Notes under the pieces: generated by a model | What the model was told of the DNA's origin: nothing | The model's database searches: none | Seen by the model: only the letters and a program-made list of their open reading frames with translations | Position numbers and translations under genes: made by a program | Shown here: positions 1-64,000 of the stretch, one piece after another | Numbering within the stretch: the stretch's first letter is position 1 | Layout: each line of letters begins with the position of its first letter | Source: Desulfovibrio sp. UIB00 | Lineage (GTDB): Bacteria; Desulfobacterota; Desulfovibrionia; Desulfovibrionales; Desulfovibrionaceae | Assembly: GCF_022508225.1 (NCBI RefSeq) | Contig: NZ_JAETXJ010000001.1 | Location: 248,001-312,000 of the forward strand | DNA: 64,000 nucleotides | Direction: 5' to 3'

Positions 1-323
1 AACTAAAATAACATACTGTAATTTAAATATTTGTTTTGAACATTTCAATGATGATCAGCCGTGGGGTACAAGCTTTTGTTTGGTGAAGTGCCCACTGCTG
101 CACGGCGCGTAAAAAACGGCAGCGGCAGGATGAAGGTTCCCCCTCCATTCTGCCACAGCCGAAAATCAATTCCTTAAATGCGGGCGCTCAAATTGTGCGC
201 AATTAATTTATTATTCTGTTATTATTGAAGTAATTCTTTGAAGAAACTGTTCCTAACCACCAAATCATTGCGCCGGGACATGGAATCTGCCCCAAGCTTC
301 GGGAACTACGGGCACCTCGAATA
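1..323. other. Intergenic, no gene recognised
   Basis: Downstream flank of sfsA, AT-rich at its left end. I see one imperfect hairpin at about 124-157 (GGCAGGATG against CATTCTGCC) without a T-run. No coding sequence or RNA gene is convincing here. Confidence 0.5.
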
Positions 324-1202
324 TTATGGGCGCTCCGGTCGCACGGGCAGCATGGGGCCAAGGTCAATGCCCGCAGGGCTGACCAAGGCGCGGAAGGGAT
401 ACATCTCCACCCCTGCGGAGAGCGCCTCATAAAACAGGGCGGCATAGGCCGGATCAATGAAATCCGCCGGAGCAAAGCATTCCCCGTCCGGACGCTGCAC
501 CAGATAGAACATGGCGGCGCGTTCGCCGCAGGCCACAATGTCCATGAGTTCGCGCAGGTGCTTTTGCCCGCGTTCGCTGGCGGCATCGGGGAAGCATGCG
601 GCGTTGTCTTCCACCATCGTGACGTTTTTGCACTCCACCCACAGAGGCGGCAGACCGGGGGCCGTGAGCAGGCCGTCCAGCCTGCTTTGCCCGCGTTTGG
701 CCTCGCGCACAATGGTGGTGTAGCCCTGCGCAAAGGGCAGGCGGCGCGCATGAAAGGCCGCCTCAAGCATGCGGTTGGGGGTGCTGGTGTTCACACCCAC
801 CCAGAAGCCGTCGGCAGGGGAGTGTGTGTCTGATTCATGTGCTCCAGACTCGTGGGCGCTCTCAACCAGTGCAGGTACGGCCCTGCGTGCCAGCCACACG
901 CATTCCTGCGTGTATTTGAGCTTGCGTTCAGGATTGCTTGCCGGGGATGCCAGCACCGGCGCGCCCGGCAGGCACAGGCCCAGCATGCTCCCCGAATTGT
1001 TGCTGTGCACCCACAGGTCTGCGCCCTGATGCTGCAACAGCACGCTGAAGCGTTTGCGGCGCGCCACAAAGGCGGCCACAATGCAGTGGGCCGGCAAGGG
1101 TAGCAGCGGGGCAGCGGTGGAGGGGCCGGGCAGGTCGCCGCATGAGGGCCGGGAGGTATCGGCAGCGGCTGTATGTGCTGCATTTTTGGGTTCAGAGCTC
1201 AT
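324..1202 (-). CDS. sfsA: SfsA-type nuclease / sugar fermentation stimulation protein
   Basis: SfsA family protein, described as a DNA-binding protein and nuclease. The family blocks are visible: an N(N/T)SGSMLG stretch near residue 70, [21 protein letters not shown], the acidic catalytic segment [11 protein letters not shown] and a HLRELMD helix. At 292 residues it is longer than the usual roughly 235. The extra length is a low-complexity Ala/Pro N-terminus of about 35 residues and a Ser/His/Glu-rich insertion before VGVNTS. The start at 1202 has a GGGGTG upstream, and there is no later methionine before the conserved region. It diverges from the aminotransferase at 1292, with about 90 bp shared upstream. 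Confidence 0.85.
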
Positions 1203-1291
1203 TTACACCCCGATATGAAGCTGCTAGAAACAGCCAGTTGTGAGTACGCCTGCCGATTGCGGGTGCGTTGCATACGCCAAGGAGCCCCCTT

Positions 1292-2482
1292 ATGCAGATT
1301 TCAGACCGTCTGAGCAGTATCAAACCTTCTCTGACACTCAGTGTCAACAGCCGCGCCCTTGAGCTTAAGGCCCAGGGAATTTCAGTAATCAGCCTTGCCG
1401 TGGGCGAGCCGGACTTCCCCACGCCCAAACACGTTTGCGAGGCTGCCAAAGCGGCTATTGACGACAATTTTTGCCGCTACACCGCCGTGCCGGGCATTCC
1501 CGAACTCCGCAAGGCTGCGGGCGCGTATTTTGAAAGAAACTACGGCGTCCCGGTGCCGATGGAATCCATTGTTATCGGCGCGGGCGGCAAGCACTGCCTC
1601 TATAATTTCATGCAGGCCACGCTCAACCCCGGCGACGAGGTGCTTGTGCCTGCCCCGTACTGGCTCAGCTACCCCGATATGGTCATGCTGACTGGCGCAA
1701 ACCCCGTGCCTGTGCTTGCCGGGCCGGAGCAGGGCTTCAAGGTGACGCCCGCCATGCTCGAGGCGCACACCACGGATAAAACCAAGCTGCTCATTCTGAA
1801 CTCGCCCAGCAACCCCACTGGCGCGGTCTACAGCGAGGCCGAGTTTACAGCCATTATGGATTGGGCCATTGCGCGCGGGCTGTTTGTGCTTTCTGATGAA
1901 ATTTACGATCAGCTTGTGTTCGCCCCTGCCAAGATGACCAGCGCCATTGGCTGGTTTGCCAAATATCCCGAGCAGGTGGCCGTGCTCAACGGTCTCTCAA
2001 AGAGCTACGCCATGACAGGCTGGCGCGTGGGCTTTTTGGCTGCGCACCCGACCCTGATCAAAAAGATATCGGCCATGCAGGGCCACAGCACTTCGAATAT
2101 CTGCTCCATCGCGCAGAAGGCGGGCCTTGCGGCCTTGACCGGCAGTATGGAATGCGTGGACAAAATGCGCGAGGCCTTTGTGCGGCGGCGCGATTTTGCC
2201 ATGAAGATCATTGAGGGCTGGCCCTTTGCCATCTGCCCCAAGCCCGATGGCGCGTTCTACCTCTTTTTGGATGTTTCCAAGTGCTATGGCGGCAGCGTGC
2301 ACAACTCCACCGACCTTTGCACCCTGCTGCTCGACAAGGCCCACGTGGCCGTGGTGCCGGGCGCGGCCTTTGGCGACGACAAGTGCATCCGCTTTTCGTA
2401 CGCTGTGGGTGACGACGTGCTCAAGGGCGCGCTGGAAAATATCGGCAAGGTGCTTGCGCAACTGGCTGCGGAGCCGAAATAG
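1292..2482 (+). CDS. Class I/II PLP aminotransferase (aspartate aminotransferase type)
   Basis: Cytosolic pyridoxal-phosphate aminotransferase, most like the I-gamma aspartate aminotransferases that move the amino group between aspartate and 2-oxoglutarate. Visible landmarks are the VGEPDFPTP substrate block, the NSPSNPTGAVY turn, SDEIYDQLVF, and NGLSKSYAMTGWRVGF with the PLP lysine at about residue 237. The frame opens further upstream at a TTG, but the ATG at 1292 has an AAGGA ribosome site 8 bases before it and fits the family N-terminus, giving 396 residues, the usual length. The exact substrate (aspartate, aromatic or other amino acid) cannot be settled from sequence alone. The tRNA-Ala gene follows 103 bp downstream. 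Confidence 0.88.
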   Translation: MQISDRLSSIKPSLTLSVNSRALELKAQGISVISLAVGEPDFPTPKHVCEAAKAAIDDNFCRYTAVPGIPELRKAAGAYFERNYGVPVPMESIVIGAGGKHCLYNFMQATLNPGDEVLVPAPYWLSYPDMVMLTGANPVPVLAGPEQGFKVTPAMLEAHTTDKTKLLILNSPSNPTGAVYSEAEFTAIMDWAIARGLFVLSDEIYDQLVFAPAKMTSAIGWFAKYPEQVAVLNGLSKSYAMTGWRVGFLAAHPTLIKKISAMQGHSTSNICSIAQKAGLAALTGSMECVDKMREAFVRRRDFAMKIIEGWPFAICPKPDGAFYLFLDVSKCYGGSVHNSTDLCTLLLDKAHVAVVPGAAFGDDKCIRFSYAVGDDVLKGALENIGKVLAQLAAEPK

Positions 2483-2585
2483 GGCTGAAAGACGTGGCAG
2501 AATTGCCGCCAAAACCGCCTCTGTAAAAAAAATGCAAAATTGTATTGACAGTTAGGCTAGTTTTGGTCATTCTGCTTTTCGCCGT

Positions 2586-2854
<269 letters not shown>

Positions 2855-2949
2855 ATTTAAACGACGACAAAATTCAGACATCATAAAAATTTAATAATGC
2901 TACTGTTTCTGTAGATGCAGCAGCAAAACACTCCTCATTTGGTGGTTAT

Positions 2950-3813
2950 ATGGCGCGAAAACAAAGAATTGCTGTATGTGCATTGAATGTTGTAATCCAT
3001 GACGAGAATAAAAGGGATTACAGCAAATTATTAAAAAATTGTTCAGACAAGCATGATGTTGTTCAGTTTAATAAGACTCATGCTGCCTGCCTTATAGGGG
3101 TAAAAGAATCTTTTACCCCTTATGGAAACTATTTATTCGGAACAGTATTTAAATTTGTTAACATTCGACCACCGTATTTTGATATAAACAAGCTGTCGCT
3201 TATTTTGGATGAAGACGGAAACCCCAAAAATATTATTGATCCACAGATCAGATCAAATACTTTGGACGTTAATTTCTGCTTATTTGAAGACTCGCACCGC
3301 ATATTTGTAGATGTGAGGAATATCACTCCAAAGATGGCAAAAGATTTTTTTGAGCGTATTTTTAAACGCGAAGAGATTGTTGCCGAGTTTGGTGAGGTTG
3401 ATGTGTCGCTGCACTCTACGAAAGAATATATTGAGGAGATATTGCGCATACCATCTTTGCGATCTTTAGAAATTTTTGTCCATCGACCAAATCCAACAAA
3501 TATGAATAGATTTGATTTTGATGTTGAAGAAAGTCTAAGAGAGCAAAATGCTGAATCTTTACAGCATCGGCTGGCGACTCGAAGTGATAATATCACACCA
3601 AATGAACTAACAAAAAATTTTATGAATGCTGCAAGAAATAATGGGCGTGTGATAGGGAGGGGGCGGGACGAAGATGGCAAGACTGTCGAATTCGACACGG
3701 ATAATTCGCCACTTGTAGATAGTATTTTTACTGAAAAAAACGAACCCTATTTGTTCGCCCTTGCTAGGGCCGCTCAAAAAGTATGGGAGAAGATTACAAC
3801 ACAAGATGGTTAA
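2950..3813 (+). CDS. DUF4747-like protein, cargo of left inverted-repeat cassette
   Basis: 287-residue soluble protein of unknown function. It resembles, from memory, the DUF4747 family: N-terminus MARKQRIAVCALNVVIHD and a central NVDVR/NITPKMAKDFFE region. No catalytic motif, signal peptide or membrane helix is apparent. The coding sequence is much more AT-rich than the chromosomal genes on either side, a sign of transfer. It is followed at once by a membrane-protein gene, and the pair is enclosed by 245-bp inverted repeats carrying tRNA-Ala fragments. A role in phage defence is plausible from the setting only. The start at 2950 has a GGTGG just upstream. The family name is moderately secure; the function is not known. 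Confidence 0.65.
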   Translation: MARKQRIAVCALNVVIHDENKRDYSKLLKNCSDKHDVVQFNKTHAACLIGVKESFTPYGNYLFGTVFKFVNIRPPYFDINKLSLILDEDGNPKNIIDPQIRSNTLDVNFCLFEDSHRIFVDVRNITPKMAKDFFERIFKREEIVAEFGEVDVSLHSTKEYIEEILRIPSLRSLEIFVHRPNPTNMNRFDFDVEESLREQNAESLQHRLATRSDNITPNELTKNFMNAARNNGRVIGRGRDEDGKTVEFDTDNSPLVDSIFTEKNEPYLFALARAAQKVWEKITTQDG

Positions 3814-3818
3814 AAAAC

Positions 3819-4397
3819 ATGCGAAAATTATTTCGTCCTTTTTTCAAAAAAATAACTCCCTCCTGCAAAGTGCTGAAGGCAAAAATTGTGGAGGAATACA
3901 AGTTTTTATCCAAAGATATCTCTGATTATTTTATATATTTTGGCCCAATCCGCGATATTTTATATACACCATATTTTCATTTGGCAGTTATCACTGCTCT
4001 TTTTATTTCACTGTTTAGTCAATGTCCAAACGGTTGGTCTAACATTGCTCTAAGTGTATTGCCTAATATACTTGGATTTTCTGTTGGTGGGTATGCAATA
4101 ATTATTACATTTGGAGATGATGAATTTAGAAAATTTTTGGCTAAGACGACAACAAAGGATGGAAAGTCAATATTACTTATGATTAACGGTGCATTTATGC
4201 ACTTTATTATAAGTCAAACATTAGCAATATTTTTAGCATACATAAATCAATCTCTCGAAATAACAAATTTTATGCTTAATTTTTTAATGAGTATACCCTT
4301 TCCTTACGCACTATTTTTTTGCATAGCAATAGCTTTTGAGATAAAAACAATTAGCAAATGGTATAAAAACTTTTTGGATTCACCGAAAAAAAAATAG
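3819..4397 (+). CDS. Small membrane protein paired with DUF4747-like gene
   Basis: 192 residues if translation starts at 3819, five bases after the stop of the preceding gene; an upstream ATG at 3783 overlapping that gene would add 12 residues. Neither start has a strong ribosome site. The N-terminus is basic and cytoplasmic-looking. Four hydrophobic segments follow (about residues 40-58, 70-92, 115-140 and 150-172), and the tail is lysine-rich (SPKKK). I do not recognise the family. It is AT-rich and very probably co-transcribed and co-translated with the DUF4747-like gene. Its last 30 codons lie inside the right inverted-repeat arm, and a diverged antisense copy of those codons sits in the left arm. 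Confidence 0.7.
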   Translation: MRKLFRPFFKKITPSCKVLKAKIVEEYKFLSKDISDYFIYFGPIRDILYTPYFHLAVITALFISLFSQCPNGWSNIALSVLPNILGFSVGGYAIIITFGDDEFRKFLAKTTTKDGKSILLMINGAFMHFIISQTLAIFLAYINQSLEITNFMLNFLMSIPFPYALFFCIAIAFEIKTISKWYKNFLDSPKKK

Positions 4398-4448
4398 CAA
4401 TTACGGGATTGCACGCTTGCTATCTTCCATTCCAACCTCCCAAAACGC

Positions 4449-4486
4449 AAAAACCCCCGACCATTTTTCAATGATCGGGGGTTTTG
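4449..4486. terminator. Bidirectional terminator closing the left cassette
   Basis: Same CCCCCGA(T/C)CAT hairpin as after the tRNA, here in reverse orientation, about 50 bp beyond the stop of the membrane-protein gene. T-runs on both strands allow it to end the cassette transcript. Confidence 0.85.
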
Positions 4487-4496
4487 ATTACCTATC

Positions 4497-4548
4497 TGGT
4501 GGAGCTGAAGAGAATTGAACTCTTGACCTCTTGAATGCCATTCAAGCG
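4497..4548 (-). pseudogene. tRNA-Ala 3' fragment (nucleotides 25-76)
   Basis: Identical to nucleotides 25-76 of the complete tRNA-Ala, on the minus strand. It lacks the D-arm and 5' acceptor strand, so it cannot be a functional tRNA. Such fragments are the usual mark left by integration at a tRNA gene, but here the copy is inverted relative to the neighbouring complete gene. Confidence 0.9.
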
Positions 4549-4632
4549 TCCGTCTGGCGCGTCACGCAGCAGCGCGGAATGGCGTCCTGCTTCCACCTCT
4601 CTCTCGCGCGCAATCCAAATTTCCTCTCGTCC

Positions 4633-4824
4633 CTACCCCTCAAGAAACATGCGGTAAAATTTGCTGTTTCTGATGCTATCAAGCTCAGAGGGCACAAGCA
4701 CCCTGTTGATACTTACCTGATCGTTTTGCGCAAGCTTAAGGTAGTAGGGCGCGTAGGGGCGGTCTTTTTTCTGTATGACCAGCACCGTGAGCTTGAAGGC
4801 GCGTGGTGCTCCTGCTGGCTTCAA
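4633..4824 (-). pseudogene. HD-GYP C-terminal remnant
   Basis: The reading frame ends KKDRPYAPYYLKLAQNDQ, then VLVPSEL..I+NSKFYRMFLEG. This is nearly identical to the last 55 residues of the complete HD-GYP protein encoded at 14694-15872. No HD domain or start is present, so it is a 3' fragment. It lies 84 bp from the tRNA-Ala fragment and in the same orientation, mirroring the arrangement at 18039-18208. Confidence 0.85.
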
Positions 4825-4888
4825 GGTCTATTGTGCCGCTAGTGTGCAGCACTAGCGTTTAGGGGCAAATTTTGAGCTGCGTCCTTAT

Positions 4889-5392
4889 CTAGCAGAGCGG
4901 CGCAAGGCCGATGGCAGCAAGAAACAGCCAGAATAGTGCAGCTGCGGGGTACAAGGCCGCAGTCATAAACAACATGCATGGGGGAACTTTTGCAAGCAGC
5001 CCCGCCCGCCCTTTCAGTCTAAAAATATACAAATGCAGCAACAAATATACAAATGAGGCTACAAATCCCTGCACAGAAAGGGATATCATCGCAGCGGTTC
5101 GTCTTGGCAGCCATTCAAGCCCTATGGCATCAGTGAGGTGCTTTGCATCCACAAGCGTACCTGTGGAGCATAAAACAAGCACCGCAACATAGAGCCACGG
5201 ATTCTTTTCCTGCTTAAACAACGGCAGGCAAACAAGCATTCCAGCCATGCCTGCGGTCATAACCACCGCAGACGTGGTTTCCCGCATGAGCAGCCACCAG
5301 CCCAAAAATGCGATGATCAGCGCAACGATTACAGGCCAATGTGCCCACAAGAGGGTTGACCCTTGTACTTGTGTGTCTGCTGGAGCGGGCAT
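4889..5392 (-). CDS. Small multi-helix membrane protein, paralogue of 6659-7170
   Basis: 167 residues with four hydrophobic segments (about 18-37, 45-60, 67-85 and 105-165 as two helices). I do not recognise the family. The start at 5392 is chosen because GGAGA lies six bases upstream and because it aligns with the paralogue (HWPVIVAL against HWPNIIIL). Shared blocks with the paralogue include LFK..K, a V/IDA/TKH motif, IGL.WLP/S and a C-terminal KVP/KIP-CMLF segment. It follows the papain-like protein gene (5704-6384) on the same strand, with a terminator between. Role unknown. Confidence 0.7.
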   Translation of the reverse strand: MPAPADTQVQGSTLLWAHWPVIVALIIAFLGWWLLMRETTSAVVMTAGMAGMLVCLPLFKQEKNPWLYVAVLVLCSTGTLVDAKHLTDAIGLEWLPRRTAAMISLSVQGFVASFVYLLLHLYIFRLKGRAGLLAKVPPCMLFMTAALYPAAALFWLFLAAIGLAPLC

Positions 5393-5577
5393 GCAATTCT
5401 CCAATGCTGTTTTTTGTGTAAGCCGCAAAGCCATACGGTGCGCAAAAAAGAGTGCTTTGCTCCTGTTGCTCAGCAAAAAAGCTGAAGGGTGGCACCGTTG
5501 GCCGCCAACTTGCCAGCAATTTATGGAACTCTCATTTATATGGCAATGGAATATTTGTTTACAGATTGCTTGGTCAG

Positions 5578-5620
5578 GCAAAACGCCCCGACTATCCCGC
5601 GATTGTCGGGGGCGTTTTGC
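5578..5620 (-). terminator. Rho-independent terminator
   Basis: Stem GCAAAACGCCCCGAC / GTCGGGGGCGTTTTGC with a loop of about 12 bases, 83 bp after the stop of the papain-like gene. It has A/T runs on both sides and would separate that gene from the membrane-protein gene downstream. Confidence 0.85.
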
Positions 5621-5703
5621 TTTATGTTCTGTGTGCTATTTTAGATGTATATGGGATTACTATGCATTACATGTCTGCAAGTGTGGGCAATCTTTCCGGC
5701 GCT

Positions 5704-6384
5704 TCAGGGCAGCACAAGAGGTTTCTCCTTGGTTGCGTATTCCTGGGCTTTTTGAAGAACTTCGGCAAAGTAGTGCTGACAGTTGTGCGTTGCTAAGTTG
5801 TACATCCGGTGGTCATAATCTTGTGTATCAATCGCTTTTAACTGAAGTTCTTCCCATTTGCGGTCTGTTTCAATCTTTGCTCTGTCAATGTATTCCTTGC
5901 GATACTTGGGGGACTCGACTTGATATTTATTCAAATTCTGCAAGGGTTCAGAAAATACGCCGTCAGACGTCAGGCCAAAATTGCTGCCGTCGTTGCCAAG
6001 GAAGTGCATGTGGTCAAAGTGTAGGTCAGCCCCTGGTAATCTCTCGCCATACCATCCTGAAAAAAAACGTGATTCAAGAGGTCTAACCCCCATTTGATAA
6101 TACGGGATTGTGGCATTGGGATCACTTGAATATGGTTGCAAACCTGTGTGATCGCCGTTGGCATGTTTTTTCACAACGTCAGCAACGCTGGCCGGATACA
6201 TGCGCTCCTCCAGCGGAGCAGTTTGTGGAACAGGCATTGCGGCCTCAAGCGCTGTCTGTTGCCTGTTGGAAGGCATTGTTGCCGCGTTTGCTGCGTCTTT
6301 AAATGTGAATCGCCCGTTGCTCAAACGTGGTTGGTCTGAGACATCATGCCCCATGTTTCTGGTGCTGAAATTGTTCGCTGCCAT
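5704..6384 (-). CDS. Candidate papain-like (LRAT/NlpC-P60-like) protein, no signal peptide
   Basis: 226 residues. The N-terminal 70 residues are polar and look disordered. The C-terminal part has a HFDHMHFLGN strand (about residues 121-130) and a THNCQHYFAEVLQKA block near residue 205. A His followed much later by an NCxHF-like cysteine motif is the pattern of permuted papain-fold hydrolases (LRAT/PPPDE type). This is motif reading only, not a confirmed family. A textbook AAGGAGG ribosome site precedes the ATG at 6384. There is no signal peptide or membrane helix, so it is cytoplasmic or exported by a specialised route. The segment NRQQTALEAAM resembles NRQQAILEAGM in the protein at 17458. 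Confidence 0.55.
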   Translation of the reverse strand: MAANNFSTRNMGHDVSDQPRLSNGRFTFKDAANAATMPSNRQQTALEAAMPVPQTAPLEERMYPASVADVVKKHANGDHTGLQPYSSDPNATIPYYQMGVRPLESRFFSGWYGERLPGADLHFDHMHFLGNDGSNFGLTSDGVFSEPLQNLNKYQVESPKYRKEYIDRAKIETDRKWEELQLKAIDTQDYDHRMYNLATHNCQHYFAEVLQKAQEYATKEKPLVLP

Positions 6385-6658
6385 GTCTCCTCCTTAAAGG
6401 GTTTGGAGGAGATATAGCAGAGGCGGGCGTTTTTGTAAGACTGAAACGTTTCAGTAGTTTTTTGTTCTTTTCAGTTTGATAAATAAGGGCATTTATGATG
6501 AAAAAAATAAAATTTTCAGTTAGTTATGATTTTGCGCAGAGGTCATGGAATGGCATAAACGCCGAAATTTTTTGCAGACCTCGAAAAAATATTTTTATTT
6601 TTTCTGCCAAAATTTGAGCATGCTTGAGCAAAACACATAAACAGCTTTGAGGAATTAT

Positions 6659-7170
6659 ATGGCATTCCCAACAAGCCCGGAAATAAAAGCAAAAGTTGCG
6701 GGCCTAGTGCGAGAACACTGGCCTAATATTATTATCTTGATTTTTACTTGGTTCGGTGGATTGGTCGATGACGACTATATGGGGCATGTGGTGCAGGCTG
6801 TTGGAGCGGCTGGCGTTATTGTGCTGTTGTCACTTTTTAAATTGCAAAAAATATATGGATTTATATCTCAGGCATGTCTTTATGCTTCATAGGTGCTGCC
6901 GAAATAATAGACACTCAGCATATCGCTGACATTATGGGCCTTGGATGGTTGTCCTCATGGTCTATCATCTTAATAACAATTGCAGTTCAGGGTTCTATTG
7001 CTTCGTTTATCTGCGTACTGCTCCTGTATATATTCTTCTTTAGGTCGCAGATTAGCGCCGCAATGCTGGTCAAGATCCCCATCTGTATGTTATTTCTGCT
7101 CGCGGCCCTGGGGCCAACCTTTATGGAGTTTTGGATGATTCTGGCCTTAAGCGTATTCGGGCCAGTATAG
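6659..7170 (+). pseudogene. Frameshifted membrane-protein gene
   Basis: Two overlapping frames (6659-6892 and about 6874-7170) together match the whole 167-residue membrane protein encoded at 4889-5392. The first ends LFKLQKIYGFIS and the second resumes with a SLCFIGAAEIIDTQHI block. A single-base gain or two-base loss near 6870 would explain it. The ATG at 6659 has a GAGG upstream. The gene is otherwise intact at both ends, so the break is recent; a sequencing error cannot be excluded. Confidence 0.75.
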
Positions 7171-7241
7171 TCGCGCATTCTGGCTCAAACTGATTGTAGT
7201 TATGCGCTAGTGAATGAGTAGTCCCAAGTAGCGGGGTTTAC

Positions 7242-7416
7242 ATGTCATTCCTAACAAGCGCGCAAATAGAACAAAATTTTTTGTTTAGTGCTGTTGTGCT
7301 GGCCTGTCATCATTCTAATTATTTATAGTGGCGGGCCGGAAAAGTGGAGTTATGGTCTAGCTGTTCAGGCCGGGGCGATTGCCCCTGTCTTTGGTGTAGA
7401 CCCCACTCTTTTTTCA
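7242..7416 (+). pseudogene. 5' remnant of a third membrane-protein copy
   Basis: Starts MSFLTSAQIEQ, matching MAFPTSPEIKA of the copy at 6659. It breaks frame near 7285 and continues in the next frame as CWPVIILIIYSGGPEKWS..AVQAGAIAPVF, matching the first two helices. Homology is lost just before the degraded terminator and tRNA fragment at 7433-7523, which appear to have truncated it. Confidence 0.65.
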
Positions 7417-7432
7417 AATCGCGTAAGACACA

Positions 7433-7523
7433 AAACCCCCGACCATCTTTCAATGATCGGGGGGGTTGATTACCTATCTGGTGGAGCTAAAGAAAATTGA
7501 ACTCTTGACCTCTTGAATGCCAT
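7433..7523 (-). pseudogene. Degraded terminator plus tRNA-Ala 3' fragment
   Basis: Minus-strand copy of the tRNA-Ala 3' end from about nucleotide 32 (7523) to CCA (7479), with several substitutions, followed by the shared spacer and a version of the CCCCCGA hairpin at 7433-7467. It is the most decayed of the five copies and has no long inverted-repeat partner. The sequence on to 7793 shows nothing else recognisable. Confidence 0.8.
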
Positions 7524-7793
7524 ACTAAGGCATCATGACCCAAACCTTACACCGCCAACAAAATCAGACTACTGGCTCTATATTCTCCTTCAAGAGTGAT
7601 TTTTATACTAGTGCGCCTGCATTAGCACATTATATGCTGATTTTATTGCAATATTTGCGCTGATAATCCAAATTTAATATACCTATTATTTCACTTGGTG
7701 AAAAAAATTATCACTACTGCTCGACTCTCCACATCACTTGCAGTATATCTTGCATCCGGTTTTTACTACAGCCTCTTTAAAAGGAATGTAATA

Positions 7794-8273
7794 ATGGGCA
7801 GATATAGTGGGCTTTTGGCAGTGTTTTTTCTGCTTCTTACGGGCTGCGGCTCCACGCAGTATCCTGATGAAATCTGGGCTCCCAAAAGTGCGCCCTATAA
7901 ATTTGGCGGCTCGCCAGAAATGGAAGACATCGCCAAAAGGTGCAACAACGGATACTACAGCGGTTTTAGCCCAGAGAATCTCTTTCCCATAATGAGCCAG
8001 CGCTGCGAAAAAATCGAAAACGGCAACAGGATTTGTGCGGCAGAACTCATAGACTCTGAAACGCATGAGTATCTTGGCCAAGAATTCGACTCAAAAACAA
8101 ATTCGTGGCATTCGGTAACAAAAGAGGACACCAACTACTACCACTACATGATAAATCTCTACATCAATACCAAGGGTCTGGTCTACGACTGCAAGGCCTC
8201 GTATGGGCACCATGTGCAAGTCAGCAAAAAGCCCAAGGAAGGAACTCTGGCAGCAAAAATGCCCAAGGAGTAG
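7794..8273 (+). CDS. Small lipoprotein, family member 1
   Basis: 159 residues. The signal peptide ends in an LLTGC lipobox (Cys about 18). The ATG at 7794 is preferred over an upstream in-frame start because AAAAGGA lies before it and it places the lipobox normally. The mature part has RCNNGYYSG near the middle and ends with N-L-Y-I-N-T-K-G-L-V-Y-D-C. This ending is shared in outline with the four other lipoproteins at 8279, 8667, 15935 and 16464. It is first of three consecutive genes on the strand, five bases from the next. Likely an envelope protein with a conserved cysteine pair. Function unknown. Confidence 0.75.
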   Translation: MGRYSGLLAVFFLLLTGCGSTQYPDEIWAPKSAPYKFGGSPEMEDIAKRCNNGYYSGFSPENLFPIMSQRCEKIENGNRICAAELIDSETHEYLGQEFDSKTNSWHSVTKEDTNYYHYMINLYINTKGLVYDCKASYGHHVQVSKKPKEGTLAAKMPKE

Positions 8274-8278
8274 CCCGA

Positions 8279-8656
8279 ATGCGACATAACTTGATTCTAT
8301 TCCTCTGTTATGTGCTGCTGGGGGCGTGCGTGATAACTTCGGCTCCCCAATGGCGGCCTGCGGAGCTTGCCTCCATTAAAATCACCAAGGCGCAGGCCGA
8401 GCCAATAATCAACGCATGCCGCGATGGAGCCTATTTGGGTAGCGCTTTACAAAACTTTCCCCAATCAGATCAGGCCATTTGCCAGCCGCAGTATACTGGC
8501 CAGTTATGCGCCATGGTGCTGGAATTTCCTGAAAAACGTGTGTTTTCGTATGCGGATGGGCGCAGCTATTCCGCCACAGTGCAGGCTCGTGCGTGGTTCA
8601 ACATTGTGCTGAATGAGCAGGGCAACATAACCGCTTGTCGCACCAAAACGGAATAA
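8279..8656 (+). CDS. Small lipoprotein, family member 2
   Basis: 125 residues beginning at the ATG 8279, five bases after the previous stop, with AAGGAG upstream. The lipobox is LLGAC (Cys about 16). Family features are INACRDGAYLGS, a QLCAMVLEF stretch and a C-terminal FNIVLNEQGNITAC. Same operon as its neighbours. No known domain recognised. Confidence 0.72.
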   Translation: MRHNLILFLCYVLLGACVITSAPQWRPAELASIKITKAQAEPIINACRDGAYLGSALQNFPQSDQAICQPQYTGQLCAMVLEFPEKRVFSYADGRSYSATVQARAWFNIVLNEQGNITACRTKTE

Positions 8657-8666
8657 AGGAATCAAC

Positions 8667-9080
8667 ATGCGTATACAAATCATGCTGGCTGGCATCTTTT
8701 GCATGCTCACAGCCTGCGTCAGCTATGCCCCCAAGCCCTCAACGTTGCCGCCCCCACCGCCGCCCATGCCCTTTGTTGCGGTGTGGGCGCCAGAACAGGC
8801 CCCGGCCATAAAAACATCGTGGGAAAAGGTGATTACCACCATGAAGGCCTGTAACGGTGGCGCACTTGAAGGCAAAACTATAAAAGATGCCACGCTGGCA
8901 GACATGAAGTTTTACAGCAAACCGCTGGAAGGCGGCAAAACCCTGCAGGCAGGCAAGCTCTATTCACTGTATGCAACCGATGTTGAATTTACCACCGCAG
9001 TAATGCTTAACCTTACGGTGGGTAAGGACGGCAAAATTCAGGAATGCCTAGCCGAAAAAATTATTTATCAAAGCAAATAA
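8667..9080 (+). CDS. Small lipoprotein, family member 3
   Basis: 137 residues, with lipobox MLTAC (Cys about 17) followed by a proline-rich tether typical of surface-anchored lipoproteins. Then come MKACNGGALEG and the C-terminal LNLTVGKDGKIQEC motif shared with the other members. AAAGGA precedes the ATG at 8667, ten bases after the preceding stop. Last gene of the three-lipoprotein operon; a strong terminator follows. Confidence 0.72.
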   Translation: MRIQIMLAGIFCMLTACVSYAPKPSTLPPPPPPMPFVAVWAPEQAPAIKTSWEKVITTMKACNGGALEGKTIKDATLADMKFYSKPLEGGKTLQAGKLYSLYATDVEFTTAVMLNLTVGKDGKIQECLAEKIIYQSK

Positions 9081-9099
9081 GCAACGGTAACTCGCTTTG

Positions 9100-9139
9100 A
9101 AAGCCCCTCGGTCAACATGCTATGACCGAGGGGCTTTTC
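9100..9139 (+). terminator. Rho-independent terminator of lipoprotein operon
   Basis: Near-perfect stem AAGCCCCTCGGTCA / TGACCGAGGGGCTT with an eight-base loop, followed by TTCT. It lies 20 bp after the third lipoprotein gene. Confidence 0.9.
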
Positions 9140-9140
9140 T

Positions 9141-9463
9141 ACGTCTGATTGTCAACAGCCCGCTGATACTATTGAACAAGCCGCTCTGAGTTTAGCTTGT
9201 ATAATTTTTCTCTTGTAAATAATCTATGTGTGCAATTTTTATTGTATTTTTATAACACGCTGATTTTAAAATATATAAATTAAATATGGTGTGTGAAATA
9301 TGTATGCAATTGCTCAGAATAGAAGTGTAACTTGCTTTGTTTATATAATTTATTATTTCACCTTTACTTTGTATTTTTCATATGATTATTCTTACATTAA
9401 GAACAGAAATGTCCATAGATTTATAACTTAAGTGTATTCAGCTAGTTGAAAAAGGAGGAGCCA
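9141..9463. other. AT-rich intergenic region
   Basis: About 320 bp of very AT-rich sequence with several TATAAT-like stretches, presumably containing the promoter of the gene pair at 9464. No ORF, RNA or repeat is recognisable. Confidence 0.5.
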
Positions 9464-9700
9464 ATGGAAGTTCCGAGCAAAAGCCATGCGGGCTGGCAAG
9501 ACATTATCACTGGCAAGAAGACCTTCGAACTCAAGTTTCTGGCAGCCAAGATCATGCTCGGTCGACTTGTGCGCGGGGTTCATGACAACCCAACACCGCA
9601 GAATATCGCCTCAAGTATAGAGCAGTTGTATAATCTGTTTGTGCAAAACGCCAATTCGCAAACCGTGCAGGATGATATCAAAACAATTTTCGGGAAGTGA
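9464..9700 (+). CDS. 78-residue hypothetical protein
   Basis: A strong AAAGGAGGAG site precedes the ATG at 9464. The protein is small, soluble and mostly helical by composition, with no recognised motif. Its stop is seven bases before the start of the larger gene at 9708, so the two are surely co-transcribed. It may be a partner or chaperone-like accessory of that protein, but this is guesswork from spacing only. Confidence 0.6.
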   Translation: MEVPSKSHAGWQDIITGKKTFELKFLAAKIMLGRLVRGVHDNPTPQNIASSIEQLYNLFVQNANSQTVQDDIKTIFGK

Positions 9701-9707
9701 GGAACAT

Positions 9708-10709
9708 ATGAATCAGTCAATTATGGGAATACATGACGTTCAGAAAAAAATTTCCGAAGGGCGTTCACTTCTCCTTGCAGGCGAAGAAGCTATTATTCAG
9801 CAGTTGCCTAAGGGTAACTGGGTTGGCGGCACAATTCCTTATTTTATTACAAAAGAGCATGGAGGGCTTGCCTCCCGTGAACTCATATTTGTTACAGACA
9901 TTACCGATATTGCCCAAAGCGTCAGCATTGCCCAGTACAATAAAGACACGCTCGCCAATGTGTATGTGGAGGGGCCAAAGCAGGGATTCAGTTTTATTCT
10001 GATACCTGCGGCAAGCGAAACGCATCTTTCGTTTGCGGTGAATGCACCCAACTACAAATCATTCGGCATGTCGCCGCTCATCGGCTGGATTGCAGGCGTG
10101 CATCTCGACGATCTTGGCAAAAAGACACCAAAGGTTTTTAACGGCAGTACGGGAAGCATGATTGAAGATGGGGCCATAGTGCTTCAGGCAGAGCTCAAGC
10201 CCGGCAAGCTGGCAGAGATCGGCATCATCAATCTTTTTGAGCAGGGCGATGGCGACACGCTGACCTTTTCTGCCGACGGGTTCTCAGCCAAGGATGTCAT
10301 GGTCAATGGCGCTCCCCAAAATTTCGCTGCCTACCTTAAAGAACACAATCTGGATACCAGGCTGCCAATCGTTGCCGACTACTATGGCGCGCTGGTGAAC
10401 ATCAGCTTTCAGTGCATAAACGAGGCGGAAAACATGGTGCACTTTTATGCACCGGTTTTCAGTGGCATCCGTTATAAACATGCAAAGCCGATTGCGGATT
10501 ACGTGGCGGCCTTTGATGCGCATGTAAGCAAGGTAATGGGTTCGGATACAGACAAGGTTGTGTTCTCGTGCAACTGTATTTTGAACTACCTGTTCTCCAA
10601 TCTTGAAAACAAGAAAACAGGCGCCTTTGTCGGGCCTGTTACGTTTGGCGAAATAGCCTACCAGCTCTTGAACCAGACTCTTGTGTATCTGGAAATCAAA
10701 GACTACTGA
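9708..10709 (+). CDS. FIST-like / DUF6976-like hypothetical protein
   Basis: 333 residues starting at ATG 9708 (GAGGAA before it), not at the longer upstream frame. There is no signal peptide. Blocks such as GNWVGGTIPYFI near residue 40 and FSCNCILNYLFSN near residue 280 recall FIST-type sensory proteins and, from memory, the DUF6976 family; I cannot confirm either. FIST domains bind small ligands and pair with signalling proteins, which would suit an island with two HD-GYP genes, but no direct link is visible. It forms a two-gene unit with the 78-residue protein upstream. Confidence 0.55.
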   Translation: MNQSIMGIHDVQKKISEGRSLLLAGEEAIIQQLPKGNWVGGTIPYFITKEHGGLASRELIFVTDITDIAQSVSIAQYNKDTLANVYVEGPKQGFSFILIPAASETHLSFAVNAPNYKSFGMSPLIGWIAGVHLDDLGKKTPKVFNGSTGSMIEDGAIVLQAELKPGKLAEIGIINLFEQGDGDTLTFSADGFSAKDVMVNGAPQNFAAYLKEHNLDTRLPIVADYYGALVNISFQCINEAENMVHFYAPVFSGIRYKHAKPIADYVAAFDAHVSKVMGSDTDKVVFSCNCILNYLFSNLENKKTGAFVGPVTFGEIAYQLLNQTLVYLEIKDY

Positions 10710-10749
10710 TGCGCGTAAGGCAGAACAATCTTCTGCCATTACGCGTCTG

Positions 10750-10788
10750 AAAAAAGCTCCGGCCAGTTCATCACTGGTCGGGGCTTTT
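10750..10788 (+). terminator. Probable terminator
   Basis: Imperfect stem AAGCTCCGGCCAGT / ACTGGTCGGGGCTT with a TCATC loop, followed by TTAT, 40 bp after the FIST-like gene. Confidence 0.65.
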
Positions 10789-10978
10789 ATAACGTATGGG
10801 GCTCGTTTCTGTTTTACTAGCGTGTCCTGCTGTTGAATATGCCCGCGAATCGCGATAGCAGTATGCGAGCGTGTAGCAGGCATGCCGCGCTGTTGCGTGA
10901 AAAAAGGCTTGCATAGCTTTTTGTTGCGCAACGGCGGGGTAATAGGTCAGCAGGCTTGTACAAACATTCAGAGGCACC

Positions 10979-11626
10979 ATGCAAAGATATCTATTTTCGA
11001 TCTGTCTTCTTCTTTTCGTGCTGGTTTGCGGCAGCAACGGCATAAGCCAGTGCCAGGCCGCCACTACCGAGATTGAAGTTGTCGCCTCCGGCACAACGGG
11101 CACGCTGGTGGTGTACTCCACAGCCAACGGCACCCGGCAGGAGCTGCTGCGCACCCCGGCCTATGTGGGCAGAAACGGTTGCAGCGTGGACAAGCGCGAG
11201 GGCGATGGCAAAACGCCCGTGGGCGTGTATGAAATCCGGCGCGGTTTTGGGCTGGCTACGCCCCCTGTGGTGAACATTGCCTATACCAAGCTTGCAGGCG
11301 ACGAAAAGTGGGTGGATGACGTTGCCTCAGCCCGCTACAACCAGTGGGTTACAAAGGATACAACCCCCGTTGACTGGAAGTCTGCCGAAGATCTGTCCAA
11401 AGAAACCGTGGCTTACAAGTATGTAGCCGTGGTCGAGTATAATACGGATAAGATCGTCAAGGGGGCAGGTTCGGCAATCTTTCTGCACTGTACGCAGGAC
11501 AAACCCACATCCGGCTGTATCAGCGTGCCGGAGGAAGCAATGGTCAAGATTCTGGGATTCATACAGCCCGGTACGCGCATTGCCATTGCGCGTTCAGATG
11601 CCGAGCTGAAAAACCTGACAAAGTAG
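10979..11626 (+). CDS. YkuD-family L,D-transpeptidase-like exported protein
   Basis: 215 residues with a Sec signal peptide (cleavage near residue 27, after CQA). The YkuD catalytic signature is present: KREGDGKTPVGVYEI near residue 72, His170, and Cys180 within TSGCISVPEE. Such enzymes form or swap 3-3 peptide cross-links in periplasmic peptidoglycan. The AGAGG before ATG 10979 supports the start. It stands alone, ending at a strong terminator convergent with the SMR gene. It could be a peptidoglycan-modifying enzyme or a standalone YafK/ErfK-type hydrolase. Confidence 0.8.
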   Translation: MQRYLFSICLLLFVLVCGSNGISQCQAATTEIEVVASGTTGTLVVYSTANGTRQELLRTPAYVGRNGCSVDKREGDGKTPVGVYEIRRGFGLATPPVVNIAYTKLAGDEKWVDDVASARYNQWVTKDTTPVDWKSAEDLSKETVAYKYVAVVEYNTDKIVKGAGSAIFLHCTQDKPTSGCISVPEEAMVKILGFIQPGTRIAIARSDAELKNLTK

Positions 11627-11690
11627 CCCGTAGGGGCAAACTTTTGCATGGAGCCTGGCGGATGCGCCGGCTGCAAGGGTATGAACAAAA

Positions 11691-11735
11691 GGCGGGACAA
11701 TGGCGCAACATGATTCTGCGCTATTGTCCCGCCAA
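11691..11735. terminator. Bidirectional terminator
   Basis: Long stem GGCGGGACAATGGCGCA / TGCGCTATTGTCCCGCC with a nine-base loop, placed between the convergent L,D-transpeptidase and SMR genes, with A- and T-rich flanks on either side. Confidence 0.85.
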
Positions 11736-11762
11736 TTTTATCAGAGTTGCCGATGGCAGGAA

Positions 11763-12080
11763 TCAGGCGAATTTAAGGCCGATCACCCCGGCGATAATCA
11801 AACCGGCAGAGGCCATGCGCAAGGGCGTTGCCGCATCGCCAAAGGCAACAATGCCCACCACAAAGGTGCCCACAGCGCCAATGCCCGTCCACACCGCATA
11901 GGCCGTGCCCATGGGAATTTCCCGTTGGGCCATCAGCAGCATCATGCCGCTGCACAAAATACAGGCAATGGCAAAGGCGAGCCACAACACGCGCAGTCCT
12001 TCTTCTGTCCAGCCCAGTTTGAGGCCGATGGGCCAGCCAATTTCAAGAAAGCCCGCCAGTACAAGATAAAGCCACGCCAT
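11763..12080 (-). CDS. SMR-family exporter (SugE/Gdx type)
   Basis: 105 residues, four transmembrane helices, the normal SMR length. It has the membrane-embedded glutamate in the first helix (AGFLEIGWPIGLK), the GLEIGW-type context of the SugE/Gdx branch (guanidinium exporters), and the conserved AYAVWTGIGAVG segment in helix 3. A GGAGG ribosome site is seven bases upstream of ATG 12080. I looked for a guanidine riboswitch in the upstream 126 bp and found none convincing. Substrate could be guanidinium or quaternary ammonium compounds. Confidence 0.85.
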   Translation of the reverse strand: MAWLYLVLAGFLEIGWPIGLKLGWTEEGLRVLWLAFAIACILCSGMMLLMAQREIPMGTAYAVWTGIGAVGTFVVGIVAFGDAATPLRMASAGLIIAGVIGLKFA

Positions 12081-12206
12081 ACAGCCTCCATGATGGTTGA
12101 TTTTTTAAAGCCGAACGCGACAAACAAAGGCATCTTGTGGTGCTTGTGCAAAAGGTTTTGTCTGCGCATGGCGCAAAAAAAGCGCCTACTGAGGCTCAAG
12201 GCGTTG

Positions 12207-13376
12207 CTAGGCATCGTCCTCGTGCGCGGAATCAAGCAGGGCGGCAATATCCCAGTAGGCTGTTTCGATCTTGGAAAGTGATCTGTTGACTGAAATGCTT
12301 TTTTGTCGCCACAGGTCGATGGTGCGGAGCGGCTTGACGCCGTGCTCGCAATCCTTGACCAGCAGTACGCGCGGCAATGAAGGTGCATACGGGTCGGAAT
12401 GGCACACAATGCCCTTTTGCCCGTTGGAGAGCACCACCGCCGTACCAATGGGGAAGATGCCCACCATCTTGATGAAATGCTCGGCATAGCCGGGTGCCCA
12501 TGCGTTCTCGCCCATCTTGAACAGGGTGCCCAGGGCGTGCTTGGGGTGGATGGCGTCTTTATACACGCGCTTTGAGGCAAGGGCGTCATACACATCACAA
12601 ATGGAAATGATGCGCCCGAACATGCCTATTTGGTCGCCGGAAAGGTTGTATGGGTAGCCTGTGCCATCGTGTCGCTCGTGATGCTGCAAGATGCCTTCCA
12701 GCACTTCTGCCGAAAATTTGCCTGTGGCCTGCAGCTTGGCATGACCGCACTCAACGTGCGAATGCATGATCTGCATTTCGCCCTCGTTGAGTTTGCGCGG
12801 CGCATTGAGAATGTTGGCGGGCAGCAGCGCTTTGCCGTAATCATGAAACAGCGCCGCAATGCCGATCTGCCGCTGTTCCTCGTCATCCATGCCCAGATAT
12901 TGCGCAAAAGACACGGCAAAAATAGCCACGTTGACGCTGTGGCGGTACATGTAATCGTCCAGACTCTTGAGATTTGCCAGCAGGAGCAGGGCGTTGCGGT
13001 TGCGTACAATGCTTTTTTTGATGGCGCTCAGGCATGGCTCCACCGCCGCAACCTCAATATTGCCGCTGGCGGCGCTCTGCATAAATGATTTTACGTGCCC
13101 ATAGGCAGCGGAAAACGCGCCCCGTGCCGCATAGATTTCTTCTGCAAGAGGCGTCTGGGGCGCTGGTGGCGATTCCAGATTGCGCACAATCTGCGAGCGA
13201 ATGGGATCATAGCAGGCCTCTGCATAGCCCTGACGGGCAATGTCCCTGATTTCATCCTGCGAGGCGATGAACCCCTCTTGTTGGTAAAGATTGGGTTCTG
13301 CCAGCCAGGAGATGCCGGGGTTGACCAAAAACATGCCAGGTTTGAGGCGGTCTATGGAAATACGCACTGATGACAT
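12207..13376 (-). CDS. HD-GYP domain protein with N-terminal DUF3391-like region
   Basis: 389 residues from the ATG at 13376. This start is chosen because it aligns (VRISIDRLKPGMF) with the start of the paralogue at 14694 (IKISVSQLRQGMW). The N-terminal 130 residues match the region usually called DUF3391. The HD-GYP domain follows, with LFHDYGKA, then HHERHDGTGYPYNLSGDQ and the GRIISICDVYDAL helix. HD-GYP enzymes hydrolyse cyclic di-GMP, and all the metal and GYP signature residues are present. It is cytoplasmic. A Fur-box-like sequence lies about 130 bp upstream (13501-13524). Confidence 0.85.
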   Translation of the reverse strand: MSSVRISIDRLKPGMFLVNPGISWLAEPNLYQQEGFIASQDEIRDIARQGYAEACYDPIRSQIVRNLESPPAPQTPLAEEIYAARGAFSAAYGHVKSFMQSAASGNIEVAAVEPCLSAIKKSIVRNRNALLLLANLKSLDDYMYRHSVNVAIFAVSFAQYLGMDDEEQRQIGIAALFHDYGKALLPANILNAPRKLNEGEMQIMHSHVECGHAKLQATGKFSAEVLEGILQHHERHDGTGYPYNLSGDQIGMFGRIISICDVYDALASKRVYKDAIHPKHALGTLFKMGENAWAPGYAEHFIKMVGIFPIGTAVVLSNGQKGIVCHSDPYAPSLPRVLLVKDCEHGVKPLRTIDLWRQKSISVNRSLSKIETAYWDIAALLDSAHEDDA

Positions 13377-13745
13377 GCCGTTCGTCACTTCACATCTGGA
13401 GTTTGACGCAATGGGCGCGCACGGGGGGCGGATCCCAAAAGGGGGCAATACGCGCGCGGCAGCTACCAGTAAAACAAAAATCTTGATCTATGTGCAACAA
13501 AATCAATTATCACTATCATTGTCAAGCTGCTCAAAAATAAGTGGATTATCGTGGTCCCGAACCCAACTTTTGCCGTCCCCCACGCACAGGGGTTTCCGTA
13601 GCAAAGATGCATAAGGCAGGGGGGCACAAGCCTTGCCTTTTGCAACGGGCAACAATCCATACTAACGCAATTGGTGGTAATATAAAAATTATTATGAAAT
13701 AATCATATGTCATATTTTTTGTGGATACTGAATGCTGGAGGAAAG
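13377..13745. other. Divergent promoter region
   Basis: About 370 bp between the minus-strand HD-GYP gene and the plus-strand lipoprotein gene. At 13501-13524 the minus strand reads ACAATGATAGTGATAATTGA, a loose match to the Fur-box repeat pattern. AT-rich sequence before 13746 probably carries the lipoprotein promoter. No gene seen. Confidence 0.45.
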
Positions 13746-14330
13746 ATGTTTCAAAAAGTCGTAATGCTGCTTCTGGCCTTGGTTGCGTTGACCGGGTGTG
13801 CTGCCCAAGTGCCGCCAGCTAAGCAGCTTCCGCCGCTGGAGAAGAATCAGAGTACGTATATTGCCGTGCCCAAGGATGTTCCTGATTTTGATGACAGACC
13901 CGGCGGCGGTATTGTTGATGCAAAGCGCTACCCCGGAACTGGCGAGGAAATTGTGGTTTTGCTCAGGGAAACCATTGCCCCCTATGCCGGAACAGTATCC
14001 ACAGGCAGCAGATATGAAACCGACGAGGAAGCCATCGAAAGCGGCAAAAAGGCAGGGGCCAGATATGTTCTCATTCCATTCTTTAACATCCAGATGCAGC
14101 GTAGAGTGCTGTGGGAACCACGTGTGTATAGGTTCTCGCTCATATTGCGCACATTTGACCTTCAGTCAGACAGCAAAGAGCCTGTCCGCAGTGTAGGGAT
14201 GCGGATATATCAAAAAAATACAATGCCGCCTGCGCAAACCCCAAAAGATATCGATGCATTGTTTAAAAGCATATTGCCTGGCTATGCAAAGACCGTTTAC
14301 GAAGCGGGCGAGCGTGCCGTTGAACAGTGA
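13746..14330 (+). CDS. Lipoprotein of unknown function
   Basis: 194 residues. The ATG at 13746 has a GGAGGAAAG site directly upstream, and the lipobox is ALTGC (Cys about 18). The mature part opens with an IAVPKDVPDFDDRPGGG block and carries GKKAGARYVLIPFFNI and RVYRFSLILRTFDLQ stretches, an alpha/beta pattern that recalls DUF4823-type lipoproteins (low certainty). It does not share the C-terminal cysteine motif of the other five small lipoproteins. Probably transcribed alone. Confidence 0.65.
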   Translation: MFQKVVMLLLALVALTGCAAQVPPAKQLPPLEKNQSTYIAVPKDVPDFDDRPGGGIVDAKRYPGTGEEIVVLLRETIAPYAGTVSTGSRYETDEEAIESGKKAGARYVLIPFFNIQMQRRVLWEPRVYRFSLILRTFDLQSDSKEPVRSVGMRIYQKNTMPPAQTPKDIDALFKSILPGYAKTVYEAGERAVEQ

Positions 14331-14693
14331 GCAGCGCGTACCGACGCACCAGCGCCTATAACACCCAAAGCCTTCGATTTTTCAATTCGGGGGCTTTTTG
14401 TATGTATGCAGGGGGGATGCAGTGCCGATGCAGCCTATGCGCCGGGCATTCTTTTGGACAACATGCCGCACGCATGCATCTACTTCGGGTTTCCAATTTC
14501 AGCCAAGAATCAATAGCATCACGCAATCCAGGCCTTGTTGATAAGCATTCCTGTATAAATTTGAAGTCGAATTTCCATTTGATAGATTAAAAAAATCAGA
14601 TTACGGTAATAAGTAATCACATTTCGCTTGCGAGGTGCTTGGTCTGCCTCGTGCAAACCTATATTCGCGGCAATGCTTTTGGCGGGAGATTTC
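14331..14693. other. Intergenic with weak terminator
   Basis: Contains an imperfect AAAGCCTTCGA / TTCGGGGGCTTTTT hairpin at about 14367-14400, probably ending the lipoprotein transcript. The remainder, to the HD-GYP start, shows no gene. Confidence 0.5.
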
Positions 14694-15872
14694 ATGAAGC
14701 CGATAAAGATATCCGTATCGCAGTTACGCCAGGGGATGTGGCTCGTAGAGCCCACAACATCCTGGATAAATGCTCCGTTTGTCTATGGCAAGAGTGGTGT
14801 CATCAAAAGCGCTGAACATATCAAACATATTATTGCATCTGGATATACGGAAGCCTACTACGATCCTGCCCGCTCCGAAGTTGTGCAATCTGGCCCCTGC
14901 CACAGCACCCCGAGGTGTAACGATGCAGGGCAAACGTCACTTGCCGAGGAGCTTTGCCGGGCGCGTGACCTGTACTTTGACGCCTGCAACTACATCAAAA
15001 ACCTGATGCAGGAAAAAAAGGTGGGCGCTATTGAAGTTGCGGAGCTAAAAGCCTTTGTAAACGAGATTATTCAAAGCCTGCACCGTAATTTCAACGCCCT
15101 GCTGCTTATCACAACCATCAAGAAAACCAGCGATTATACCTATCGGCACAGCATCAACGTCGCCATCTTTTCCATCGCCTTTGCCCAGTTTTTGGGGCTG
15201 GACGATGATGAAACCTTTGATACTGGCATGGCCGGGCTTTTTCACGACTACGGCAAGGCTTTTGTGCCACTGGAAATTCTGAATGCGCCGCGCAGCCTGA
15301 ACCCGGACGAAACCTCGGTTATCCGTTCGCACGTCAGGCTTGGCCACGACAACCTCAAGGATATCCCCTGGATTAACAGCATAATTCTTGACGGCATACT
15401 GCACCATCACGAACGGCACGATGGCTCAGGCTATCCGCACCAGCTCAGCGGCGAGGCCATCAGCCTGCACGGTGGCATTATTTCCATTTGCGATGTGTAT
15501 GACGCGCTGACATCTACGCGGGTGTACAAAAATGCAATCCCCCCTGCGCAGGCGGTAAAAAAGCTGTTCACCATGTCTGGGCAGGCGTGGGCGCCGGGTT
15601 TGGTAGAGCACTTTATCAAGCTGGTGGGCATATTTCCCGTAGGTACTGTTGTACAGCTCTCAAACGAAACAACGGGCATTGTATGTCAGCAGGATCACAA
15701 GTCGCCTCTCAAGCCCACGGTGCTTGTCATACTTAAAAAAGACAGACCCTACGCGCCATACTACCTCAAGCTTGCGCAGAATGATCAGGTCAGCATCAAC
15801 AGGGTGCTTGTGCCGTCAGAGCTTGCCAGCATCAAGAACAGCAAGTTTTACCGTATGTTTCTTGACCGGTAG
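14694..15872 (+). CDS. HD-GYP domain protein, paralogue of 12207-13376
   Basis: 392 residues from ATG 14694 (GCGGGAG upstream); the longer frame upstream lacks a ribosome site. The domain plan matches its neighbour: DUF3391-like N-terminus, then HD-GYP with GLFHDYGKAF and HHERHDGSGYPHQLSGE, and a GGIISICDVYDAL helix. It is predicted to degrade cyclic di-GMP. The last 55 residues (KKDRPYAPYYLKLAQNDQ, then VLVPSELASIKNSKFYRMF) are repeated as isolated remnants at 4633-4824 and 18039-18105. The gene, or a close relative, was therefore once next to the tRNA-Ala fragments. Confidence 0.87.
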   Translation: MKPIKISVSQLRQGMWLVEPTTSWINAPFVYGKSGVIKSAEHIKHIIASGYTEAYYDPARSEVVQSGPCHSTPRCNDAGQTSLAEELCRARDLYFDACNYIKNLMQEKKVGAIEVAELKAFVNEIIQSLHRNFNALLLITTIKKTSDYTYRHSINVAIFSIAFAQFLGLDDDETFDTGMAGLFHDYGKAFVPLEILNAPRSLNPDETSVIRSHVRLGHDNLKDIPWINSIILDGILHHHERHDGSGYPHQLSGEAISLHGGIISICDVYDALTSTRVYKNAIPPAQAVKKLFTMSGQAWAPGLVEHFIKLVGIFPVGTVVQLSNETTGIVCQQDHKSPLKPTVLVILKKDRPYAPYYLKLAQNDQVSINRVLVPSELASIKNSKFYRMFLDR

Positions 15873-15934
15873 CAGATTGTCCATAGCGAAAAACTACGCT
15901 GCAAAAGCATTGGCAACGGGTGGGTACTGTCTAT

Positions 15935-16420
15935 TTATTTGAAAATAATAATGGGGAATTTGAAGGGTTCGTTTGAAATGGGCGAATCGGTTGTGCTCTC
16001 CGAGTATATATAGTCGCAGTCCAGCACTTCGCCTTTCTGGTTCATCATGACGTTGAAAATGTAGTCATGGTAGACGGTTCGGTCCACATCCGGGCTGTTT
16101 AGCTTCGTTTTTCGCCCTTCGTGGACAGAAAACGTGCTACAAAACGCATAGGTGCGCACACCGTCGGCATCATCCCTATAAACATCCTGCGGTTCAGGTA
16201 GAAGGTTTACATCCAGATACTGGCTTTGACCGCAGGTCTTTGCATAATCTTCCACAACGGATGAATAATACATGCGCGTGTGCATCTTCTTGGGAAGCCA
16301 CATGGTAACGCCAGTCCCGGTTTCAACATAGTTTTCATCCCAGCCGTCATACCCGTTGCCGTGCCGTCCGCAGCCCAGCAGCACCACAAATACACCAACC
16401 AGTAATATATTCTTGAGCAT
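15935..16420 (-). CDS. Small lipoprotein, family member 4
   Basis: 161 residues. The lipobox VLLGC (Cys about 17) follows a hydrophobic signal, and GGAGA precedes ATG 16420. Family features are DYAKTCGQSQYLD, YAFCSTFSVHE and the C-terminal FNVMMNQKGEVLDC block. Downstream of the fifth member, 43 bp after its stop and on the same strand, so they form a two-gene unit. Function unknown. Confidence 0.72.
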   Translation of the reverse strand: MLKNILLVGVFVVLLGCGRHGNGYDGWDENYVETGTGVTMWLPKKMHTRMYYSSVVEDYAKTCGQSQYLDVNLLPEPQDVYRDDADGVRTYAFCSTFSVHEGRKTKLNSPDVDRTVYHDYIFNVMMNQKGEVLDCDYIYSESTTDSPISNEPFKFPIIIFK

Positions 16421-16463
16421 CAGATTCTCCGTACATCAGTAGGTACGCAAAAGTTTTGCGGCG

Positions 16464-16988
16464 CTATGGGGCGGGGTGGGCGGCATCTGCATCTTGCGCC
16501 GCCTTTGCGCGTTGCTCTGCAAGGTATGCAGGCGTGCCCCTGATCCACGTGCAGGCAAGGATTTTTCCGTCCATATCTGTAAAAATATTGAATATGGTGC
16601 TGGCGGGCTTTTTAATTATTTCGTTGCGGAGGAAAAACCCGCGAGACTTTTCCCTTTCTTCAACATACGAGATCGAATAAGCCCATACCTGATTTTTTTT
16701 CTGCGGCAGGGCCTTGTGCGTCATGTTTGGGTGGGACAACTCGCTGATATTTTTGTCATTGTACAGGCCATACATGCAACGGCGCTCTTGTGCCCGCGCC
16801 TCAAGCGGCTCAACCGTTTCTTCATTGCTGAGATCCGGAAGCCACCATTTGGCGGGTTTTCCTGTTTCAGGGTCAAGTGTAGGCATGCGGGCCAACTGCG
16901 GCACTGGCGCACCAGTTTTATGCGAATACGACTCCACACAGCCAGCGAGCAATGTAAAAATAAATGCTAGTAGAATAATATGCTTCAT
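16464..16988 (-). CDS. Small lipoprotein, family member 5
   Basis: 174 residues. Lipobox LLAGC (Cys about 17), with TTTGGAG before ATG 16988. The middle holds ERRCMYGLYNDKNI, equivalent to the CxxGxY region of the other members. Near the end is IFNIFTDMDGKILAC, the family signature, followed by a 30-residue Ala-rich tail. Co-directional with member 4. Confidence 0.72.
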   Translation of the reverse strand: MKHIILLAFIFTLLAGCVESYSHKTGAPVPQLARMPTLDPETGKPAKWWLPDLSNEETVEPLEARAQERRCMYGLYNDKNISELSHPNMTHKALPQKKNQVWAYSISYVEEREKSRGFFLRNEIIKKPASTIFNIFTDMDGKILACTWIRGTPAYLAEQRAKAAQDADAAHPAP

Positions 16989-17457
16989 AAACTACTCCAA
17001 AAAACTCAGTAGCGTTCAGTTTTCAGGATGACTGCTCTTCGATATTTAGTATCTTGTCAATAGAAAAAATTGAGAGTCGTACTTTGTATTAATAATTACA
17101 GTGTAATATGATTTTTATAAAAGCTGCCGCAGTGCACAAAATGAAGTGTATCAAAAAGATATTGTTTTGTTGGCAGGTTGGAGAAGCAATTCGATACATT
17201 CAGGGGAAAATATGGCCTGGGGTTGGTGCCAGATGTCTGACAGAATTTTTTTGGGGAGGGCTTGGGCTTGCAAAAAAATCTGCAATCTGTGTGAGTATCA
17301 ATAAAATCAGATAAATACAGAATTCTTGCCACAGCGGCGCATTTAACGGCAGTGCGCAAGCATCAGAGTTATGGCCATACATAAAAATGTTTGCCTATAG
17401 CTTTTGCTTTTTTAGACGATAAAACAGATAACATTGTCTGAGCGCAGGGAGGCCATC
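16989..17457. other. AT-rich intergenic region
   Basis: About 470 bp upstream of two divergent genes. Open frames exist on both strands, but their products are unlike any protein I know and lack ribosome sites. Nothing is supported here beyond likely promoters. Confidence 0.45.
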
Positions 17458-18033
17458 ATGAGCATATCATCTGTTGACTCCAGCTTGATGTCCCGCAATT
17501 TTGTGTCGGCGTCATCAGGTGAATCAAAATATGTCAAAGCCTCTCGACTTGGAGCTCAGATCGAGCAAAGTGCCAGCATGAATCGCCAACAGGCCATTCT
17601 TGAAGCGGGCATGGCAGCATGCGCTGCTGCCAAAACCCCCGCAGAGGTTGCGCTCGAGGCTAAAAAGGCAGCCCGGCAAATGGGGTTTGCCATGCAGACA
17701 AGCGTTTCTGAAGAATCAAGGCGCAACCTCAAGGAAATCAAGAAACGTATTGAAGAAATGGCAAAGAAAGCAGCAGAGGGCAAAGATTCAGCAGATGGAA
17801 AGGACGCTGTAGGCCAACCGCAACAACTGACGCAGACGGATCAAAAACCTCAGGCAGTAGCACCTGCGGTCAGTGCGCCTGTTACGGAAGCAACCCCTGC
17901 GGCTGTTTCTCAGCCCAGCCTTTCAACTGCCCAGGTTCAGCCTGCCCAGGTAGCCGTTGCTGATGGGGATAGCGCTGGAGCCAGTGCCGCACAGCCTGCG
18001 GCTGCGAATCCCTCTGTGAATGTGTACGTTTGA
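17458..18033 (+). CDS. Hypothetical protein with coiled-coil middle and Pro/Ala/Gln-rich tail
   Basis: 191 residues from ATG 17458, which has AGGGAGG seven bases upstream. The serine-rich N-terminus MSISSVDSSLMSRNF has no hydrophobic signal. Residues about 40-120 are Ala/Lys/Glu-rich and helical, probably coiled coil (KEIKKRIEEMAKKAAEGK). The last 75 residues are a low-complexity Pro/Ala/Gln/Val tail. I do not recognise it. It shares NRQQAILEAGM with NRQQTALEAAM of the papain-like protein at 5704-6384. The stop is immediately followed by the HD-GYP remnant. Confidence 0.55.
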   Translation: MSISSVDSSLMSRNFVSASSGESKYVKASRLGAQIEQSASMNRQQAILEAGMAACAAAKTPAEVALEAKKAARQMGFAMQTSVSEESRRNLKEIKKRIEEMAKKAAEGKDSADGKDAVGQPQQLTQTDQKPQAVAPAVSAPVTEATPAAVSQPSLSTAQVQPAQVAVADGDSAGASAAQPAAANPSVNVYV

Positions 18034-18038
18034 TTCGC

Positions 18039-18105
18039 TTGCTTGTGCCGCCAGAGTTTGTCAGCATCAAGAAGACCATTTTCCTGAATGCATCTTGAGC
18101 GGTAG
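18039..18105 (+). pseudogene. HD-GYP C-terminal remnant (second copy)
   Basis: The nucleotide sequence CTTGTGCCGCCAGAGTTTG and onward parallels the end of the HD-GYP gene at 15808-15872 (CTTGTGCCGTCAGAGCTTG), through to a GCGGTAG matching its CCGGTAG end. It is more decayed than the copy at 4633 and frameshifted. It lies 51 bp before the tRNA-Ala fragment. Confidence 0.75.
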
Positions 18106-18156
18106 GCACGGGGGCAATTGGGGGCTATCCCGTTGCCGCAGGCATAGCGCTAAGCA

Positions 18157-18208
18157 CGCTTGCATGGCATTCAAGAGGTCAAGAGTTCAATTCTCTTCAA
18201 CTCCACCA
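18157..18208 (+). pseudogene. tRNA-Ala 3' fragment (nucleotides 25-76)
   Basis: Matches the complete tRNA-Ala from exactly nucleotide 25 to the CCA, with two substitutions (one in the anticodon stem, one in the acceptor strand). It is a direct repeat of the complete tRNA at 2586 and an inverted one of that at 20388. Confidence 0.9.
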
Positions 18209-18218
18209 GATAGGTAAT

Positions 18219-18256
18219 TAAAACCCCCGATCATTGAAAAATGGTCGGGGGTTTTT
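18219..18256. terminator. Shared bidirectional terminator
   Basis: Same AACCCCCGATCATT / AATGGTCGGGGGTT hairpin as beside the other tRNA-Ala copies. On the minus strand it lies 144 bp beyond the stop of the 519-residue gene and would end its transcript. Confidence 0.85.
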
Positions 18257-18399
18257 GCGTGCTTAGAAGTTTGTGGAAGCAGCCAATTTCTTGCTTATGC
18301 GACGTGCACCCTGTGCAATCGTTGTGGTGAATTAAAGGTGCTCAACTTCAAAAGATTTCCAAACTCAAGGCTTAGGGGGCAAGCACCATTCACCAAAAT

Positions 18400-19959
18400 T
18401 TATTCTGAAAGACCGGTGTTGCCTTTAAAAGAAAATGAAAATTTATTTTTGTTTATTTCAAATAAATAAACCGCACTTAAAGGTATTGCAACAGTGAGCA
18501 TTCCAGATAAAACCTCCGTAACTTGTCTATTGAATCGATTAATGATCGGTATGGCTGCGATTGATGAAGATATAACCTTTTGGATATAAACACCTAAAAT
18601 TGCAGAAGCCGTCCCGGCAAAGACAATCTTAATAGCATCAAATTTATTATCAATCTTGCTTGTCAATATCCGCACGCACCTAACCATAGACAAGGTAGAT
18701 TCTCGAATGATTGCTATTAAAAATGCTGGCATTTTTATGATAATAGCGATTATAATTTGAGGTATAACAGAGAGCGCACCAGAGATTGTGCTCTCTATTC
18801 CAAGTGTTTTTGCCCGATTGAGTAAATCTCTCTCATCAAAACGTTTTTTCAGTTTTTTTGAAATTGAAGATGCACGCTTGGATATGTTTTCTTTATAGCT
18901 TTTTTTATCAAATATATCACATGTTTCTGATATGTCTTTAATCTCGTCGACAAAAATATCCACGGTTTCATAAACAATTAAGCCAACAATCTGCTGCATG
19001 CTCATCTTCAAGCCAGACTCCACAGCAGTCCGGCCAATCTCTTTAGCGGCATTGATTGTATTATGCATATATGCAGCATTTGCTTCACCATATCTATCTT
19101 TAACGTCATTCATATTTATTGAATGCTTATCACCATTTTTATCAATGTAGTTATATATATCTGGATCATTTTCATCGATCTCAAAATTAATATTACTTTT
19201 TACAAACTCAATTAAATCCAACTCGCCTTTCGCACTATTAACAATTCCGTCAATAAATGTTAAGTTGTCTTTATCGTTTATGGCAGAAATATACTCACTC
19301 TCGTTTGTTCCTGCTTTCAAAATGACATTTGAATGATATTCTTTTGCAGATATTATATGTTCAATTTGTGCCTCCCATGGATATAATGCTTTATCAGCAT
19401 TATAGCCATTATCAAGGACTTCCATATTTTCTTTTGCCCTATCGCGTATCTTACCCAATTTAGCAAAATTTTTGTGTCTTCTTACGTCTTTTACCTTTGC
19501 ATAATCTTTATAAGGAGTAGATAGTTTCGAATACCTGTTCTCAAGGGTATCATCAAGATTATTAAATATTGGCCCCAAACAAAATACCGCTATAGTGCGC
19601 TGCAAGGCTTCATTTTTACATAATTCAAAGATCTCAGAGGCATTTTGGGGGCAACCATGCCGGGCTTCTTTCATGTCATTAACAAGTTGCTCTGCGTCTT
19701 TATCAAGTTCAAAAGTGGCATTAAATTTTTCAACAACAGACTCTGAAAAGTCGCAATATTTATTTTTTATATAATTTTTGTATTCAATATCTTTATATTT
19801 ATTTAAATCTACAGACGAAAAATACTCAAATGCATCTTTTGTAGATTTATGTATTTTTTCTTTTGCAGAAGCACTTGCGTCAACGGCAATATCTTTAGTA
19901 GAAGTTGTTGTGTCAACAACAGAATCTTTGATCTGTACCAACTTGTCAAAGAGTTTCAT
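18400..19959 (-). CDS. 519-residue HNH-like protein with membrane C-terminus, cargo of right cassette
   Basis: A GAGGAG site precedes ATG 19959. Residues 1-50 are amphipathic and repeat-like (SVVDTTTSTKDIAVDASASAKEKI). Around residues 195-245 the order WEAQIEHIISAKEYH ... DNLTFIDGIVNSAKGE (H201, N232, N241, K244) follows the His, Asn-Leu and Asn..Lys spacing of HNH nucleases, so a degenerate or true HNH domain is likely. Residues about 395-510 hold several hydrophobic helices (IPQIIIAIIIKMPAFL, VFAGTASAILG and SGMLTVAIPLSAVYLF). The gene is very AT-rich and alone between long inverted repeats. A membrane-tethered nuclease or defence effector is possible; the family is not one I can name. Confidence 0.6.
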   Translation of the reverse strand: MKLFDKLVQIKDSVVDTTTSTKDIAVDASASAKEKIHKSTKDAFEYFSSVDLNKYKDIEYKNYIKNKYCDFSESVVEKFNATFELDKDAEQLVNDMKEARHGCPQNASEIFELCKNEALQRTIAVFCLGPIFNNLDDTLENRYSKLSTPYKDYAKVKDVRRHKNFAKLGKIRDRAKENMEVLDNGYNADKALYPWEAQIEHIISAKEYHSNVILKAGTNESEYISAINDKDNLTFIDGIVNSAKGELDLIEFVKSNINFEIDENDPDIYNYIDKNGDKHSINMNDVKDRYGEANAAYMHNTINAAKEIGRTAVESGLKMSMQQIVGLIVYETVDIFVDEIKDISETCDIFDKKSYKENISKRASSISKKLKKRFDERDLLNRAKTLGIESTISGALSVIPQIIIAIIIKMPAFLIAIIRESTLSMVRCVRILTSKIDNKFDAIKIVFAGTASAILGVYIQKVISSSIAAIPIINRFNRQVTEVLSGMLTVAIPLSAVYLFEINKNKFSFSFKGNTGLSE

Positions 19960-20205
19960 TAGCGCTCTCCTCTTATTAAAAAAACAGGTATTACAGACTT
20001 ATTCTAGGAATTATAAATGTTGTCTTTCTAAGCTAACAATTTAGGCTATAATCATATTCATATCCAGCGATTACACTTGGGTCAAGCCTCAGGATATGTC
20101 CAGTCCAGTATGTAGCATTCCTACATATCATCGAATATTCTTTGATAGCTGGGGAAAGTGTGATTAAAGAAAATATATATAGCAGCTTCTGTTTCCGCGC
20201 AAATT
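19960..20205. other. Upstream region of the 519-residue gene
   Basis: About 245 bp, AT-rich, between the gene start and the right inverted-repeat arm. It presumably contains the promoter. No ORF or RNA is recognised. Confidence 0.45.
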
Positions 20206-20463
<258 letters not shown>

Positions 20464-20517
20464 ATGAGGAATTTGGATTTATACCTTTTCGCCGTGGGCC
20501 GCAAGTATTTATTTCAT

Positions 20518-21318
20518 CTAGTCAAAAGAAAATGCTGAGAGCGGTGCGCCCATAGCTCTTCCATGCCATGCGAGTTTGCCCTGCGCGGCTCCGGCAGCCC
20601 CGGCAATCACCATGAGCGGGATCAGATGCTCCTCGCGCGGGTGGGCAAAGCGCGCACCTGGGGCCTTTTCCCATTCCGCAAGGGCCGCGTTGCGCATGAC
20701 GGCGTTGGGGTTGCGCACGGCATCCGTCAGCCAGTTGTCAAAAACATCCGCCCCATCAATGGGCGTGTTATCCCCGTAGCGGAAGGCCCGCATGTTGTGA
20801 AAGCTCATGCCGCTGCCCACAAACAGCACTCCCTCTTCTCGAAGTGGGGCCAGCGCCCGGCCCAGCGCCAGATGCTCCAGCGGATCAAGCCCCCGCCTCA
20901 GCGATATTTGCACCGTGGGGATCTGCGCCTCTGGGTACATCAGCAGGCCCGGCACAAACACGCCGTGGTCAAAGTCCCGCGTAGTGTCCTCTGCCAGCGG
21001 CAGTCCTGCCGAGCGCATGCACTGGCCCACACGGTCAAACAGTTCCGGGGCTGGCGGCGCAGGCCACTGCAACTCATAGGTATGCGGCGGAAAGTCATAA
21101 TAATCATAATACAGGCCCGGTGTCCGCGTGGTCAACAGGGTAAATTCCTGCTGCTCCCAATGGGCGGAGAATACAATCTGCGCCTTTGGCTGTTGCGGCA
21201 ACGTCGCCGGGATGGAGCGCATCCAGCCGCCAAGGGCATTCCATGTGTCCGGCGGCATCCAGTCCATAAAAAAGCAGGGGCCGCCGCCGTGGGGGATGTA
21301 AAATGCGGGCATGGTCAT
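20518..21318 (-). CDS. DODA-type extradiol dioxygenase (YgiD/LigB family)
   Basis: 266 residues, the usual length of the class III extradiol ring-cleavage family that includes 4,5-DOPA dioxygenase and E. coli YgiD. Candidate metal and catalytic histidines are visible: His10 (IPHGGGP), His53 (SAHW), His118 (FDHGVFVP), His174 (SFHNMR) and the HPREEH pair at 226/231. Cytosolic. The ATG at 21318 is preceded by GAGGCGC; a second ATG two codons on is possible. It lies just outside the right tRNA. The true substrate is unknown. Confidence 0.85.
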   Translation of the reverse strand: MTMPAFYIPHGGGPCFFMDWMPPDTWNALGGWMRSIPATLPQQPKAQIVFSAHWEQQEFTLLTTRTPGLYYDYYDFPPHTYELQWPAPPAPELFDRVGQCMRSAGLPLAEDTTRDFDHGVFVPGLLMYPEAQIPTVQISLRRGLDPLEHLALGRALAPLREEGVLFVGSGMSFHNMRAFRYGDNTPIDGADVFDNWLTDAVRNPNAVMRNAALAEWEKAPGARFAHPREEHLIPLMVIAGAAGAAQGKLAWHGRAMGAPLSAFSFD

Positions 21319-21528
21319 GGTGCGCCTCGCTGGTGGGGGTGGATGTCACAAAACTAGCTTGAGGAGGGAAGATGCAGTAATCAGCGTAGCGCCAAATCCT
21401 GTCGGGGCCAAGAGCCGTAGTGACCAGTGCAGACAAATTTTTGGGGTTGGAAGCCAAGCCCATAATGAAGGCGGGCATTCCGCAGAATACCCGCCTGTGC
21501 ATGCAGTCATGTTTGCGGGCCGTGCCCG

Positions 21529-22995
21529 TTACCCATTCTCGCGCCACGCGCCGCGCCCAGTTACCCACAGCCAGAGGCACAGCGCACCGAGCAGCACGGC
21601 AAAACCCAGGTGGATAAGGTCAATAAAGGTCGTCATGCCCGGCGAAAACGTGATGGAAGGCAGATTTTTGGCAACGCGGGCCATGCCGCTCAGCACCACA
21701 ACGCCAAGCACTGCCAGCCGCACCTTGCCCCAGTAGGCAAGGCGGCCCCGCAGCCTGCCGCGCACCTGCAGGGTCAGCCAATACAGGCCCAATGCCAGCA
21801 GCAGGGCCGCCAGAACATAATGGACATTCAGCGTGGTGTAAAAATCACCTGTCCATGTGAGGCCGGGAACTTTGGCAATGCCGTAGCGGCTTGCCACGGG
21901 CAATTGCATCATGCCCGTAAAGCCGAGCAGCAGAGCCACTGCCACCCACAGCTTCTTGAGCAATCCTCCGGAGAGGGCAGCTTCAGCTCTTGGGTCATGC
22001 AGCGCACCCTGAGGGCGGGCCTGCGTGTGTTTGTGGTTCGGGCCTTGTTCCTGGCGCGCGGCGTTCACCAGCGCCCCTGCCACACCCACCAGTGGTGCGG
22101 TCATCATCATGCGGGTGAGGTTGCCAGCCTGCGCCATGGAGTCCGCCACCGGCCCAAAGGTAGGCTTGCCGGGGCCGGGTTTGGCCTGCGCCGCCAGTTC
22201 GGAAAACGGCACGGGCGACAGATAAAAAGTATTGGTGCCGCCGTTTTCCGTCACGCCATAAAGGTACGCGCCGCGCTCCTGTGCCAGCGTGCGGGCCTGC
22301 GCCAGAATTTCATCGCGCGGGCCAATGGTCTGCACCTGCTGAGGGCAAACCTCCACACAGGCGGGCAGTTGGCCGTGGGCAAAGCTGTCCGCGCAGCGGT
22401 CGCACTTGTACATGATGCCGTTGCCTGCAAAGCGCGGCATGAGGTCAAGATACAGTCCTACGCCCGATTGTCGTTGCGGTATATGCCAGGGGCAGACCGT
22501 GCGGCATTTGGCCCCGCCAAGGCAGGTCTGGCTGTCGATGCTCACCGTGCCGGTTTCTGGCTGGCGGCTGGCAGCGCCCCAGGGGCAGAGATTGGCGCAG
22601 GGCGGGTTTGTGCAGTGCAGGCAGCGGCGGGGAATGTGCAGTTCAAGCGGCGCACCGTCCTTCTGCACGGTAACGCTCTCGATATACAGCCAGTTGTACG
22701 GCGTGAGCCTGTCGTCCACATCCCGCTTGCCAGACCAATCCTCGTCCTTGGTTCCAGGCGGAAACATGACCGGCAGGGGCTTTTTGACTTTCGGATAACG
22801 GCTCCCGTTGCGCTCGCGGCAGCCTTCCACGCACTGGCCACAGCCGATGCATTTTTCAATGTCGAGTAATGTTGCGTATTCCGCGTGCTGGGCAGACGCG
22901 CTTGCGCCCGTTTCGGACCGGGCATCCAGCCCCACAGCCGCAATGCCTGCCGCAGAGGCCGCGCCCACCAGAAAATTACGTCGGGTCAGTGCCAT
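21529..22995 (-). CDS. Tat-exported 4Fe-4S ferredoxin fused to membrane cytochrome-b-like domain
   Basis: 488 residues. The N-terminal Tat signal TRRNFLVGAASAAG is followed by HybA/FdhB-like ferredoxin segments with four cysteine clusters: CIGCGQCVEGC, CLHCTNPPCANLC, CLGGAKCRTVC and YKCDRCAD..PACVEVCP. A linker and four hydrophobic helices (about residues 340-480) follow, with histidines in NVHYVLAALLLAL and DLIHLGFAVLL suitable for haem or quinone sites. Normally these two modules are separate subunits (HybA plus HybB or FdhI). AAGGAG precedes ATG 22995. No catalytic molybdo- or Ni-enzyme gene is adjacent, so its electron partner must be elsewhere. Confidence 0.78.
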   Translation of the reverse strand: MALTRRNFLVGAASAAGIAAVGLDARSETGASASAQHAEYATLLDIEKCIGCGQCVEGCRERNGSRYPKVKKPLPVMFPPGTKDEDWSGKRDVDDRLTPYNWLYIESVTVQKDGAPLELHIPRRCLHCTNPPCANLCPWGAASRQPETGTVSIDSQTCLGGAKCRTVCPWHIPQRQSGVGLYLDLMPRFAGNGIMYKCDRCADSFAHGQLPACVEVCPQQVQTIGPRDEILAQARTLAQERGAYLYGVTENGGTNTFYLSPVPFSELAAQAKPGPGKPTFGPVADSMAQAGNLTRMMMTAPLVGVAGALVNAARQEQGPNHKHTQARPQGALHDPRAEAALSGGLLKKLWVAVALLLGFTGMMQLPVASRYGIAKVPGLTWTGDFYTTLNVHYVLAALLLALGLYWLTLQVRGRLRGRLAYWGKVRLAVLGVVVLSGMARVAKNLPSITFSPGMTTFIDLIHLGFAVLLGALCLWLWVTGRGAWRENG

Positions 22996-23227
22996 GTATG
23001 CTCCTTATCGGCGTATGCGGGCGCAAGGGTGCAGCCGAATTGCCGATTATTACGATTCATTCGCAATATGGCATATTCCGAAAAAGAGTGCAATTTATAG
23101 CATACTTTTATGGTGCGGTTTGTGGGCAAAACAGGCAAGGGAAAAACTAGGGAAATGAAAGAGAAGCAGGCCCGAAAATCAGGCCCAAGCGGCTGGGAAA
23201 TCAGGCCGAATAGGTCGCAAGAGGAGG

Positions 23228-23722
23228 CTATTTTTCGCGGGGCAGCACTGGTACATAGACATCGTGGGTACCGGACTGAAAAAAGCGGCTGTCGTAGCGC
23301 TCAAAGCAGGGCTTGTCTGCCAGAACGGTATAGCCCTCCGGCGTTTGGGGCCATTCGTCATACATGTAGTCGTAGGCTTCCTGAAGCATTCCGGCTGCGG
23401 GGATGCGGCAACAGGCATAAAGACCGCCGGGCAGGGTTACTTCATCCATGCCAGCGGGGGGCGCGGCAAGCTCCGGGGCTTCCATCGCAGCCCAGTAATC
23501 AAAAGCAAGGCCCGCATGGTCTGTAAACAAGGAAAGCCCGTAAGAAGGCCCCTGATAGGTATTGCTGGGCTTGCCGCTCAGTTCTGGCATGCGGGGGGTA
23601 AAGACCTCATTCCACAGCCGGGGGCATTCCTGCGGGGCGTTGTGCAAGGTTGTGTGGATGCGCACACCGAAAAGGCGGACACTGTGGTGTTGCAGCACCA
23701 CAACGGCAAAAGGCATTGGCAT
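23228..23722 (-). CDS. GyrI-like small-molecule-binding protein
   Basis: 164 residues starting at ATG 23722, chosen because GAGGAG lies six bases upstream; the frame runs 11 codons further. The C-terminal half (LPGGLYACCRIPAAGMLQEAY, EWPQTPEGYTVLADKPCFERY) matches the GyrI-like / AraC effector-binding fold that binds hydrophobic ligands. There is no DNA-binding domain, so it is a stand-alone sensor or decoy. Isolated on its strand. Confidence 0.72.
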   Translation of the reverse strand: MPMPFAVVVLQHHSVRLFGVRIHTTLHNAPQECPRLWNEVFTPRMPELSGKPSNTYQGPSYGLSLFTDHAGLAFDYWAAMEAPELAAPPAGMDEVTLPGGLYACCRIPAAGMLQEAYDYMYDEWPQTPEGYTVLADKPCFERYDSRFFQSGTHDVYVPVLPREK

Positions 23723-24099
23723 GAACGCTCCTCGGCAGGTCTGATCACAGGGCAACAGTTTCCGGCCGCAGGGGTGAAATGACGTCAGTCTCCCATATGC
23801 GCCGGGTAGCCGTTTTGCATGTACCAGTTATGTTTACATGTCAACCGGTATACCAATGTGGTGAAATCGCCATAAGCATATATTACACTGAATTATATTT
23901 AAAATTAGTAAATGATAATTTGTAATTAATAGTGATTTGCTCACAAAAGTGAGGCGTGCCGCGCATCCATGCCCGTTGACCATGCCGCAGGCACACGCCG
24001 CTGCTCTGGCGCGCGTGGACAGCGCCCCCGGCTCCGGCTAGTGTGAGTCATGCCGTAAACCCGTAGTCTGGCGCGCGAGCGCCACAAGCAGGAGCCGTC
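23723..24099. other. Intergenic, no gene recognised
   Basis: About 375 bp between divergent genes, AT-rich at 23840-23940. It contains likely promoters only. Confidence 0.45.
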
Positions 24100-24888
24100 A
24101 TGCACCATGCCACTATGCTTCCACGCTATACCCGGCGCGCATTTTGCTCTATGGCGCTGGGAACCTGCGCCGCTCTGCTGCTGCCTTGTTCCTGTATGGC
24201 CTCCATTGCGCAGGGTGTCGGCAAGCCGGTGAGTGATGAGGCCCTTAAGGCCGAATTTGCAGGTATGTGCGCAGGTGCGGAGCAGATGCTCGCCGGGCAG
24301 CGCCCAGCGGAAGATTTGCGCGCCATGTTTGCCCAGGCAAGACAGGCCCATGCGCGGCTGTTGCCTCTGCCGGATATTGGCGGGCCGGAAAACCTGACCT
24401 ATCCCAGTTTTCTTGTAGGGCCGCAGTATGCGGCCCTGTACACGGCCCTGCGCCCGCACGGGTTCAACGCCAGGGATGTGGGCAAGCTTGTGTACGATCT
24501 GGCGGTCTACAGTTTTGAGGAACAGAAGGACGTGTACCGCGCCAACGGGCAGCGGTTTTTTACGCCGGAGTATTTTGCCCTGTTGCAGGGTTGGGCCATG
24601 CGCAGCCAGCAGCGGCGCTACCCGCTGGATTGGGTGCAGACAGTATTTCGGGGTGATGGGCGCGATTTTGATATCGGCGTAAACTACACGGAATGCGGGC
24701 TGATGAAGTATTTTGCCTCGCTGGGCATGCCCGAGCTGGCTCCTTATCCCTGCCGGGTGGACTTTCCCACCGCACGGGCGGAAGGCACGGGCCTTGCGCG
24801 CACCTCAACGCTGGCTGAGGGCGGCAAGGTATGCGACTTCCGCTACAAGCAGGGGCGGGAAACAATCCAGGGATGGGACATGGCGTGA
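24100..24888 (+). CDS. Tat-exported ATC-hydrolase-like protein
   Basis: 262 residues. A twin-arginine signal (YTRRAFCSMALG) is followed by a hydrophobic stretch and CSCMASIA. The body matches the L-2-amino-thiazoline-4-carboxylate hydrolase-like family: a DFDIGVNYTECGLMKYFASL block, ELAPYPCRVD, and the terminal KVCDFRYK with the conserved cysteine. AGGAG lies before ATG 24100. The original family member opens ATC on the way to cysteine, but most relatives are uncharacterised. Export by Tat points to a folded or cofactor-bearing periplasmic protein, which is unusual for this family. Confidence 0.7.
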   Translation: MHHATMLPRYTRRAFCSMALGTCAALLLPCSCMASIAQGVGKPVSDEALKAEFAGMCAGAEQMLAGQRPAEDLRAMFAQARQAHARLLPLPDIGGPENLTYPSFLVGPQYAALYTALRPHGFNARDVGKLVYDLAVYSFEEQKDVYRANGQRFFTPEYFALLQGWAMRSQQRRYPLDWVQTVFRGDGRDFDIGVNYTECGLMKYFASLGMPELAPYPCRVDFPTARAEGTGLARTSTLAEGGKVCDFRYKQGRETIQGWDMA

Positions 24889-24933
24889 CGCGGCTGTTGC
24901 GCGGCGGCCTTGCTGCCATGCCGCGCACAGTCG

Positions 24934-26208
24934 TCAGCAGGTTTTTACCGCCAGCACGTCTTTTTCTACCAGCTTGCGCATGGTTTCCGCGCAGCGAAAA
25001 ATATCCCTGCCCACAATGTCTGCTTCTTCAAGCAGCGTGGTTTCGCCATCGGCGTAGGCCAGCAGATCCATCATCAGATTGACCTGTTCCGTACAGGAAG
25101 TTTTTGTGCTCAGCGTGGGGTAGAGGCCGCGCTTGCCCAACTGCGGTTCGCACAGCACACGCGGCTCGTAGGTGACGTTTTCTTCCAGCGCTTCAAGGAT
25201 GCGCGTCATGACGTTCACGCTGCCTTCAAGCCCCTTTTGCGTCACAAGTGAACAGTCGTCCAGCGAGGTGTGGTACTCGGGGTAGACGTGGTATTTGCTG
25301 CGCATGACGCTGCACAGGGGCAGGTCGATACCGGGCGCGCAGTACTGGCGCTCGTCGCTCTCGCGGTCAAGAAAGGTGTAGCGGATAAAATCGGGCGCAA
25401 AGTGGCGCAGCACGTGCAGGGCGGCTTTGTCAGCCAGGGTGTTGCCCTTGCGGCTGGGCAGATAGGAATAGGCCCGTTCATCGCCCATGCAGGTGAGGTT
25501 GAAGCCCGCCACCACATTGCGGCGCAAGGCCTCGTGGTTGCGGCTCAGATAGGTGATGGAGCCGATGGTTTCCGGCACAAAGGCAAAACGGTAGGTGTAG
25601 CGGCGCGGACGTTGCGCCACCCACTGCGCCAGTGCCGTGGCCACCACCGGGCCGGAAAGCTCGTTGTTGGCCATGGATGGATGGCAGATGTAGGTGGAAA
25701 GAAAAATTTCTTTTTCGCTCTGGCCGGGGATCACAAGGTCGCCGTATGTCAGATGCCCCGGAGCCAGAGTGGAATCTATGGAGGCGTGGTACGTGCCGGG
25801 GGCCAGCTTTTGCCGCTCATCATGCTTGATGCAGAAGCCCCAGCGCCGGGCATAGTATGATGTGATATAAGGAATGGCATTGGGCATTTCGGGCAGGGAA
25901 TGCAAATGATTTTGCAGATCCTCCAGCGAAATGTCGCAGTCAACGGGTTCGGAATACCCCATAACGTGCAGATTGGTATCGGCAAAGTCAGCAATCACTT
26001 CGCCCGATGGGCCGGTCAGCCGCGCGCCCCTGATGTTCCATTCTTCCGGCACTGTCCAGTCAAAAACCTTGGATCCAGACGGCACCTCAAAGGTGCGTAA
26101 TCCCGGTAGTTCTTCCTGTAACATGCGCAACGTCTGCCGCACTCCGTTGCCCGTAATACTGCGGCATATGGGAAAAAGACTGCGAAGAAAGTCGTGGAAG
26201 CTCGTCAT
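24934..26208 (-). CDS. DUF4910 / M28-like aminopeptidase-domain protein
   Basis: 424 residues. Family motifs are FPICRSITGNGVRQTL at the N-terminus, STYICHPSMANNELSGP (probable metal ligands), FVPETIGSITYLS, and YHVYPEYHTSLDD. This is the DUF4910 aminopeptidase-like group related to M28 zinc peptidases, often found near surface-polysaccharide or natural-product genes. No signal peptide. GGAAGG precedes ATG 26208. It converges with the ATC-hydrolase-like gene, with 45 bp between stops. Substrate unknown. Confidence 0.82.
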   Translation of the reverse strand: MTSFHDFLRSLFPICRSITGNGVRQTLRMLQEELPGLRTFEVPSGSKVFDWTVPEEWNIRGARLTGPSGEVIADFADTNLHVMGYSEPVDCDISLEDLQNHLHSLPEMPNAIPYITSYYARRWGFCIKHDERQKLAPGTYHASIDSTLAPGHLTYGDLVIPGQSEKEIFLSTYICHPSMANNELSGPVVATALAQWVAQRPRRYTYRFAFVPETIGSITYLSRNHEALRRNVVAGFNLTCMGDERAYSYLPSRKGNTLADKAALHVLRHFAPDFIRYTFLDRESDERQYCAPGIDLPLCSVMRSKYHVYPEYHTSLDDCSLVTQKGLEGSVNVMTRILEALEENVTYEPRVLCEPQLGKRGLYPTLSTKTSCTEQVNLMMDLLAYADGETTLLEEADIVGRDIFRCAETMRKLVEKDVLAVKTC

Positions 26209-26648
26209 TATCCTTCCTTATGTTGGCATCGCGTGAGGCAGCAATTCCCAAAAGGGGCACTAACCCTGAGCACCGAATTCCAAGGGGGGGAATTTTTCGG
26301 CGGCAATGCCTGTCGCGAGCTTGCTTATGGCGACTGAGGCGCGCAGTCAAGCAGCAATTTTCTGTAAAACGGAAAAAAGATGCCCGCTGCCCCCATACAG
26401 GGCTTTTGTTCCCGGTCGTCGCGCAGGCCAGAACTGCCATTATGACCGCGCACGTGGAGCTTCAACGGCAGCACGGGCCAAGCGGGAGCCAGCGCGCCTT
26501 TTAAAGGTTAGCATTTAGTTTGTGCGCAGAAAAGCCCCAGTGTGGGCTCGCAAAACATCCTTTTCCGCCATCAACAATACTGGTATGCAAAAAGTGCTCG
26601 CGCAATGCAAGCAACTATAAGTAAAATCAGCTAGAATCTGGAGACTCC
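26209..26648. other. Intergenic, no gene recognised
   Basis: 440 bp between divergent genes. Short frames exist in several phases without ribosome sites. No RNA or repeat seen. Confidence 0.45.
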
Positions 26649-27647
26649 ATGCCTCATATCCGCCTTAGCGAAGCGCAAAAACTGGGTGAAGATATTTTAC
26701 AGGCCCACAATGTCGGACAGCGAAATGCCCAATTGACCATCGCCTCGCTCCTGCGGGCAGAAATGGAAGGCCTGCCCTCGCACGGATTTTCGCGCATTCC
26801 CTACTATGCATCCCAGGCGGCGGCAGGCAAAGTTGATGGCTATGCCGCTCCTGTGGTGGAGCGCACAAAGCCCGGCGTGGTGCTTGTTGACGCCTGCTGC
26901 GGATTTGCCTTCAGCGCATTTGCCGATGGCCTGTCCGTGGTGGCTCAGGCTGCCAGGGAGTCTGGCGTGGCCCTCATGGCCGTGCGCAATTCGCACCATG
27001 CGGGCGTTATGGGATTCCCTGTGGCGGATCTGGCGGCGCAAGGCCTGCTGGCCCTTGGCTTTGCCAACAGCCCAGCTGCTCTGGCCCCCTACGGCGGCAC
27101 AAAGGTGACCTTTGGCACGAACCCGCTGGCCATGGCCTGCCCGCGCAAGGACGCTCCGCCCCTTGTTATTGATCTTTCCATGGGGCTGTTGGCGCGCGGC
27201 AAGATTTTGCAGGCCGCAAAAAAGGGCGAGAGCATCCCAGAGGGCGCGGCTGTGGATGCGGAGGGCAATCCCACCTGCGATCCGGTCAAGGCTTTCAACG
27301 GAGCGCTGCTGCCCTTTGGCGGCCCCAAGGGCTACGCCCTGGCCCTCATTGTGGAAATAATGTCGGCAGCGCTTACGGGGGCTTCCCTGGCCATTGAGGC
27401 CTCTTCCCTGTTCACGCCGGACGGCCCGCCGCCGCGCCTTGGGCAGAGCTTTCTGGTCATGGACCCTGCGGCTACTGCGGGAGCGAACTTTCTGGATCGG
27501 GTGGAGCTCTTGCTGGGTTTCATCAGCGACCAGCCGGGCGCGCGTCTGCCGGGCGACCGCCGCATCGGCCTCAGCCGCGCCGCCAGTGAGCGAAATAGTA
27601 TTGATCTGCCGGAGGATCTGCTGGCCCAACTGCAATCGCTGCTCTAG
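26649..27647 (+). CDS. Ldh-family NAD(P)-dependent oxidoreductase (malate/lactate dehydrogenase type 2)
   Basis: 332 residues of the type-2 malate/L-lactate/ureidoglycolate dehydrogenase family, unrelated to classic Rossmann LDHs. Typical blocks are the LRAEMEGLPSHGFSRIPYY segment, MAVRNSHHAGVMGF, GTNPLAMACPR, DLSMGLLARGKIL and PFGGPKGYALALIVE. It reduces 2-oxoacids to hydroxyacids or the reverse in the cytosol. CTGGAG precedes ATG 26649. A LarA-type racemase lies 2.3 kb downstream, which suggests a 2-hydroxyacid theme, but the exact substrate is open. Confidence 0.85.
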   Translation: MPHIRLSEAQKLGEDILQAHNVGQRNAQLTIASLLRAEMEGLPSHGFSRIPYYASQAAAGKVDGYAAPVVERTKPGVVLVDACCGFAFSAFADGLSVVAQAARESGVALMAVRNSHHAGVMGFPVADLAAQGLLALGFANSPAALAPYGGTKVTFGTNPLAMACPRKDAPPLVIDLSMGLLARGKILQAAKKGESIPEGAAVDAEGNPTCDPVKAFNGALLPFGGPKGYALALIVEIMSAALTGASLAIEASSLFTPDGPPPRLGQSFLVMDPAATAGANFLDRVELLLGFISDQPGARLPGDRRIGLSRAASERNSIDLPEDLLAQLQSLL

Positions 27648-27661
27648 CCGCAGTGTTTAAA

Positions 27662-27702
27662 CGGTTTTGCCCTCCGGCGCGCAAGGCCGGAAGGCAAAAC
27701 CG
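27662..27702. terminator. Bidirectional terminator
   Basis: Stem GTTTTGCCCTCCGGC / GCCGGAAGGCAAAAC between the convergent dehydrogenase and DUF554 genes. Confidence 0.85.
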
Positions 27703-27727
27703 TATTTCAGTCATGGTCGCAGGCCGG

Positions 27728-28432
27728 TTACTTGAAGGGAAAGTACAGCTCCCACAGGTGCGAAAGCGGCAAAATAATGGCCATCGCGGGCAGCATGTTG
27801 ATGACCGGGAATATCTTGATATCGCACATGCGCAGGCCCGTGGCCACAAAGATGACGCCGCCGCAGGCGGTAAAGTCGTTGAGCATGGCCGGGGTCATGA
27901 ACGGGGCAATGGTGGTGGCCCCCATGTAGATGAGCGCCAGAATAATAAACTGCGGCACGGCGATAAGGCTTACGGAAAAGCCCATGAAGGAGCCGAAAAC
28001 CACGCCGGTAAACATGTCCAGCGCGGCCTTGGTCAGCAGGATGTCGGGCTTGCCGGTGAGCCCTTCATGAAAGGCCCCCAAAAAGCCCATGCTGCCAAAG
28101 CAGAATGCCGCCACCAGGGTTATGACCATCAGGGAAAAGTTTTCGTCGCCCATGCGCTTGCTCTTAAGCAGGCTAAAAATGGCCCGCAGGAACTTTTGCA
28201 ACAGGGCCTCGGCATATATGATTTCGCCCACCATGGTGCCGAGAATGAGCGAAATCGTCACGGCGGGCAGTGCTGCGGCCTTACCCACAAGGGTTGCGCC
28301 CAGGCACAGGGTTATGACGCCAAAGATGGAAGGCAGCGCTTTTTTGAGCCGTTCAGGAAAAATATCGGCAAAAATAACGCCGATGATGCCGCCGATGAAA
28401 AGTCCGCCACTGTTCACAATTGGCCCGATCAT
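27728..28432 (-). CDS. DUF554 membrane protein
   Basis: 234 residues starting at ATG 28432 (GGAG nine bases upstream). The family begins MIGPIVNSGGLFIGGIIG, so the longer upstream frame is rejected. About seven hydrophobic helices, inner membrane. Conserved blocks are LGATLVGKAAALPAVTISLILG, MGFLGAFHEGLTG and the C-terminal GLRMCDIKIFPVINMLPAM. DUF554 (YdfK/YqgA type) has no agreed function. Confidence 0.85.
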   Translation of the reverse strand: MIGPIVNSGGLFIGGIIGVIFADIFPERLKKALPSIFGVITLCLGATLVGKAAALPAVTISLILGTMVGEIIYAEALLQKFLRAIFSLLKSKRMGDENFSLMVITLVAAFCFGSMGFLGAFHEGLTGKPDILLTKAALDMFTGVVFGSFMGFSVSLIAVPQFIILALIYMGATTIAPFMTPAMLNDFTACGGVIFVATGLRMCDIKIFPVINMLPAMAIILPLSHLWELYFPFK

Positions 28433-28688
28433 ATGCGTGCTCCGCGTAATGGCATAGAAATCGTTCTGGAAGGCGGACAGGAAAAGTGATCTGTAGGCCG
28501 GTGTGAATCGATGTGGTGATGCCAGGATTTGTTGCCCCGAAAACAGCAAGGGCGCAGGCGCGGGGCCGCCAGCGTGCCGAAAGTGTCATCAACAGAATGT
28601 TCTGATGTGCAGTTTGGGTAACACAAGGCATTTGGGTTGACAATAATCCCCCGGCTGGGGCGAAAATCAGGAACAGAAGAGGGGAAAC

Positions 28689-29000
28689 ATGATTGTGAGA
28701 ACATGGCACGGTTGCGTGCCGGAGGCTATGGGCGACGCCTTTGCCGAGCATCTGCGCAAAACGGGCGAAGACCACGCCAAAAGCGTTCACGGCAATCTGG
28801 GGGTTGCGGTCAAACGCATGACCTTTCGCGGATCGGAGCATTTTTTCTTTGCCACTTGGTGGGATTCTCTGGAGGCCATAAAGGCCTTTGCGGGCGAAAA
28901 TTACCAGCTTGCGGTGCACTACCCCGATGACGAACGCTTTGAGCTGGTGGCAGACCCCTATGTGTTCCACCATGAGGTAGATCAGATTACGCCCCTGTAA
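28689..29000 (+). CDS. ABM-like dimeric alpha/beta-barrel protein
   Basis: 103 residues, small ferredoxin-like fold of the antibiotic-biosynthesis-monooxygenase/EthD group judged by WHGCVPEAMGDAFAEHLRKT, FFFATWWDSLEAIKAFAG and HYPDDERFELVADPYVFHH. GAGGGG precedes ATG 28689. It is first of three co-directional genes, 32 bp before the TSUP gene. Function unknown; such proteins range from haem degradation to ligand binding. Confidence 0.65.
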   Translation: MIVRTWHGCVPEAMGDAFAEHLRKTGEDHAKSVHGNLGVAVKRMTFRGSEHFFFATWWDSLEAIKAFAGENYQLAVHYPDDERFELVADPYVFHHEVDQITPL

Positions 29001-29032
29001 ACGCAAATCTGCGCGCGCAGAATGGAGAGGCC

Positions 29033-29758
29033 ATGATATACGCGCTCATTGGGCTGTGCGGCATTGTGGCTGGGGCCATCAGCGGGGTGGTGGGTACAGG
29101 GTCGTCCATAATTCTGCTGCCGATGCTGAGCCTGGCCTTTGGCCCCAAGGCCGCCATCCCCATCATGGCTGTTGCCTCCATTGCGGGCAATGCCTCGCGG
29201 GTGGTGGCCTGGCGGCGGCAGATAAGCCTCAGGGCCTTTGTCTGTTATTCGGCAACGGCCGTGCCTGCGGCGGTGCTGGGTGTGCGGACGCTCTGGATCA
29301 TGCCTGCGGAAATTTCCAATCTGTGCATCGGGCTGTTCTTTTTTGCGCTCATCGGTTTGCGCCGGGCCAGCCGAACGCGCAGCGTGCGCCTTGGCCCTCG
29401 GCAGATGGCCCTGGCAGGCGGCCTTGTGGGGTATCTGACTGGGGTTGTGTATTCAACCGGGCCGCTGACCATCCCCCTTTTTGCCGGTTTTGGCCTCGCC
29501 AAGGGGGCGCTGCTCGCCACCGAGGCGGCTGCGTCCATTGCCGTGTATGTTGCCAAGGCCCTGGCCTTCGGCGCTGTGGGCGGCCTGCCCCTGCCAGTGC
29601 TGTGCAATGGTCTTGTGGTTGGGGCTACGCTGGCTCTTGGCACATTTCTGGGCAAACGTTTTGTGCTTGGCATGTCTGAAGCGACCTTCCGCCTGCTTAT
29701 TGATGTCATGCTTGCCTGCGCGGGCCTTGTGATGACGGGCAGCGCGCTGTTCGGATAG
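29033..29758 (+). CDS. TSUP (TauE/SafE) family membrane transporter
   Basis: 241 residues with about eight hydrophobic helices. The two TSUP repeats are visible (GAISGVVGTGSSIILLPML and GGLVGYLTGVVYSTGPLTIPLF). Members move organosulfonates, sulfite or other small anions. GGAGAGG precedes ATG 29033. It sits between the ABM-like gene and the LarA-type racemase, so a hydroxyacid or related carboxylate could be the cargo; that is inference. Confidence 0.8.
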   Translation: MIYALIGLCGIVAGAISGVVGTGSSIILLPMLSLAFGPKAAIPIMAVASIAGNASRVVAWRRQISLRAFVCYSATAVPAAVLGVRTLWIMPAEISNLCIGLFFFALIGLRRASRTRSVRLGPRQMALAGGLVGYLTGVVYSTGPLTIPLFAGFGLAKGALLATEAAASIAVYVAKALAFGAVGGLPLPVLCNGLVVGATLALGTFLGKRFVLGMSEATFRLLIDVMLACAGLVMTGSALFG

Positions 29759-29910
29759 AGCCTAAGCGGCGCAGAAGCGGAATTTCCCCCTCTTCACAAA
29801 AGCCTGCATGAGGCATAACAGACGCTGAACGAACTGGCGCTGCGGCAAAATTGTGTGGAACAAGGCCCGGCGCTGCATTTGCGGCACAGCAACAAACAGG
29901 GACACGACTC

Positions 29911-31218
29911 ATGGCACAGCATTACATGAAATACGGCGACAGGGAATTTTCTGTGGAGCTTGGCAACGGCCTCATAGCGGCAGAGCTGCATTCCAACGCG
30001 GTTGCGCTGCCCGCAAAAAGCGCGCTGGAGCACATTAACGAAGCTCTGGATAATCCTATCGGTTCACCCCGGCTTGAGGAAATGCTTAACCCCGGTCAGA
30101 CGGTGTGTATTGTCGTGCCAGATTCCACGCGCCTGTGGCAGTCGCCCAATGTTTATGTTCCTGCTGTGGTTGCCCGTCTGAATAAATGCGGCATCCGCGA
30201 TGCGGACATTCGTATACTCACGGCCACAGGCACGCACCGCCCCATGACGCGCGAGGAGCACATCGCCATTGTTTCCGAAGATATTTACAACCGTATTCAG
30301 GTTATTGATCACAAGTGCCGGGACGCGGCGGATATGGTCAAGGCGGGCGTGACCAGCAACGGCACCGAAGTGTGGTTTAACCGCTTTGCCATGGAGTGCG
30401 ACCATATCATCCTGACCGGCGGCGTGGTGTACCACTTTCTGGCCGGGTACGGCGGCGGCCCCAAGTATCTGCTGCCCGGCATCGCCAGCTACGAGACCAT
30501 CCAGCGGCATCACAACCTGGCCCTGAACAAGGGCTTTGGCAGCGGCACCAATGCGGCGGTGCGCAGCGCCAATATGGAAACCAGCAATATTTTTCACGCC
30601 GATCTTGAAGAGGCCGCCCTGCTGGCCAAACCCCGTTTTCTGCTCAACGTTGTGGTGGACGACAATTACAACATCATCAAGGCCGTGGCCGGCGACATGG
30701 TGCAGGCCCACCGCGAGGCCTGCGCGTTGGTTGACGCCATCGACGGCGTCAACGTGTCCGAGCGCACGCCTATGGTCATCGCCAGCGCGGGCGGCGCGCC
30801 CAAGGACATCAATTTTTACCAGACCATCAAAACCCTGGCCAACGCCCTTGCGGTGGTGAGCGAGGGCGGCACCATCATCATTCTGTCAGCCTGCACCGAG
30901 GGCTTTGGCAGCCCAGATACCCAGCACCAGATCTGCGATTTTGACAATATGGACGCGCGTGAAAAAGACCTGCGCGAGAATTTTTCCATCGGCAGCTATG
31001 TGGGCTTTCTGTTTGCGGAGTCGGCGGAAAAGCACAACCTCATCATGGTCAGCTCCATGAATGCCGCAGACTTTGCCAAAACAAATATCCACATCACCAC
31101 AACGCTGGACGAAGCCCTTGCACTGGCAAAAAAACTGAACGGCGGCAAAGACCTCCGGGCAACACTGCTGCCCCACGGGGCCAATACCCTGCCCAAGCTT
31201 CAGACGTTCAGTCGCTAG
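29911..31218 (+). CDS. LarA-type nickel-pincer racemase family protein
   Basis: 435 residues from ATG 29911; the open frame begins 20 codons earlier without support. LarA racemises lactate using a nickel-pincer nucleotide. The key positions of Lactiplantibacillus LarA are kept almost at the same numbers: D71/R74 (VPDSTR), His109 (TGTHRP), His175 (VVYHFLAGY), Lys185 (GGGPKYLLPG, the cofactor-anchoring lysine) and His200/201. Paralogues act on other 2-hydroxyacids, so lactate is not certain. The cofactor genes larB, larC and larE are not in this window. An Ldh-family dehydrogenase and a TSUP carrier are neighbours. Confidence 0.82.
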   Translation: MAQHYMKYGDREFSVELGNGLIAAELHSNAVALPAKSALEHINEALDNPIGSPRLEEMLNPGQTVCIVVPDSTRLWQSPNVYVPAVVARLNKCGIRDADIRILTATGTHRPMTREEHIAIVSEDIYNRIQVIDHKCRDAADMVKAGVTSNGTEVWFNRFAMECDHIILTGGVVYHFLAGYGGGPKYLLPGIASYETIQRHHNLALNKGFGSGTNAAVRSANMETSNIFHADLEEAALLAKPRFLLNVVVDDNYNIIKAVAGDMVQAHREACALVDAIDGVNVSERTPMVIASAGGAPKDINFYQTIKTLANALAVVSEGGTIIILSACTEGFGSPDTQHQICDFDNMDAREKDLRENFSIGSYVGFLFAESAEKHNLIMVSSMNAADFAKTNIHITTTLDEALALAKKLNGGKDLRATLLPHGANTLPKLQTFSR

Positions 31219-31808
31219 AGGCCGGTCCATCCGCCAAGGGGGCTGACAAGAATACAGTCTCTATGCCCCTTATAGAATGCAGTGCTTTGATCTGCGGAAA
31301 GGTTCTCAGTGCTGCAAAGAGGCCGCCAGTGGACAAACAAAGTTCATTTGACTATCGTTAAAAAATAACACAACCGTTAATTTCTTTTCAGGTTTTATCC
31401 CATTGCGTAACAGGATGCCGCTGCCTTTCGCTCAAATGAACGGATTGAGGCTATGACCGCCTCATTTCTTCCAGGTTGGAAGAATTCCCGCGCAAATGAG
31501 TTTATCCACTCCTTCAGGTGCTCACGTCGGCTGCCAACAGCCGGCCTTTTGCTGTTAGCAGTACGTTCCTCCTGTTTTTTACGCATTCTTTCTGAATTAG
31601 CATGCCGCCGGCTGGTGCCTGCCCTTTGGGCTGTCACCGGTCTGGCGGCTTTTGCTGCTGCACATACCGTAGCTTTACATTCCCCATCCGGCGCACGTGT
31701 TCTCTATTCCCCCTCTGTCTGGCCTGTGCTGCCCCAGCCCCGCACCAACCCGTCAGTTCCGGCGGGTTTTGGGAGTTTCCCCGCCACCTATAGCCACCTC
31801 AAACACCC
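31219..31808. other. Long leader/intergenic region before metN
   Basis: 590 bp without a recognised gene. It contains a hairpin GCCGCCGGCTGGTG / CACCGGTCTGGCGGC at 31601-31651 and a CGGCTGCCAACAGCCG hairpin near 31527-31542. A 119-codon frame (31453-31812) ends in an ATGA overlap with metN; its product is Pro/Ser/Ala-rich and unlike known proteins. I searched by eye for a SAM riboswitch and saw none. Confidence 0.45.
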
Positions 31809-32774
31809 ATGATCGAAATCAAAAACCTGTCAAAATTTTATGGAACAGTGCAGGTGCTGGACAGCATCAATCTGACCATCAACAAGGGCGATGTATACGG
31901 CCTTGTTGGACGTAGCGGTGCAGGAAAATCCACCTTGCTACGCTGCATCAACGGACTGGAGAAATTTTCTTCGGGCGGTATCACGGTTAACGGCATCGCC
32001 ATTGAAGGTCTCAATGACAACACGTTGCGCGAAACAAGAAAAAATATCGGAATGATATTTCAGAATTTTTCGCTCATTGATCGCAAATCTGTTTACGACA
32101 ACGTAGCCCTCCCCATGCAGTGCTGGCATAAACAAGTGCCGCAGCATAGGGATAAGATTGAATATGTTATTGAACTTGTAGGCCTTGCTGGCAAAATAAA
32201 TACCAAAACCAGAGAGCTGAGCGGCGGTCAAAAACAGCGAGTGGCCATTGCGCGCGCGATGGTCATGGACCCGGCCATTTTGCTAAGCGATGAAGCCACA
32301 TCGGCCCTTGACCCCAGAACTACTGATGAAATCCTCGAGTTGCTCATGAGCCTCAATGAAAAACTTGGGGTCACCATTATTGCCGTTACCCACCAGATGT
32401 CTGTGGTGCGCAAAATCTGCACAAAGATGGCCATTCTGGAGAATGGCAGATGCGACACCACGGGAGATGTGCGCGAAATATTTATTCAGCAGCCGCCAGC
32501 TCTCATCAATCTGCTGGGTGAAGGAGAGGTCGAAATTCCGGCTGAGGGTTGTACGGTTCAGATTGTCACATTGGAGCAGCGCACCCAGCAGGAGCTCTTC
32601 TACAGAATGTCGCGCGATGTGGGCCACCCCTATCATCTGCTGGACAGCAAGGTGTCGCGCCACAGGGGTGGCGTATATGGGGTGTTTGCCCTGAATTTCC
32701 CGAGTGAACGCGCGGATGCATTTCTGTCTTTTTTTCAGAAACAGGGCGTGCCCTGCAAAATTATTTCGCGGTAG
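31809..32774 (+). CDS. metN: MetN-type ABC transporter ATPase
   Basis: 321 residues. Walker A GRSGAGKST (34-42), the ABC signature ELSGGQKQR near residue 138, Walker B ILLSDEATSALD, and the H-loop VTHQM are intact. The C-terminal NIL domain (about 245-321) that senses methionine in MetN proteins is present. It drives uptake of D/L-methionine or a related compound at the inner membrane. It lacks a good ribosome site of its own; ATG 31809 overlaps the stop of a doubtful upstream frame. It forms an operon with the permease and binding lipoprotein that follow. Confidence 0.85.
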   Translation: MIEIKNLSKFYGTVQVLDSINLTINKGDVYGLVGRSGAGKSTLLRCINGLEKFSSGGITVNGIAIEGLNDNTLRETRKNIGMIFQNFSLIDRKSVYDNVALPMQCWHKQVPQHRDKIEYVIELVGLAGKINTKTRELSGGQKQRVAIARAMVMDPAILLSDEATSALDPRTTDEILELLMSLNEKLGVTIIAVTHQMSVVRKICTKMAILENGRCDTTGDVREIFIQQPPALINLLGEGEVEIPAEGCTVQIVTLEQRTQQELFYRMSRDVGHPYHLLDSKVSRHRGGVYGVFALNFPSERADAFLSFFQKQGVPCKIISR

Positions 32775-32783
32775 GTTGCTGCA

Positions 32784-33446
32784 ATGGTTGATTATCCTAT
32801 GGAAGTTGTTTGGGCAAAGATACTTCTTCCCGCACTTGTGGCCTCAGGCAAGATGCTGCTTTTTGGCTCGCTTCTCGGTGGTTTTTTTGGCTTTTTGCTT
32901 GCAGTTTCGCTGTTTGTGACCGGGCAGAACGGCCTCAGGCCAAACCCCAGAACCTATCAGGTGCTCAGCGCGCTGGTAAGCAGCATACGTTCCTTTCCCT
33001 TCGTGGTACTGATCGTGGCCATCATTCCTGTTACACGGTTTGTAACATCTTCTTCCATTGGCTGGGTGTCGGCCCTGCTGCCGCTTACTGTGGCCTCCAC
33101 TCCGTTTTTTGGCAGAATGTTTGAAAACAGCCTGAAAGAAGTAAATCCTGCCCTCATTGAAGCCGCGCGTTCATTCGGCGCCAGTAATTTGCAGATTATC
33201 TTTCGGGTAGTTGTGCCCGCCACTCTCCCTTCGCTCATCAGTGCGTCCGTGCTTGGGGTCATCCATATGCTTGGGCTTTCTACCATTGCCGGGACAATGG
33301 GAGCAGGCGGCGTGGGGGCTTCAGCACTCATTTACGGCTACCAGAGCTTTAACGACACTGTAATGTATCTTCTCGTTTTTATAATGTTTGTTATCGTCAT
33401 GGGTATTCAGGCTATAGGAGACAGGCTGTACAAGTCTGCAAGCTGA
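32784..33446 (+). CDS. metI: MetI-type ABC transporter permease
   Basis: 220 residues, five predicted helices, the usual MetI size. The coupling-helix EAA loop is clear (ALIEAARSFGASNLQIIFRVV), as is the MetI-typical MLGLSTIAGTMGAGGVGASALIYGYQSFN segment. The start at 32784 is nine bases after metN. Together with MetN and MetQ it forms a methionine-type importer. Confidence 0.87.
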   Translation: MVDYPMEVVWAKILLPALVASGKMLLFGSLLGGFFGFLLAVSLFVTGQNGLRPNPRTYQVLSALVSSIRSFPFVVLIVAIIPVTRFVTSSSIGWVSALLPLTVASTPFFGRMFENSLKEVNPALIEAARSFGASNLQIIFRVVVPATLPSLISASVLGVIHMLGLSTIAGTMGAGGVGASALIYGYQSFNDTVMYLLVFIMFVIVMGIQAIGDRLYKSAS

Positions 33447-33517
33447 CATGGCGCGCCGCAATAAAGCTAACACAAGGCTACCAGCATATAATAAATGATG
33501 AAAAAGGGATTTTACCA

Positions 33518-34330
33518 ATGAAAAAGATTTTTGTTCTGCTTTCCGTCCTTGCCCTGCTGTGTCTGACCGCCTGCAATGAAACAAAGGAAAGTTCCAAGGC
33601 TGAGGCAAGCGCGCAGCCAAAAACGTTGCGATTGGCTTGCATGGCCTACAATGAGCCAGAAGTTCAGGCAGGGGTGAAGGCACTTGAAGCCATGAACTAC
33701 AAGGTTCAAGTAATTGTTCTGCAAAATGCAACAATAATGTTTGAAGCCATCGACAATAACGAAATTGATGCCTCCCTGCACGCTCACAAGCCCTGGATGG
33801 ACAGCTACAACAAAACAAAATCAAAAAGTATAACCATGCTTACGCCGTATATTCATAAAAACGTCTTTGGTATCTTTTCCTCAAAGCACAAAAATATCAG
33901 TGAGATAAAAGAAGGTTCCAGCATAGCCATTCCGCAGGACGAATCTAACATGAGCCGCTCTCTGTTTCTGCTGGAGGAACTGGGTTTCATCAAGCTCAAG
34001 CCCGGCGTCACCAATCCCACCGACCTTGATATCGAAAGCAACATAAAACAAATCGAGATCATAAAGCTCGATACGCATCAGGTTATTTCTGCCCTTCAGG
34101 ATGTTGACGCGGCATGCAGCGCCAAGCTCTTTATCGTGAGCAACAAGGTGGCTGACTTTACAGAACTGGCCCAGTCCAGCGATCTGGACAAGTTTGGCGT
34201 GGGCTTCACTGTTTCCAGCGCCAACAAGGACGCCCCGTGGACCAGGGATCTCATCAAGGCATATACCACTGAAGATGTCCGCAATGCCATCAATGCCCTG
34301 TACAAGGGCGGCAGCGTTGCCGGGTTCTAG
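33518..34330 (+). CDS. metQ: MetQ/NlpA-type substrate-binding lipoprotein
   Basis: 270 residues. The signal peptide ends in an LTAC lipobox (Cys about 19), and AAAAAGGGA precedes ATG 33518. The mature protein has the NlpA-fold pattern with NEIDASLHAHKPWMDSYN and the closing segment YTTEDVRNAINALYKGG. Divergence from typical MetQ at the ligand-binding strands leaves the substrate uncertain; methionine is the default call. The downstream neighbours (enolase-superfamily enzyme and lipoate ligase) raise other options. Confidence 0.82.
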   Translation: MKKIFVLLSVLALLCLTACNETKESSKAEASAQPKTLRLACMAYNEPEVQAGVKALEAMNYKVQVIVLQNATIMFEAIDNNEIDASLHAHKPWMDSYNKTKSKSITMLTPYIHKNVFGIFSSKHKNISEIKEGSSIAIPQDESNMSRSLFLLEELGFIKLKPGVTNPTDLDIESNIKQIEIIKLDTHQVISALQDVDAACSAKLFIVSNKVADFTELAQSSDLDKFGVGFTVSSANKDAPWTRDLIKAYTTEDVRNAINALYKGGSVAGF

Positions 34331-34470
34331 CCGCCTTCAGCGCAGCGTATCTGGCATTGTTTATCGTGCCGGATGCGGATTGTTGTCATTGATCGTAACC
34401 CTGCCGCGCAATGGCAGGACAAAAAGTGTAATCATATAGGCAAATGCACTTTGCTAAACAGGATGCTGCC

Positions 34471-35652
34471 ATGAAAATCACCAAGATCGACATAGTGATA
34501 CTGGATACCCCCAATAACCCGCCCCTGTGGCGACCAGTTCTTTGCCGTGTGTACACGGATAACGGCCTTTATGGTGATGGCGAGGCCGCACTTGCGTATG
34601 GGCGGGGCGCGTATGCTGCCTTTGGCATGATCCGCGAGCTTGCGCCCCTGTTGATCGGCAAAAATCCTCTGGACAATGAACCCATATGGGAAACGCTCTA
34701 TAAATCCACATTCTGGGGGCAGAATGGCGGAGCCGTGGCTTTTGCCGGTATTTCAGCCCTTGATGTGGCCCTGTGGGATATCAAGGGCAAATACTACAAA
34801 GAACCGGTGTACAGGTTGCTCGGCGGCAAAAGGCGTGAAAAACTGCGCTGTTATGCCAGTCAGTTGCAGTTTGGATGGGATGAAGACGGTAAAAAGGCGG
34901 CAGTCAGCCCGGATGATTACGCGCGCTATGCCAAAAAAGCTGTTGGTGACGGCTATGATGCCATCAAAATTGACTTTTATGCCTTTGATGATAAGGGCAA
35001 CCGCACCAACAGCGAGCAAACCACCCGCCTTCAGCCGCCGCATGTCATGCGCATGCTGCGCGATCGTATCAGTGCCGTGCGCGAAGCCATTGGCCCGGAT
35101 GTGGATCTGATAATGGAAAATCACTCCTACACGGACGTGCAGTCTGCCATCCAGATCGGAAACATGGCCAAGGAATATGGCATTCTGATTTTTGAAGAAC
35201 CTTGCACCCCGGAACCGTCACTGAACAAATATGTCCACGACAATCTGGGCATTCCCATTGCTCAGGGGGAGCGCATCTATGGCAGATGGGGTTTTGCTCC
35301 GTACTTTCACAATGCCTCCATTCAGATGATCCAGCCGGACATCGGCAACTGCGGCGGCATAACCGAAGCAAAAAAAATATGTGATATGGCCCACACCTAT
35401 GACGTGGGTGTTCAGGTGCACGTGTGCTCAAGCCCCCTGCTTACGGCAGCGTCCCTGCATCTTGAGGCGGTGATTCCCAATTTCACCATCCACGAACACC
35501 ATGTATACAACTTGCACGGCTATAACAAACGCCTGTGCAAGTACGACTACCAGCCGGTGAACGGTATGTTCAGCGTCCCGGAACTACCCGGACTTGGCAA
35601 TGAGCTGACCCCCTGCGTTTTTGAAGAAGGCACACTGGTTACGGTAGAATAG
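34471..35652 (+). CDS. Mandelate racemase/muconate lactonizing (enolase superfamily) enzyme
   Basis: 393 residues from ATG 34471 (AGGA eight bases upstream); the frame opens nine codons earlier. Capping domain at the N-terminus, then the TIM barrel. Candidate catalytic lysine lies in AIKIDFYAF, metal ligands in LIMENHSY, IFEEPCTPE and QGERIYGRW, and a barrel-strand histidine in VQVHVCSSPL. The pattern is that of acid-sugar dehydratases in the mandelate racemase subgroup (galactonate or related). It follows metQ after about 140 bp. Confidence 0.8.
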   Translation: MKITKIDIVILDTPNNPPLWRPVLCRVYTDNGLYGDGEAALAYGRGAYAAFGMIRELAPLLIGKNPLDNEPIWETLYKSTFWGQNGGAVAFAGISALDVALWDIKGKYYKEPVYRLLGGKRREKLRCYASQLQFGWDEDGKKAAVSPDDYARYAKKAVGDGYDAIKIDFYAFDDKGNRTNSEQTTRLQPPHVMRMLRDRISAVREAIGPDVDLIMENHSYTDVQSAIQIGNMAKEYGILIFEEPCTPEPSLNKYVHDNLGIPIAQGERIYGRWGFAPYFHNASIQMIQPDIGNCGGITEAKKICDMAHTYDVGVQVHVCSSPLLTAASLHLEAVIPNFTIHEHHVYNLHGYNKRLCKYDYQPVNGMFSVPELPGLGNELTPCVFEEGTLVTVE

Positions 35653-35918
35653 CTGGCAGTCTCGCTGAAGGTGGGCTGCCGGGAGCTGTTTAAGCTCGCA
35701 CAACCCGCTGCTGATACTTTTCTGGTATAAAAGAGCGGGCATATGGCCAAGTGTATGCACGCTCTTTTGTGCCAGCGTTGATAACGCCCACTGCATTGCC
35801 GCCAACTTTCGGAACAAGCGCCGCTCCCTTCATGCCTGCAAGCGCTGGCATCAGCGAATTGCTTGGATAAATGTAGAAAATACGATATGTCCCAGCAATG
35901 TGTTTCATGGGGGGGAGT

Positions 35919-36896
35919 ATGCGTTTTATCTATAATCCTTGCACAGACGCCTCGTTTAATCTGGCGGCGGAAGAATGGCTGCTGCGCAATAGCGAAACCG
36001 ACATCTTTATGCTCTGGCGTAATGCGGCTTCTGTTATTGTGGGACGAAACCAGAACTCCCACTCCGAAATCAACGCCGATTATGTGCAGCAGCACGGCAT
36101 CCCCGTTGTGCGCAGGCTCACCGGCGGGGGTGCGGTCTTTCATGATCTGGGGAATATCAACTTTACCTTCATCAGCCTGAACAACCATTCGGGGCTGCTG
36201 GACTTCAAGCGCTTTGCCACGCCCATTACCGAAGCGCTCAATGCCCTTGGAGTCCCCTGTGAATTCAATGGCCGTAACGATATGGTCGTTGGAGAAAGCA
36301 AAATTTCCGGCAACGCGCAGCACATGCACCGCGACCGCCTGCTGCACCACGGCACCCTGCTGTATTCTGCCAACCTGGATTCCGTCTGTGCCGCGCTCAA
36401 GCCCAGTCCCGCAAAATACATTGATAAATCTGTCAAAAGCGTGCGCGGTCGCGTGGGCAACATTGTGGATTTTTTGCCCCAGCCCATGCCCATTGAGGAA
36501 TTCATAAACTACCTCATGCGCTTTGTGGCCGGGGAGGATTCTATAGGGCAGACTGCCTTGAGCGCGGAGGAAATAACCGCCATTGAAGCTCTGGCAGAAG
36601 AACGCTACCGCTCCTGGTACTGGAATTTTGGCTATTCACCCAATTACGCCTTTGAGCGCAGCACAAAGACCCCTAGCGGCGTGCTTGACGTACATATGGA
36701 TGTGCGTGACGGCATAATCGCCGATATCCGTCTGTTCGGCGACTATTTTGGCGTTCGGGATGTGACGGAACTTGAAGACATGCTCTGCGGATGCAGGCAC
36801 GAACGTGAGGCTCTTGAACGTCGACTGGCTCTGGTGCACATTGACGCATTCATTCAGGGCATTGGCGACCGCATGTTTCTGGACTGTCTTTTTTAG
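35919..36896 (+). CDS. lplA: Lipoate-protein ligase A
   Basis: 325 residues. It has the lipoyl-AMP-binding RRLTGGGAVFHD block (65-76) and the catalytic lysine K128 in GESKISGNAQ, followed by the C-terminal accessory domain as in E. coli LplA (about 338). It attaches free lipoate to the E2 or GcvH lysine. ATG 35919 follows a GGGGGGAG site; the seven codons upstream are excluded. It is co-directional with the metNIQ-type operon and may be part of it. Confidence 0.87.
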   Translation: MRFIYNPCTDASFNLAAEEWLLRNSETDIFMLWRNAASVIVGRNQNSHSEINADYVQQHGIPVVRRLTGGGAVFHDLGNINFTFISLNNHSGLLDFKRFATPITEALNALGVPCEFNGRNDMVVGESKISGNAQHMHRDRLLHHGTLLYSANLDSVCAALKPSPAKYIDKSVKSVRGRVGNIVDFLPQPMPIEEFINYLMRFVAGEDSIGQTALSAEEITAIEALAEERYRSWYWNFGYSPNYAFERSTKTPSGVLDVHMDVRDGIIADIRLFGDYFGVRDVTELEDMLCGCRHEREALERRLALVHIDAFIQGIGDRMFLDCLF

Positions 36897-37243
36897 CCAG
36901 ACCGACAGGGGCATGGGGCAACCGTCGGCGCAGTTCATTTTTATGCTTTATTAATTTTCATATATTTTATTCGCTTTATTTTTCGGGCTTTTCCCCATAT
37001 CTTCCTGTTTGCGCATATGCGCTCCAGCAGCGTGTTGCAGGTCTGCTTTGCAGGGTGATCCTCTGCGCATGGTCTGATTCTGTGGGCTGATGTGTACTTT
37101 TAAGATTTTTCCTGACTTGCGCGAGACAGTTGTATGTGGCAGTGCATAACATCTGGCGCCAAAAATAACTTGGCGTTGGCGCCAGGCAGGCGGCAAGCAA
37201 GTATCAATTACAAGCTGGCAACGCACACAATGGGGGCATTACA
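36897..37243. other. Intergenic upstream of marR-type gene
   Basis: About 350 bp. The only feature I see is the perfect 10-bp inverted repeat at 37153-37185 (listed separately). No gene. Confidence 0.5.
37153..37185. promoter_or_regulatory. Candidate MarR operator
   Basis: Perfect inverted repeat CTGGCGCCAA (37153-37162) / TTGGCGCCAG (37176-37185) with a 13-base centre, 58 bp before the start of the MarR-family gene. A further TTGGCG half-site lies within the spacer (37170-37175). Autoregulation by MarR proteins through such palindromes is common. Confidence 0.6.
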
Positions 37244-37687
37244 ATGAGCGCTTCTACCAGAGATCTTGTTGGTATAATCATCAACCGCACCTCCCGCACA
37301 TGGCGTACCAAGCTTGACGAGCGTCTTTCCCACCTGGGGCTGACCCAGGCGCGCTGGCTGGTGCTCATGCATCTGTCGCGGATGAACGGCAAGGCCCTGC
37401 AAAAGGACTTGGCTGTTTCTGTGGGTGTGGAAGGCCCCACCCTTGTGCGGGTGCTGGACGGCCTTGAACGGATGGGCCTTGTGGAACGCGTGGGCGTGGA
37501 GGGCGACAGGCGCGCCAGACGCATTTGTCTGACCCCCAAGGCGGACAGCGTCATCAACGATATCTTGAGCATTGGCACAAAACTGCGCGTTGAAGCTCTG
37601 ACGGGCATATCCGATGCAGACCTTGAAGTTTTTTACCGTGTGACGGAAGTTATTCTGGCCAATCTGCTGTCCGCATCAGCAAAGTAG
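37244..37687 (+). CDS. MarR-family transcriptional regulator
   Basis: 147 residues, winged-helix protein of the SlyA/MarR type: LTQARWLVLMHLSRM helix, recognition region QKDLAVSVGVEGPTLVRVLDGLE, and the wing GVEGDRRARRICLT. A dimeric DNA-binding repressor responding to small phenolic or other ligands. The ATG at 37244 follows GGGGG. The convergent gene is an EamA exporter. A 10-bp palindrome upstream is a likely self-operator. Confidence 0.85.
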   Translation: MSASTRDLVGIIINRTSRTWRTKLDERLSHLGLTQARWLVLMHLSRMNGKALQKDLAVSVGVEGPTLVRVLDGLERMGLVERVGVEGDRRARRICLTPKADSVINDILSIGTKLRVEALTGISDADLEVFYRVTEVILANLLSASAK

Positions 37688-37760
37688 CGTTTAACGCAGC
37701 TTTGCAGCAGCGTTTTTATCCCCGGCATACTTGGGGGGCGCAGGCGCGTGGCCTGTTTGT

Positions 37761-38687
37761 TCAGTGCCTGCGTAGCAGATGGGGCAGGGCCGTTGCGCAG
37801 AAAATACCGCCCAGAATGGCAAGGGCGCTCACCAGCAGTCGTAGCCCCAGAGTTTCATCCATGAGCATGGCGCCACCCAGGGCGGTGATGAGTGGTACGC
37901 TCAACTGCACCACAGCTGCTGAGGGCACGCTGAGCCAGCGCAAAACCGCATACCAGAGAACGTAGCCAAGGGCGGATGCCAGCGCCCCGGCTGCCAGGGC
38001 GCACACAACGCCTGCCCACGGCCATGCGGCAGGCATTCCCGCCTGGTCAAAGGCCACAGCCCATGCCAGCAGTGCTACAGCTAGTGGAACGCAACGGATA
38101 AAATTGCCAGCCGTGGCCGCAGCGGCATTGTCGCCGCCCCTGCCATAGATCGTGTAGGCCGCCCAGCACAGGCCAGAGCAGAAAATGACCGTAGCCGCCC
38201 CTGCTGGCGGCGCATCAAGCCCCGGAAGCAGCAGATAGATTAGGCCTGCCATGGCAAGCCCAATGCCCAGGCTCTGGGCCTTGCCGGGATGTTGCCCCAG
38301 CCGCAGCCCGGCCACGAGCATGCCAGCCTGCACGGCCACGGCAATGACCAGAGCGCCCGCCCCGGCAGATAGCCGAACATAAGCCCAGGAAAAGCAGGCC
38401 ATATAGCCAAACAGCGCCAAGGCCGCACCCCAGCTGCCGGCACGCAGCGGGTTGCCGCCGCGCCGCATCTGGAGCAGCCAGAGCATGGCAGCGGCAGAAA
38501 TGGCCCTCAGGGCCGTATATGCAGAGGGATTCAGGGGATGAGCGTTTTGGCCTTCGGCAAGCGCAAAACGGCAGAGCAGGGAATTGGCGGCAAAAAGAAT
38601 CATGACCAAGGTCGTCAAGGCCGCCACCACCAAGGGGGAAGCATGCGTCTTGACTGTCGCGTTGCCAGCCCTGACGCCCACACGCAT
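37761..38687 (-). CDS. EamA/DMT-family exporter
   Basis: 308 residues, ten hydrophobic helices in two EamA repeats (ALRAISAAAMLWLL; GVVCALAAGALASALGYVLW). Inner-membrane metabolite exporter of the drug/metabolite superfamily. Its ATG overlaps the stop of the sigma-54 activator gene (TGATG), so the two are translationally coupled. This suggests the exporter belongs to the same physiological unit, possibly exporting an end product of isethionate metabolism. Substrate unknown. Confidence 0.82.
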   Translation of the reverse strand: MRVGVRAGNATVKTHASPLVVAALTTLVMILFAANSLLCRFALAEGQNAHPLNPSAYTALRAISAAAMLWLLQMRRGGNPLRAGSWGAALALFGYMACFSWAYVRLSAGAGALVIAVAVQAGMLVAGLRLGQHPGKAQSLGIGLAMAGLIYLLLPGLDAPPAGAATVIFCSGLCWAAYTIYGRGGDNAAAATAGNFIRCVPLAVALLAWAVAFDQAGMPAAWPWAGVVCALAAGALASALGYVLWYAVLRWLSVPSAAVVQLSVPLITALGGAMLMDETLGLRLLVSALAILGGIFCATALPHLLRRH

Positions 38688-40087
38688 CAGTCAATCCGCC
38701 GTGCGCCCTGCAACTTGCGGAACACAGTACTGCGGTTGATCTGGAACAGCTCCGCCACGCGCTGCACAGAGCCGTGCACTTCAATGGCCTTGAGCAGGAA
38801 ATCCCGCTCCATTTCGGCCATGATGTCGCGCAGGGGGCGGCGGGCGGCGAGGATGTCCTCGCTATAGCACGAGGCTTCGCGGGGTGCGCCGGATATCTGT
38901 GGCGGCAGGTCGCGAGGGGAAATCAGCGGCCCGCTGAGCGTGATGACCAGACTGTGCACAAGGTTTTGCAGCTCGCGCACGTTGCCGGGCCAGGAATAGG
39001 CCGTCATGATGTCGAGGGTCACGTCCATAAAGGCCATGGCCTTGTGGTATTTGGCAGTGTACTGGGCAAGGTAGTGTTCTGCCAGGGGGCGCACGTCTTC
39101 CTGCCTTTCGCGCAGTGGGGGGATGCGCACCGTGGCAACATTGAGGCGGTAGTACAGGTCGCGGCGGAAGGTCCCGGCCTCCACGCTTTCGGCCAGATCG
39201 CGGTTGGTGGCGGCAATGATGCGCACGTCCACCTTGCGCGGGCTGGAAGCGCCCACCCGCATGATTTCGCCGTCCTGGAGCACGCGCAAAAGCCGCGTCT
39301 GCATGGAAAGCGGCAACTCGCCCACTTCGTCCAGAAAGATCGTGCTGCCATCGGCAATTTCAAAATACCCGGCCTTGCCCTTGTTGGAAGCGCCAGTGAA
39401 CGCCCCCGGCATATAGCCGAACAGCTCCGATTCCGTGAGTGATTCTGAAATGCCGCCGCAGTCGACCTTGAGCAGGATTTTATCGTTACGGGCCGACTGG
39501 GAGTGGGTGTAGCGGGCAAATACGTCCTTACCTGCGCCGGTTTCGCCCAAAATAAGCACGGTCGCGTCCGTGTCCGCAAAGCGGCGGAGCAGGGAAACCA
39601 CATCGCCCATGGCCCGGCTGGCATACACAGGTTCGCGTGATTTTGCCGCGCCCTGTGCAATGTAGGCCAACTGGTCGTTGATCTGGTCAATAAGCTTGCA
39701 CTGCCCGGCCACCTGATCCTGTAATTGCGCCAGCAGTGTGACATCGCGCGCAAACGTGACCACAAGACACAGGTCTCCCTTGGCGTCAAAAACGGGAAAG
39801 CCCGTGAGCACGAGCTTTTTGCCGTTTTTGAGTTGCTGCACATGGGTGGTGGGCCTGCCCGTGCGCACTATTTCCGGGTTCAGAATGCAGTCAAACGTGC
39901 CTTCCTGTACCAGATCGCGCACATTTTTGCCGCGTATCTGTTCCTGGGTCAGCCCGGTCAGCTGTTCGTACATGCGGTTAACCTGCAGGCTGGTGCCAGC
40001 GGCATCACTTATAAAGACGCCTTCGGGCAGGGCATCGAGGATGCGCTCCACATGTTTGGATAGAAGCTCGGAAGATCTGCATGCCAT
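38687..40087 (-). CDS. PAS-domain sigma-54-dependent activator, likely regulator of isl genes
   Basis: 466 residues. PAS domain at about 10-130 (RILDALPEGVFISDAAG, QLTGLTQEQIRGKN), AAA+ domain with Walker A GETGAGKD near residue 182, the sigma-54-contacting GAFTGA loop near 230, the FLDEVGELP Walker B, and a Fis-type helix-turn-helix at the end (RVAELFQINRSTVFRKL). There is no receiver domain, so a small molecule or redox state sensed by PAS probably triggers it. It lies directly downstream of islB, and three palindromes plus two -24/-12 promoters occur in the islA upstream region. This makes it the natural activator of the isethionate genes. Confidence 0.88.
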   Translation of the reverse strand: MACRSSELLSKHVERILDALPEGVFISDAAGTSLQVNRMYEQLTGLTQEQIRGKNVRDLVQEGTFDCILNPEIVRTGRPTTHVQQLKNGKKLVLTGFPVFDAKGDLCLVVTFARDVTLLAQLQDQVAGQCKLIDQINDQLAYIAQGAAKSREPVYASRAMGDVVSLLRRFADTDATVLILGETGAGKDVFARYTHSQSARNDKILLKVDCGGISESLTESELFGYMPGAFTGASNKGKAGYFEIADGSTIFLDEVGELPLSMQTRLLRVLQDGEIMRVGASSPRKVDVRIIAATNRDLAESVEAGTFRRDLYYRLNVATVRIPPLRERQEDVRPLAEHYLAQYTAKYHKAMAFMDVTLDIMTAYSWPGNVRELQNLVHSLVITLSGPLISPRDLPPQISGAPREASCYSEDILAARRPLRDIMAEMERDFLLKAIEVHGSVQRVAELFQINRSTVFRKLQGARRID

Positions 40088-40117
40088 AGGTCAATTTTTT
40101 GGGGGGGTAAGTGGTTA

Positions 40118-41059
40118 TCAGTGCGGTACGCGGAGCCGATCGCCCAGGATGGCCTGCGCCACAGCCTGAAGCCTGTTCATGTGTTCTGTTTCCAGCTTTA
40201 CATCACCCATGGGCACGGGTCTGTCGAGAAACTGGTATTTCTGCGTGCCAAGGCGATGGTAGGGCAGCATTTCGTATTCCACCCGCTCAAAAGGCTTGAG
40301 GAATCCGGCAATGGCGGCAATGGCCTCTTCGCTGTCGTTAAAGCCGGGGATAACCGGCGTGCGTGCCAGTATTGGCAGATCAGAAAATTCTTCTGCCAGA
40401 ATGCGGAAGTTTTCGAGGATATGCCTGTTGGACAGGCCTGTCTGCGCTTCATGCACTGCGCTGTCCATATGTTTGATGTCGAACAGCACGTAATTGAGGT
40501 ATGGCGCGGCCTCGCGGATGGTCTCTGGCGAAACCATGCCGCAGGTTTCAACGGCGGTCTTGATGCGCCGGGTGCGCGCCTCGCGCAGCAGGGCCACGGC
40601 AAATTCACCCTGCAACAGGGGTTCGCCGCCCGAAAGGGTCAGGCCTCCGCCAGAACGGGCGTAGAAGGCCATGTCCTGCTCAACCACTTGCAGCACATCA
40701 TCCACTGTACGCTTTTTGCCATAAACCAGCAAACCCTGGGCGGGGCATGCCGCAGCGCAGGGCATATGGCATTCGGTGCAGTGGCTGCGGTTTATGTTTA
40801 GCTTGTCGTCTTCGCCAAGCGTTATGGAACCATGCGGACAGGCCACAATGCAGTGCCCGCACTTGGAAACCCCCAGGCAGCGGCCAGCGTTAAAGGCCAG
40901 TTCCGGTTCGCGTTGCTGTGATTCGGGGTTGCTGCACCAGCGGCAGGAAAGACTACAGCCCTTGAGAAAAACGATGGTTCTTATGCCGGGGCCGTCATGA
41001 ACCGAATATTTCTGGACGTTAAAAACCATGCCTTGCCGTTGGCTGTCATCCTGACACAT
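40118..41059 (-). CDS. islB: Isethionate sulfite-lyase activating enzyme (radical SAM)
   Basis: 313 residues. The radical-SAM triad is in KGCSLSCRWCSNPE (CxxxCxxC). Two ferredoxin-type clusters follow (CGHCIVACPHG, CTECHMPCAAACPAQG), as in the longer glycyl-radical activases. GGGLTLSGGEPLLQ and the C-terminal RVEYEMLPYHRLG are typical. It generates the glycyl radical on IslA using SAM and an electron. AAGGATGG precedes ATG 41059; a second methionine ten codons in is possible. A terminator-like hairpin separates it from islA, so its expression is probably lower. Confidence 0.92.
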   Translation of the reverse strand: MCQDDSQRQGMVFNVQKYSVHDGPGIRTIVFLKGCSLSCRWCSNPESQQREPELAFNAGRCLGVSKCGHCIVACPHGSITLGEDDKLNINRSHCTECHMPCAAACPAQGLLVYGKKRTVDDVLQVVEQDMAFYARSGGGLTLSGGEPLLQGEFAVALLREARTRRIKTAVETCGMVSPETIREAAPYLNYVLFDIKHMDSAVHEAQTGLSNRHILENFRILAEEFSDLPILARTPVIPGFNDSEEAIAAIAGFLKPFERVEYEMLPYHRLGTQKYQFLDRPVPMGDVKLETEHMNRLQAVAQAILGDRLRVPH

Positions 41060-41072
41060 AAGACCATCCTTT

Positions 41073-41117
41073 TATAAAAAAACGGGCGCGGCCAACCTTT
41101 CGGCCAGTCGCGCCCGT
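41073..41117 (-). terminator. Terminator or attenuator between islA and islB
   Basis: On the minus strand, ACGGGCGCG ... CGCGCCCGT forms a long stem (with inner GGCC pairs) followed by seven Ts. It lies 8 bp after the islA stop and 14 bp before the islB start, so it would let only part of transcription reach islB. Confidence 0.85.
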
Positions 41118-41124
41118 GGATTTG

Positions 41125-43620
41125 TTACATCGCGTCGTGTTCGGTACGGGCAATCAGGTCGTTTTGCAGGTCGGGCGACAGATCAACAAAGTAGGCGCTG
41201 TACCCGGCAATGCGCACGATGAGGTTGCGGTACTTCTGCGGGTCTTTCTGCGCGGCCACCAGGGTCTGCTTGTTTACCACGTTGAACTGCACATGCCAGA
41301 GCTTGAGGTCGCAGAAGGTGCGGATAAAGGACACCAGCTTTTCCGTGCCCTGTTCGCCTTCCACGCACTTGGGCGTGAACTTGATGTTCAGCATGCGGGC
41401 GGCGCGGTCGCGCATGCCCATGTTCTTGGTCTGGTAGTTGGAGAGCAGCACGGCGGTGGGGCCGTTGACGTCCGCACCGTGCGAGGCCGAGGAGCCGTCG
41501 GAAAGCGGGAAGCCGTCGGTACGGCCATTGGGCGTGGCGGAAACCACCTTGCCGAAGGGCACATGCGAGGTAAAGGGCACATAGCGCACATCGTTGTGGA
41601 TGCCCAGTTCCTTCATGGAGTACTTGCCGCCGTATTCCACGGAGATCCTGTCGATCTCGCGTCCAATGGCATCGGCATATTCATCGTTGTTGCCGTAGCA
41701 GGGGGCGGAACGCAGCAGGGCGCGCACGTCGTCGTAGCCTTCAAAGTTGGCGTCAATGGCGGCCAGCAGCTTGTCCATGGTCAGCTTCTTTTCTTCAAAC
41801 ACAAGCTTTTTCACGGCGGCGAGGGAGTCCACAACAGTGCCAAGCCCCATGTATTCAAAGTAGCCCAGGTTGATGCCTTCAGGAATCTGTTCCTGATGCA
41901 GGTCAATGCAGTGCTTCATGCACAGGTCGTGCATGGCCGAGCCCATGGGTTGGGCAAAGTGCTGGGCGCGCAGTTTGTTGATGATGTACTGCTGGGTAAA
42001 GGCCGTTTTAAGGAACAGCAGGTGCTGCTGCACATAGGCGTTCCAGAACTCGTCCCAGGTCTTGAAGTTGCGGGGATCGCCGGTTTCCACGCCCAGCAGC
42101 TGGTCGCCAAACTTCTTCATGCGGCCATTGCGCAGCACCATTTCCACGGCAGCGGCAAAGTTGATGTACGCGCCGCCGGAGGTATAGGTGTCGCGGTTGG
42201 GCATGCGGGCTTCGGTGCAGCCGGAAACCGCGTAGTCCAGGGCTTCTTCAAAGGTTGCGCCCTTGGAAACATAGAGGGGCACGATTTCTTCGTCGTTGAT
42301 AAGCTTGGGGAAGCCCGAGCCGTACTTGATGGTTTCAGCTACGTCCCAAAGGTAGCGCTCGGGTGCGCGGGAGTGGATGCGGGCCGCGAGGTCGGGATAG
42401 TGCAGCGGGAATTCGCGCTTGGACTTGAGGATCAGGTAGGTCAACGCGTTGCTGGCGTCGCGTCCGTCGGTGGTCTGGCCGCCAACTGTCACGGCTTCCC
42501 AGTGGGCATAACCTTCGTTGAAAGCGCCGCCGGTGGGCGAAATGTACATGTCGATGAATTCGGCCATGCCCACCCACATGCATTCCAGCAATTCCATGGC
42601 CTGGGCATCGTTGAGCTTACCCTCGGCGCGGTCTTTGGCGTAGAAGGGGAAGAAGTACTGGTCCATGCGGCCATTAGAAATGGTGGTGCCGGTCTTCTGC
42701 TCGATGCGCGAGAACATCTGGGTGAACCACTGGCTCTGGCAGGCTTCCCAGAAGTCGCGGGCGGGTTCGCCGGGCACGTGGTCGGCATTGTCGGCCATGC
42801 GCAGCAGTTCGGCCTTGCGGGTGGGGTCGGTTTCCTTAGCTGCCATTTCGCGGGCGAGCACGGCGTGGCGCTTGGCCCACAGCACGATGGCATCGCACAC
42901 GATGACAACGGCTTCAAGGAAGGGCCGCTTTTCGCAGGCGTCCTTGCAGCTCAGGGGATCAAGGGCGTCCAGCTTGTCCTGGGCTTCTTTCTTGATGCTG
43001 TTGAAACCGCGTTTCAGGATCTTTTCAAAATCGTGCACCCACTGGATGGACGAGCGGAAGGACGAGGTTTCATTGACGATGAAGCGCGAGATGAGCCCCA
43101 TGGGGTCATCATAGGTCAGCTTGTGCACTTCGGCGGGCAGAGCGGCGTTGAGGGCTTCATGGTAGGTCTTGCCCTTCCAGTACGGCGCAATTTCTTCAAT
43201 AACGCGTTTGGCGTCTTCAGGCGTGATAGTGGCGGGCGAGGTTTTGCGGGTGGGCAGATCGCGCACGGCGATATCCAGAAAGTCGCCGTCCAGTTCGGGG
43301 TACAGGATGCCGTAACGGCCATCGCAACCGGCGCGGCCAAGCAGCAGCTGGTCTTCCTGCACATAGACAGTCATGTTTTTCGCAATGTGCATGAGGGCCT
43401 TGGCCCAACGCAGCACCAGGGGCTGACCGTCTGTTTCCTGCATGGACTGGGTGAAGTACAGGGCGCGTTCGATGTCGATGCGCGGCTTCTGGCCTTCAAA
43501 GCGTTCCAGCAGCTTGAAAACGCGGGTGTGGGTTGTGCGGAATTTGTCTTCCCGGCCCTCGATCTTGTCGTACAAACGCTGTTCCTGGGGGGAGCGGCAT
43601 TCGCAAGTGGTGGTGCTCAT
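41125..43620 (-). CDS. islA: Isethionate sulfite-lyase, glycyl-radical enzyme
   Basis: 831 residues; it cleaves isethionate to sulfite and acetaldehyde. The ATG at 43620 has AGGAG seven bases upstream; the 27 codons before it are non-coding. Counting from this start, the residues I recall from the Bilophila wadsworthia enzyme fall at R189, Q193 (FRSSIQ), W374, C468 and E470 (SGCTEAR). After a one-residue shift they are R679, F683 (VRYVPF) and the radical glycine G806 (RIAGYSAYF). This full set separates it from choline, propanediol, hydroxyproline and pyruvate-formate lyases. First gene of a minus-strand unit islA-islB-activator-exporter. A -24/-12 promoter lies about 100 bp upstream. Confidence 0.95.
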
Positions 43621-43722
43621 CACGATACTCCTGAAATATGAATATGTGGCGCGCGGGACAATGGCAGCCGCCGCGCGGAGAACGCCGAAAGGTTGTGGCA
43701 ATCCTCGTTTGTTTCTCCCTGT

Positions 43723-43737
43723 GCATGCGGCATGCCA
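43723..43737 (-). promoter_or_regulatory. Sigma-54 (-24/-12) promoter of islA
   Basis: The minus strand reads TGGCATGCCGCATGC, matching TGGCACG-N4-TTGC with exact spacing and two mismatches. It lies 103 bp before the islA start codon. Confidence 0.8.
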
Positions 43738-43821
43738 TAATATTTAACTATTTGAAGTTTTTAAATATTTAAAAATTTTTTTCCCGACAACATTTGCGAG
43801 TGCGGTTTTTAACAAGCCATA

Positions 43822-43835
43822 GTCGCAAATTTGCA
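43822..43835. promoter_or_regulatory. Activator site 1 (palindrome)
   Basis: GTCGCAAATTTGCA, built on the perfect palindrome GCAAATTTGC (43825-43834), about 95 bp upstream of the islA -24/-12 element and exactly the reverse complement of site 3. Confidence 0.7.
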
Positions 43836-43871
43836 CCAGTCAGGAGGGCTTGGCGTTAATAAGGGCATTTA

Positions 43872-43891
43872 TTGCGACGCAAACTTGCGAC
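43872..43891. promoter_or_regulatory. Activator site 2 (palindrome)
   Basis: TTGCGACGCAAACTTGCGAC contains GCAAACTTGC (43879-43888), one base from the perfect palindrome, flanked by GAC on both sides. Its centre is 54 bp from that of site 1. Confidence 0.68.
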
Positions 43892-43999
43892 ACAGCCTTT
43901 TGGAAGAACTATCCAGCTAGGGGTAACGTGACAAAAAGCAACATGATTTTATTTTCACAAGCGCCCTTTTCAGCCTGCGGGAGAACGATTCCTGCTTGA

Positions 44000-44013
44000 T
44001 GCAAATTTGCGAC
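44000..44013. promoter_or_regulatory. Activator site 3 (palindrome)
   Basis: TGCAAATTTGCGAC, perfect palindrome GCAAATTTGC at 44001-44010, about 105 bp upstream of the divergent plus-strand sigma-54 promoter. Confidence 0.7.
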
Positions 44014-44115
44014 GCGGCTTTAAAACATACTAAAAAAATATGATGTAAATAAAAATATTATACTGATTTAATTGAATATTATGTGAGAAATTGCTGAAAG
44101 TCAGGCTTTGTGATC

Positions 44116-44130
44116 TGGCACACATCGTGC
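44116..44130 (+). promoter_or_regulatory. Sigma-54 (-24/-12) promoter of amidohydrolase operon
   Basis: TGGCACACATCGTGC followed by A: exact TGGCAC, correct spacing and GTGCA at the -12 element. It lies about 200 bp before the start at 44328, leaving a leader of about 185 nt. Confidence 0.78.
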
Positions 44131-44327
44131 AAAACGAAAAATATCACAAGCCGCGTGGGTTGGAGGCGACCTGAACGGCTTAGAAATAGCAACGCCTGGA
44201 GAAGAGAGATGGGAAACCTTTTTGTTTCCTGCGCGGGCAGCCTGATAGGGCAACCCGCGTGGATCTGGCAGACGCACTTGCCGCCAGCGCCGCATAACCC
44301 CCCAAGCGGGTTCAGGAGAACCGCATT

Positions 44328-45161
44328 ATGAACGTTATTGACTTTCGCTTTCGCCCAAACACGCCAGAAATCATTAACGGCATCAAGAACAGCGCCATGT
44401 TCAAGGCGGCCTGCAAAGCCATTGGCTTTGACGCCCGCAAGCCCCAGCCTCTTGACGAGATTGTGGCTGATCTGAACAATCTTGGTGTGGAGCTTGGGGT
44501 CATAACCGGTCGTGACTGCGAAACCACTTACGGATTTCCGGCCAACAACAACAGCGTGCTGGAGTTTTGCCGGGCTTATCCCGACAAGTTTGTGGGGTTC
44601 TGGGGCATTGATCCGCACAAAAAAATGGACGCGGTGCGCGAAATCGAGCGCGTGGTTGCCGATTACGGCATGAAGGGTATTGCCATTGACCCTTACCTTG
44701 CGCACATACCCGCTTCCGAGGCCAGGTTTTATCCGCTGTACACCAAGTGCTGCGAGCTGAATATTCCGGTGTTCATCACCATGGCTCCGCCGCCGCAGGT
44801 GCCGGGGGCCATTCTGGAATACGCAGACCCCCGCGATGTGGACAAGGTTGCCAGAGATTTTCCCGAGCTGACGCTCATCATGAGCCACGGCGGATACCCC
44901 TTTGTAAACGAGGCCATCTACACCTGCCTGCGCAACGCCAATGTGTACATGGATATTTCGGAATACGAGCGCGCGCCCATGGTTGACGTGTACGTGCGCG
45001 CCATGAACGACCTCATCCCTGACAAGGTGCTTTTTGCCAGTGCCCATCCCTTTGTGGAACTGGCTGATGCTCTTGAAGCCTACAAGCACTTTGATCTTAC
45101 TGAAGAAGCCCGCCGCAAGGTCATGTATGAAAACGCCCGCCGCGTGCTGGGCCTGTCATAA
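44328..45161 (+). CDS. Amidohydrolase-2 (ACMSD-like) family metal-dependent hydrolase
   Basis: 277 residues, TIM-barrel amidohydrolase of the decarboxylase/hydrolase type-2 group. The N-terminal metal motif reads DFRFRP instead of DxHxH, an unusual change. Later residues are kept: MSHGGYPFVNEAI (His near 185), DISEYE, and the C-terminal FASAHPFV (His) with the closing NARRVLGL. AGGAG lies nine bases before ATG 44328. It is first gene of the sigma-54-controlled unit divergent from islA, 11 bp before the symporter. Whether it acts on a carboxylate related to isethionate is unknown. Confidence 0.78.
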   Translation: MNVIDFRFRPNTPEIINGIKNSAMFKAACKAIGFDARKPQPLDEIVADLNNLGVELGVITGRDCETTYGFPANNNSVLEFCRAYPDKFVGFWGIDPHKKMDAVREIERVVADYGMKGIAIDPYLAHIPASEARFYPLYTKCCELNIPVFITMAPPPQVPGAILEYADPRDVDKVARDFPELTLIMSHGGYPFVNEAIYTCLRNANVYMDISEYERAPMVDVYVRAMNDLIPDKVLFASAHPFVELADALEAYKHFDLTEEARRKVMYENARRVLGLS

Positions 45162-45172
45162 GGAGAAAACAC

Positions 45173-46549
45173 ATGAGCAACGCTGTTGATAAAGCAACTG
45201 CCCAGGCAAACCTGCGCCGCGTAGTTATTTCTTCCCTGATGGGCGCGGTGATCGAATGGTATGACTTTTTCCTCTACGGCGTAGTCGCCGGGCTTGTGTT
45301 CAACAAACTGTTTTTCCCGTCCTTTTCGTCGGGCGTCGGTACCATCCTGGCGTTTGCGACCTTTGCCGTGGGCTTTGTTGCCCGCCCCCTTGGCGGTTTC
45401 ATCTTCGGGCATTTTGGCGACAAGATCGGCCGCAAGAAAATGCTCATTCTCACCCTTGAAATCATGGGCGTGGCCACAGTGCTTATTGGCTGCATTCCAT
45501 CCTATGACAGCATCGGCATCTGGGCGCCCATTCTGCTGGTCACCTGCCGTATTGCCCAGGGCATTGGCCTTGGCGGCGAGTGGGGCGGTGCGGTGCTTAT
45601 GGCCTTTGAATCGGCCCCTGCCCACAAGCGTGCATTTTACGGCAGCCTGCCCCAGGTGGGTCTTTCCCTTGGTCTCATGCTGGCATCCGGCGTGATCGGC
45701 CTGCTTTCCTGGCTGTTGCCCGACGAAGCCTTTATCGCCTGGGGCTGGCGCGTGGCCTTTGTGCTGAGCGCCGTGCTGGTGCTTGTTGGCGCGTATATCC
45801 GTACCTCCGTGCAGGAAACTCAGGACTTCTCCAGTGCCAAAAAGCATGTGGAAAAAATCCGCTACCCCATGATTGACGCCTTCAAGCGTTACCCCAAGAC
45901 CCTGATGGCCTGCGTGGGCGCGCGTTTTGTGGAAGGTATCGCCTTCAACGTGTTTGGCGTATTCTCCCTGACCTACCTTACAAATACCTGCGGCGTGAAC
46001 CGTACCGTGGCCCTCATGGCCGTGGTGGTGGCATCCGCTGTCATGGCCTGCTTTATCCCCATGTGGGGCGCCATGGCCGACCGCATCGGCAAAGGCCGTA
46101 TTTTCGGCACTGCCGCACTGCTGTTGGGCATCACCTCCTTCCCCGTGTTCTGGGTGCTGCACAACTACGCCACCACCAACCTGTTCTTTGTGTACCTTGC
46201 CATCATCGTTCCCTTCGGTATCGTCTACGCCGCAGCATATGCCAGCATGGCGAGCCTGTTCTCGGACAGTTTCGATGCTACAGTGCGCTATTCGAGTATT
46301 TCCTTCGTGTATCAGTTCTCGGGCATCTTCGCCTCGGGTCTGACGCCCATGATCGCCACAATGCTGGTACAGGCCAATGGCTCGCAGCCCTGGTATCTGT
46401 GCGGCTATCTGCTTGCGGCCGGTCTTATCAGCACCATATCCACCATATGGCTGGGAACCATCCGTGAACGTAACGATCTGTACCACACTGTGCCTGCCAG
46501 CAGCGTGGAAGAAGCCTCTGAATCTGCCGTGACCGACGCGGCGGTGTAA
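45173..46549 (+). CDS. MFS transporter, metabolite:H+ symporter (MHS) family
   Basis: 458 residues, 12 helices. MHS signatures: GAVIEWYDFFLYG in helix 1, the loop GHFGDKIGRKKMLI, RIAQGIGLGGEWGGAVLMAFE, and PVFWVLHN. Relatives take up proline/betaine, shikimate, citrate or other acids with protons. AAGGAG precedes ATG 45173. Co-transcribed with the amidohydrolase and, by its position in the isl regulon, a candidate isethionate importer. No TRAP transporter, the usual partner in many sulfate reducers, is seen in this window. Confidence 0.85.
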   Translation: MSNAVDKATAQANLRRVVISSLMGAVIEWYDFFLYGVVAGLVFNKLFFPSFSSGVGTILAFATFAVGFVARPLGGFIFGHFGDKIGRKKMLILTLEIMGVATVLIGCIPSYDSIGIWAPILLVTCRIAQGIGLGGEWGGAVLMAFESAPAHKRAFYGSLPQVGLSLGLMLASGVIGLLSWLLPDEAFIAWGWRVAFVLSAVLVLVGAYIRTSVQETQDFSSAKKHVEKIRYPMIDAFKRYPKTLMACVGARFVEGIAFNVFGVFSLTYLTNTCGVNRTVALMAVVVASAVMACFIPMWGAMADRIGKGRIFGTAALLLGITSFPVFWVLHNYATTNLFFVYLAIIVPFGIVYAAAYASMASLFSDSFDATVRYSSISFVYQFSGIFASGLTPMIATMLVQANGSQPWYLCGYLLAAGLISTISTIWLGTIRERNDLYHTVPASSVEEASESAVTDAAV

Positions 46550-46577
46550 CCTCTCTCGGATTAAACACTCTCCTCCC

Positions 46578-46611
46578 GCGTGACGGGGTCATATGCCGGA
46601 CCCCGTCACGC
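46578..46611. terminator. Perfect hairpin between symporter and TSUP genes
   Basis: GCGTGACGGGGTC / GACCCCGTCACGC, 13 bp perfect stem with an eight-base loop, 29 bp after the symporter stop. No clear T-run, so it may be a weak terminator or an mRNA-stabilising structure. Confidence 0.6.
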
Positions 46612-46797
46612 TCGCAGCTTGCGCCTCCCGGCCCAGAACGGCAGGGCGGCGCTTTTGCAGCGGACAGGCCGGACGGAATTTGCAGCCAACGTTTAGCCAG
46701 TCACTCTGCCGAAATGTTGCCGACATTGCGGGCGTGCGCCGGGCTAACCCTCGGCCCGGCGCACTGCCCATGCCTGCAGCAATCCAAAGGAGCCTTT

Positions 46798-47544
46798 ATG
46801 CTTGTGGCGCTTGCGGTTTCGTCATTTCTGGTGGGCGCGCTTATTGGCGCAACAGGGGTGGGCGGCGTGCTGCTGATCCCAGCCATCATGTTTTTCGGCG
46901 GGCTTGGCACGCATGAGGCCATGGCAACGGCACTGTTCAGCTTTCTGTTTGCGGGCATTGTGGCAACGGTGAGCTATCAGCGCTACGGCACCATTGACTG
47001 GCGGGTTACCCTGCCAGTGGTGGCGGGCAGTTTTTTGTCGGGTTATGCGGGGGCGTATGTGGGGGCGTATGTTCCGGCGCGCGGACTCAACATTCTGCTG
47101 GCCTGTCTGATAATCTTTTCCAGCCTGTATTCCATGCTTCCTGCGCGCAAGGGCACGGGTATGGCACAGCGGCTCAGCCCAAGGGGCAATACGGCGCTGC
47201 TCTTTGGTATTGGCATTTTTACGGGTTTTTTGTGCGGCATGACGGGGGCTGGCGGGGGCATCATTTCCGTGCCGGTCATGCTGCTGTTCAGCTACGCGCC
47301 CTTGCAGTGCATTGCCACAAGCCAGGTTTTGCAGATGGTAATTTCTGTTTCCGGCTCTGCAAGCAACATGAGCAACGGCTTCATTTCCTATTCCACGGTC
47401 TGGTGGGTCACGGCCTGCGAGCTTGTGGGCATAGCCGTGGGGGCGCACATTGCCCACCGTGTGCCAGTGAGCCTGCTCAAGCGCATGGTCAGCGGGCTTT
47501 GCATGGCCATAGGACTGTTTATCGCATGGCGGGCGCTGGGTTAG
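46798..47544 (+). CDS. TSUP (TauE/SafE) family transporter, candidate sulfite/sulfonate carrier
   Basis: 248 residues with about eight helices and both TSUP motifs (VGALIGATGVGGVLLIPAI; GFLCGMTGAGGGIISVPVM). AAAGGAG is directly before ATG 46798; the longer upstream frame is non-coding. The family exports sulfite or moves sulfonates. Next to islA, which releases sulfite, and after the MHS symporter, it probably handles excess sulfite or isethionate itself. A hairpin after the symporter gene leaves open whether it is in the same transcript. Confidence 0.82.
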   Translation: MLVALAVSSFLVGALIGATGVGGVLLIPAIMFFGGLGTHEAMATALFSFLFAGIVATVSYQRYGTIDWRVTLPVVAGSFLSGYAGAYVGAYVPARGLNILLACLIIFSSLYSMLPARKGTGMAQRLSPRGNTALLFGIGIFTGFLCGMTGAGGGIISVPVMLLFSYAPLQCIATSQVLQMVISVSGSASNMSNGFISYSTVWWVTACELVGIAVGAHIAHRVPVSLLKRMVSGLCMAIGLFIAWRALG

Positions 47545-47568
47545 GCCAACCGCCGGTACGTCTGCACT

Positions 47569-48246
47569 TCAGCCTTTCCAGTGATATCTGGTCACGGGCC
47601 TGCCGTGACCGCCGTAGTCTTTTTCACTGCCCAGGCGGTCTGCCGCCGCAAGGTAGTCGAAATATTTTTTCAGCGATATGCGCGAAATGCCCGTCAGCGG
47701 CTCAATATCCTTGAGGCTGAACGGGCCGGAACAGCCTTGCAGCACCTGTATGATGTTTTGCAGGGTGGTGGCGTCTATGCCCTTTGGAGTATCTGCCGGA
47801 GGCTGGCCAGATTTTTTAATAAAGATGCGCTTGTCCAGGATTTCTTGTGTGATGGGCACCTCGGGCGATGTGAGCAGCTGGCGCTTTTCACGCAGTTGCT
47901 CAAGGGCGGTGCGAAACCTCTCGACCGTGAAGGGTTTGACGATATAATCTGCAACGCCCATGCGCAGGGCATTGAGAATGTCGTCGCTGTTCTGCGCGGC
48001 GGTTATCATGATGACGTCTGTATTGAAAAAACTGGTCTTGATGATGCGCAGCAGTTCCATACCGGTCATGCCGGGCATGAACATGTCGAGCAGCACCAGA
48101 TCAATCTCTCCGGCGCGCAGCAGTTCCAGCGCGGTCTCGCCGGAGCTGGCCCTGCCTTCAAGGCAAAAGCCCTCTATTCCCTCAAGATACATTGCCGCCA
48201 AATCTGCCACCATGGGGTCGTCTTCAACGATGAGCACGCGGATCAT
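47569..48246 (-). CDS. CitB/DcuR-type response regulator
   Basis: 225 residues. Receiver domain (1-120) with EDD acidic pocket, phosphoacceptor D in LVLLDMFMPGMTG (about residue 54), T in MITA and K in VKPF. The C-terminal helix-turn-helix of the CitB/DcuR type includes LTGISRISLKKYFDYL. Its start overlaps the kinase stop by 4 bp, so the pair is coupled. In relatives it controls uptake or use of di/tricarboxylates. Confidence 0.88.
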   Translation of the reverse strand: MIRVLIVEDDPMVADLAAMYLEGIEGFCLEGRASSGETALELLRAGEIDLVLLDMFMPGMTGMELLRIIKTSFFNTDVIMITAAQNSDDILNALRMGVADYIVKPFTVERFRTALEQLREKRQLLTSPEVPITQEILDKRIFIKKSGQPPADTPKGIDATTLQNIIQVLQGCSGPFSLKDIEPLTGISRISLKKYFDYLAAADRLGSEKDYGGHGRPVTRYHWKG

Positions 48247-49877
48247 TCCTGTTCTCCTTGCGCCAGCGCAGCCACAGGAACACGCACGGTAAAGACCGTG
48301 CCGTGCCCCGGTTTTGCGTCGATTTCCACAGAACCGTCCATTTCTTCCAGCGTAAGCAGCAGCATGTAAAGCCCGATGCCCCTGTTTGACCCCTTGGTGG
48401 AAAAGCCCTTGGTGAAGATTTTTTCCAGGTGTTCATCGGAAATGCCGCGTCCGGTGTCGGACACGCTGATAACAAGTTCGTCAGACCCGCCCGCCTGGGT
48501 CGGGATATTTTCGATATTCAGGGTGATCCTTTTTTCTACAGCGTAGATGGTGGCTTCAAAGGCATTGTCAATGAGGTTGCCCACCACCGTGACCAAGGCG
48601 TGCGAACCCTTGGGCGAAAGCGGGGGGATAACGCCGCGTCCCTCAATCACAAGTGTTACGCCCATTTCATGAGCGCGGCTGTACTTGCTCTCCAGAAAGC
48701 CCGCAACAATGGGATCCTTGACCAAGGCGGCAATGGCGGAGGTTTCCAGTTTTTTGCTGCCGATGATCTGCTCAAGGTAGGCATCAAGTTCCGCGTGGCG
48801 GCCATTGCGCAACAGGCCGGAAATGACGTGCAGCTTGTTGAGGTATTCGTGCGAGCGCGAGCGCAGCGCCTCAACATAATTGCTGAGGCCAGTGAGGCGT
48901 TCGGCCTGGGCGCGCACGTCCGTCATGTCGCGAAAGGTCGCCACCGCGCCGATTATTTCCCCCTGCACCAAGATTGGCACACGGTTGGTCAGCACCACGC
49001 AGCGGTTGATATTCTGCTCTTGGTCATATTCCGGCCTGCCCTCCCTGACCACGGCATCAAGACGGGTGCCGGGGATGGCACTCTGCACGGGCTGGCCCTC
49101 CAACGGGCCGAAGACGCCCGCCGAACGCAGGATTTTTTCGGCCATTTCGTTAACAAGTACCAGGGTGCCGTCCCTGTTAACGGCTATAATGCCCTCGCGG
49201 GTGGTGCGCAGTATGGCGTTGCGTTCTTCAAGCAGCCGCGCGATCTGGTGCGGTTCCAGCCCGAAAAGAATTTTTTTTATGGTGCGCGAAAGCAGCACTG
49301 CCAGCACGATGCCAATAACCAGCGAGAGGGCCAGCAGCCAGCCCAGAGGCCCGGTCAGGCGCGCCACGCCCGCTTCGATATCACTGGACAAAATTCCTGC
49401 GGAAGCCGCGCCCAGCTGATTGCCCTGCGCGTCAAAAATGGGCCGGAACGCCCGTAGCGAAAATCCGAATGTGCCTCGCGCCGATGAAAGGTAGGACAGC
49501 CCTTCAAGGGCCTTGCCTTCATCGCCGCCCACGAAGTGCTGACCGATTTTTGCTGAGTCGGGGTGAAAAAGACGGATACCCTGCATATCTATCAGCACGA
49601 TAAATTTCACGTCCGAGGCGCGGGTGAGCGTTTCAAGAAAGGCGGTCATCTGCCTGTACGCCTCGGGCTGGCGGGTGCGCATGGCCTCCACCACCAGCGG
49701 CGATTCCGCCGCAAGTTGCGCCACGCTCGAGACGGTGTTTTCCGCATCCTCATATCCGTACTTGCTGATAAAATAGGAGCCAGCCATGTGCCCGAGCAAC
49801 ATGGGCGGGCAGAGCGCAAGGCTGACCATGACCACAAGCTTGACGAACAGGCTGGAATTTCTGATGGCGTGCAGCAT
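48243..49877 (-). CDS. CitA/DcuS-type sensor histidine kinase
   Basis: 544 residues. Helix 1 at about 12-34, a periplasmic sensor of about 140 residues, helix 2 at about 178-200, a PAS domain (220-330), then the kinase with SRSHEYLNKLHVISGLL (phosphoacceptor His) and ATPase boxes NLIDNAFEA, SDTGRGIS and GSNRGIGLYML. The layout is that of CitA/DcuS sensors of extracellular carboxylates. It faces a porin gene, so the pair may control uptake of an organic acid. Divergent from the porin by about 400 bp. Confidence 0.88.
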   Translation of the reverse strand: MLHAIRNSSLFVKLVVMVSLALCPPMLLGHMAGSYFISKYGYEDAENTVSSVAQLAAESPLVVEAMRTRQPEAYRQMTAFLETLTRASDVKFIVLIDMQGIRLFHPDSAKIGQHFVGGDEGKALEGLSYLSSARGTFGFSLRAFRPIFDAQGNQLGAASAGILSSDIEAGVARLTGPLGWLLALSLVIGIVLAVLLSRTIKKILFGLEPHQIARLLEERNAILRTTREGIIAVNRDGTLVLVNEMAEKILRSAGVFGPLEGQPVQSAIPGTRLDAVVREGRPEYDQEQNINRCVVLTNRVPILVQGEIIGAVATFRDMTDVRAQAERLTGLSNYVEALRSRSHEYLNKLHVISGLLRNGRHAELDAYLEQIIGSKKLETSAIAALVKDPIVAGFLESKYSRAHEMGVTLVIEGRGVIPPLSPKGSHALVTVVGNLIDNAFEATIYAVEKRITLNIENIPTQAGGSDELVISVSDTGRGISDEHLEKIFTKGFSTKGSNRGIGLYMLLLTLEEMDGSVEIDAKPGHGTVFTVRVPVAALAQGEQE

Positions 49878-50289
49878 GGCAAACCGATGGGGGCGGTCAT
49901 GCTGGCGGGCAGACCGGATTGTGGCGGCGGCCCGTGGCTGGGCTCCGCCTGTGAGTGTGCGGCACAGTTGCGGCAGGCGTGGGCTTGCCAGCCATGAGCT
50001 ACCATATCAGGTGCGTTGTGGGGCCGCAAATGGCGGCAAGTGCGCAGAAATGGGTGTTTCCACCAGGTTTTGAGGTGCTGCCGCAGATAGCAATATTTTG
50101 CAAAATATCCCCAGAAACCCCACGGGCCTAGCACGCCAAGCCCACACGTTCCACGGCTTGGTAAAAAATAGTGTGGAAAAATATCACCTGCGGAGTTAGG
50201 AATGGCGACCCCCCTATGTGTGCAGATTTTGGAATGCTGTTGATTTGGTCATTGACTTACTGAACCAGGAAACGAAGATGGAGCCGGGG
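49878..50289. other. Divergent upstream region of sensor kinase and porin genes
   Basis: About 410 bp. No ORF, riboswitch or sigma-54 element is clear. The ATG at 50278, 12 bases before the chosen porin start and in frame, is an alternative start. Confidence 0.45.
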
Positions 50290-51804
50290 ATGAAAAAAAT
50301 TGCAGTGTTACTTTTGGTAGCCGGGATGTTGTGCGCAGTGCCCGGGGGAGCAAGCGCCATTGATTTTTCGGCCAAGGGCCGCTGGGCTTATAATTTCAGC
50401 TACGGCCAGCACGGCAATTTTACCGAGGGCGGGAACAAAACGGGCTACAGCACAGGTGAAGACGAATTTGAAGCCGCCCAGCAGGTTCGCCTGCAACTGG
50501 ACGCCAAGGCTTCAGAGAATCTTTCCGGCACCGTGCATTTTGAACTGGGTGGCTACAACCGGGGCATGATGCAGTACTGGGGCGCCAGCAACAGCGGCGG
50601 TTCGCTGGGCGCGGACGGCAACTGGGTCAAGGTCAAGAATGCCTTTCTTGACTGGACTGTGCCGCAGACTGCCCTCAAGGTGCGCATGGGTATTCAGCCC
50701 ATGCAGTTGCCCGACTACATCAACAACAGCCAGGTGCTGGCCGATGACGCGGCGGGCATCACCGCCTCCTACGCCGTTAACGAAAACGTGGGCGTCACGG
50801 CCTTCTGGGCGCGCCTCTTCAACGACAACACCACTGACGCAACCAACCGCAACCCCGGCTACATGGACAACATGGATGCCGTAGGCCTGACCCTGCCCCT
50901 GACGTTTGACGGCGTAAGCCTCACGCCCTGGGGCATGTATATGGGCATTGGCCCGGCCATCAACTACAACAACGTCAAAAATGAGCAGATCACCAGCTAC
51001 GCGAGCGTAGCCTCTGCCGGTGGCCCCAAGGCTGGCCTGCTGCCCCTGTATGGCGGCTTTCACAAACGCAAGCTCAGCGAATACGGCAATGCCATGTGGG
51101 TGGGCCTGCCCGGTCAGGTGACATTGTTCGATCCATTCCGCGTGTCGTGGGATGTTGTTTACGGCTCCGTGCAGTATGACGATGCCGCCATGAACCGTGC
51201 TGGCTGGCTGGCCTCCCTGCTGCTCGAATACAAGCTGGACTGGAGTACCCCTGGCCTCTACGGCTGGTATACTTCAGGCGACGATGACAATCCGGGCAAC
51301 GGCTCCGAGCGCATGCCCAACATCCACCCCAACAACCCCAACGATTTTTCGGAATTCGCCTTCCACGGCGACCCCATTGTGGGCCGCGACAGCATTGTGG
51401 GCAAATCCATGACCGGCACCTGGGGCATTGGCGCGCGGCTCAAGAATATGAGCTTTATCGACAACCTCAGCCACACCTTCCGCATCAATTATATGGGCGG
51501 CACCAACGACCCGGCGCTCCTGAAAAAAATCAGAAACGCCACCGGAAGCTGGATGGCCCCCAACGACGGCACTGTTCCCGGGCGCGAGGGCTTGTATCTG
51601 ACCCGCAACGACACCCTTGTGGAATTTGGCCTGAGCACCAAGTACAAGATGTACGACAACTTCACCATCTATGTGGAAACCAACTATGACGCGCTCTTCC
51701 TTGACAAGAGCGCCTCTGTGTGGGGCAACAGCAAGATGAACGGCAAGAGCGACCGTAGCGCCGATGCCTGGAACACCGCCGTGACCTTTGTGTATCAGTT
51801 CTAG
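50290..51804 (+). CDS. Outer-membrane porin, Desulfovibrio type
   Basis: 504 residues. Start chosen at ATG 50290 (GGAG six bases upstream), giving a clean signal peptide MKKIAVLLLVAGMLCAV with cleavage after GGASA. The mature protein alternates polar and aromatic residues in many beta strands and ends with the aromatic VYQF typical of outer-membrane barrels. Sequence style (FSAKGRWAYNFSYGQ..., VRMGIQPMQLPDY) is that of the abundant homotrimeric porins of Desulfovibrio. It is divergent from a CitA/DcuS-type kinase. Confidence 0.85.
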   Translation: MKKIAVLLLVAGMLCAVPGGASAIDFSAKGRWAYNFSYGQHGNFTEGGNKTGYSTGEDEFEAAQQVRLQLDAKASENLSGTVHFELGGYNRGMMQYWGASNSGGSLGADGNWVKVKNAFLDWTVPQTALKVRMGIQPMQLPDYINNSQVLADDAAGITASYAVNENVGVTAFWARLFNDNTTDATNRNPGYMDNMDAVGLTLPLTFDGVSLTPWGMYMGIGPAINYNNVKNEQITSYASVASAGGPKAGLLPLYGGFHKRKLSEYGNAMWVGLPGQVTLFDPFRVSWDVVYGSVQYDDAAMNRAGWLASLLLEYKLDWSTPGLYGWYTSGDDDNPGNGSERMPNIHPNNPNDFSEFAFHGDPIVGRDSIVGKSMTGTWGIGARLKNMSFIDNLSHTFRINYMGGTNDPALLKKIRNATGSWMAPNDGTVPGREGLYLTRNDTLVEFGLSTKYKMYDNFTIYVETNYDALFLDKSASVWGNSKMNGKSDRSADAWNTAVTFVYQF

Positions 51805-51840
51805 GCTGCGCACGGTCAGCCCCTGAAGCACCGCGAAAAT

Positions 51841-51868
51841 AAAGCGCCCATGATTTCATGGGCGCTTT
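51841..51868. terminator. Bidirectional terminator
   Basis: Stem AAAGCGCCCATG / CATGGGCGCTTT, between the convergent porin and MFS genes, with A/T-rich flanks. Confidence 0.85.
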
Positions 51869-51902
51869 CGCTTTATCAGGACGTGCAGGCGGCAGCGGTT
51901 GC

Positions 51903-53144
51903 TTACTCGGCGGTGCGGCTCCAGCTCATAAGCAGAACAGGCACAATGCCCAGCGCGGCGACCGCAGCCATGAGCAGATAGACGGCCTCCATGCTCCAGA
52001 GGGAGGCAATGCCGCCAAAGAGTACGGGCGTCAGCATGTTGATTATGCCGCGTCCGAAGGAATTGAGCGAAAAAATGGCATCGTAGACGGTTGCGCCGCG
52101 TACCGGCTCCGTGATGATGGTCTGTATGACGGGCACTGTCCCCTTGGTTACTATGCCGATGGCCAGGGATATAATCACCGTCAGTATGAGATTGCTTGAC
52201 TGGAGCAGGGCGCAAAGCAGCAGGGCAAGGATAATGCCTGCGATAACAAATATTTTTCGGGTGCCGAAAATATCTATCAGGCGTCCGCAGGCCATCTTTC
52301 CCACAAAGGAACCAAGGGTAAAGCCAAGAGCGAACGAGCCGATGGTTTTGGCGTCTATGCCTTTTGCCACCAGCAGCAATGGCAGAAAGGTGAAGATTCG
52401 GTCATTGCTGAAGGCATTGAGCATGCTGGCAAGCATGGCCAGAAAGACATCCCGGTTTTTCAGTATGCTGAACCCGGCAAAAGGATTGCGCCTCGGGCGC
52501 ACGGGAGGATTGGCCTCAGCGCCGGGCGCTGGATCGAAAGCGGAATCGCCCGGTTGCGTGCTGCCGCCTGCCGCCGGGGATTTTTTTACGGCGGAGCAAA
52601 AGAGCGATAGGGCGGCGCACAGGGCCAGCACGCCATAGGCCAGGCAGACTGCCCGCCAGCCCGGCATGGTTCCCACAGAGTAGGCCGCCGCAAAGGCGGC
52701 AAAAGACACCAGCGGGATACGCCCCACATCGCCAATGGCGGTAAAGTCGCTCATGACCCGGCCAAGGCTTTGCCTTTCAGTATTGGCCGTGATGTAGGAA
52801 AAAGAAATATTATGAAAGGCGGCAAAGCCAGCCATTGCCAGCACAAAGCACGCACCGGCGGTCTTCATGCTGCCCGCAAAGGCCGCGCCCAGATAGCCAA
52901 GCCCGGCCATGCCTATGAGCAAGGTCACAGAACCGTAAAAGCCGAACCGCCGCGAGAACAGGCCCGTGCCAAGGCCCACGGCAGTGCTCAGGGCCGCGCC
53001 CAGCGACACCACAAGGCCCACGTCCGTTTCTCCACTGCCAAGGGCCAGAGCCATGAATGCCAGCACAACCGGAACGGAATCGAAAAGGCCGTCAATCAGG
53101 ATGTGGTACAGATTCAGCATGATAAAGCGAGCGCGGGGTATCAT
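51903..53144 (-). CDS. MFS transporter
   Basis: 413 residues, twelve helices in two halves joined by a charged loop of about 45 residues (Pro/Ala-rich, around 190-235). The frame opens at a TTG two codons earlier; ATG 53144 is preferred, though no strong ribosome site is visible. Motifs: GRVMSDFTAIGDVGRIPL in the first half and GKMACGRLIDIFGTRKIF (MFS motif A-like) in the second. Inner membrane. Substrate not predictable. Confidence 0.75.
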   Translation of the reverse strand: MIPRARFIMLNLYHILIDGLFDSVPVVLAFMALALGSGETDVGLVVSLGAALSTAVGLGTGLFSRRFGFYGSVTLLIGMAGLGYLGAAFAGSMKTAGACFVLAMAGFAAFHNISFSYITANTERQSLGRVMSDFTAIGDVGRIPLVSFAAFAAAYSVGTMPGWRAVCLAYGVLALCAALSLFCSAVKKSPAAGGSTQPGDSAFDPAPGAEANPPVRPRRNPFAGFSILKNRDVFLAMLASMLNAFSNDRIFTFLPLLLVAKGIDAKTIGSFALGFTLGSFVGKMACGRLIDIFGTRKIFVIAGIILALLLCALLQSSNLILTVIISLAIGIVTKGTVPVIQTIITEPVRGATVYDAIFSLNSFGRGIINMLTPVLFGGIASLWSMEAVYLLMAAVAALGIVPVLLMSWSRTAE

Positions 53145-53202
53145 GGGCAAGCTATACCGTTATGCCTGATACGCGTCCAGTTGCCCGGCATGGGCAGTGC
53201 GC

Positions 53203-53238
53203 AAAAAAGCTCCCCAAAGGCGGCCATTGGGGAGCTTG
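53203..53238 (-). terminator. Rho-independent terminator of chemotaxis receptor gene
   Basis: The minus strand has AAGCTCCCCAA / TTGGGGAGCTT with an eight-base loop, followed by TTTTTT, 20 bp after the receptor stop codon. Confidence 0.92.
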
Positions 53239-53258
53239 CGATCTTGTGCGGGGATTAC

Positions 53259-55034
53259 TCAGGCTGTCTGGCTTTGCGCCTTCATGTCCTTTATGAGTTG
53301 ATGCAATATCTGGGTCTGTTGCATGAGGTCGGATACCGCTGTGGAGGCCTGTTCCATTGCCTGCGCGGTTTCTGCGGAGATGGTGGCAATCTGCTCAACG
53401 GAACGGTTGATCTCCTCGCTGGTTGCGGACTGCTGCTCGCTGGCCGTGGCAATGGACTGTACCTGATCATTGACCTGATCCACAAAGCCGAGGATATTTT
53501 TCAGCGAGTCGCCAGAGTGGGCAGAAAGGGCGGCGGCGTTTTCAATGGCCTTGACCACGGTTTCCACGCTGGAAATATTTTTGCGTGTACCAGCCTGAAT
53601 TTCGTTTACCGCGCGGCCCACATCCTGGGTTGCCGTCATGGTTTTTTCCGCCAGTTTGCGCACCTCGTCGGCCACCACGGCAAAGCCGCGACCCGCATCA
53701 CCTGCGCGCGCAGCCTCAATGGCGGCATTGAGCGCAAGCAGGTTGGTCTGATCGGCTATGTCTGCAATGATGTTCATGACCTGCCCGATGCCGTCCGCCT
53801 GTTTGCCCAGTACCGCCATGTCTTCGCGGATGGCAAGGGAGTGGGCGCGCACGTCTTCAATGCCTTTAACCGCTTTGTCCACAATGGCGGCTCCGTCCTG
53901 AGCCTGCCCGCGCGTTTCGGTGGAGGCGCTGGCAGCCCGTTGGGAATTTCTGGCCACCTCAAGCACGGTGGCGTTCATTTCTTCCATGGCTGTGGCGGTT
54001 TCCCGCACTCGGCCTGATTGCTCGTCCGCGCCCCGGCTGGACTGCTCAACGCGCGCAGAAAGCTGCTCGGAGGCCGCAGTCACAACACCTGCCACGCTCT
54101 CAAGCCTGTGGATTGTTTCCACAAGCTTGTTGCGGTTCTCTTCCACTTTTTGTCTGGCTTCGTGCGCTTCTTCTGCGGCGCGGGTGGCCTTGGCGACCTC
54201 CTGCTCGGCAAGCTGGCTTTTTTCTTCCGCAAAAGAAATTTTGCGTTTCAGCTCCACAAGCATGGTGCTGAGGCTTGTTGCCAGCGTGCCAAAGTCGTCC
54301 TTTCTCTGCATGGTCATTTCTGAATCAAGCGCGCCGTCGCTGATGTTTTTTGCAAAACAGATGCACTCCCTGAGCGGCTTGATAATGCCCATGGCAATGG
54401 CCAGCGAGATCACCGTGATGAGCGCCAGACCGCAAATAAACATGGCGGTAAAGAAAATGCGCCCGGTTTCAACAACGCTGCGCCCTTCGTCCGAAACTTT
54501 TTTGGAATAGTCATCCAGCAGGACTGCAAGCTTGTCCACCACGGCCCGGTGCTTTTGATAGGCAGACGCAAGCTGGCTCAGGCAAATGCTTTCAGCTTCC
54601 GCCTTGTTGCCGCTCTGGAGCGCAGGCTTGAGCCTGGTTTCAAATATTTCAAAGATGGCTTTTCCGGTGGGATACAGTTCCTGATTGAGAATTTCCTTGA
54701 TCTTGGGGTCAATAGCGCCGGAATGCCAGAGTTCATATTGCCGCTGGAATGCTTTTTTGTGCTGGGCAATGGATCCGTAAATTTTTTCAAGGCTGGCGGC
54801 ATCTGTGGAGCTAACAGCTTGCAATGCATCAAGATATGTTTCAATCACATAGAGCGGTGGCGGCAAAATATCGGCAAGCAAATCCTTGCTGTTCTCTATG
54901 GATTGATATGTTGCGGAACCAATTGATGTTTTTGATATCGTGTATGTTGAAATGACAAAAAGGGCAGTCATCCCCAAAAATACAGAAGCTATAAGAATGG
55001 TGAACTTTCTGGCAACAGAGATATTTTTCAGCAT
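53259..55034 (-). CDS. Methyl-accepting chemotaxis protein
   Basis: 591 residues. Helix 1 at about 10-32, a helical periplasmic sensor (about 33-190, four-helix-bundle type), helix 2 near 196-218, a HAMP domain (about 218-272), a coiled coil, and the signalling domain with the hairpin tip [18 protein letters not shown] and [18 protein letters not shown]. It reports periplasmic ligand levels to CheA/CheW. GAGGGA precedes ATG 55034. Single-gene transcript with its own terminator. Confidence 0.92.
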
Positions 55035-55390
55035 TGCCGTTCCCTCGCAGTTATATCATAGAATGACAGATGTGATGCTTGGTTCTAAACGGACGCGCAG
55101 GGAAAAACAATAGGGAGAACAGGCCCTCGCTAGTATAACGGCACAAAAAAGTAACACCTGCTTGCTGGGCGCAAGGGCGTTGCCGCGTAACTGTCGGTGA
55201 ACAGGAAGCCCATATGGGGAAGATTTATTGAACCGAGAGAGGAGTTGCCAGAATCGACCGGAAGTTGTGCCGGTCTGCGTTGCATGATTCGGCAAACCGC
55301 CGTTCCGGCGCTCGGGCGGAGCGCCGGGGGATTCCACATGCAATACCAAAGCTGCTTACAGTGCGGTCAGCGGAATGTATCGTGCAGGAT
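55035..55390. other. Intergenic, no gene recognised
   Basis: About 355 bp between the chemotaxis receptor start and the TorD-like stop. Scattered short frames only. Confidence 0.45.
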
Positions 55391-56047
55391 TTACAGGGAG
55401 TGTGCAGAATCTGCTTGCAGCAATGCCCCTGTCTGAAACAGCGTATCATGGCAAAGCAGCGCAGCTCCGCCGTACAGTGGCGTCGTGGCTCGCGCGGCGG
55501 TTTCCAGCAAAAAATTTCCGGCCCAGCGTGCCAGATGACTGTTCAGAAAATTGCGTGCGACTTTTAGATGGCTCAACGCTTCCTCAGGGTTTTGCCTGTC
55601 TGCGGCCCCGGCGGCTTCGTTAAGTACACCGCCCAAAAAGGAAAGCTCCAGCCCTATGTGATCGTCCGGCTCATGCGCAGCACGTGGGCTCACAAGGCCA
55701 TACTCAGCATAGGCGGCGCGCACGTCAAACATGGGGCCGTCAAAGAGCAGCTGGTCGCGGGTCGTCCACACAGATTCCCACAGGGGGATTGCCTGCGCCG
55801 GGTCTGCGTACAGGGCCGTGTAATCAGCGTTGAGTGTCGGCAAGGCCGCATCTGTGTAACTGCGAAAAAAGTCCGCAAGCAGGGCCAAACCGCTGACGCC
55901 CTCTGGAGTTTCCGGCTGCATGGGCCAGTTTTCAAACAGGCGCTCTCTGGCCAGCAGATCAAGCAACAAAGGGTCAGGGGCATGCAGAAAAATACGGCTG
56001 AAAAAATTGTATGCCAGGGCGCATGCGCCAAGAGTTTCTGTATTCAT
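55391..56047 (-). CDS. TorD/DmsD-type molybdoenzyme chaperone
   Basis: 218 residues from ATG 56047; the longer frame overlaps the upstream gene and a hairpin and is rejected. All-helical cytosolic chaperone of the TorD/DmsD/NarJ group: AYNFFSRIFLHAPDPLLLD, DYTALY, ARAAHEPDDHIGLELSFLGGVL (the family EPxDH motif) and the closing HLARWAGNFL. It protects the Tat signal and apo-form of the molybdopterin subunit until cofactor insertion. Last gene of the dms operon. A GC-rich hairpin lies just before it. Confidence 0.85.
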   Translation of the reverse strand: MNTETLGACALAYNFFSRIFLHAPDPLLLDLLARERLFENWPMQPETPEGVSGLALLADFFRSYTDAALPTLNADYTALYADPAQAIPLWESVWTTRDQLLFDGPMFDVRAAYAEYGLVSPRAAHEPDDHIGLELSFLGGVLNEAAGAADRQNPEEALSHLKVARNFLNSHLARWAGNFLLETAARATTPLYGGAALLCHDTLFQTGALLQADSAHSL

Positions 56048-56058
56048 AGGTATGGAGT

Positions 56059-56082
56059 GGCCCGGAGGTTGCCCCCCGGGCC
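56059..56082 (-). promoter_or_regulatory. Intercistronic hairpin before torD-like gene
   Basis: GGCCCGG / CCGGGCC stem with a ten-base loop, between the dmsC-like stop (56094) and the chaperone start (56047). No T-run, so it is likely to tune translation or mRNA processing rather than to end transcription. Confidence 0.55.
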
Positions 56083-56093
56083 AATGTGAAATG

Positions 56094-56957
56094 TTACAGG
56101 CCGATGCGCAGGTAGCTTCCGTAAAACATGAGCCGGGACAGAACTTCGCCGGCGAGCACAAGGGCCAGCGCGCACAGGGTGGAGCCGATCAGCGGTCTGT
56201 CGTGCCCGGCAAAAACCGTGCGGCACGCGCTCCACGCAAACAGGGCGCCGCCAAAGAAGACCAGCAGGATGCAGATCACCAGTATGCCCACACCTGTTCC
56301 GGCGAGCATGTCCATACCGCTGGCGCCTGTGCTGCCGACCACGCCCAGGGTGAGCATGCTCAGAGGAATGCTCACAAACTTGAGAGCCAGGCCCGCAGTG
56401 GCGGCAAGGCTGCCCACGCCCATGAGCCTGCCGGAGTTTGCATCCCCCATGCCGCCCGCGTCTTTCTCAAGGCTGTAGACCATGCCGCTGACCACAGCGC
56501 CCGTGAGCAGCACGGTGCTGAAGAAGCCCAACACGGTAGAAACCGTGTTCCAGACCGGGATGGTTTCAAGCAGATAGACCTTGGACATGATGCCCACGGT
56601 CACAAGGCCCATACACACCGTGACCAGAGCCAGCGGAGCAATTGAGGCGTTGTTTCTGCGCAGTACGGACAGAACCAGCAGGAGGCCGCTGAAACAGCCC
56701 ACAGAGGCTATTTCGCGGCTCAGCCACGAATGCCCGATGTTCAGCACGGTAAAGATGCTGTGCGAGGGCGTGCCCAGATGCGTGAGGGAAAGCAGCACGG
56801 CCACAAGCGACATTGCGCAGGCCACCGGGGTCTGCCAGCGCAGGCTTGCAGCCTTTACGCCAAAGCAAAGCCGCGCCGCCTCGGAAACCAGCACCATCCC
56901 CACAGCTGCCTGCACGAGGATGGTGAACATGACGAGACTCCATTCGCTGGACAGCAT
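56094..56957 (-). CDS. dmsC: DmsC-type membrane anchor subunit
   Basis: 287 residues, eight hydrophobic helices, matching DmsC (E. coli 287). Opens EWSLVMFTILVQAAVGMVL, with SLTHLGTPSHSIFTVLNIGHSWLSRE, the conserved block between helices 2 and 3. It anchors the catalytic pair to the membrane and oxidises menaquinol. It begins two bases after the dmsB-like stop region, so the genes are tightly coupled. Confidence 0.88.
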   Translation of the reverse strand: MLSSEWSLVMFTILVQAAVGMVLVSEAARLCFGVKAASLRWQTPVACAMSLVAVLLSLTHLGTPSHSIFTVLNIGHSWLSREIASVGCFSGLLLVLSVLRRNNASIAPLALVTVCMGLVTVGIMSKVYLLETIPVWNTVSTVLGFFSTVLLTGAVVSGMVYSLEKDAGGMGDANSGRLMGVGSLAATAGLALKFVSIPLSMLTLGVVGSTGASGMDMLAGTGVGILVICILLVFFGGALFAWSACRTVFAGHDRPLIGSTLCALALVLAGEVLSRLMFYGSYLRIGL

Positions 56958-56959
56958 GG

Positions 56960-57580
56960 CTACACCTCCTCAGGGTTGCTGACTTTCCCGGCCTTGGAAC
57001 CAGCCGGTTTGGCATTTTTGCCCAGTGTGATCACAAGATTCGGCTGGGTAATGCCGGGATCGGGCAAGGGCGCGATAACGTTGACCTCGCCGTATTTAGC
57101 AGCAAGCTCTTCATATTCGCCATAATCCAGCGCGCGGTTGGGGCAGGCCGCCACACAGGCCGGTGCCTTGCCTTCCTGCTGATAGTCGCGGCAAAAATCG
57201 CACTTGGTCATTTTGCCGAGTTTGGCATCGTACTGGGGGGCGGAGTAAGGGCAGCCCCATTCACAATATCTGCACCCCACGCACTTGGTGTGGTCTACCG
57301 AAACAATGCCGTCCTTGCCTTTGTGCATGGCCGTGGTGGGGCAGGAGCGCACGCAGATGGGGTTTTGGCAGTGGTTGCAGCCAATGGACAGATAATAACC
57401 GAAAATATTCTGGGTATAGGTGCCGTCAGGGCGCGCGGCCCATTCGCCGCCAACGTATTCCGTAACGCGCCGCCACAGCACACCCTCGGGCAGGTCATGC
57501 TTGTCCATGCAGGCGATCATGCAGGTCTTGCACCCGGTGCACCGTGAAGTGTCGATATGAAAGGCAGGTCTTTTGTACAT
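56960..57580 (-). CDS. dmsB: DmsB-type four-cluster iron-sulfur subunit
   Basis: 206 residues with four ferredoxin cysteine groups: CTGCKTCMIACMDKH, CNHCQNPICVRSCP, CVGCRYCEWGCPY and CDFCRDYQQ..ACVAACPN. It transfers electrons from the DmsC quinol site to the molybdopterin subunit. There is no signal of its own; it is carried out by the Tat-targeted partner. It sits 11 bp after dmsA. Confidence 0.92.
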   Translation of the reverse strand: MYKRPAFHIDTSRCTGCKTCMIACMDKHDLPEGVLWRRVTEYVGGEWAARPDGTYTQNIFGYYLSIGCNHCQNPICVRSCPTTAMHKGKDGIVSVDHTKCVGCRYCEWGCPYSAPQYDAKLGKMTKCDFCRDYQQEGKAPACVAACPNRALDYGEYEELAAKYGEVNVIAPLPDPGITQPNLVITLGKNAKPAGSKAGKVSNPEEV

Positions 57581-57591
57581 GAAGCTTCTCC

Positions 57592-60018
57592 TTAGACCTT
57601 GACGACTTCAACAAGGTTGGTGTGCTGCGGGTTGCCCTTTGAAAGCGGACTGGGCCGCAAGGAAGTGAGCACGTTCACGCACCCGCCGTGATCCTGCCCT
57701 TTTGCATCCGGTTCATACCACGCGCCCTGCGGCAGGCTGAGCACACCGGGCATGATGCGCGGCGTGACCTTGACGGGAACAAACACCGTGCCCCGGTCGT
57801 TGAAGACCTTGGCCGTGTCGCCCGCCTTGAGGCCGCGTTTTTCGGCGTCCACCGGGTTGATCCACAATTCCTGCGGGGCCACCTTTTTCAGCCAGTCCAC
57901 ATTGCCGTAGGTGGAGTGGGTGCGTTGTTTGTAGTGGTGCCCGATGAGCTGGAGCGGGTACTTGCTCCTGAGCGGGTCGGAAACACCTTCCCATGTGGGC
58001 AGGTATTCGGGCAGGGCGGTGATGCGGTCCCCTTCGGGCAGTTCCCAGGTGTGGCCGATATCCCAGAGTTTCTTGCTGAAAATTTCCACCTTGCCCGTGG
58101 GGGTCTTGAGCGGATTGGCCTCGGGATTGTCGCGAAAGGCCTTGTACGGCACAACGGGCGGCTGGGGAGCCTTGCGCTTGAGCACGCCCATGCTGAAGGC
58201 TTCTTCTACCGTTGCGGGCAGTTCAGGGATTTTCTTGCGGGTGTCGTCATACAGCTTGCGCAGCCATGCATCGCGCGTACGCCCTTCGGTATATTTTTCC
58301 TGAACGCCGAAGCGCTCGGCAATGCCGGTGCAGATGTCGTAAATAGAACGCGATTCAAAGAACGGCTCCACGGCCTTTTGGGCAAAGATGACGTACTGGA
58401 GCTGGGATGAAGACCCCTGCGGGATGATGTCGTCTTCTTCAAGGTTAAAGGTGCCCGGCAGCAGATAGTCTGCAAACTTTGCGCTTGGCGTAAGAAAGTT
58501 GTCAATGACCACCAGTGTTTCCAGCAGGGATTCATCCTTGAGAATGCGGCTGGTCTCGTTGGCGTCGGAGTGCTGGTTGATGATGGCATTGCCCGCGTAG
58601 TTCCACATGAACTTGATGGGCACGTCCAGCTTGTCCGCGCCGCGTACGCCGTCCCGCAGGGCGGTCATTTCCGCGCCGCGCTTGATGGCTTCTGTCCACG
58701 AGAAAACGGAGATGGCCTTTTTGACCGGGTTGGTCAGGAAGGGGAAGACTGCAACGGGCAGGTTGGCGCTGCCTTCGCGCGCGCCCGTGCTGCCGCCTTG
58801 CAGGCCCATGTTGCCGGTGAGCATGGCCATCATGGTGATGGCCCGCGAGGTCTGCTCGCCATTGGCATGGCGCTGGGAAGCCCAGCCTTGACAGATGTAG
58901 CAGGGCTTTGCGCCGCCGATTTCGCGCGCGAGGCTGATGATTTTGTCTTCCGGAATCCCGGTAATGGCTGAAGCCCAGCGAGGCGTTTTGGGGGTTTTGT
59001 CCTCACCATGCCCGAGTATGTAGGCCTTATAGGAATTACCTGCGGGGATGCCCTCCGGCAGGGAATCCTCGTCATAGCCCACGGTGCAGCGCTTCAGAAA
59101 ATCAGTGTCCACCATATTTTCCGTAATCAGCACATGGGCCATGCCGCTCACAAGGGCGGCGTCCGTGCCAGGGCGGATGGGAATCCATTCATCGGCAACG
59201 GCGGCGGTATCGGTGTAGCGGGGGTCAATAACCACAATGCGGGCGTTGCCCTTCTGCTTTGCCTGCATGAGATCGTAGGTCATGCCGCCGCCGCTCATGC
59301 GCGTTTCTACGGGATTGTTGCCAAAAAAGACCGCAAGCTTGGTATTGGCAATGTCGCTCAGCGCATTGTTGCCCAGATATTCGCCGTACATGAAGGGCAT
59401 GGCCTGGCTGATCTGGGAGGTGCTGTACGTGCCGTACATGTTCAGATAACCGCCAAGGCAGTTCATCAGGCGCGCCAGCGGGGTGTTGCCCGTGGGCCAT
59501 GAAATGGAGAGCGTGGCGCCGAGGTTGCCCGTGCCGTAGTTGATGTAGACGGCGTCGTTGCCGTAGTCGGCAATGGTCTTTTTCAGACGGGCAGAAATTT
59601 CGTCCAGCGCCTGCTCCCACGAAATGCGCTCAAATTTGCCTTCGCCGCGAGCGCCAACGCGCTTCATGGGGTATTTGAGCCGGTCGGGAGCGTACAGGCG
59701 GTGCCGCATGGAGCGGCCACGCAGACAGGCGCGGATTTCGTGCAGGCCGTATTCGCTGTCGCCCTTTGTGTCCGAATCAATGCGTGTAACCACGCCGTCG
59801 GCGACATGGGCGCGCAACAGGCAGCGGCTGCCGCAGTTGACGTTGCACGAGGTCCAGATGGTCTTTCCATCCTTGGCGGGCGCGCTCACAGCGTAGTTGA
59901 GGCCGTAGAACAGCCCGCCGCCTGCGGCCAGTCCGCCCAGAGCGGCAACCCACTTGAGAACGCAGCGCCGTGTGATTTCTCCGCCAGGCGCAGTTTCGGG
60001 GGGATTTTTTTTGCTCAT
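57592..60018 (-). CDS. dmsA: DMSO-reductase-family molybdopterin catalytic subunit (DmsA type)
   Basis: 808 residues starting at ATG 60018. Tat signal TRRCVLKWVAALGG, then the N-terminal 4Fe-4S binding CNVNCGSRCLLR with CLRGRSMRHR further on, and the serine-bearing YGTYSTSQISQAM region near 200 that supplies the Mo ligand in DmsA. The molydopterin dinucleotide folds and C-terminal barrel (WINPVDAEKRGLKAGD, NDRGTVFVPVKV) are complete. It reduces DMSO or a related S-/N-oxide in the periplasm; the natural acceptor is not certain. Preceded by a sigma-54 promoter. Confidence 0.88.
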   Translation of the reverse strand: MSKKNPPETAPGGEITRRCVLKWVAALGGLAAGGGLFYGLNYAVSAPAKDGKTIWTSCNVNCGSRCLLRAHVADGVVTRIDSDTKGDSEYGLHEIRACLRGRSMRHRLYAPDRLKYPMKRVGARGEGKFERISWEQALDEISARLKKTIADYGNDAVYINYGTGNLGATLSISWPTGNTPLARLMNCLGGYLNMYGTYSTSQISQAMPFMYGEYLGNNALSDIANTKLAVFFGNNPVETRMSGGGMTYDLMQAKQKGNARIVVIDPRYTDTAAVADEWIPIRPGTDAALVSGMAHVLITENMVDTDFLKRCTVGYDEDSLPEGIPAGNSYKAYILGHGEDKTPKTPRWASAITGIPEDKIISLAREIGGAKPCYICQGWASQRHANGEQTSRAITMMAMLTGNMGLQGGSTGAREGSANLPVAVFPFLTNPVKKAISVFSWTEAIKRGAEMTALRDGVRGADKLDVPIKFMWNYAGNAIINQHSDANETSRILKDESLLETLVVIDNFLTPSAKFADYLLPGTFNLEEDDIIPQGSSSQLQYVIFAQKAVEPFFESRSIYDICTGIAERFGVQEKYTEGRTRDAWLRKLYDDTRKKIPELPATVEEAFSMGVLKRKAPQPPVVPYKAFRDNPEANPLKTPTGKVEIFSKKLWDIGHTWELPEGDRITALPEYLPTWEGVSDPLRSKYPLQLIGHHYKQRTHSTYGNVDWLKKVAPQELWINPVDAEKRGLKAGDTAKVFNDRGTVFVPVKVTPRIMPGVLSLPQGAWYEPDAKGQDHGGCVNVLTSLRPSPLSKGNPQHTNLVEVVKV

Positions 60019-60078
60019 ATCTACTCTCAAGGTCTTATTGTGAAATTTGTAACCAATCAGTACATATGAGCGGGCTTA

Positions 60079-60093
60079 ACAATTTATGTGCCA
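60079..60093 (-). promoter_or_regulatory. Sigma-54 (-24/-12) promoter of dms operon
   Basis: The minus strand reads TGGCACATAAATTGT followed by T: exact TGGCAC, correct spacing, TTGT at the -12 element (one mismatch). It lies 60 bp before the dmsA start. Confidence 0.8.
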
Positions 60094-60183
60094 AATAAAA
60101 TATCGTTTAACATCAGTATGTTGAAATTTACTGTCACGCTTTTTACAAAAAAGGTGGACAGAACGCCTACGCATAGTCCAGAT

Positions 60184-60204
60184 TTTTCCATTTTTGGTGG
60201 AAAA
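60184..60204. promoter_or_regulatory. Candidate enhancer palindrome for dms regulator
   Basis: Inverted repeat TTTTCCA (60184-60190) / TGGAAAA (60198-60204), about 90 bp upstream of the -24 element and ending just after the stop codon of the NtrC-type regulator. Distance and symmetry fit a bacterial enhancer site. Confidence 0.55.
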
Positions 60205-60205
60205 T

Positions 60206-61642
60206 TTAGTCTTTTTCCAACCCGTAGTGTTTGAGCTGTGCGTACAGCCTGCTCTTGCCAAGGCCCGAGATTTCACAGGCCCTCCTGATATCCCAGGCCG
60301 AGGTTTCCATCAGTTGTGAAAAATATTCCCGCTCGGCCACGGCCAGCACCTGCTGGCGAAAGTCTTTGTACGACCCCACAGCGGACGGGGCCGCGCCCAG
60401 GTTCCCGCTGGCGGAGAGCACTGGGTGTGGCGCTGCAGGGCCGTTATGTTCGCCATTAAGCTCGATGGAATGCTTGAGAATGCGAATGCGTACGCCTTCC
60501 GGCAGGTTGTGGACGCACAGTTCCGGCAGGTCAAAGGCCCCTGTAAAGGCGCTTTCAATCACATTGTCCAGTTCGCGCACATTTCCCGGCCAGTCGTAGG
60601 ATTCCAGCGTTTCCAGAAAGCCCGTGCTGAGCCTCTTTTCCGGAACGCCATACTGCCGGGCCATGCGTCGCACCATGCTTTCCACTAATTCCGGAAAATC
60701 CTCCTTCCGCTCGCGCAGGGGCGGCAAATGGAGGGTGGTGGCCCCCAGTCGATAGAGCAGATCACGGCGGAAATCGCCGTCCTCGACCATTTGCTCCAGA
60801 TTGCGGTTGGTGGCGGCCACCAGCCGAAAATCGCTTTCCACCTCAATACTGCCGCCCACAGGGCGGTAGCGCCGCTCTTGAAGCACGCGCAGCAGCTTTT
60901 TTTGCAGTTCCAGCGGCAGTTCTCCGATTTCATCCAGAAAAAGAGTGCCGTTGTTGGCCCCAAGCACCAGACCGTCGCTGGCTCTGTCCGCCCCGGTAAA
61001 GGCTCCCTTAACATGACCGAACAGGGTGCTCTCCAACAGAGTCGCGGGGATCGAGGCGCAGTCTACCACCACAAAGGGTCCGGATTTACGCCTGCTGTTG
61101 CGGTGCAGGGCCTTGGCGAACAGTTCCTTGCCCGTCCCCGTCTCGCCGTGGATAAGCACGCTGCCGTCGCCTCTGGCAGCGGAGGCCAGATGTTCCAGGG
61201 CGCGCTCCAGCGCCGGGCTGTGGCCGATGATGCCAGCGCGGGAGAGGAGCAGCGGCGGAGCGCTGCATTCCCTGAGCGAGTCACGGTATTTCAGCACGCG
61301 TTGCAGCGGCAGCAATATCTTTTTGGGAGAAAGCGGTTTTTGCAGGTAATCCCACGCGCCATTGCGTATGGCAAGCTCCGCGCCGTCCGGGTCGCCCAAC
61401 CCTGTGAGCATGATGACCTCGGGCGGGGGCGTGCCCTGGCGCAGGTCTGGCAGAATGACCAGCCCGTTGGTGTCGGGCAGGCGCACATCCAGAAATATGA
61501 TGTCATATTCCGTTGCCTGAGCCATGCGTTTGCCGTCGGCCCCGGTGAGCGCAAAGTCAGCCGAGTGTCCGATAGTGCGCACCAGTTCCACCAGTGCGTC
61601 GCAGGTCAGTTTGTCGTCATCTATCACCAGCATGCGGGCCAT
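60206..61642 (-). CDS. NtrC-family sigma-54 response regulator
   Basis: 478 residues. Receiver domain (1-120; phosphoacceptor D in [13 protein letters not shown], about residue 52), AAA+ domain with Walker A GETGTGKE near 166, GAFTGA loop near 214, FLDEIGELP, and a C-terminal Fis-type helix ([18 protein letters not shown]). It activates sigma-54 promoters when phosphorylated. The next plus-proximal gene in the same direction is dmsA, whose promoter is of the -24/-12 type, so dms is the likely target. It is 54 bp downstream of the hybrid kinase and probably in its operon. Confidence 0.92.
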
Positions 61643-61696
61643 GCGTTCCTCCGTAGTGCCAGACAGCGCCAGCGGCGCTGCAATGTCTCAGAAATA

Positions 61697-64000
61697 TTAT
61701 GGATTGGTATCGTCAGGATGCAGCAGTTTTTTCACGGCTTCGGCCAGACTGTGCAGCTCCGCAGGTTTGTTCAGAAATGCCGCAATGCCAATGGCAGCGG
61801 CCTCGTCTTCACCAAAGGTATGGCTGTAGCCGGTACACAGGATGATGGGAACATCGGGCCGGATGTTCAGTATGGCGCGGGCGAGCTTGTCGCCGCACAG
61901 GCCCGGCATGCTGTAGTCGGTGATGACCAGATCGTATGCCTTGGGGCACTGGGCAAAGCGTTCCAGCGCGGCATTGCTTTCCGTCTCCACATGCACGGTA
62001 TAGCCGAGACTTTCGAGAAACACGCGGAAGGTCTCCGCCAGTTCTCGTTCATCATCCACAAAGAGGATGGAGCCTGTGCCTGCGGGCATTTTTTGCGGCC
62101 CGGTCTTGGCTGGCTGGGCGTACTTTTGCTCACGCGCTGCGGGAATGTACACCCGGAACACAGAGCCGCGCCGCGCCTCGCTGGAAACCTGCACGCAGCC
62201 GCCCCAGGCCTTGACGATGCCCTGCACCACAGCCAGCCCCAGCCCCGTACCCTTTCCCGGCGTTTTGGTGGTAAAGAAGGGATCAAAAATGCGCTCGAGC
62301 ACTTCTTTGCTCATGCCGCAGCCCGTGTCTGAAACGGTGAGGCACAAAAAACCGCGTTCGGATATTTTTGCGGCGCAGGGGGCTTCATTCGCCGTTTCTA
62401 TGCCGATGGTCAGCACGCCGCCGCTGGTTTCCATGGCCTGGGCGGCATTGGTGCACAGGTTCATGAGCACCTGGTGCAACTGCGTGGGATCAGCTAGCAC
62501 CGGAGGCTCCGGGTCGCCGATGCTGTAGTGGATGGAGATGGGCGCAGGCAAGGACGTTTGCAGGAACTTTGCGGTTTCCTTGATAATATGGCTGACGTGT
62601 ACGAGCTGCACTTCCTGATTGCTGCGTTTGGTAAAGCTGAGAATCTGGCTCACAAGGTCGCGGCCCCGGTAGGCTGCGGCAAGAATGGCCTTGGTCTTGG
62701 ATTCCAGCGTTGCATCGCCCTCCAGATGGAACAGTTCGATCATTTCGCCATTGGCAATGATGACGCCCAACAGGTTGTTGAAGTCGTGGGCAATGCCGCC
62801 TGCCAGAGTGCCAAGGGCCTCCATGCGCTGCACTCGCTGCAATTGCAGCTCTTTGTCGTGCAGGGAGATTTCTGCACGCTTGCGTTGCAGGGCTTCTTCA
62901 AAGGCAAAAAGTACCTGCGTCAGCCCGAGTATTTCCGTTGGGGTGTAATCCTTGCGGCGGCGTATTACCGTGATGCAGCGCAGAACAGCGGCGTCCTTTT
63001 GCTGCAAGGGCACGATCACCATGTGCAGGCCTTCGCTGGCAAGATGCGCGCGGGCAACATTGCCGGAGCGCAGTTCGCTGAGCTGGGCTTCCCCAAGCTG
63101 GATGGCGTCGCGCCCGCTGGTGTTTTTACCGTCCGGCTCGCCATCTTCGGGATAGACCGTCAGCAGGTGGTTGAGCGTGCCCTGGGGCTGCAACTGGGCC
63201 AGGGTGGCGTGTTCGCTGCCGGACATGACGCGGGCCTCCATGAGGCAGCGCAGCATAACCTCCTGCTCCGTATGGCAATCCAGCGACCCCAGCAGCACGG
63301 TGTTGATGGAGCGCAGGGTAAGGGTGCGCTGGTTGACCTGCCGCTTGAGGCTGCGGTTCCAGAACAGCACCAGCACAATGCTGCCAAACACAAGGCCAAA
63401 TACGGCAAACACGCCCATCCAGAACGTGCGGCTCGCCCAGAAGGGGCGGTATTGAAGGGAAAGCCATTCCTCTTCAATAACCTGCCGTTCGTGGGGAAGA
63501 ATCAGGGCAAGCCCCTTGCGTACGATGCTGCCGAGCATGGGCTCATCCTTGCGGGATGCTATGCGCAGATCTATGGAATAATTGGTAATGCCAGCTATGC
63601 GCAGGTTGCTGATGCGGGCATTGGCAATGTAGTGAGAGGCAAGGGCCATGTCGCAGATGAGGGCGTCCACATCGCCCACGGCCAGCGCGCGCAGGCCGCC
63701 GATATAGCCGCCGGTAACGGGAAGGATGGTGCGGCTCGTGCCGCTGTAATGCTCGTTGAGATATTTGGTGAAATGGTCGGAAACAGTCACGCCGATGCGC
63801 ATGTCCACCAGTTTGTCCAGGGTGAGGTCGTCCGCGTATTCCTTACGGGATATGATGGCTGCGGGCACGCTGATGTAGGGCTGGGTGAAATCCAGATACT
63901 CCTGAAGCTCGGGGGTCATCTCCAGAGCCGCCACCATATCGACCTTGTGCGATTCAAGCGCCTTGAGCGCTTCTTCCCGGTTGCGAAAGCGGACAGGCAC
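61697..64000 (-). CDS. Hybrid sensor histidine kinase with periplasmic binding domain (partial)
   Basis: 767 residues visible; the N-terminus lies beyond the window. Order: SBP-bac-3-type periplasmic domain (about 1-195; VDMVAALEMTPELQEYLDFT, MRIGVTVSDH, ALAVGDVDALICD), helix at about 203-230, a GAF-like region (245-370), HisKA (GGIAHDFNNLLGVI, phosphoacceptor His), ATPase boxes (NLCTNAAQAM, SDTGCGMSKE, GKGTGLGLAVVQG), and a C-terminal receiver domain (ILFVDDERELAE, VITDYSMPG). It senses a small periplasmic solute and probably phosphorylates the NtrC-type protein downstream. Confidence 0.9.
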   Translation of the reverse strand: MPVRFRNREEALKALESHKVDMVAALEMTPELQEYLDFTQPYISVPAAIISRKEYADDLTLDKLVDMRIGVTVSDHFTKYLNEHYSGTSRTILPVTGGYIGGLRALAVGDVDALICDMALASHYIANARISNLRIAGITNYSIDLRIASRKDEPMLGSIVRKGLALILPHERQVIEEEWLSLQYRPFWASRTFWMGVFAVFGLVFGSIVLVLFWNRSLKRQVNQRTLTLRSINTVLLGSLDCHTEQEVMLRCLMEARVMSGSEHATLAQLQPQGTLNHLLTVYPEDGEPDGKNTSGRDAIQLGEAQLSELRSGNVARAHLASEGLHMVIVPLQQKDAAVLRCITVIRRRKDYTPTEILGLTQVLFAFEEALQRKRAEISLHDKELQLQRVQRMEALGTLAGGIAHDFNNLLGVIIANGEMIELFHLEGDATLESKTKAILAAAYRGRDLVSQILSFTKRSNQEVQLVHVSHIIKETAKFLQTSLPAPISIHYSIGDPEPPVLADPTQLHQVLMNLCTNAAQAMETSGGVLTIGIETANEAPCAAKISERGFLCLTVSDTGCGMSKEVLERIFDPFFTTKTPGKGTGLGLAVVQGIVKAWGGCVQVSSEARRGSVFRVYIPAAREQKYAQPAKTGPQKMPAGTGSILFVDDERELAETFRVFLESLGYTVHVETESNAALERFAQCPKAYDLVITDYSMPGLCGDKLARAILNIRPDVPIILCTGYSHTFGEDEAAAIGIAAFLNKPAELHSLAEAVKKLLHPDDTNP

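Follow-up and report, generated by a model that had tools for sequence, protein, structure and literature searches.

A conserved divergent control region with sigma-54-type promoters and predicted IslR operators beside islA in Desulfovibrio sp. UIB00

In the window, the whole 64-kb stretch of DNA analysed here, the gap between islA (start 43620, minus strand) and an amidohydrolase gene (start 44328, plus strand) contains a pair of sigma-54-type promoters that face outward, together with three near-palindromes. Judged from sequence, this control region is real and well conserved in relatives. We consider it quite probable that the gap acts as a divergent sigma-54-dependent enhancer-promoter module, in which the activator IslR binds the palindromes as operators and loops to both promoters. 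IslR, a one-component activator, would occupy the three copies of an 18-bp palindrome in dimeric form. Operators 1 and 2 would serve islA-islB-islR-eamA, and operator 3 would serve mainly the amidohydrolase-MFS unit. On sensing isethionate or a close metabolite the IslR ATPase ring would assemble, the DNA between operator and promoter would loop, and sigma-54 polymerase would open both promoters; because islR sits in its own target operon, such a circuit would amplify itself. IslR binding, dimer formation, looping, the effector, the start sites and autoregulation are parts of this model that we infer.

Promoters, operators and genes of the control region

The preliminary description of this DNA claimed a pair of divergent sigma-54 promoters, and inspection of the sequence located both. 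The promoter of islA-islB-islR-eamA lies on the minus strand at 43722..43737 (TGGCATGCCGCATGCA, read as TGGCAT-GCCGC-ATGCA), and that of the amidohydrolase-MFS unit on the plus strand at 44116..44131 (TGGCACACATCGTGCA, TGGCAC-ACATC-GTGCA). The six bases said to separate the boxes are five in both cases (TGGCAT/ATGC and TGGCAC/GTGC), but the exact -24/-12 spacing was correctly described: GG-N10-GC, the canonical sigma-54 promoter distance, is kept in both. The pattern TGGCAY-N5-NTGCW has 52 matches on the two strands of the whole 3.46 Mb genome, against 12 for reversed control patterns; 24 of them carry TTGC, nine ATGC, and 19 CTGC or GTGC. Two of the 52 point outward from the islA/amidohydrolase gap.

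The three palindromes were also present as claimed, with GCAAATTTGC at 43825 and 44001 and a one-mismatch copy at 43879. Extended to 18 bp, where the consensus is TGTYGCAAATTTGCRACA, they are predicted operators 1 (43821..43838, AGTCGCAAATTTGCACCA, score 23.0, closest to the islA promoter), 2 (43875..43892, CGACGCAAACTTGCGACA, score 18.1, 54 bp from operator 1) and 3 (43997..44014, TGATGCAAATTTGCGACG, score 23.6, closest to the divergent promoter). When up to two mismatches are allowed, TCGCAAATTTGCGA occurs at 17 places in the genome (control, 4), three of which fall in this gap within 190 bp. The linker between operator 1 and the islA promoter (43738..43820, 83 bp) is 75% A+T. Across 43 regions from the best 80 of 102 loci, linkers between operator and promoter average 64% A+T, compared with 51% in the leader. 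The IHF consensus has no match in the window's linker (43738..43820) and was found in five of 43 such linkers, where 0.5 were expected; an IHF site was rejected as a conserved feature.

On the minus strand the gene order is islA (41125..43620), islB (40118..41059), islR (38687..40087) and an EamA-family permease gene (37761..38687) that overlaps the end of islR, which bears out the statement that the activator gene is the third of the islA unit. islA encodes an 831-aa GRE of the isethionate sulfite-lyase type, for which the start at 43620 was taken and not the TTG at 43701, and islB encodes a GRE activase. IslR is a PAS-AAA+-HTH sigma-54 activator of 466 aa, with a PAS domain at about residues 23-115 in the structure model, a linker helix at 117-146, an AAA+ domain carrying GAFTGA, and a Fis-type HTH; among solved folds it comes closest to sigma-54 activators, with 1ojl at the top. 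Close orthologues hardly vary where the HTH ends, with RST(I/V)FRK there, and the window has RSTVFRK. Variants with RTTIFRK were seen in L055, L103 and L088, and in L022 the contig ends inside the HTH. A search of the plasmid collection for islR gave no match at E 1e-100.

The divergent unit begins with a gene of the Amidohydro_2 family (44328..45161, plus strand), followed by an MFS metabolite/H+ symporter gene of 2A0106 type, below the NCBIfam cut-off (45173..46549, plus strand). Metal-dependent amidohydrolases have an HxH motif of metal ligands where the first strand ends. The window's protein belongs to PF04909 but lacks HxH at that place, where RxR stands instead (DFRFRP), and DFRFRP is invariant in all 28 aligned amidohydrolase sequences, the hpsG-linked one included. 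Its structure model is confident (pLDDT 92.7). The best match in both sequence and fold is BB4693 (3irs/3k4w), an uncharacterised TIM-barrel protein of Bordetella bronchiseptica, which shares the DFRxRP start but is only 27% identical in the fold alignment.

A TauE/SafE-family permease gene (46714..47544, plus strand) lies 164 bp past the MFS gene and is separated from it by a strong hairpin at 46578-46611 that has a perfect 13-bp GC-rich stem and no T-run. Whether this gene belongs to the regulon is uncertain; in L010 it is the amidohydrolase gene that a TauE gene of 95% identity follows. A two-component pair (sCache_3 kinase and response regulator, 47569-49877) is convergent with the TauE gene. 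Between the divergent promoter and the amidohydrolase gene, a 40-codon leader frame (44209-44331) has a Shine-Dalgarno-like start and a stop that overlaps the amidohydrolase ATG; a comparable leader frame of different sequence precedes the amidohydrolase gene in L062.

Relatives vary in how this unit is placed and in what it imports. The amidohydrolase gene takes three positions around islA: of 44 loci, only 26 have it upstream in divergent orientation, while 12 carry it downstream and six upstream, in both cases on the islA strand. The importers behind the divergent promoter are MFS in the window, DctP with a fused DctQM in L010, and DctP in L020, and L023 has an NMT1-type binding protein with ABC genes. 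This variety of importers, together with an amidohydrolase that lacks HxH, may be new.

Conservation and spacing among islA relatives

To ask how general the arrangement is, the best 80 of 102 islA-like loci were kept. Seventy-five of these passed the requirements on match length and on upstream sequence, 300 bp or more (L047, L055, L071, L078 and L086 were dropped), giving 76 upstream regions with the window. Operators were scanned with a symmetric weight matrix trained with the window left out, and each locus's own strings were left out when it was scored. The 76 regions contain 173 operator sites with a score of at least 9, against 9.85 in first-order resampled sequence, an enrichment that is somewhat flattered, since one set of regions served both to train the weights and to be scanned. 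Of the 76 regions, 58 have a promoter with a score of 6 or more out of 7 no further than 400 bp from islA, where 1.3 would be expected. Since the loci are related, these counts of operators and promoters are not independent events. Absence of the palindrome near islA in relatives had been named as an observation that would overturn the reading, which thus survives. Divergent counterpart promoters were seen for some relatives among the matches listed.

The split by activator identity indicates that the motif tracks close orthologues of IslR. Where IslR is at least 57% identical over its full length, an operator scoring at least 12 is present in 28 of 29 regions, the window included; at least two operators are present in 27, at least three in 24, and a promoter in all 29. 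The exception, L037, has an IslR of 61% identity and a promoter, and no operator over the threshold. Regions whose activator is 41-54% identical have an operator in eight of 16 cases and a promoter (score 6) in seven of 16. An operator was found in two of three regions with a partial activator match and in 23 of 28 with no activator match in the examined flank; all of these counts refer to the best 80 of 102 loci. Seven further stretches from relatives all have at least two palindromes (score at least 13) and a promoter before islA; they stand outside the counts because at least three of them (L141, L143, L145) duplicate the records of named loci.

Spacing was analysed in the 43 regions, again from the best 80 of 102 loci, in which islA is at least 80% identical; 39 of them contain at least two operators. 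In 29 of these 39 the pair closest to islA is spaced 51-54 bp, and in five 41-43 bp; the remaining five spacings are 22, 49, 89, 142 and 175. The start of the nearest operator is 98-102 bp from the promoter in 25 of 38 regions, 79 bp in four and 124-128 bp in five, with the other four at 89, 91, 113 and 237. In the 13 other loci with exactly 54 bp between operators, the sequence separating them is just 17-58% identical to that of the window, so that the spacing outlasts the sequence. The two spacing classes differ by about one helical turn, which suggests that the dimers would sit on one face of the DNA. A vector-length statistic computed for periods of 9-13 did not favour 10.5, and because it did not single out 10.5 bp it is the two spacing classes that we claim, with phasing as the interpretation put on them. 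The explicit layout of three operators with conserved spacing may be new.

Among loci in which islA is at least 80% identical, 40 of 42 promoters start the -12 box with A, G or C, and among more distant islA promoters 15 of 18 start it with T (best 80 of 102 loci). Unlike the close islA promoters, the genome as a whole most commonly uses TTGC as its -12 form. The -12 box beginning with A, G or C in close islA promoters is possibly a new detail.

Effector, paralogous locus and enzyme identity

An effector of IslR other than isethionate itself, either a product or a related sulfonate (sulfite, acetaldehyde, sulfoacetaldehyde or DHPS), is a lesser though real possibility. PAS domains bind varied ligands, and the IslR sequence points to no particular one. 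In Bilophila wadsworthia, according to the available part of the report, the islAB cluster is inducible by taurine as well as by isethionate, though taurine is there converted to isethionate (PMC8667426). Against this possibility stands the isethionate-dependent GRE production in D. desulfuricans DSM642 and D. alaskensis G20 described in the accessible text of Peck 2019, where GRE and activase are abundant on isethionate and not in control cells (PMC6386719).

The same genome carries a second sulfonate locus, L119 (C14:30000-49999). Positions 7267-15575 of this piece encode an HpsG-type GRE, an activase, an Amidohydro_2 gene, an MFS protein of 2A0106 type and an IslR-like EBP, the hpsG-linked paralogue here named HpsR. 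Palindromes TGTTGCAAAAATGCAACA and TGTTGTAAATTTGCAACA lie at 11511 and 15558, and a sigma-54-type promoter for the GRE at 15466. The locus is thus similar to the isl locus in gene content, GRE promoter and class of palindrome. It differs in the type of GRE, in the TGTTGYA..TGCAACA form of its palindromes, and in having one palindrome within the cluster, about 290 bp ahead of the amidohydrolase gene, where no nearby promoter reaches score 6. Such a second locus with a paralogous activator and similar palindromes may be new.

The resemblance extends to relatives. An hpsG of at least 75% identity occurs in seven other genomes, from which six upstream regions were taken; all six have a promoter and five have a palindrome scoring 12.7-16.6, and four of five downstream stretches in these clusters have a palindrome scoring at least 12. 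HpsR ends its HTH in RSTIFRK, as do many orthologues of IslR, and differs there from the window's IslR in one residue. It is accordingly conceivable, though in our view unlikely, that both IslR and HpsR read the palindromes of the window and that the region is one node of a shared sulfonate network and not a switch for isethionate alone. Several observations run counter to this: the hpsG palindromes of relatives score lower than those of islA, and two of the five have one and the same sequence; position 4 of the half-site is T in 11 of 12 half-sites (the six best hpsG-type sites) but C in 32% of islA operators; and HpsR and IslR are just 45% identical overall. The claim of a specific isethionate operator consequently stands in part. 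The palindromes have the look of operators for the linked sigma-54 activator, and their specificity for isethionate control is in doubt because the hpsG-type locus has nearly the same HTH end in its activator and the same class of palindrome.

Further sites were sought across the genome, where GNYGCADNNHTGCRNC matches 36 places and a looser pattern 59. Seven places outside the isl and hps loci were inspected from the GNYGCADNNHTGCRNC and TCGCAAATTTGCGA matches. Four (L120, L121, L123, L127) were rejected as IslR targets since they lie inside open frames of at least 100 codons, and L122 since it falls between two converging long frames. In L126 (C4:105000-111500, 3021-3047) the palindrome shares bases with the -12 box of a sigma-54-like site, and the frame behind that site is porin-like by eye and resembles the one at window positions 50218-51804; neither frame has a Pfam match. 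In L125 (C6:184000-190500, 3286-3324), tandem palindromes of hpsG type, with starts 21 bp apart, precede a chemoreceptor gene (MCPsignal, with dCache_1 just above the cut-off), and the only sigma-54-like site nearby is weak. Of the seven, L125 alone looks regulatory, and it is of the hpsG type.

A broader proposal, which we regard as doubtful, is that IslR and HpsR are a duplicated pair with one operator grammar for isethionate and DHPS respiration, and that the RxR amidohydrolase is a metal-free ligand binder. If true, the grammar would consist of tandem dimers five or four helical turns apart with the promoter about 100 bp further on, and would take in the gene for a Cache-type chemoreceptor; the RxR amidohydrolase, present in both loci, would bind sulfite, a sulfonate or a sulfite-carbonyl adduct arising from the two sulfo-lyases.

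Of the solved structures, the window GRE matches 7kq3 (1529.5 bits) and 5ymr (1486.9 bits), both IslA entries, better than 6lon (1222.6 bits), which we take to be HpsG and whose own entry is labelled as PFL2/glycerol dehydratase family. The GRE paralogue on C14 shows the reverse, with 1595.9 bits for 6lon and 1214.6 and 1168.6 bits for the IslA entries. The window protein retains the B. wadsworthia IslA residues Arg189, Gln193, Trp374, Cys468-x-Glu470, Arg678, Phe682 and Gly805, the numbering being verified for Arg189, Gln193, Cys468, Arg678 and Phe682 and the others taken from the alignment. Arg189, Gln193, Trp374 and Arg678 are not decisive because the HpsG-type paralogue has all four; Phe682 alone of the listed residues separates the two proteins, being Ile in 6lon and in the paralogue. 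The roles of these residues, and the identity of 5ymr as D. vulgaris IslA, are given in the accessible part of PMC8473560.

That the GRE is instead HpsG, a DHPS sulfo-lyase, and the regulon one for DHPS, is very improbable. In its favour, the NCBIfam model NF048011, (2S)-3-sulfopropanediol dehydratase of HpsG type, gives the window GRE 1540 bits, over its cut-off of 1000. However, the HpsG-type paralogue itself scores lower on this model (1505.3), so NF048011 does not separate IslA from HpsG. We reject an HpsG identity on the structure bits, the comparison with the paralogue, and Phe682: the protein is closer to IslA than to HpsG and has no Ile at that position. The NCBIfam label is misleading for the window's IslA-type protein, and a curated model that names such a protein HpsG could mislead surveys of sulfonate use. 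The preliminary assignment to islA is right as to closeness to the IslA structures and Phe682, with sulfite release as the predicted activity.

Finally, neither short pattern is above chance in the 64-kb window alone (promoter pattern, 2 found against 1.95 expected; core palindrome with one mismatch, 6 against 8.83), but a chance origin of the palindromes and promoters is contradicted by their conservation, geometry and genome-wide rarity, and we reject it as practically negligible.

Relation to published systems and significance

The regulon was already predicted in outline in 2015, under an older name for its enzyme. Kazakov 2015 predicted EBP sites and sigma-54 promoters for a GRE operon and a neighbouring amidohydrolase gene, the DVU2827 regulon of Desulfovibrionales, in which a one-component EBP is likewise linked to a GRE and an activase (PMC4641369). 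The part of that paper available to us reads the regulon as pyruvate metabolism (pyruvate formate-lyase) with C4-dicarboxylate transport, and describes the amidohydrolase gene of D. desulfuricans and D. piger as co-transcribed with an MFS transporter gene. The preliminary description offered the amidohydrolase and the symporter as additions to the regulon. Both do stand behind the second promoter, but they are not new members, having been placed there, the MFS gene for D. desulfuricans and D. piger, in the same part of that paper (PMC4641369). The window has the features of a DVU2827/IslR-type regulon: a one-component EBP (sensor, AAA+, Fis-type HTH) encoded with GRE and activase, what appear to be conserved EBP sites upstream of the promoters, and predicted sigma-54-type promoters before both the GRE unit and the amidohydrolase unit. 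There are differences as well, again as far as the accessible text goes, since DVU2827 is listed with GAFSGA where the window's IslR has GAFTGA, and D. vulgaris has genes of a C4-dicarboxylate-type transporter in place of the window's MFS gene (PMC4641369). The palindrome GCAAATTTGC is absent from the main text of PMC4641369, which gives its motif by way of a figure or an additional file.

The enzymology was reported separately. In the portions accessible, Xing 2019 identifies D. vulgaris Q727N1 as an isethionate sulfo-lyase and points to an MFS gene as the neighbour of IseG in D. piger DSM 749 (PMC6453916); strain and neighbourhood suggest that Q727N1 is DVU2824. An islR knockout of D. alaskensis G20 does not grow on isethionate (PMC6386719, available text). 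The islR/islAB cluster of these two reports resembles that of the window in its IslA-IslB pair, in a predicted regulator needed on isethionate and in the MFS gene by IseG; the sections seen of PMC6386719 and PMC6453916 describe no operators or promoters, and the word amidohydrolase is absent from their main texts. The islAB cluster of B. wadsworthia has a PAS-domain regulator adjoining islB-islA and a predicted amidohydrolase, and differs in carrying genes for a microcompartment and for an acetaldehyde dehydrogenase; the part available mentions neither an operator nor a sigma-54 promoter (PMC8667426). Taken together, these papers yield most of the preliminary conclusion, and within the open-licence literature we found none that joins the 2015 regulon with isethionate enzymology.

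Isethionate respiration leads to hydrogen sulfide in the gut. Connecting isethionate sulfite-lyase with the 'pyruvate formate-lyase' regulon of 2015 provides a concrete, testable switch for this process, and suggests how differing importers, MFS in the window and TRAP or ABC in some relatives, may share one control.
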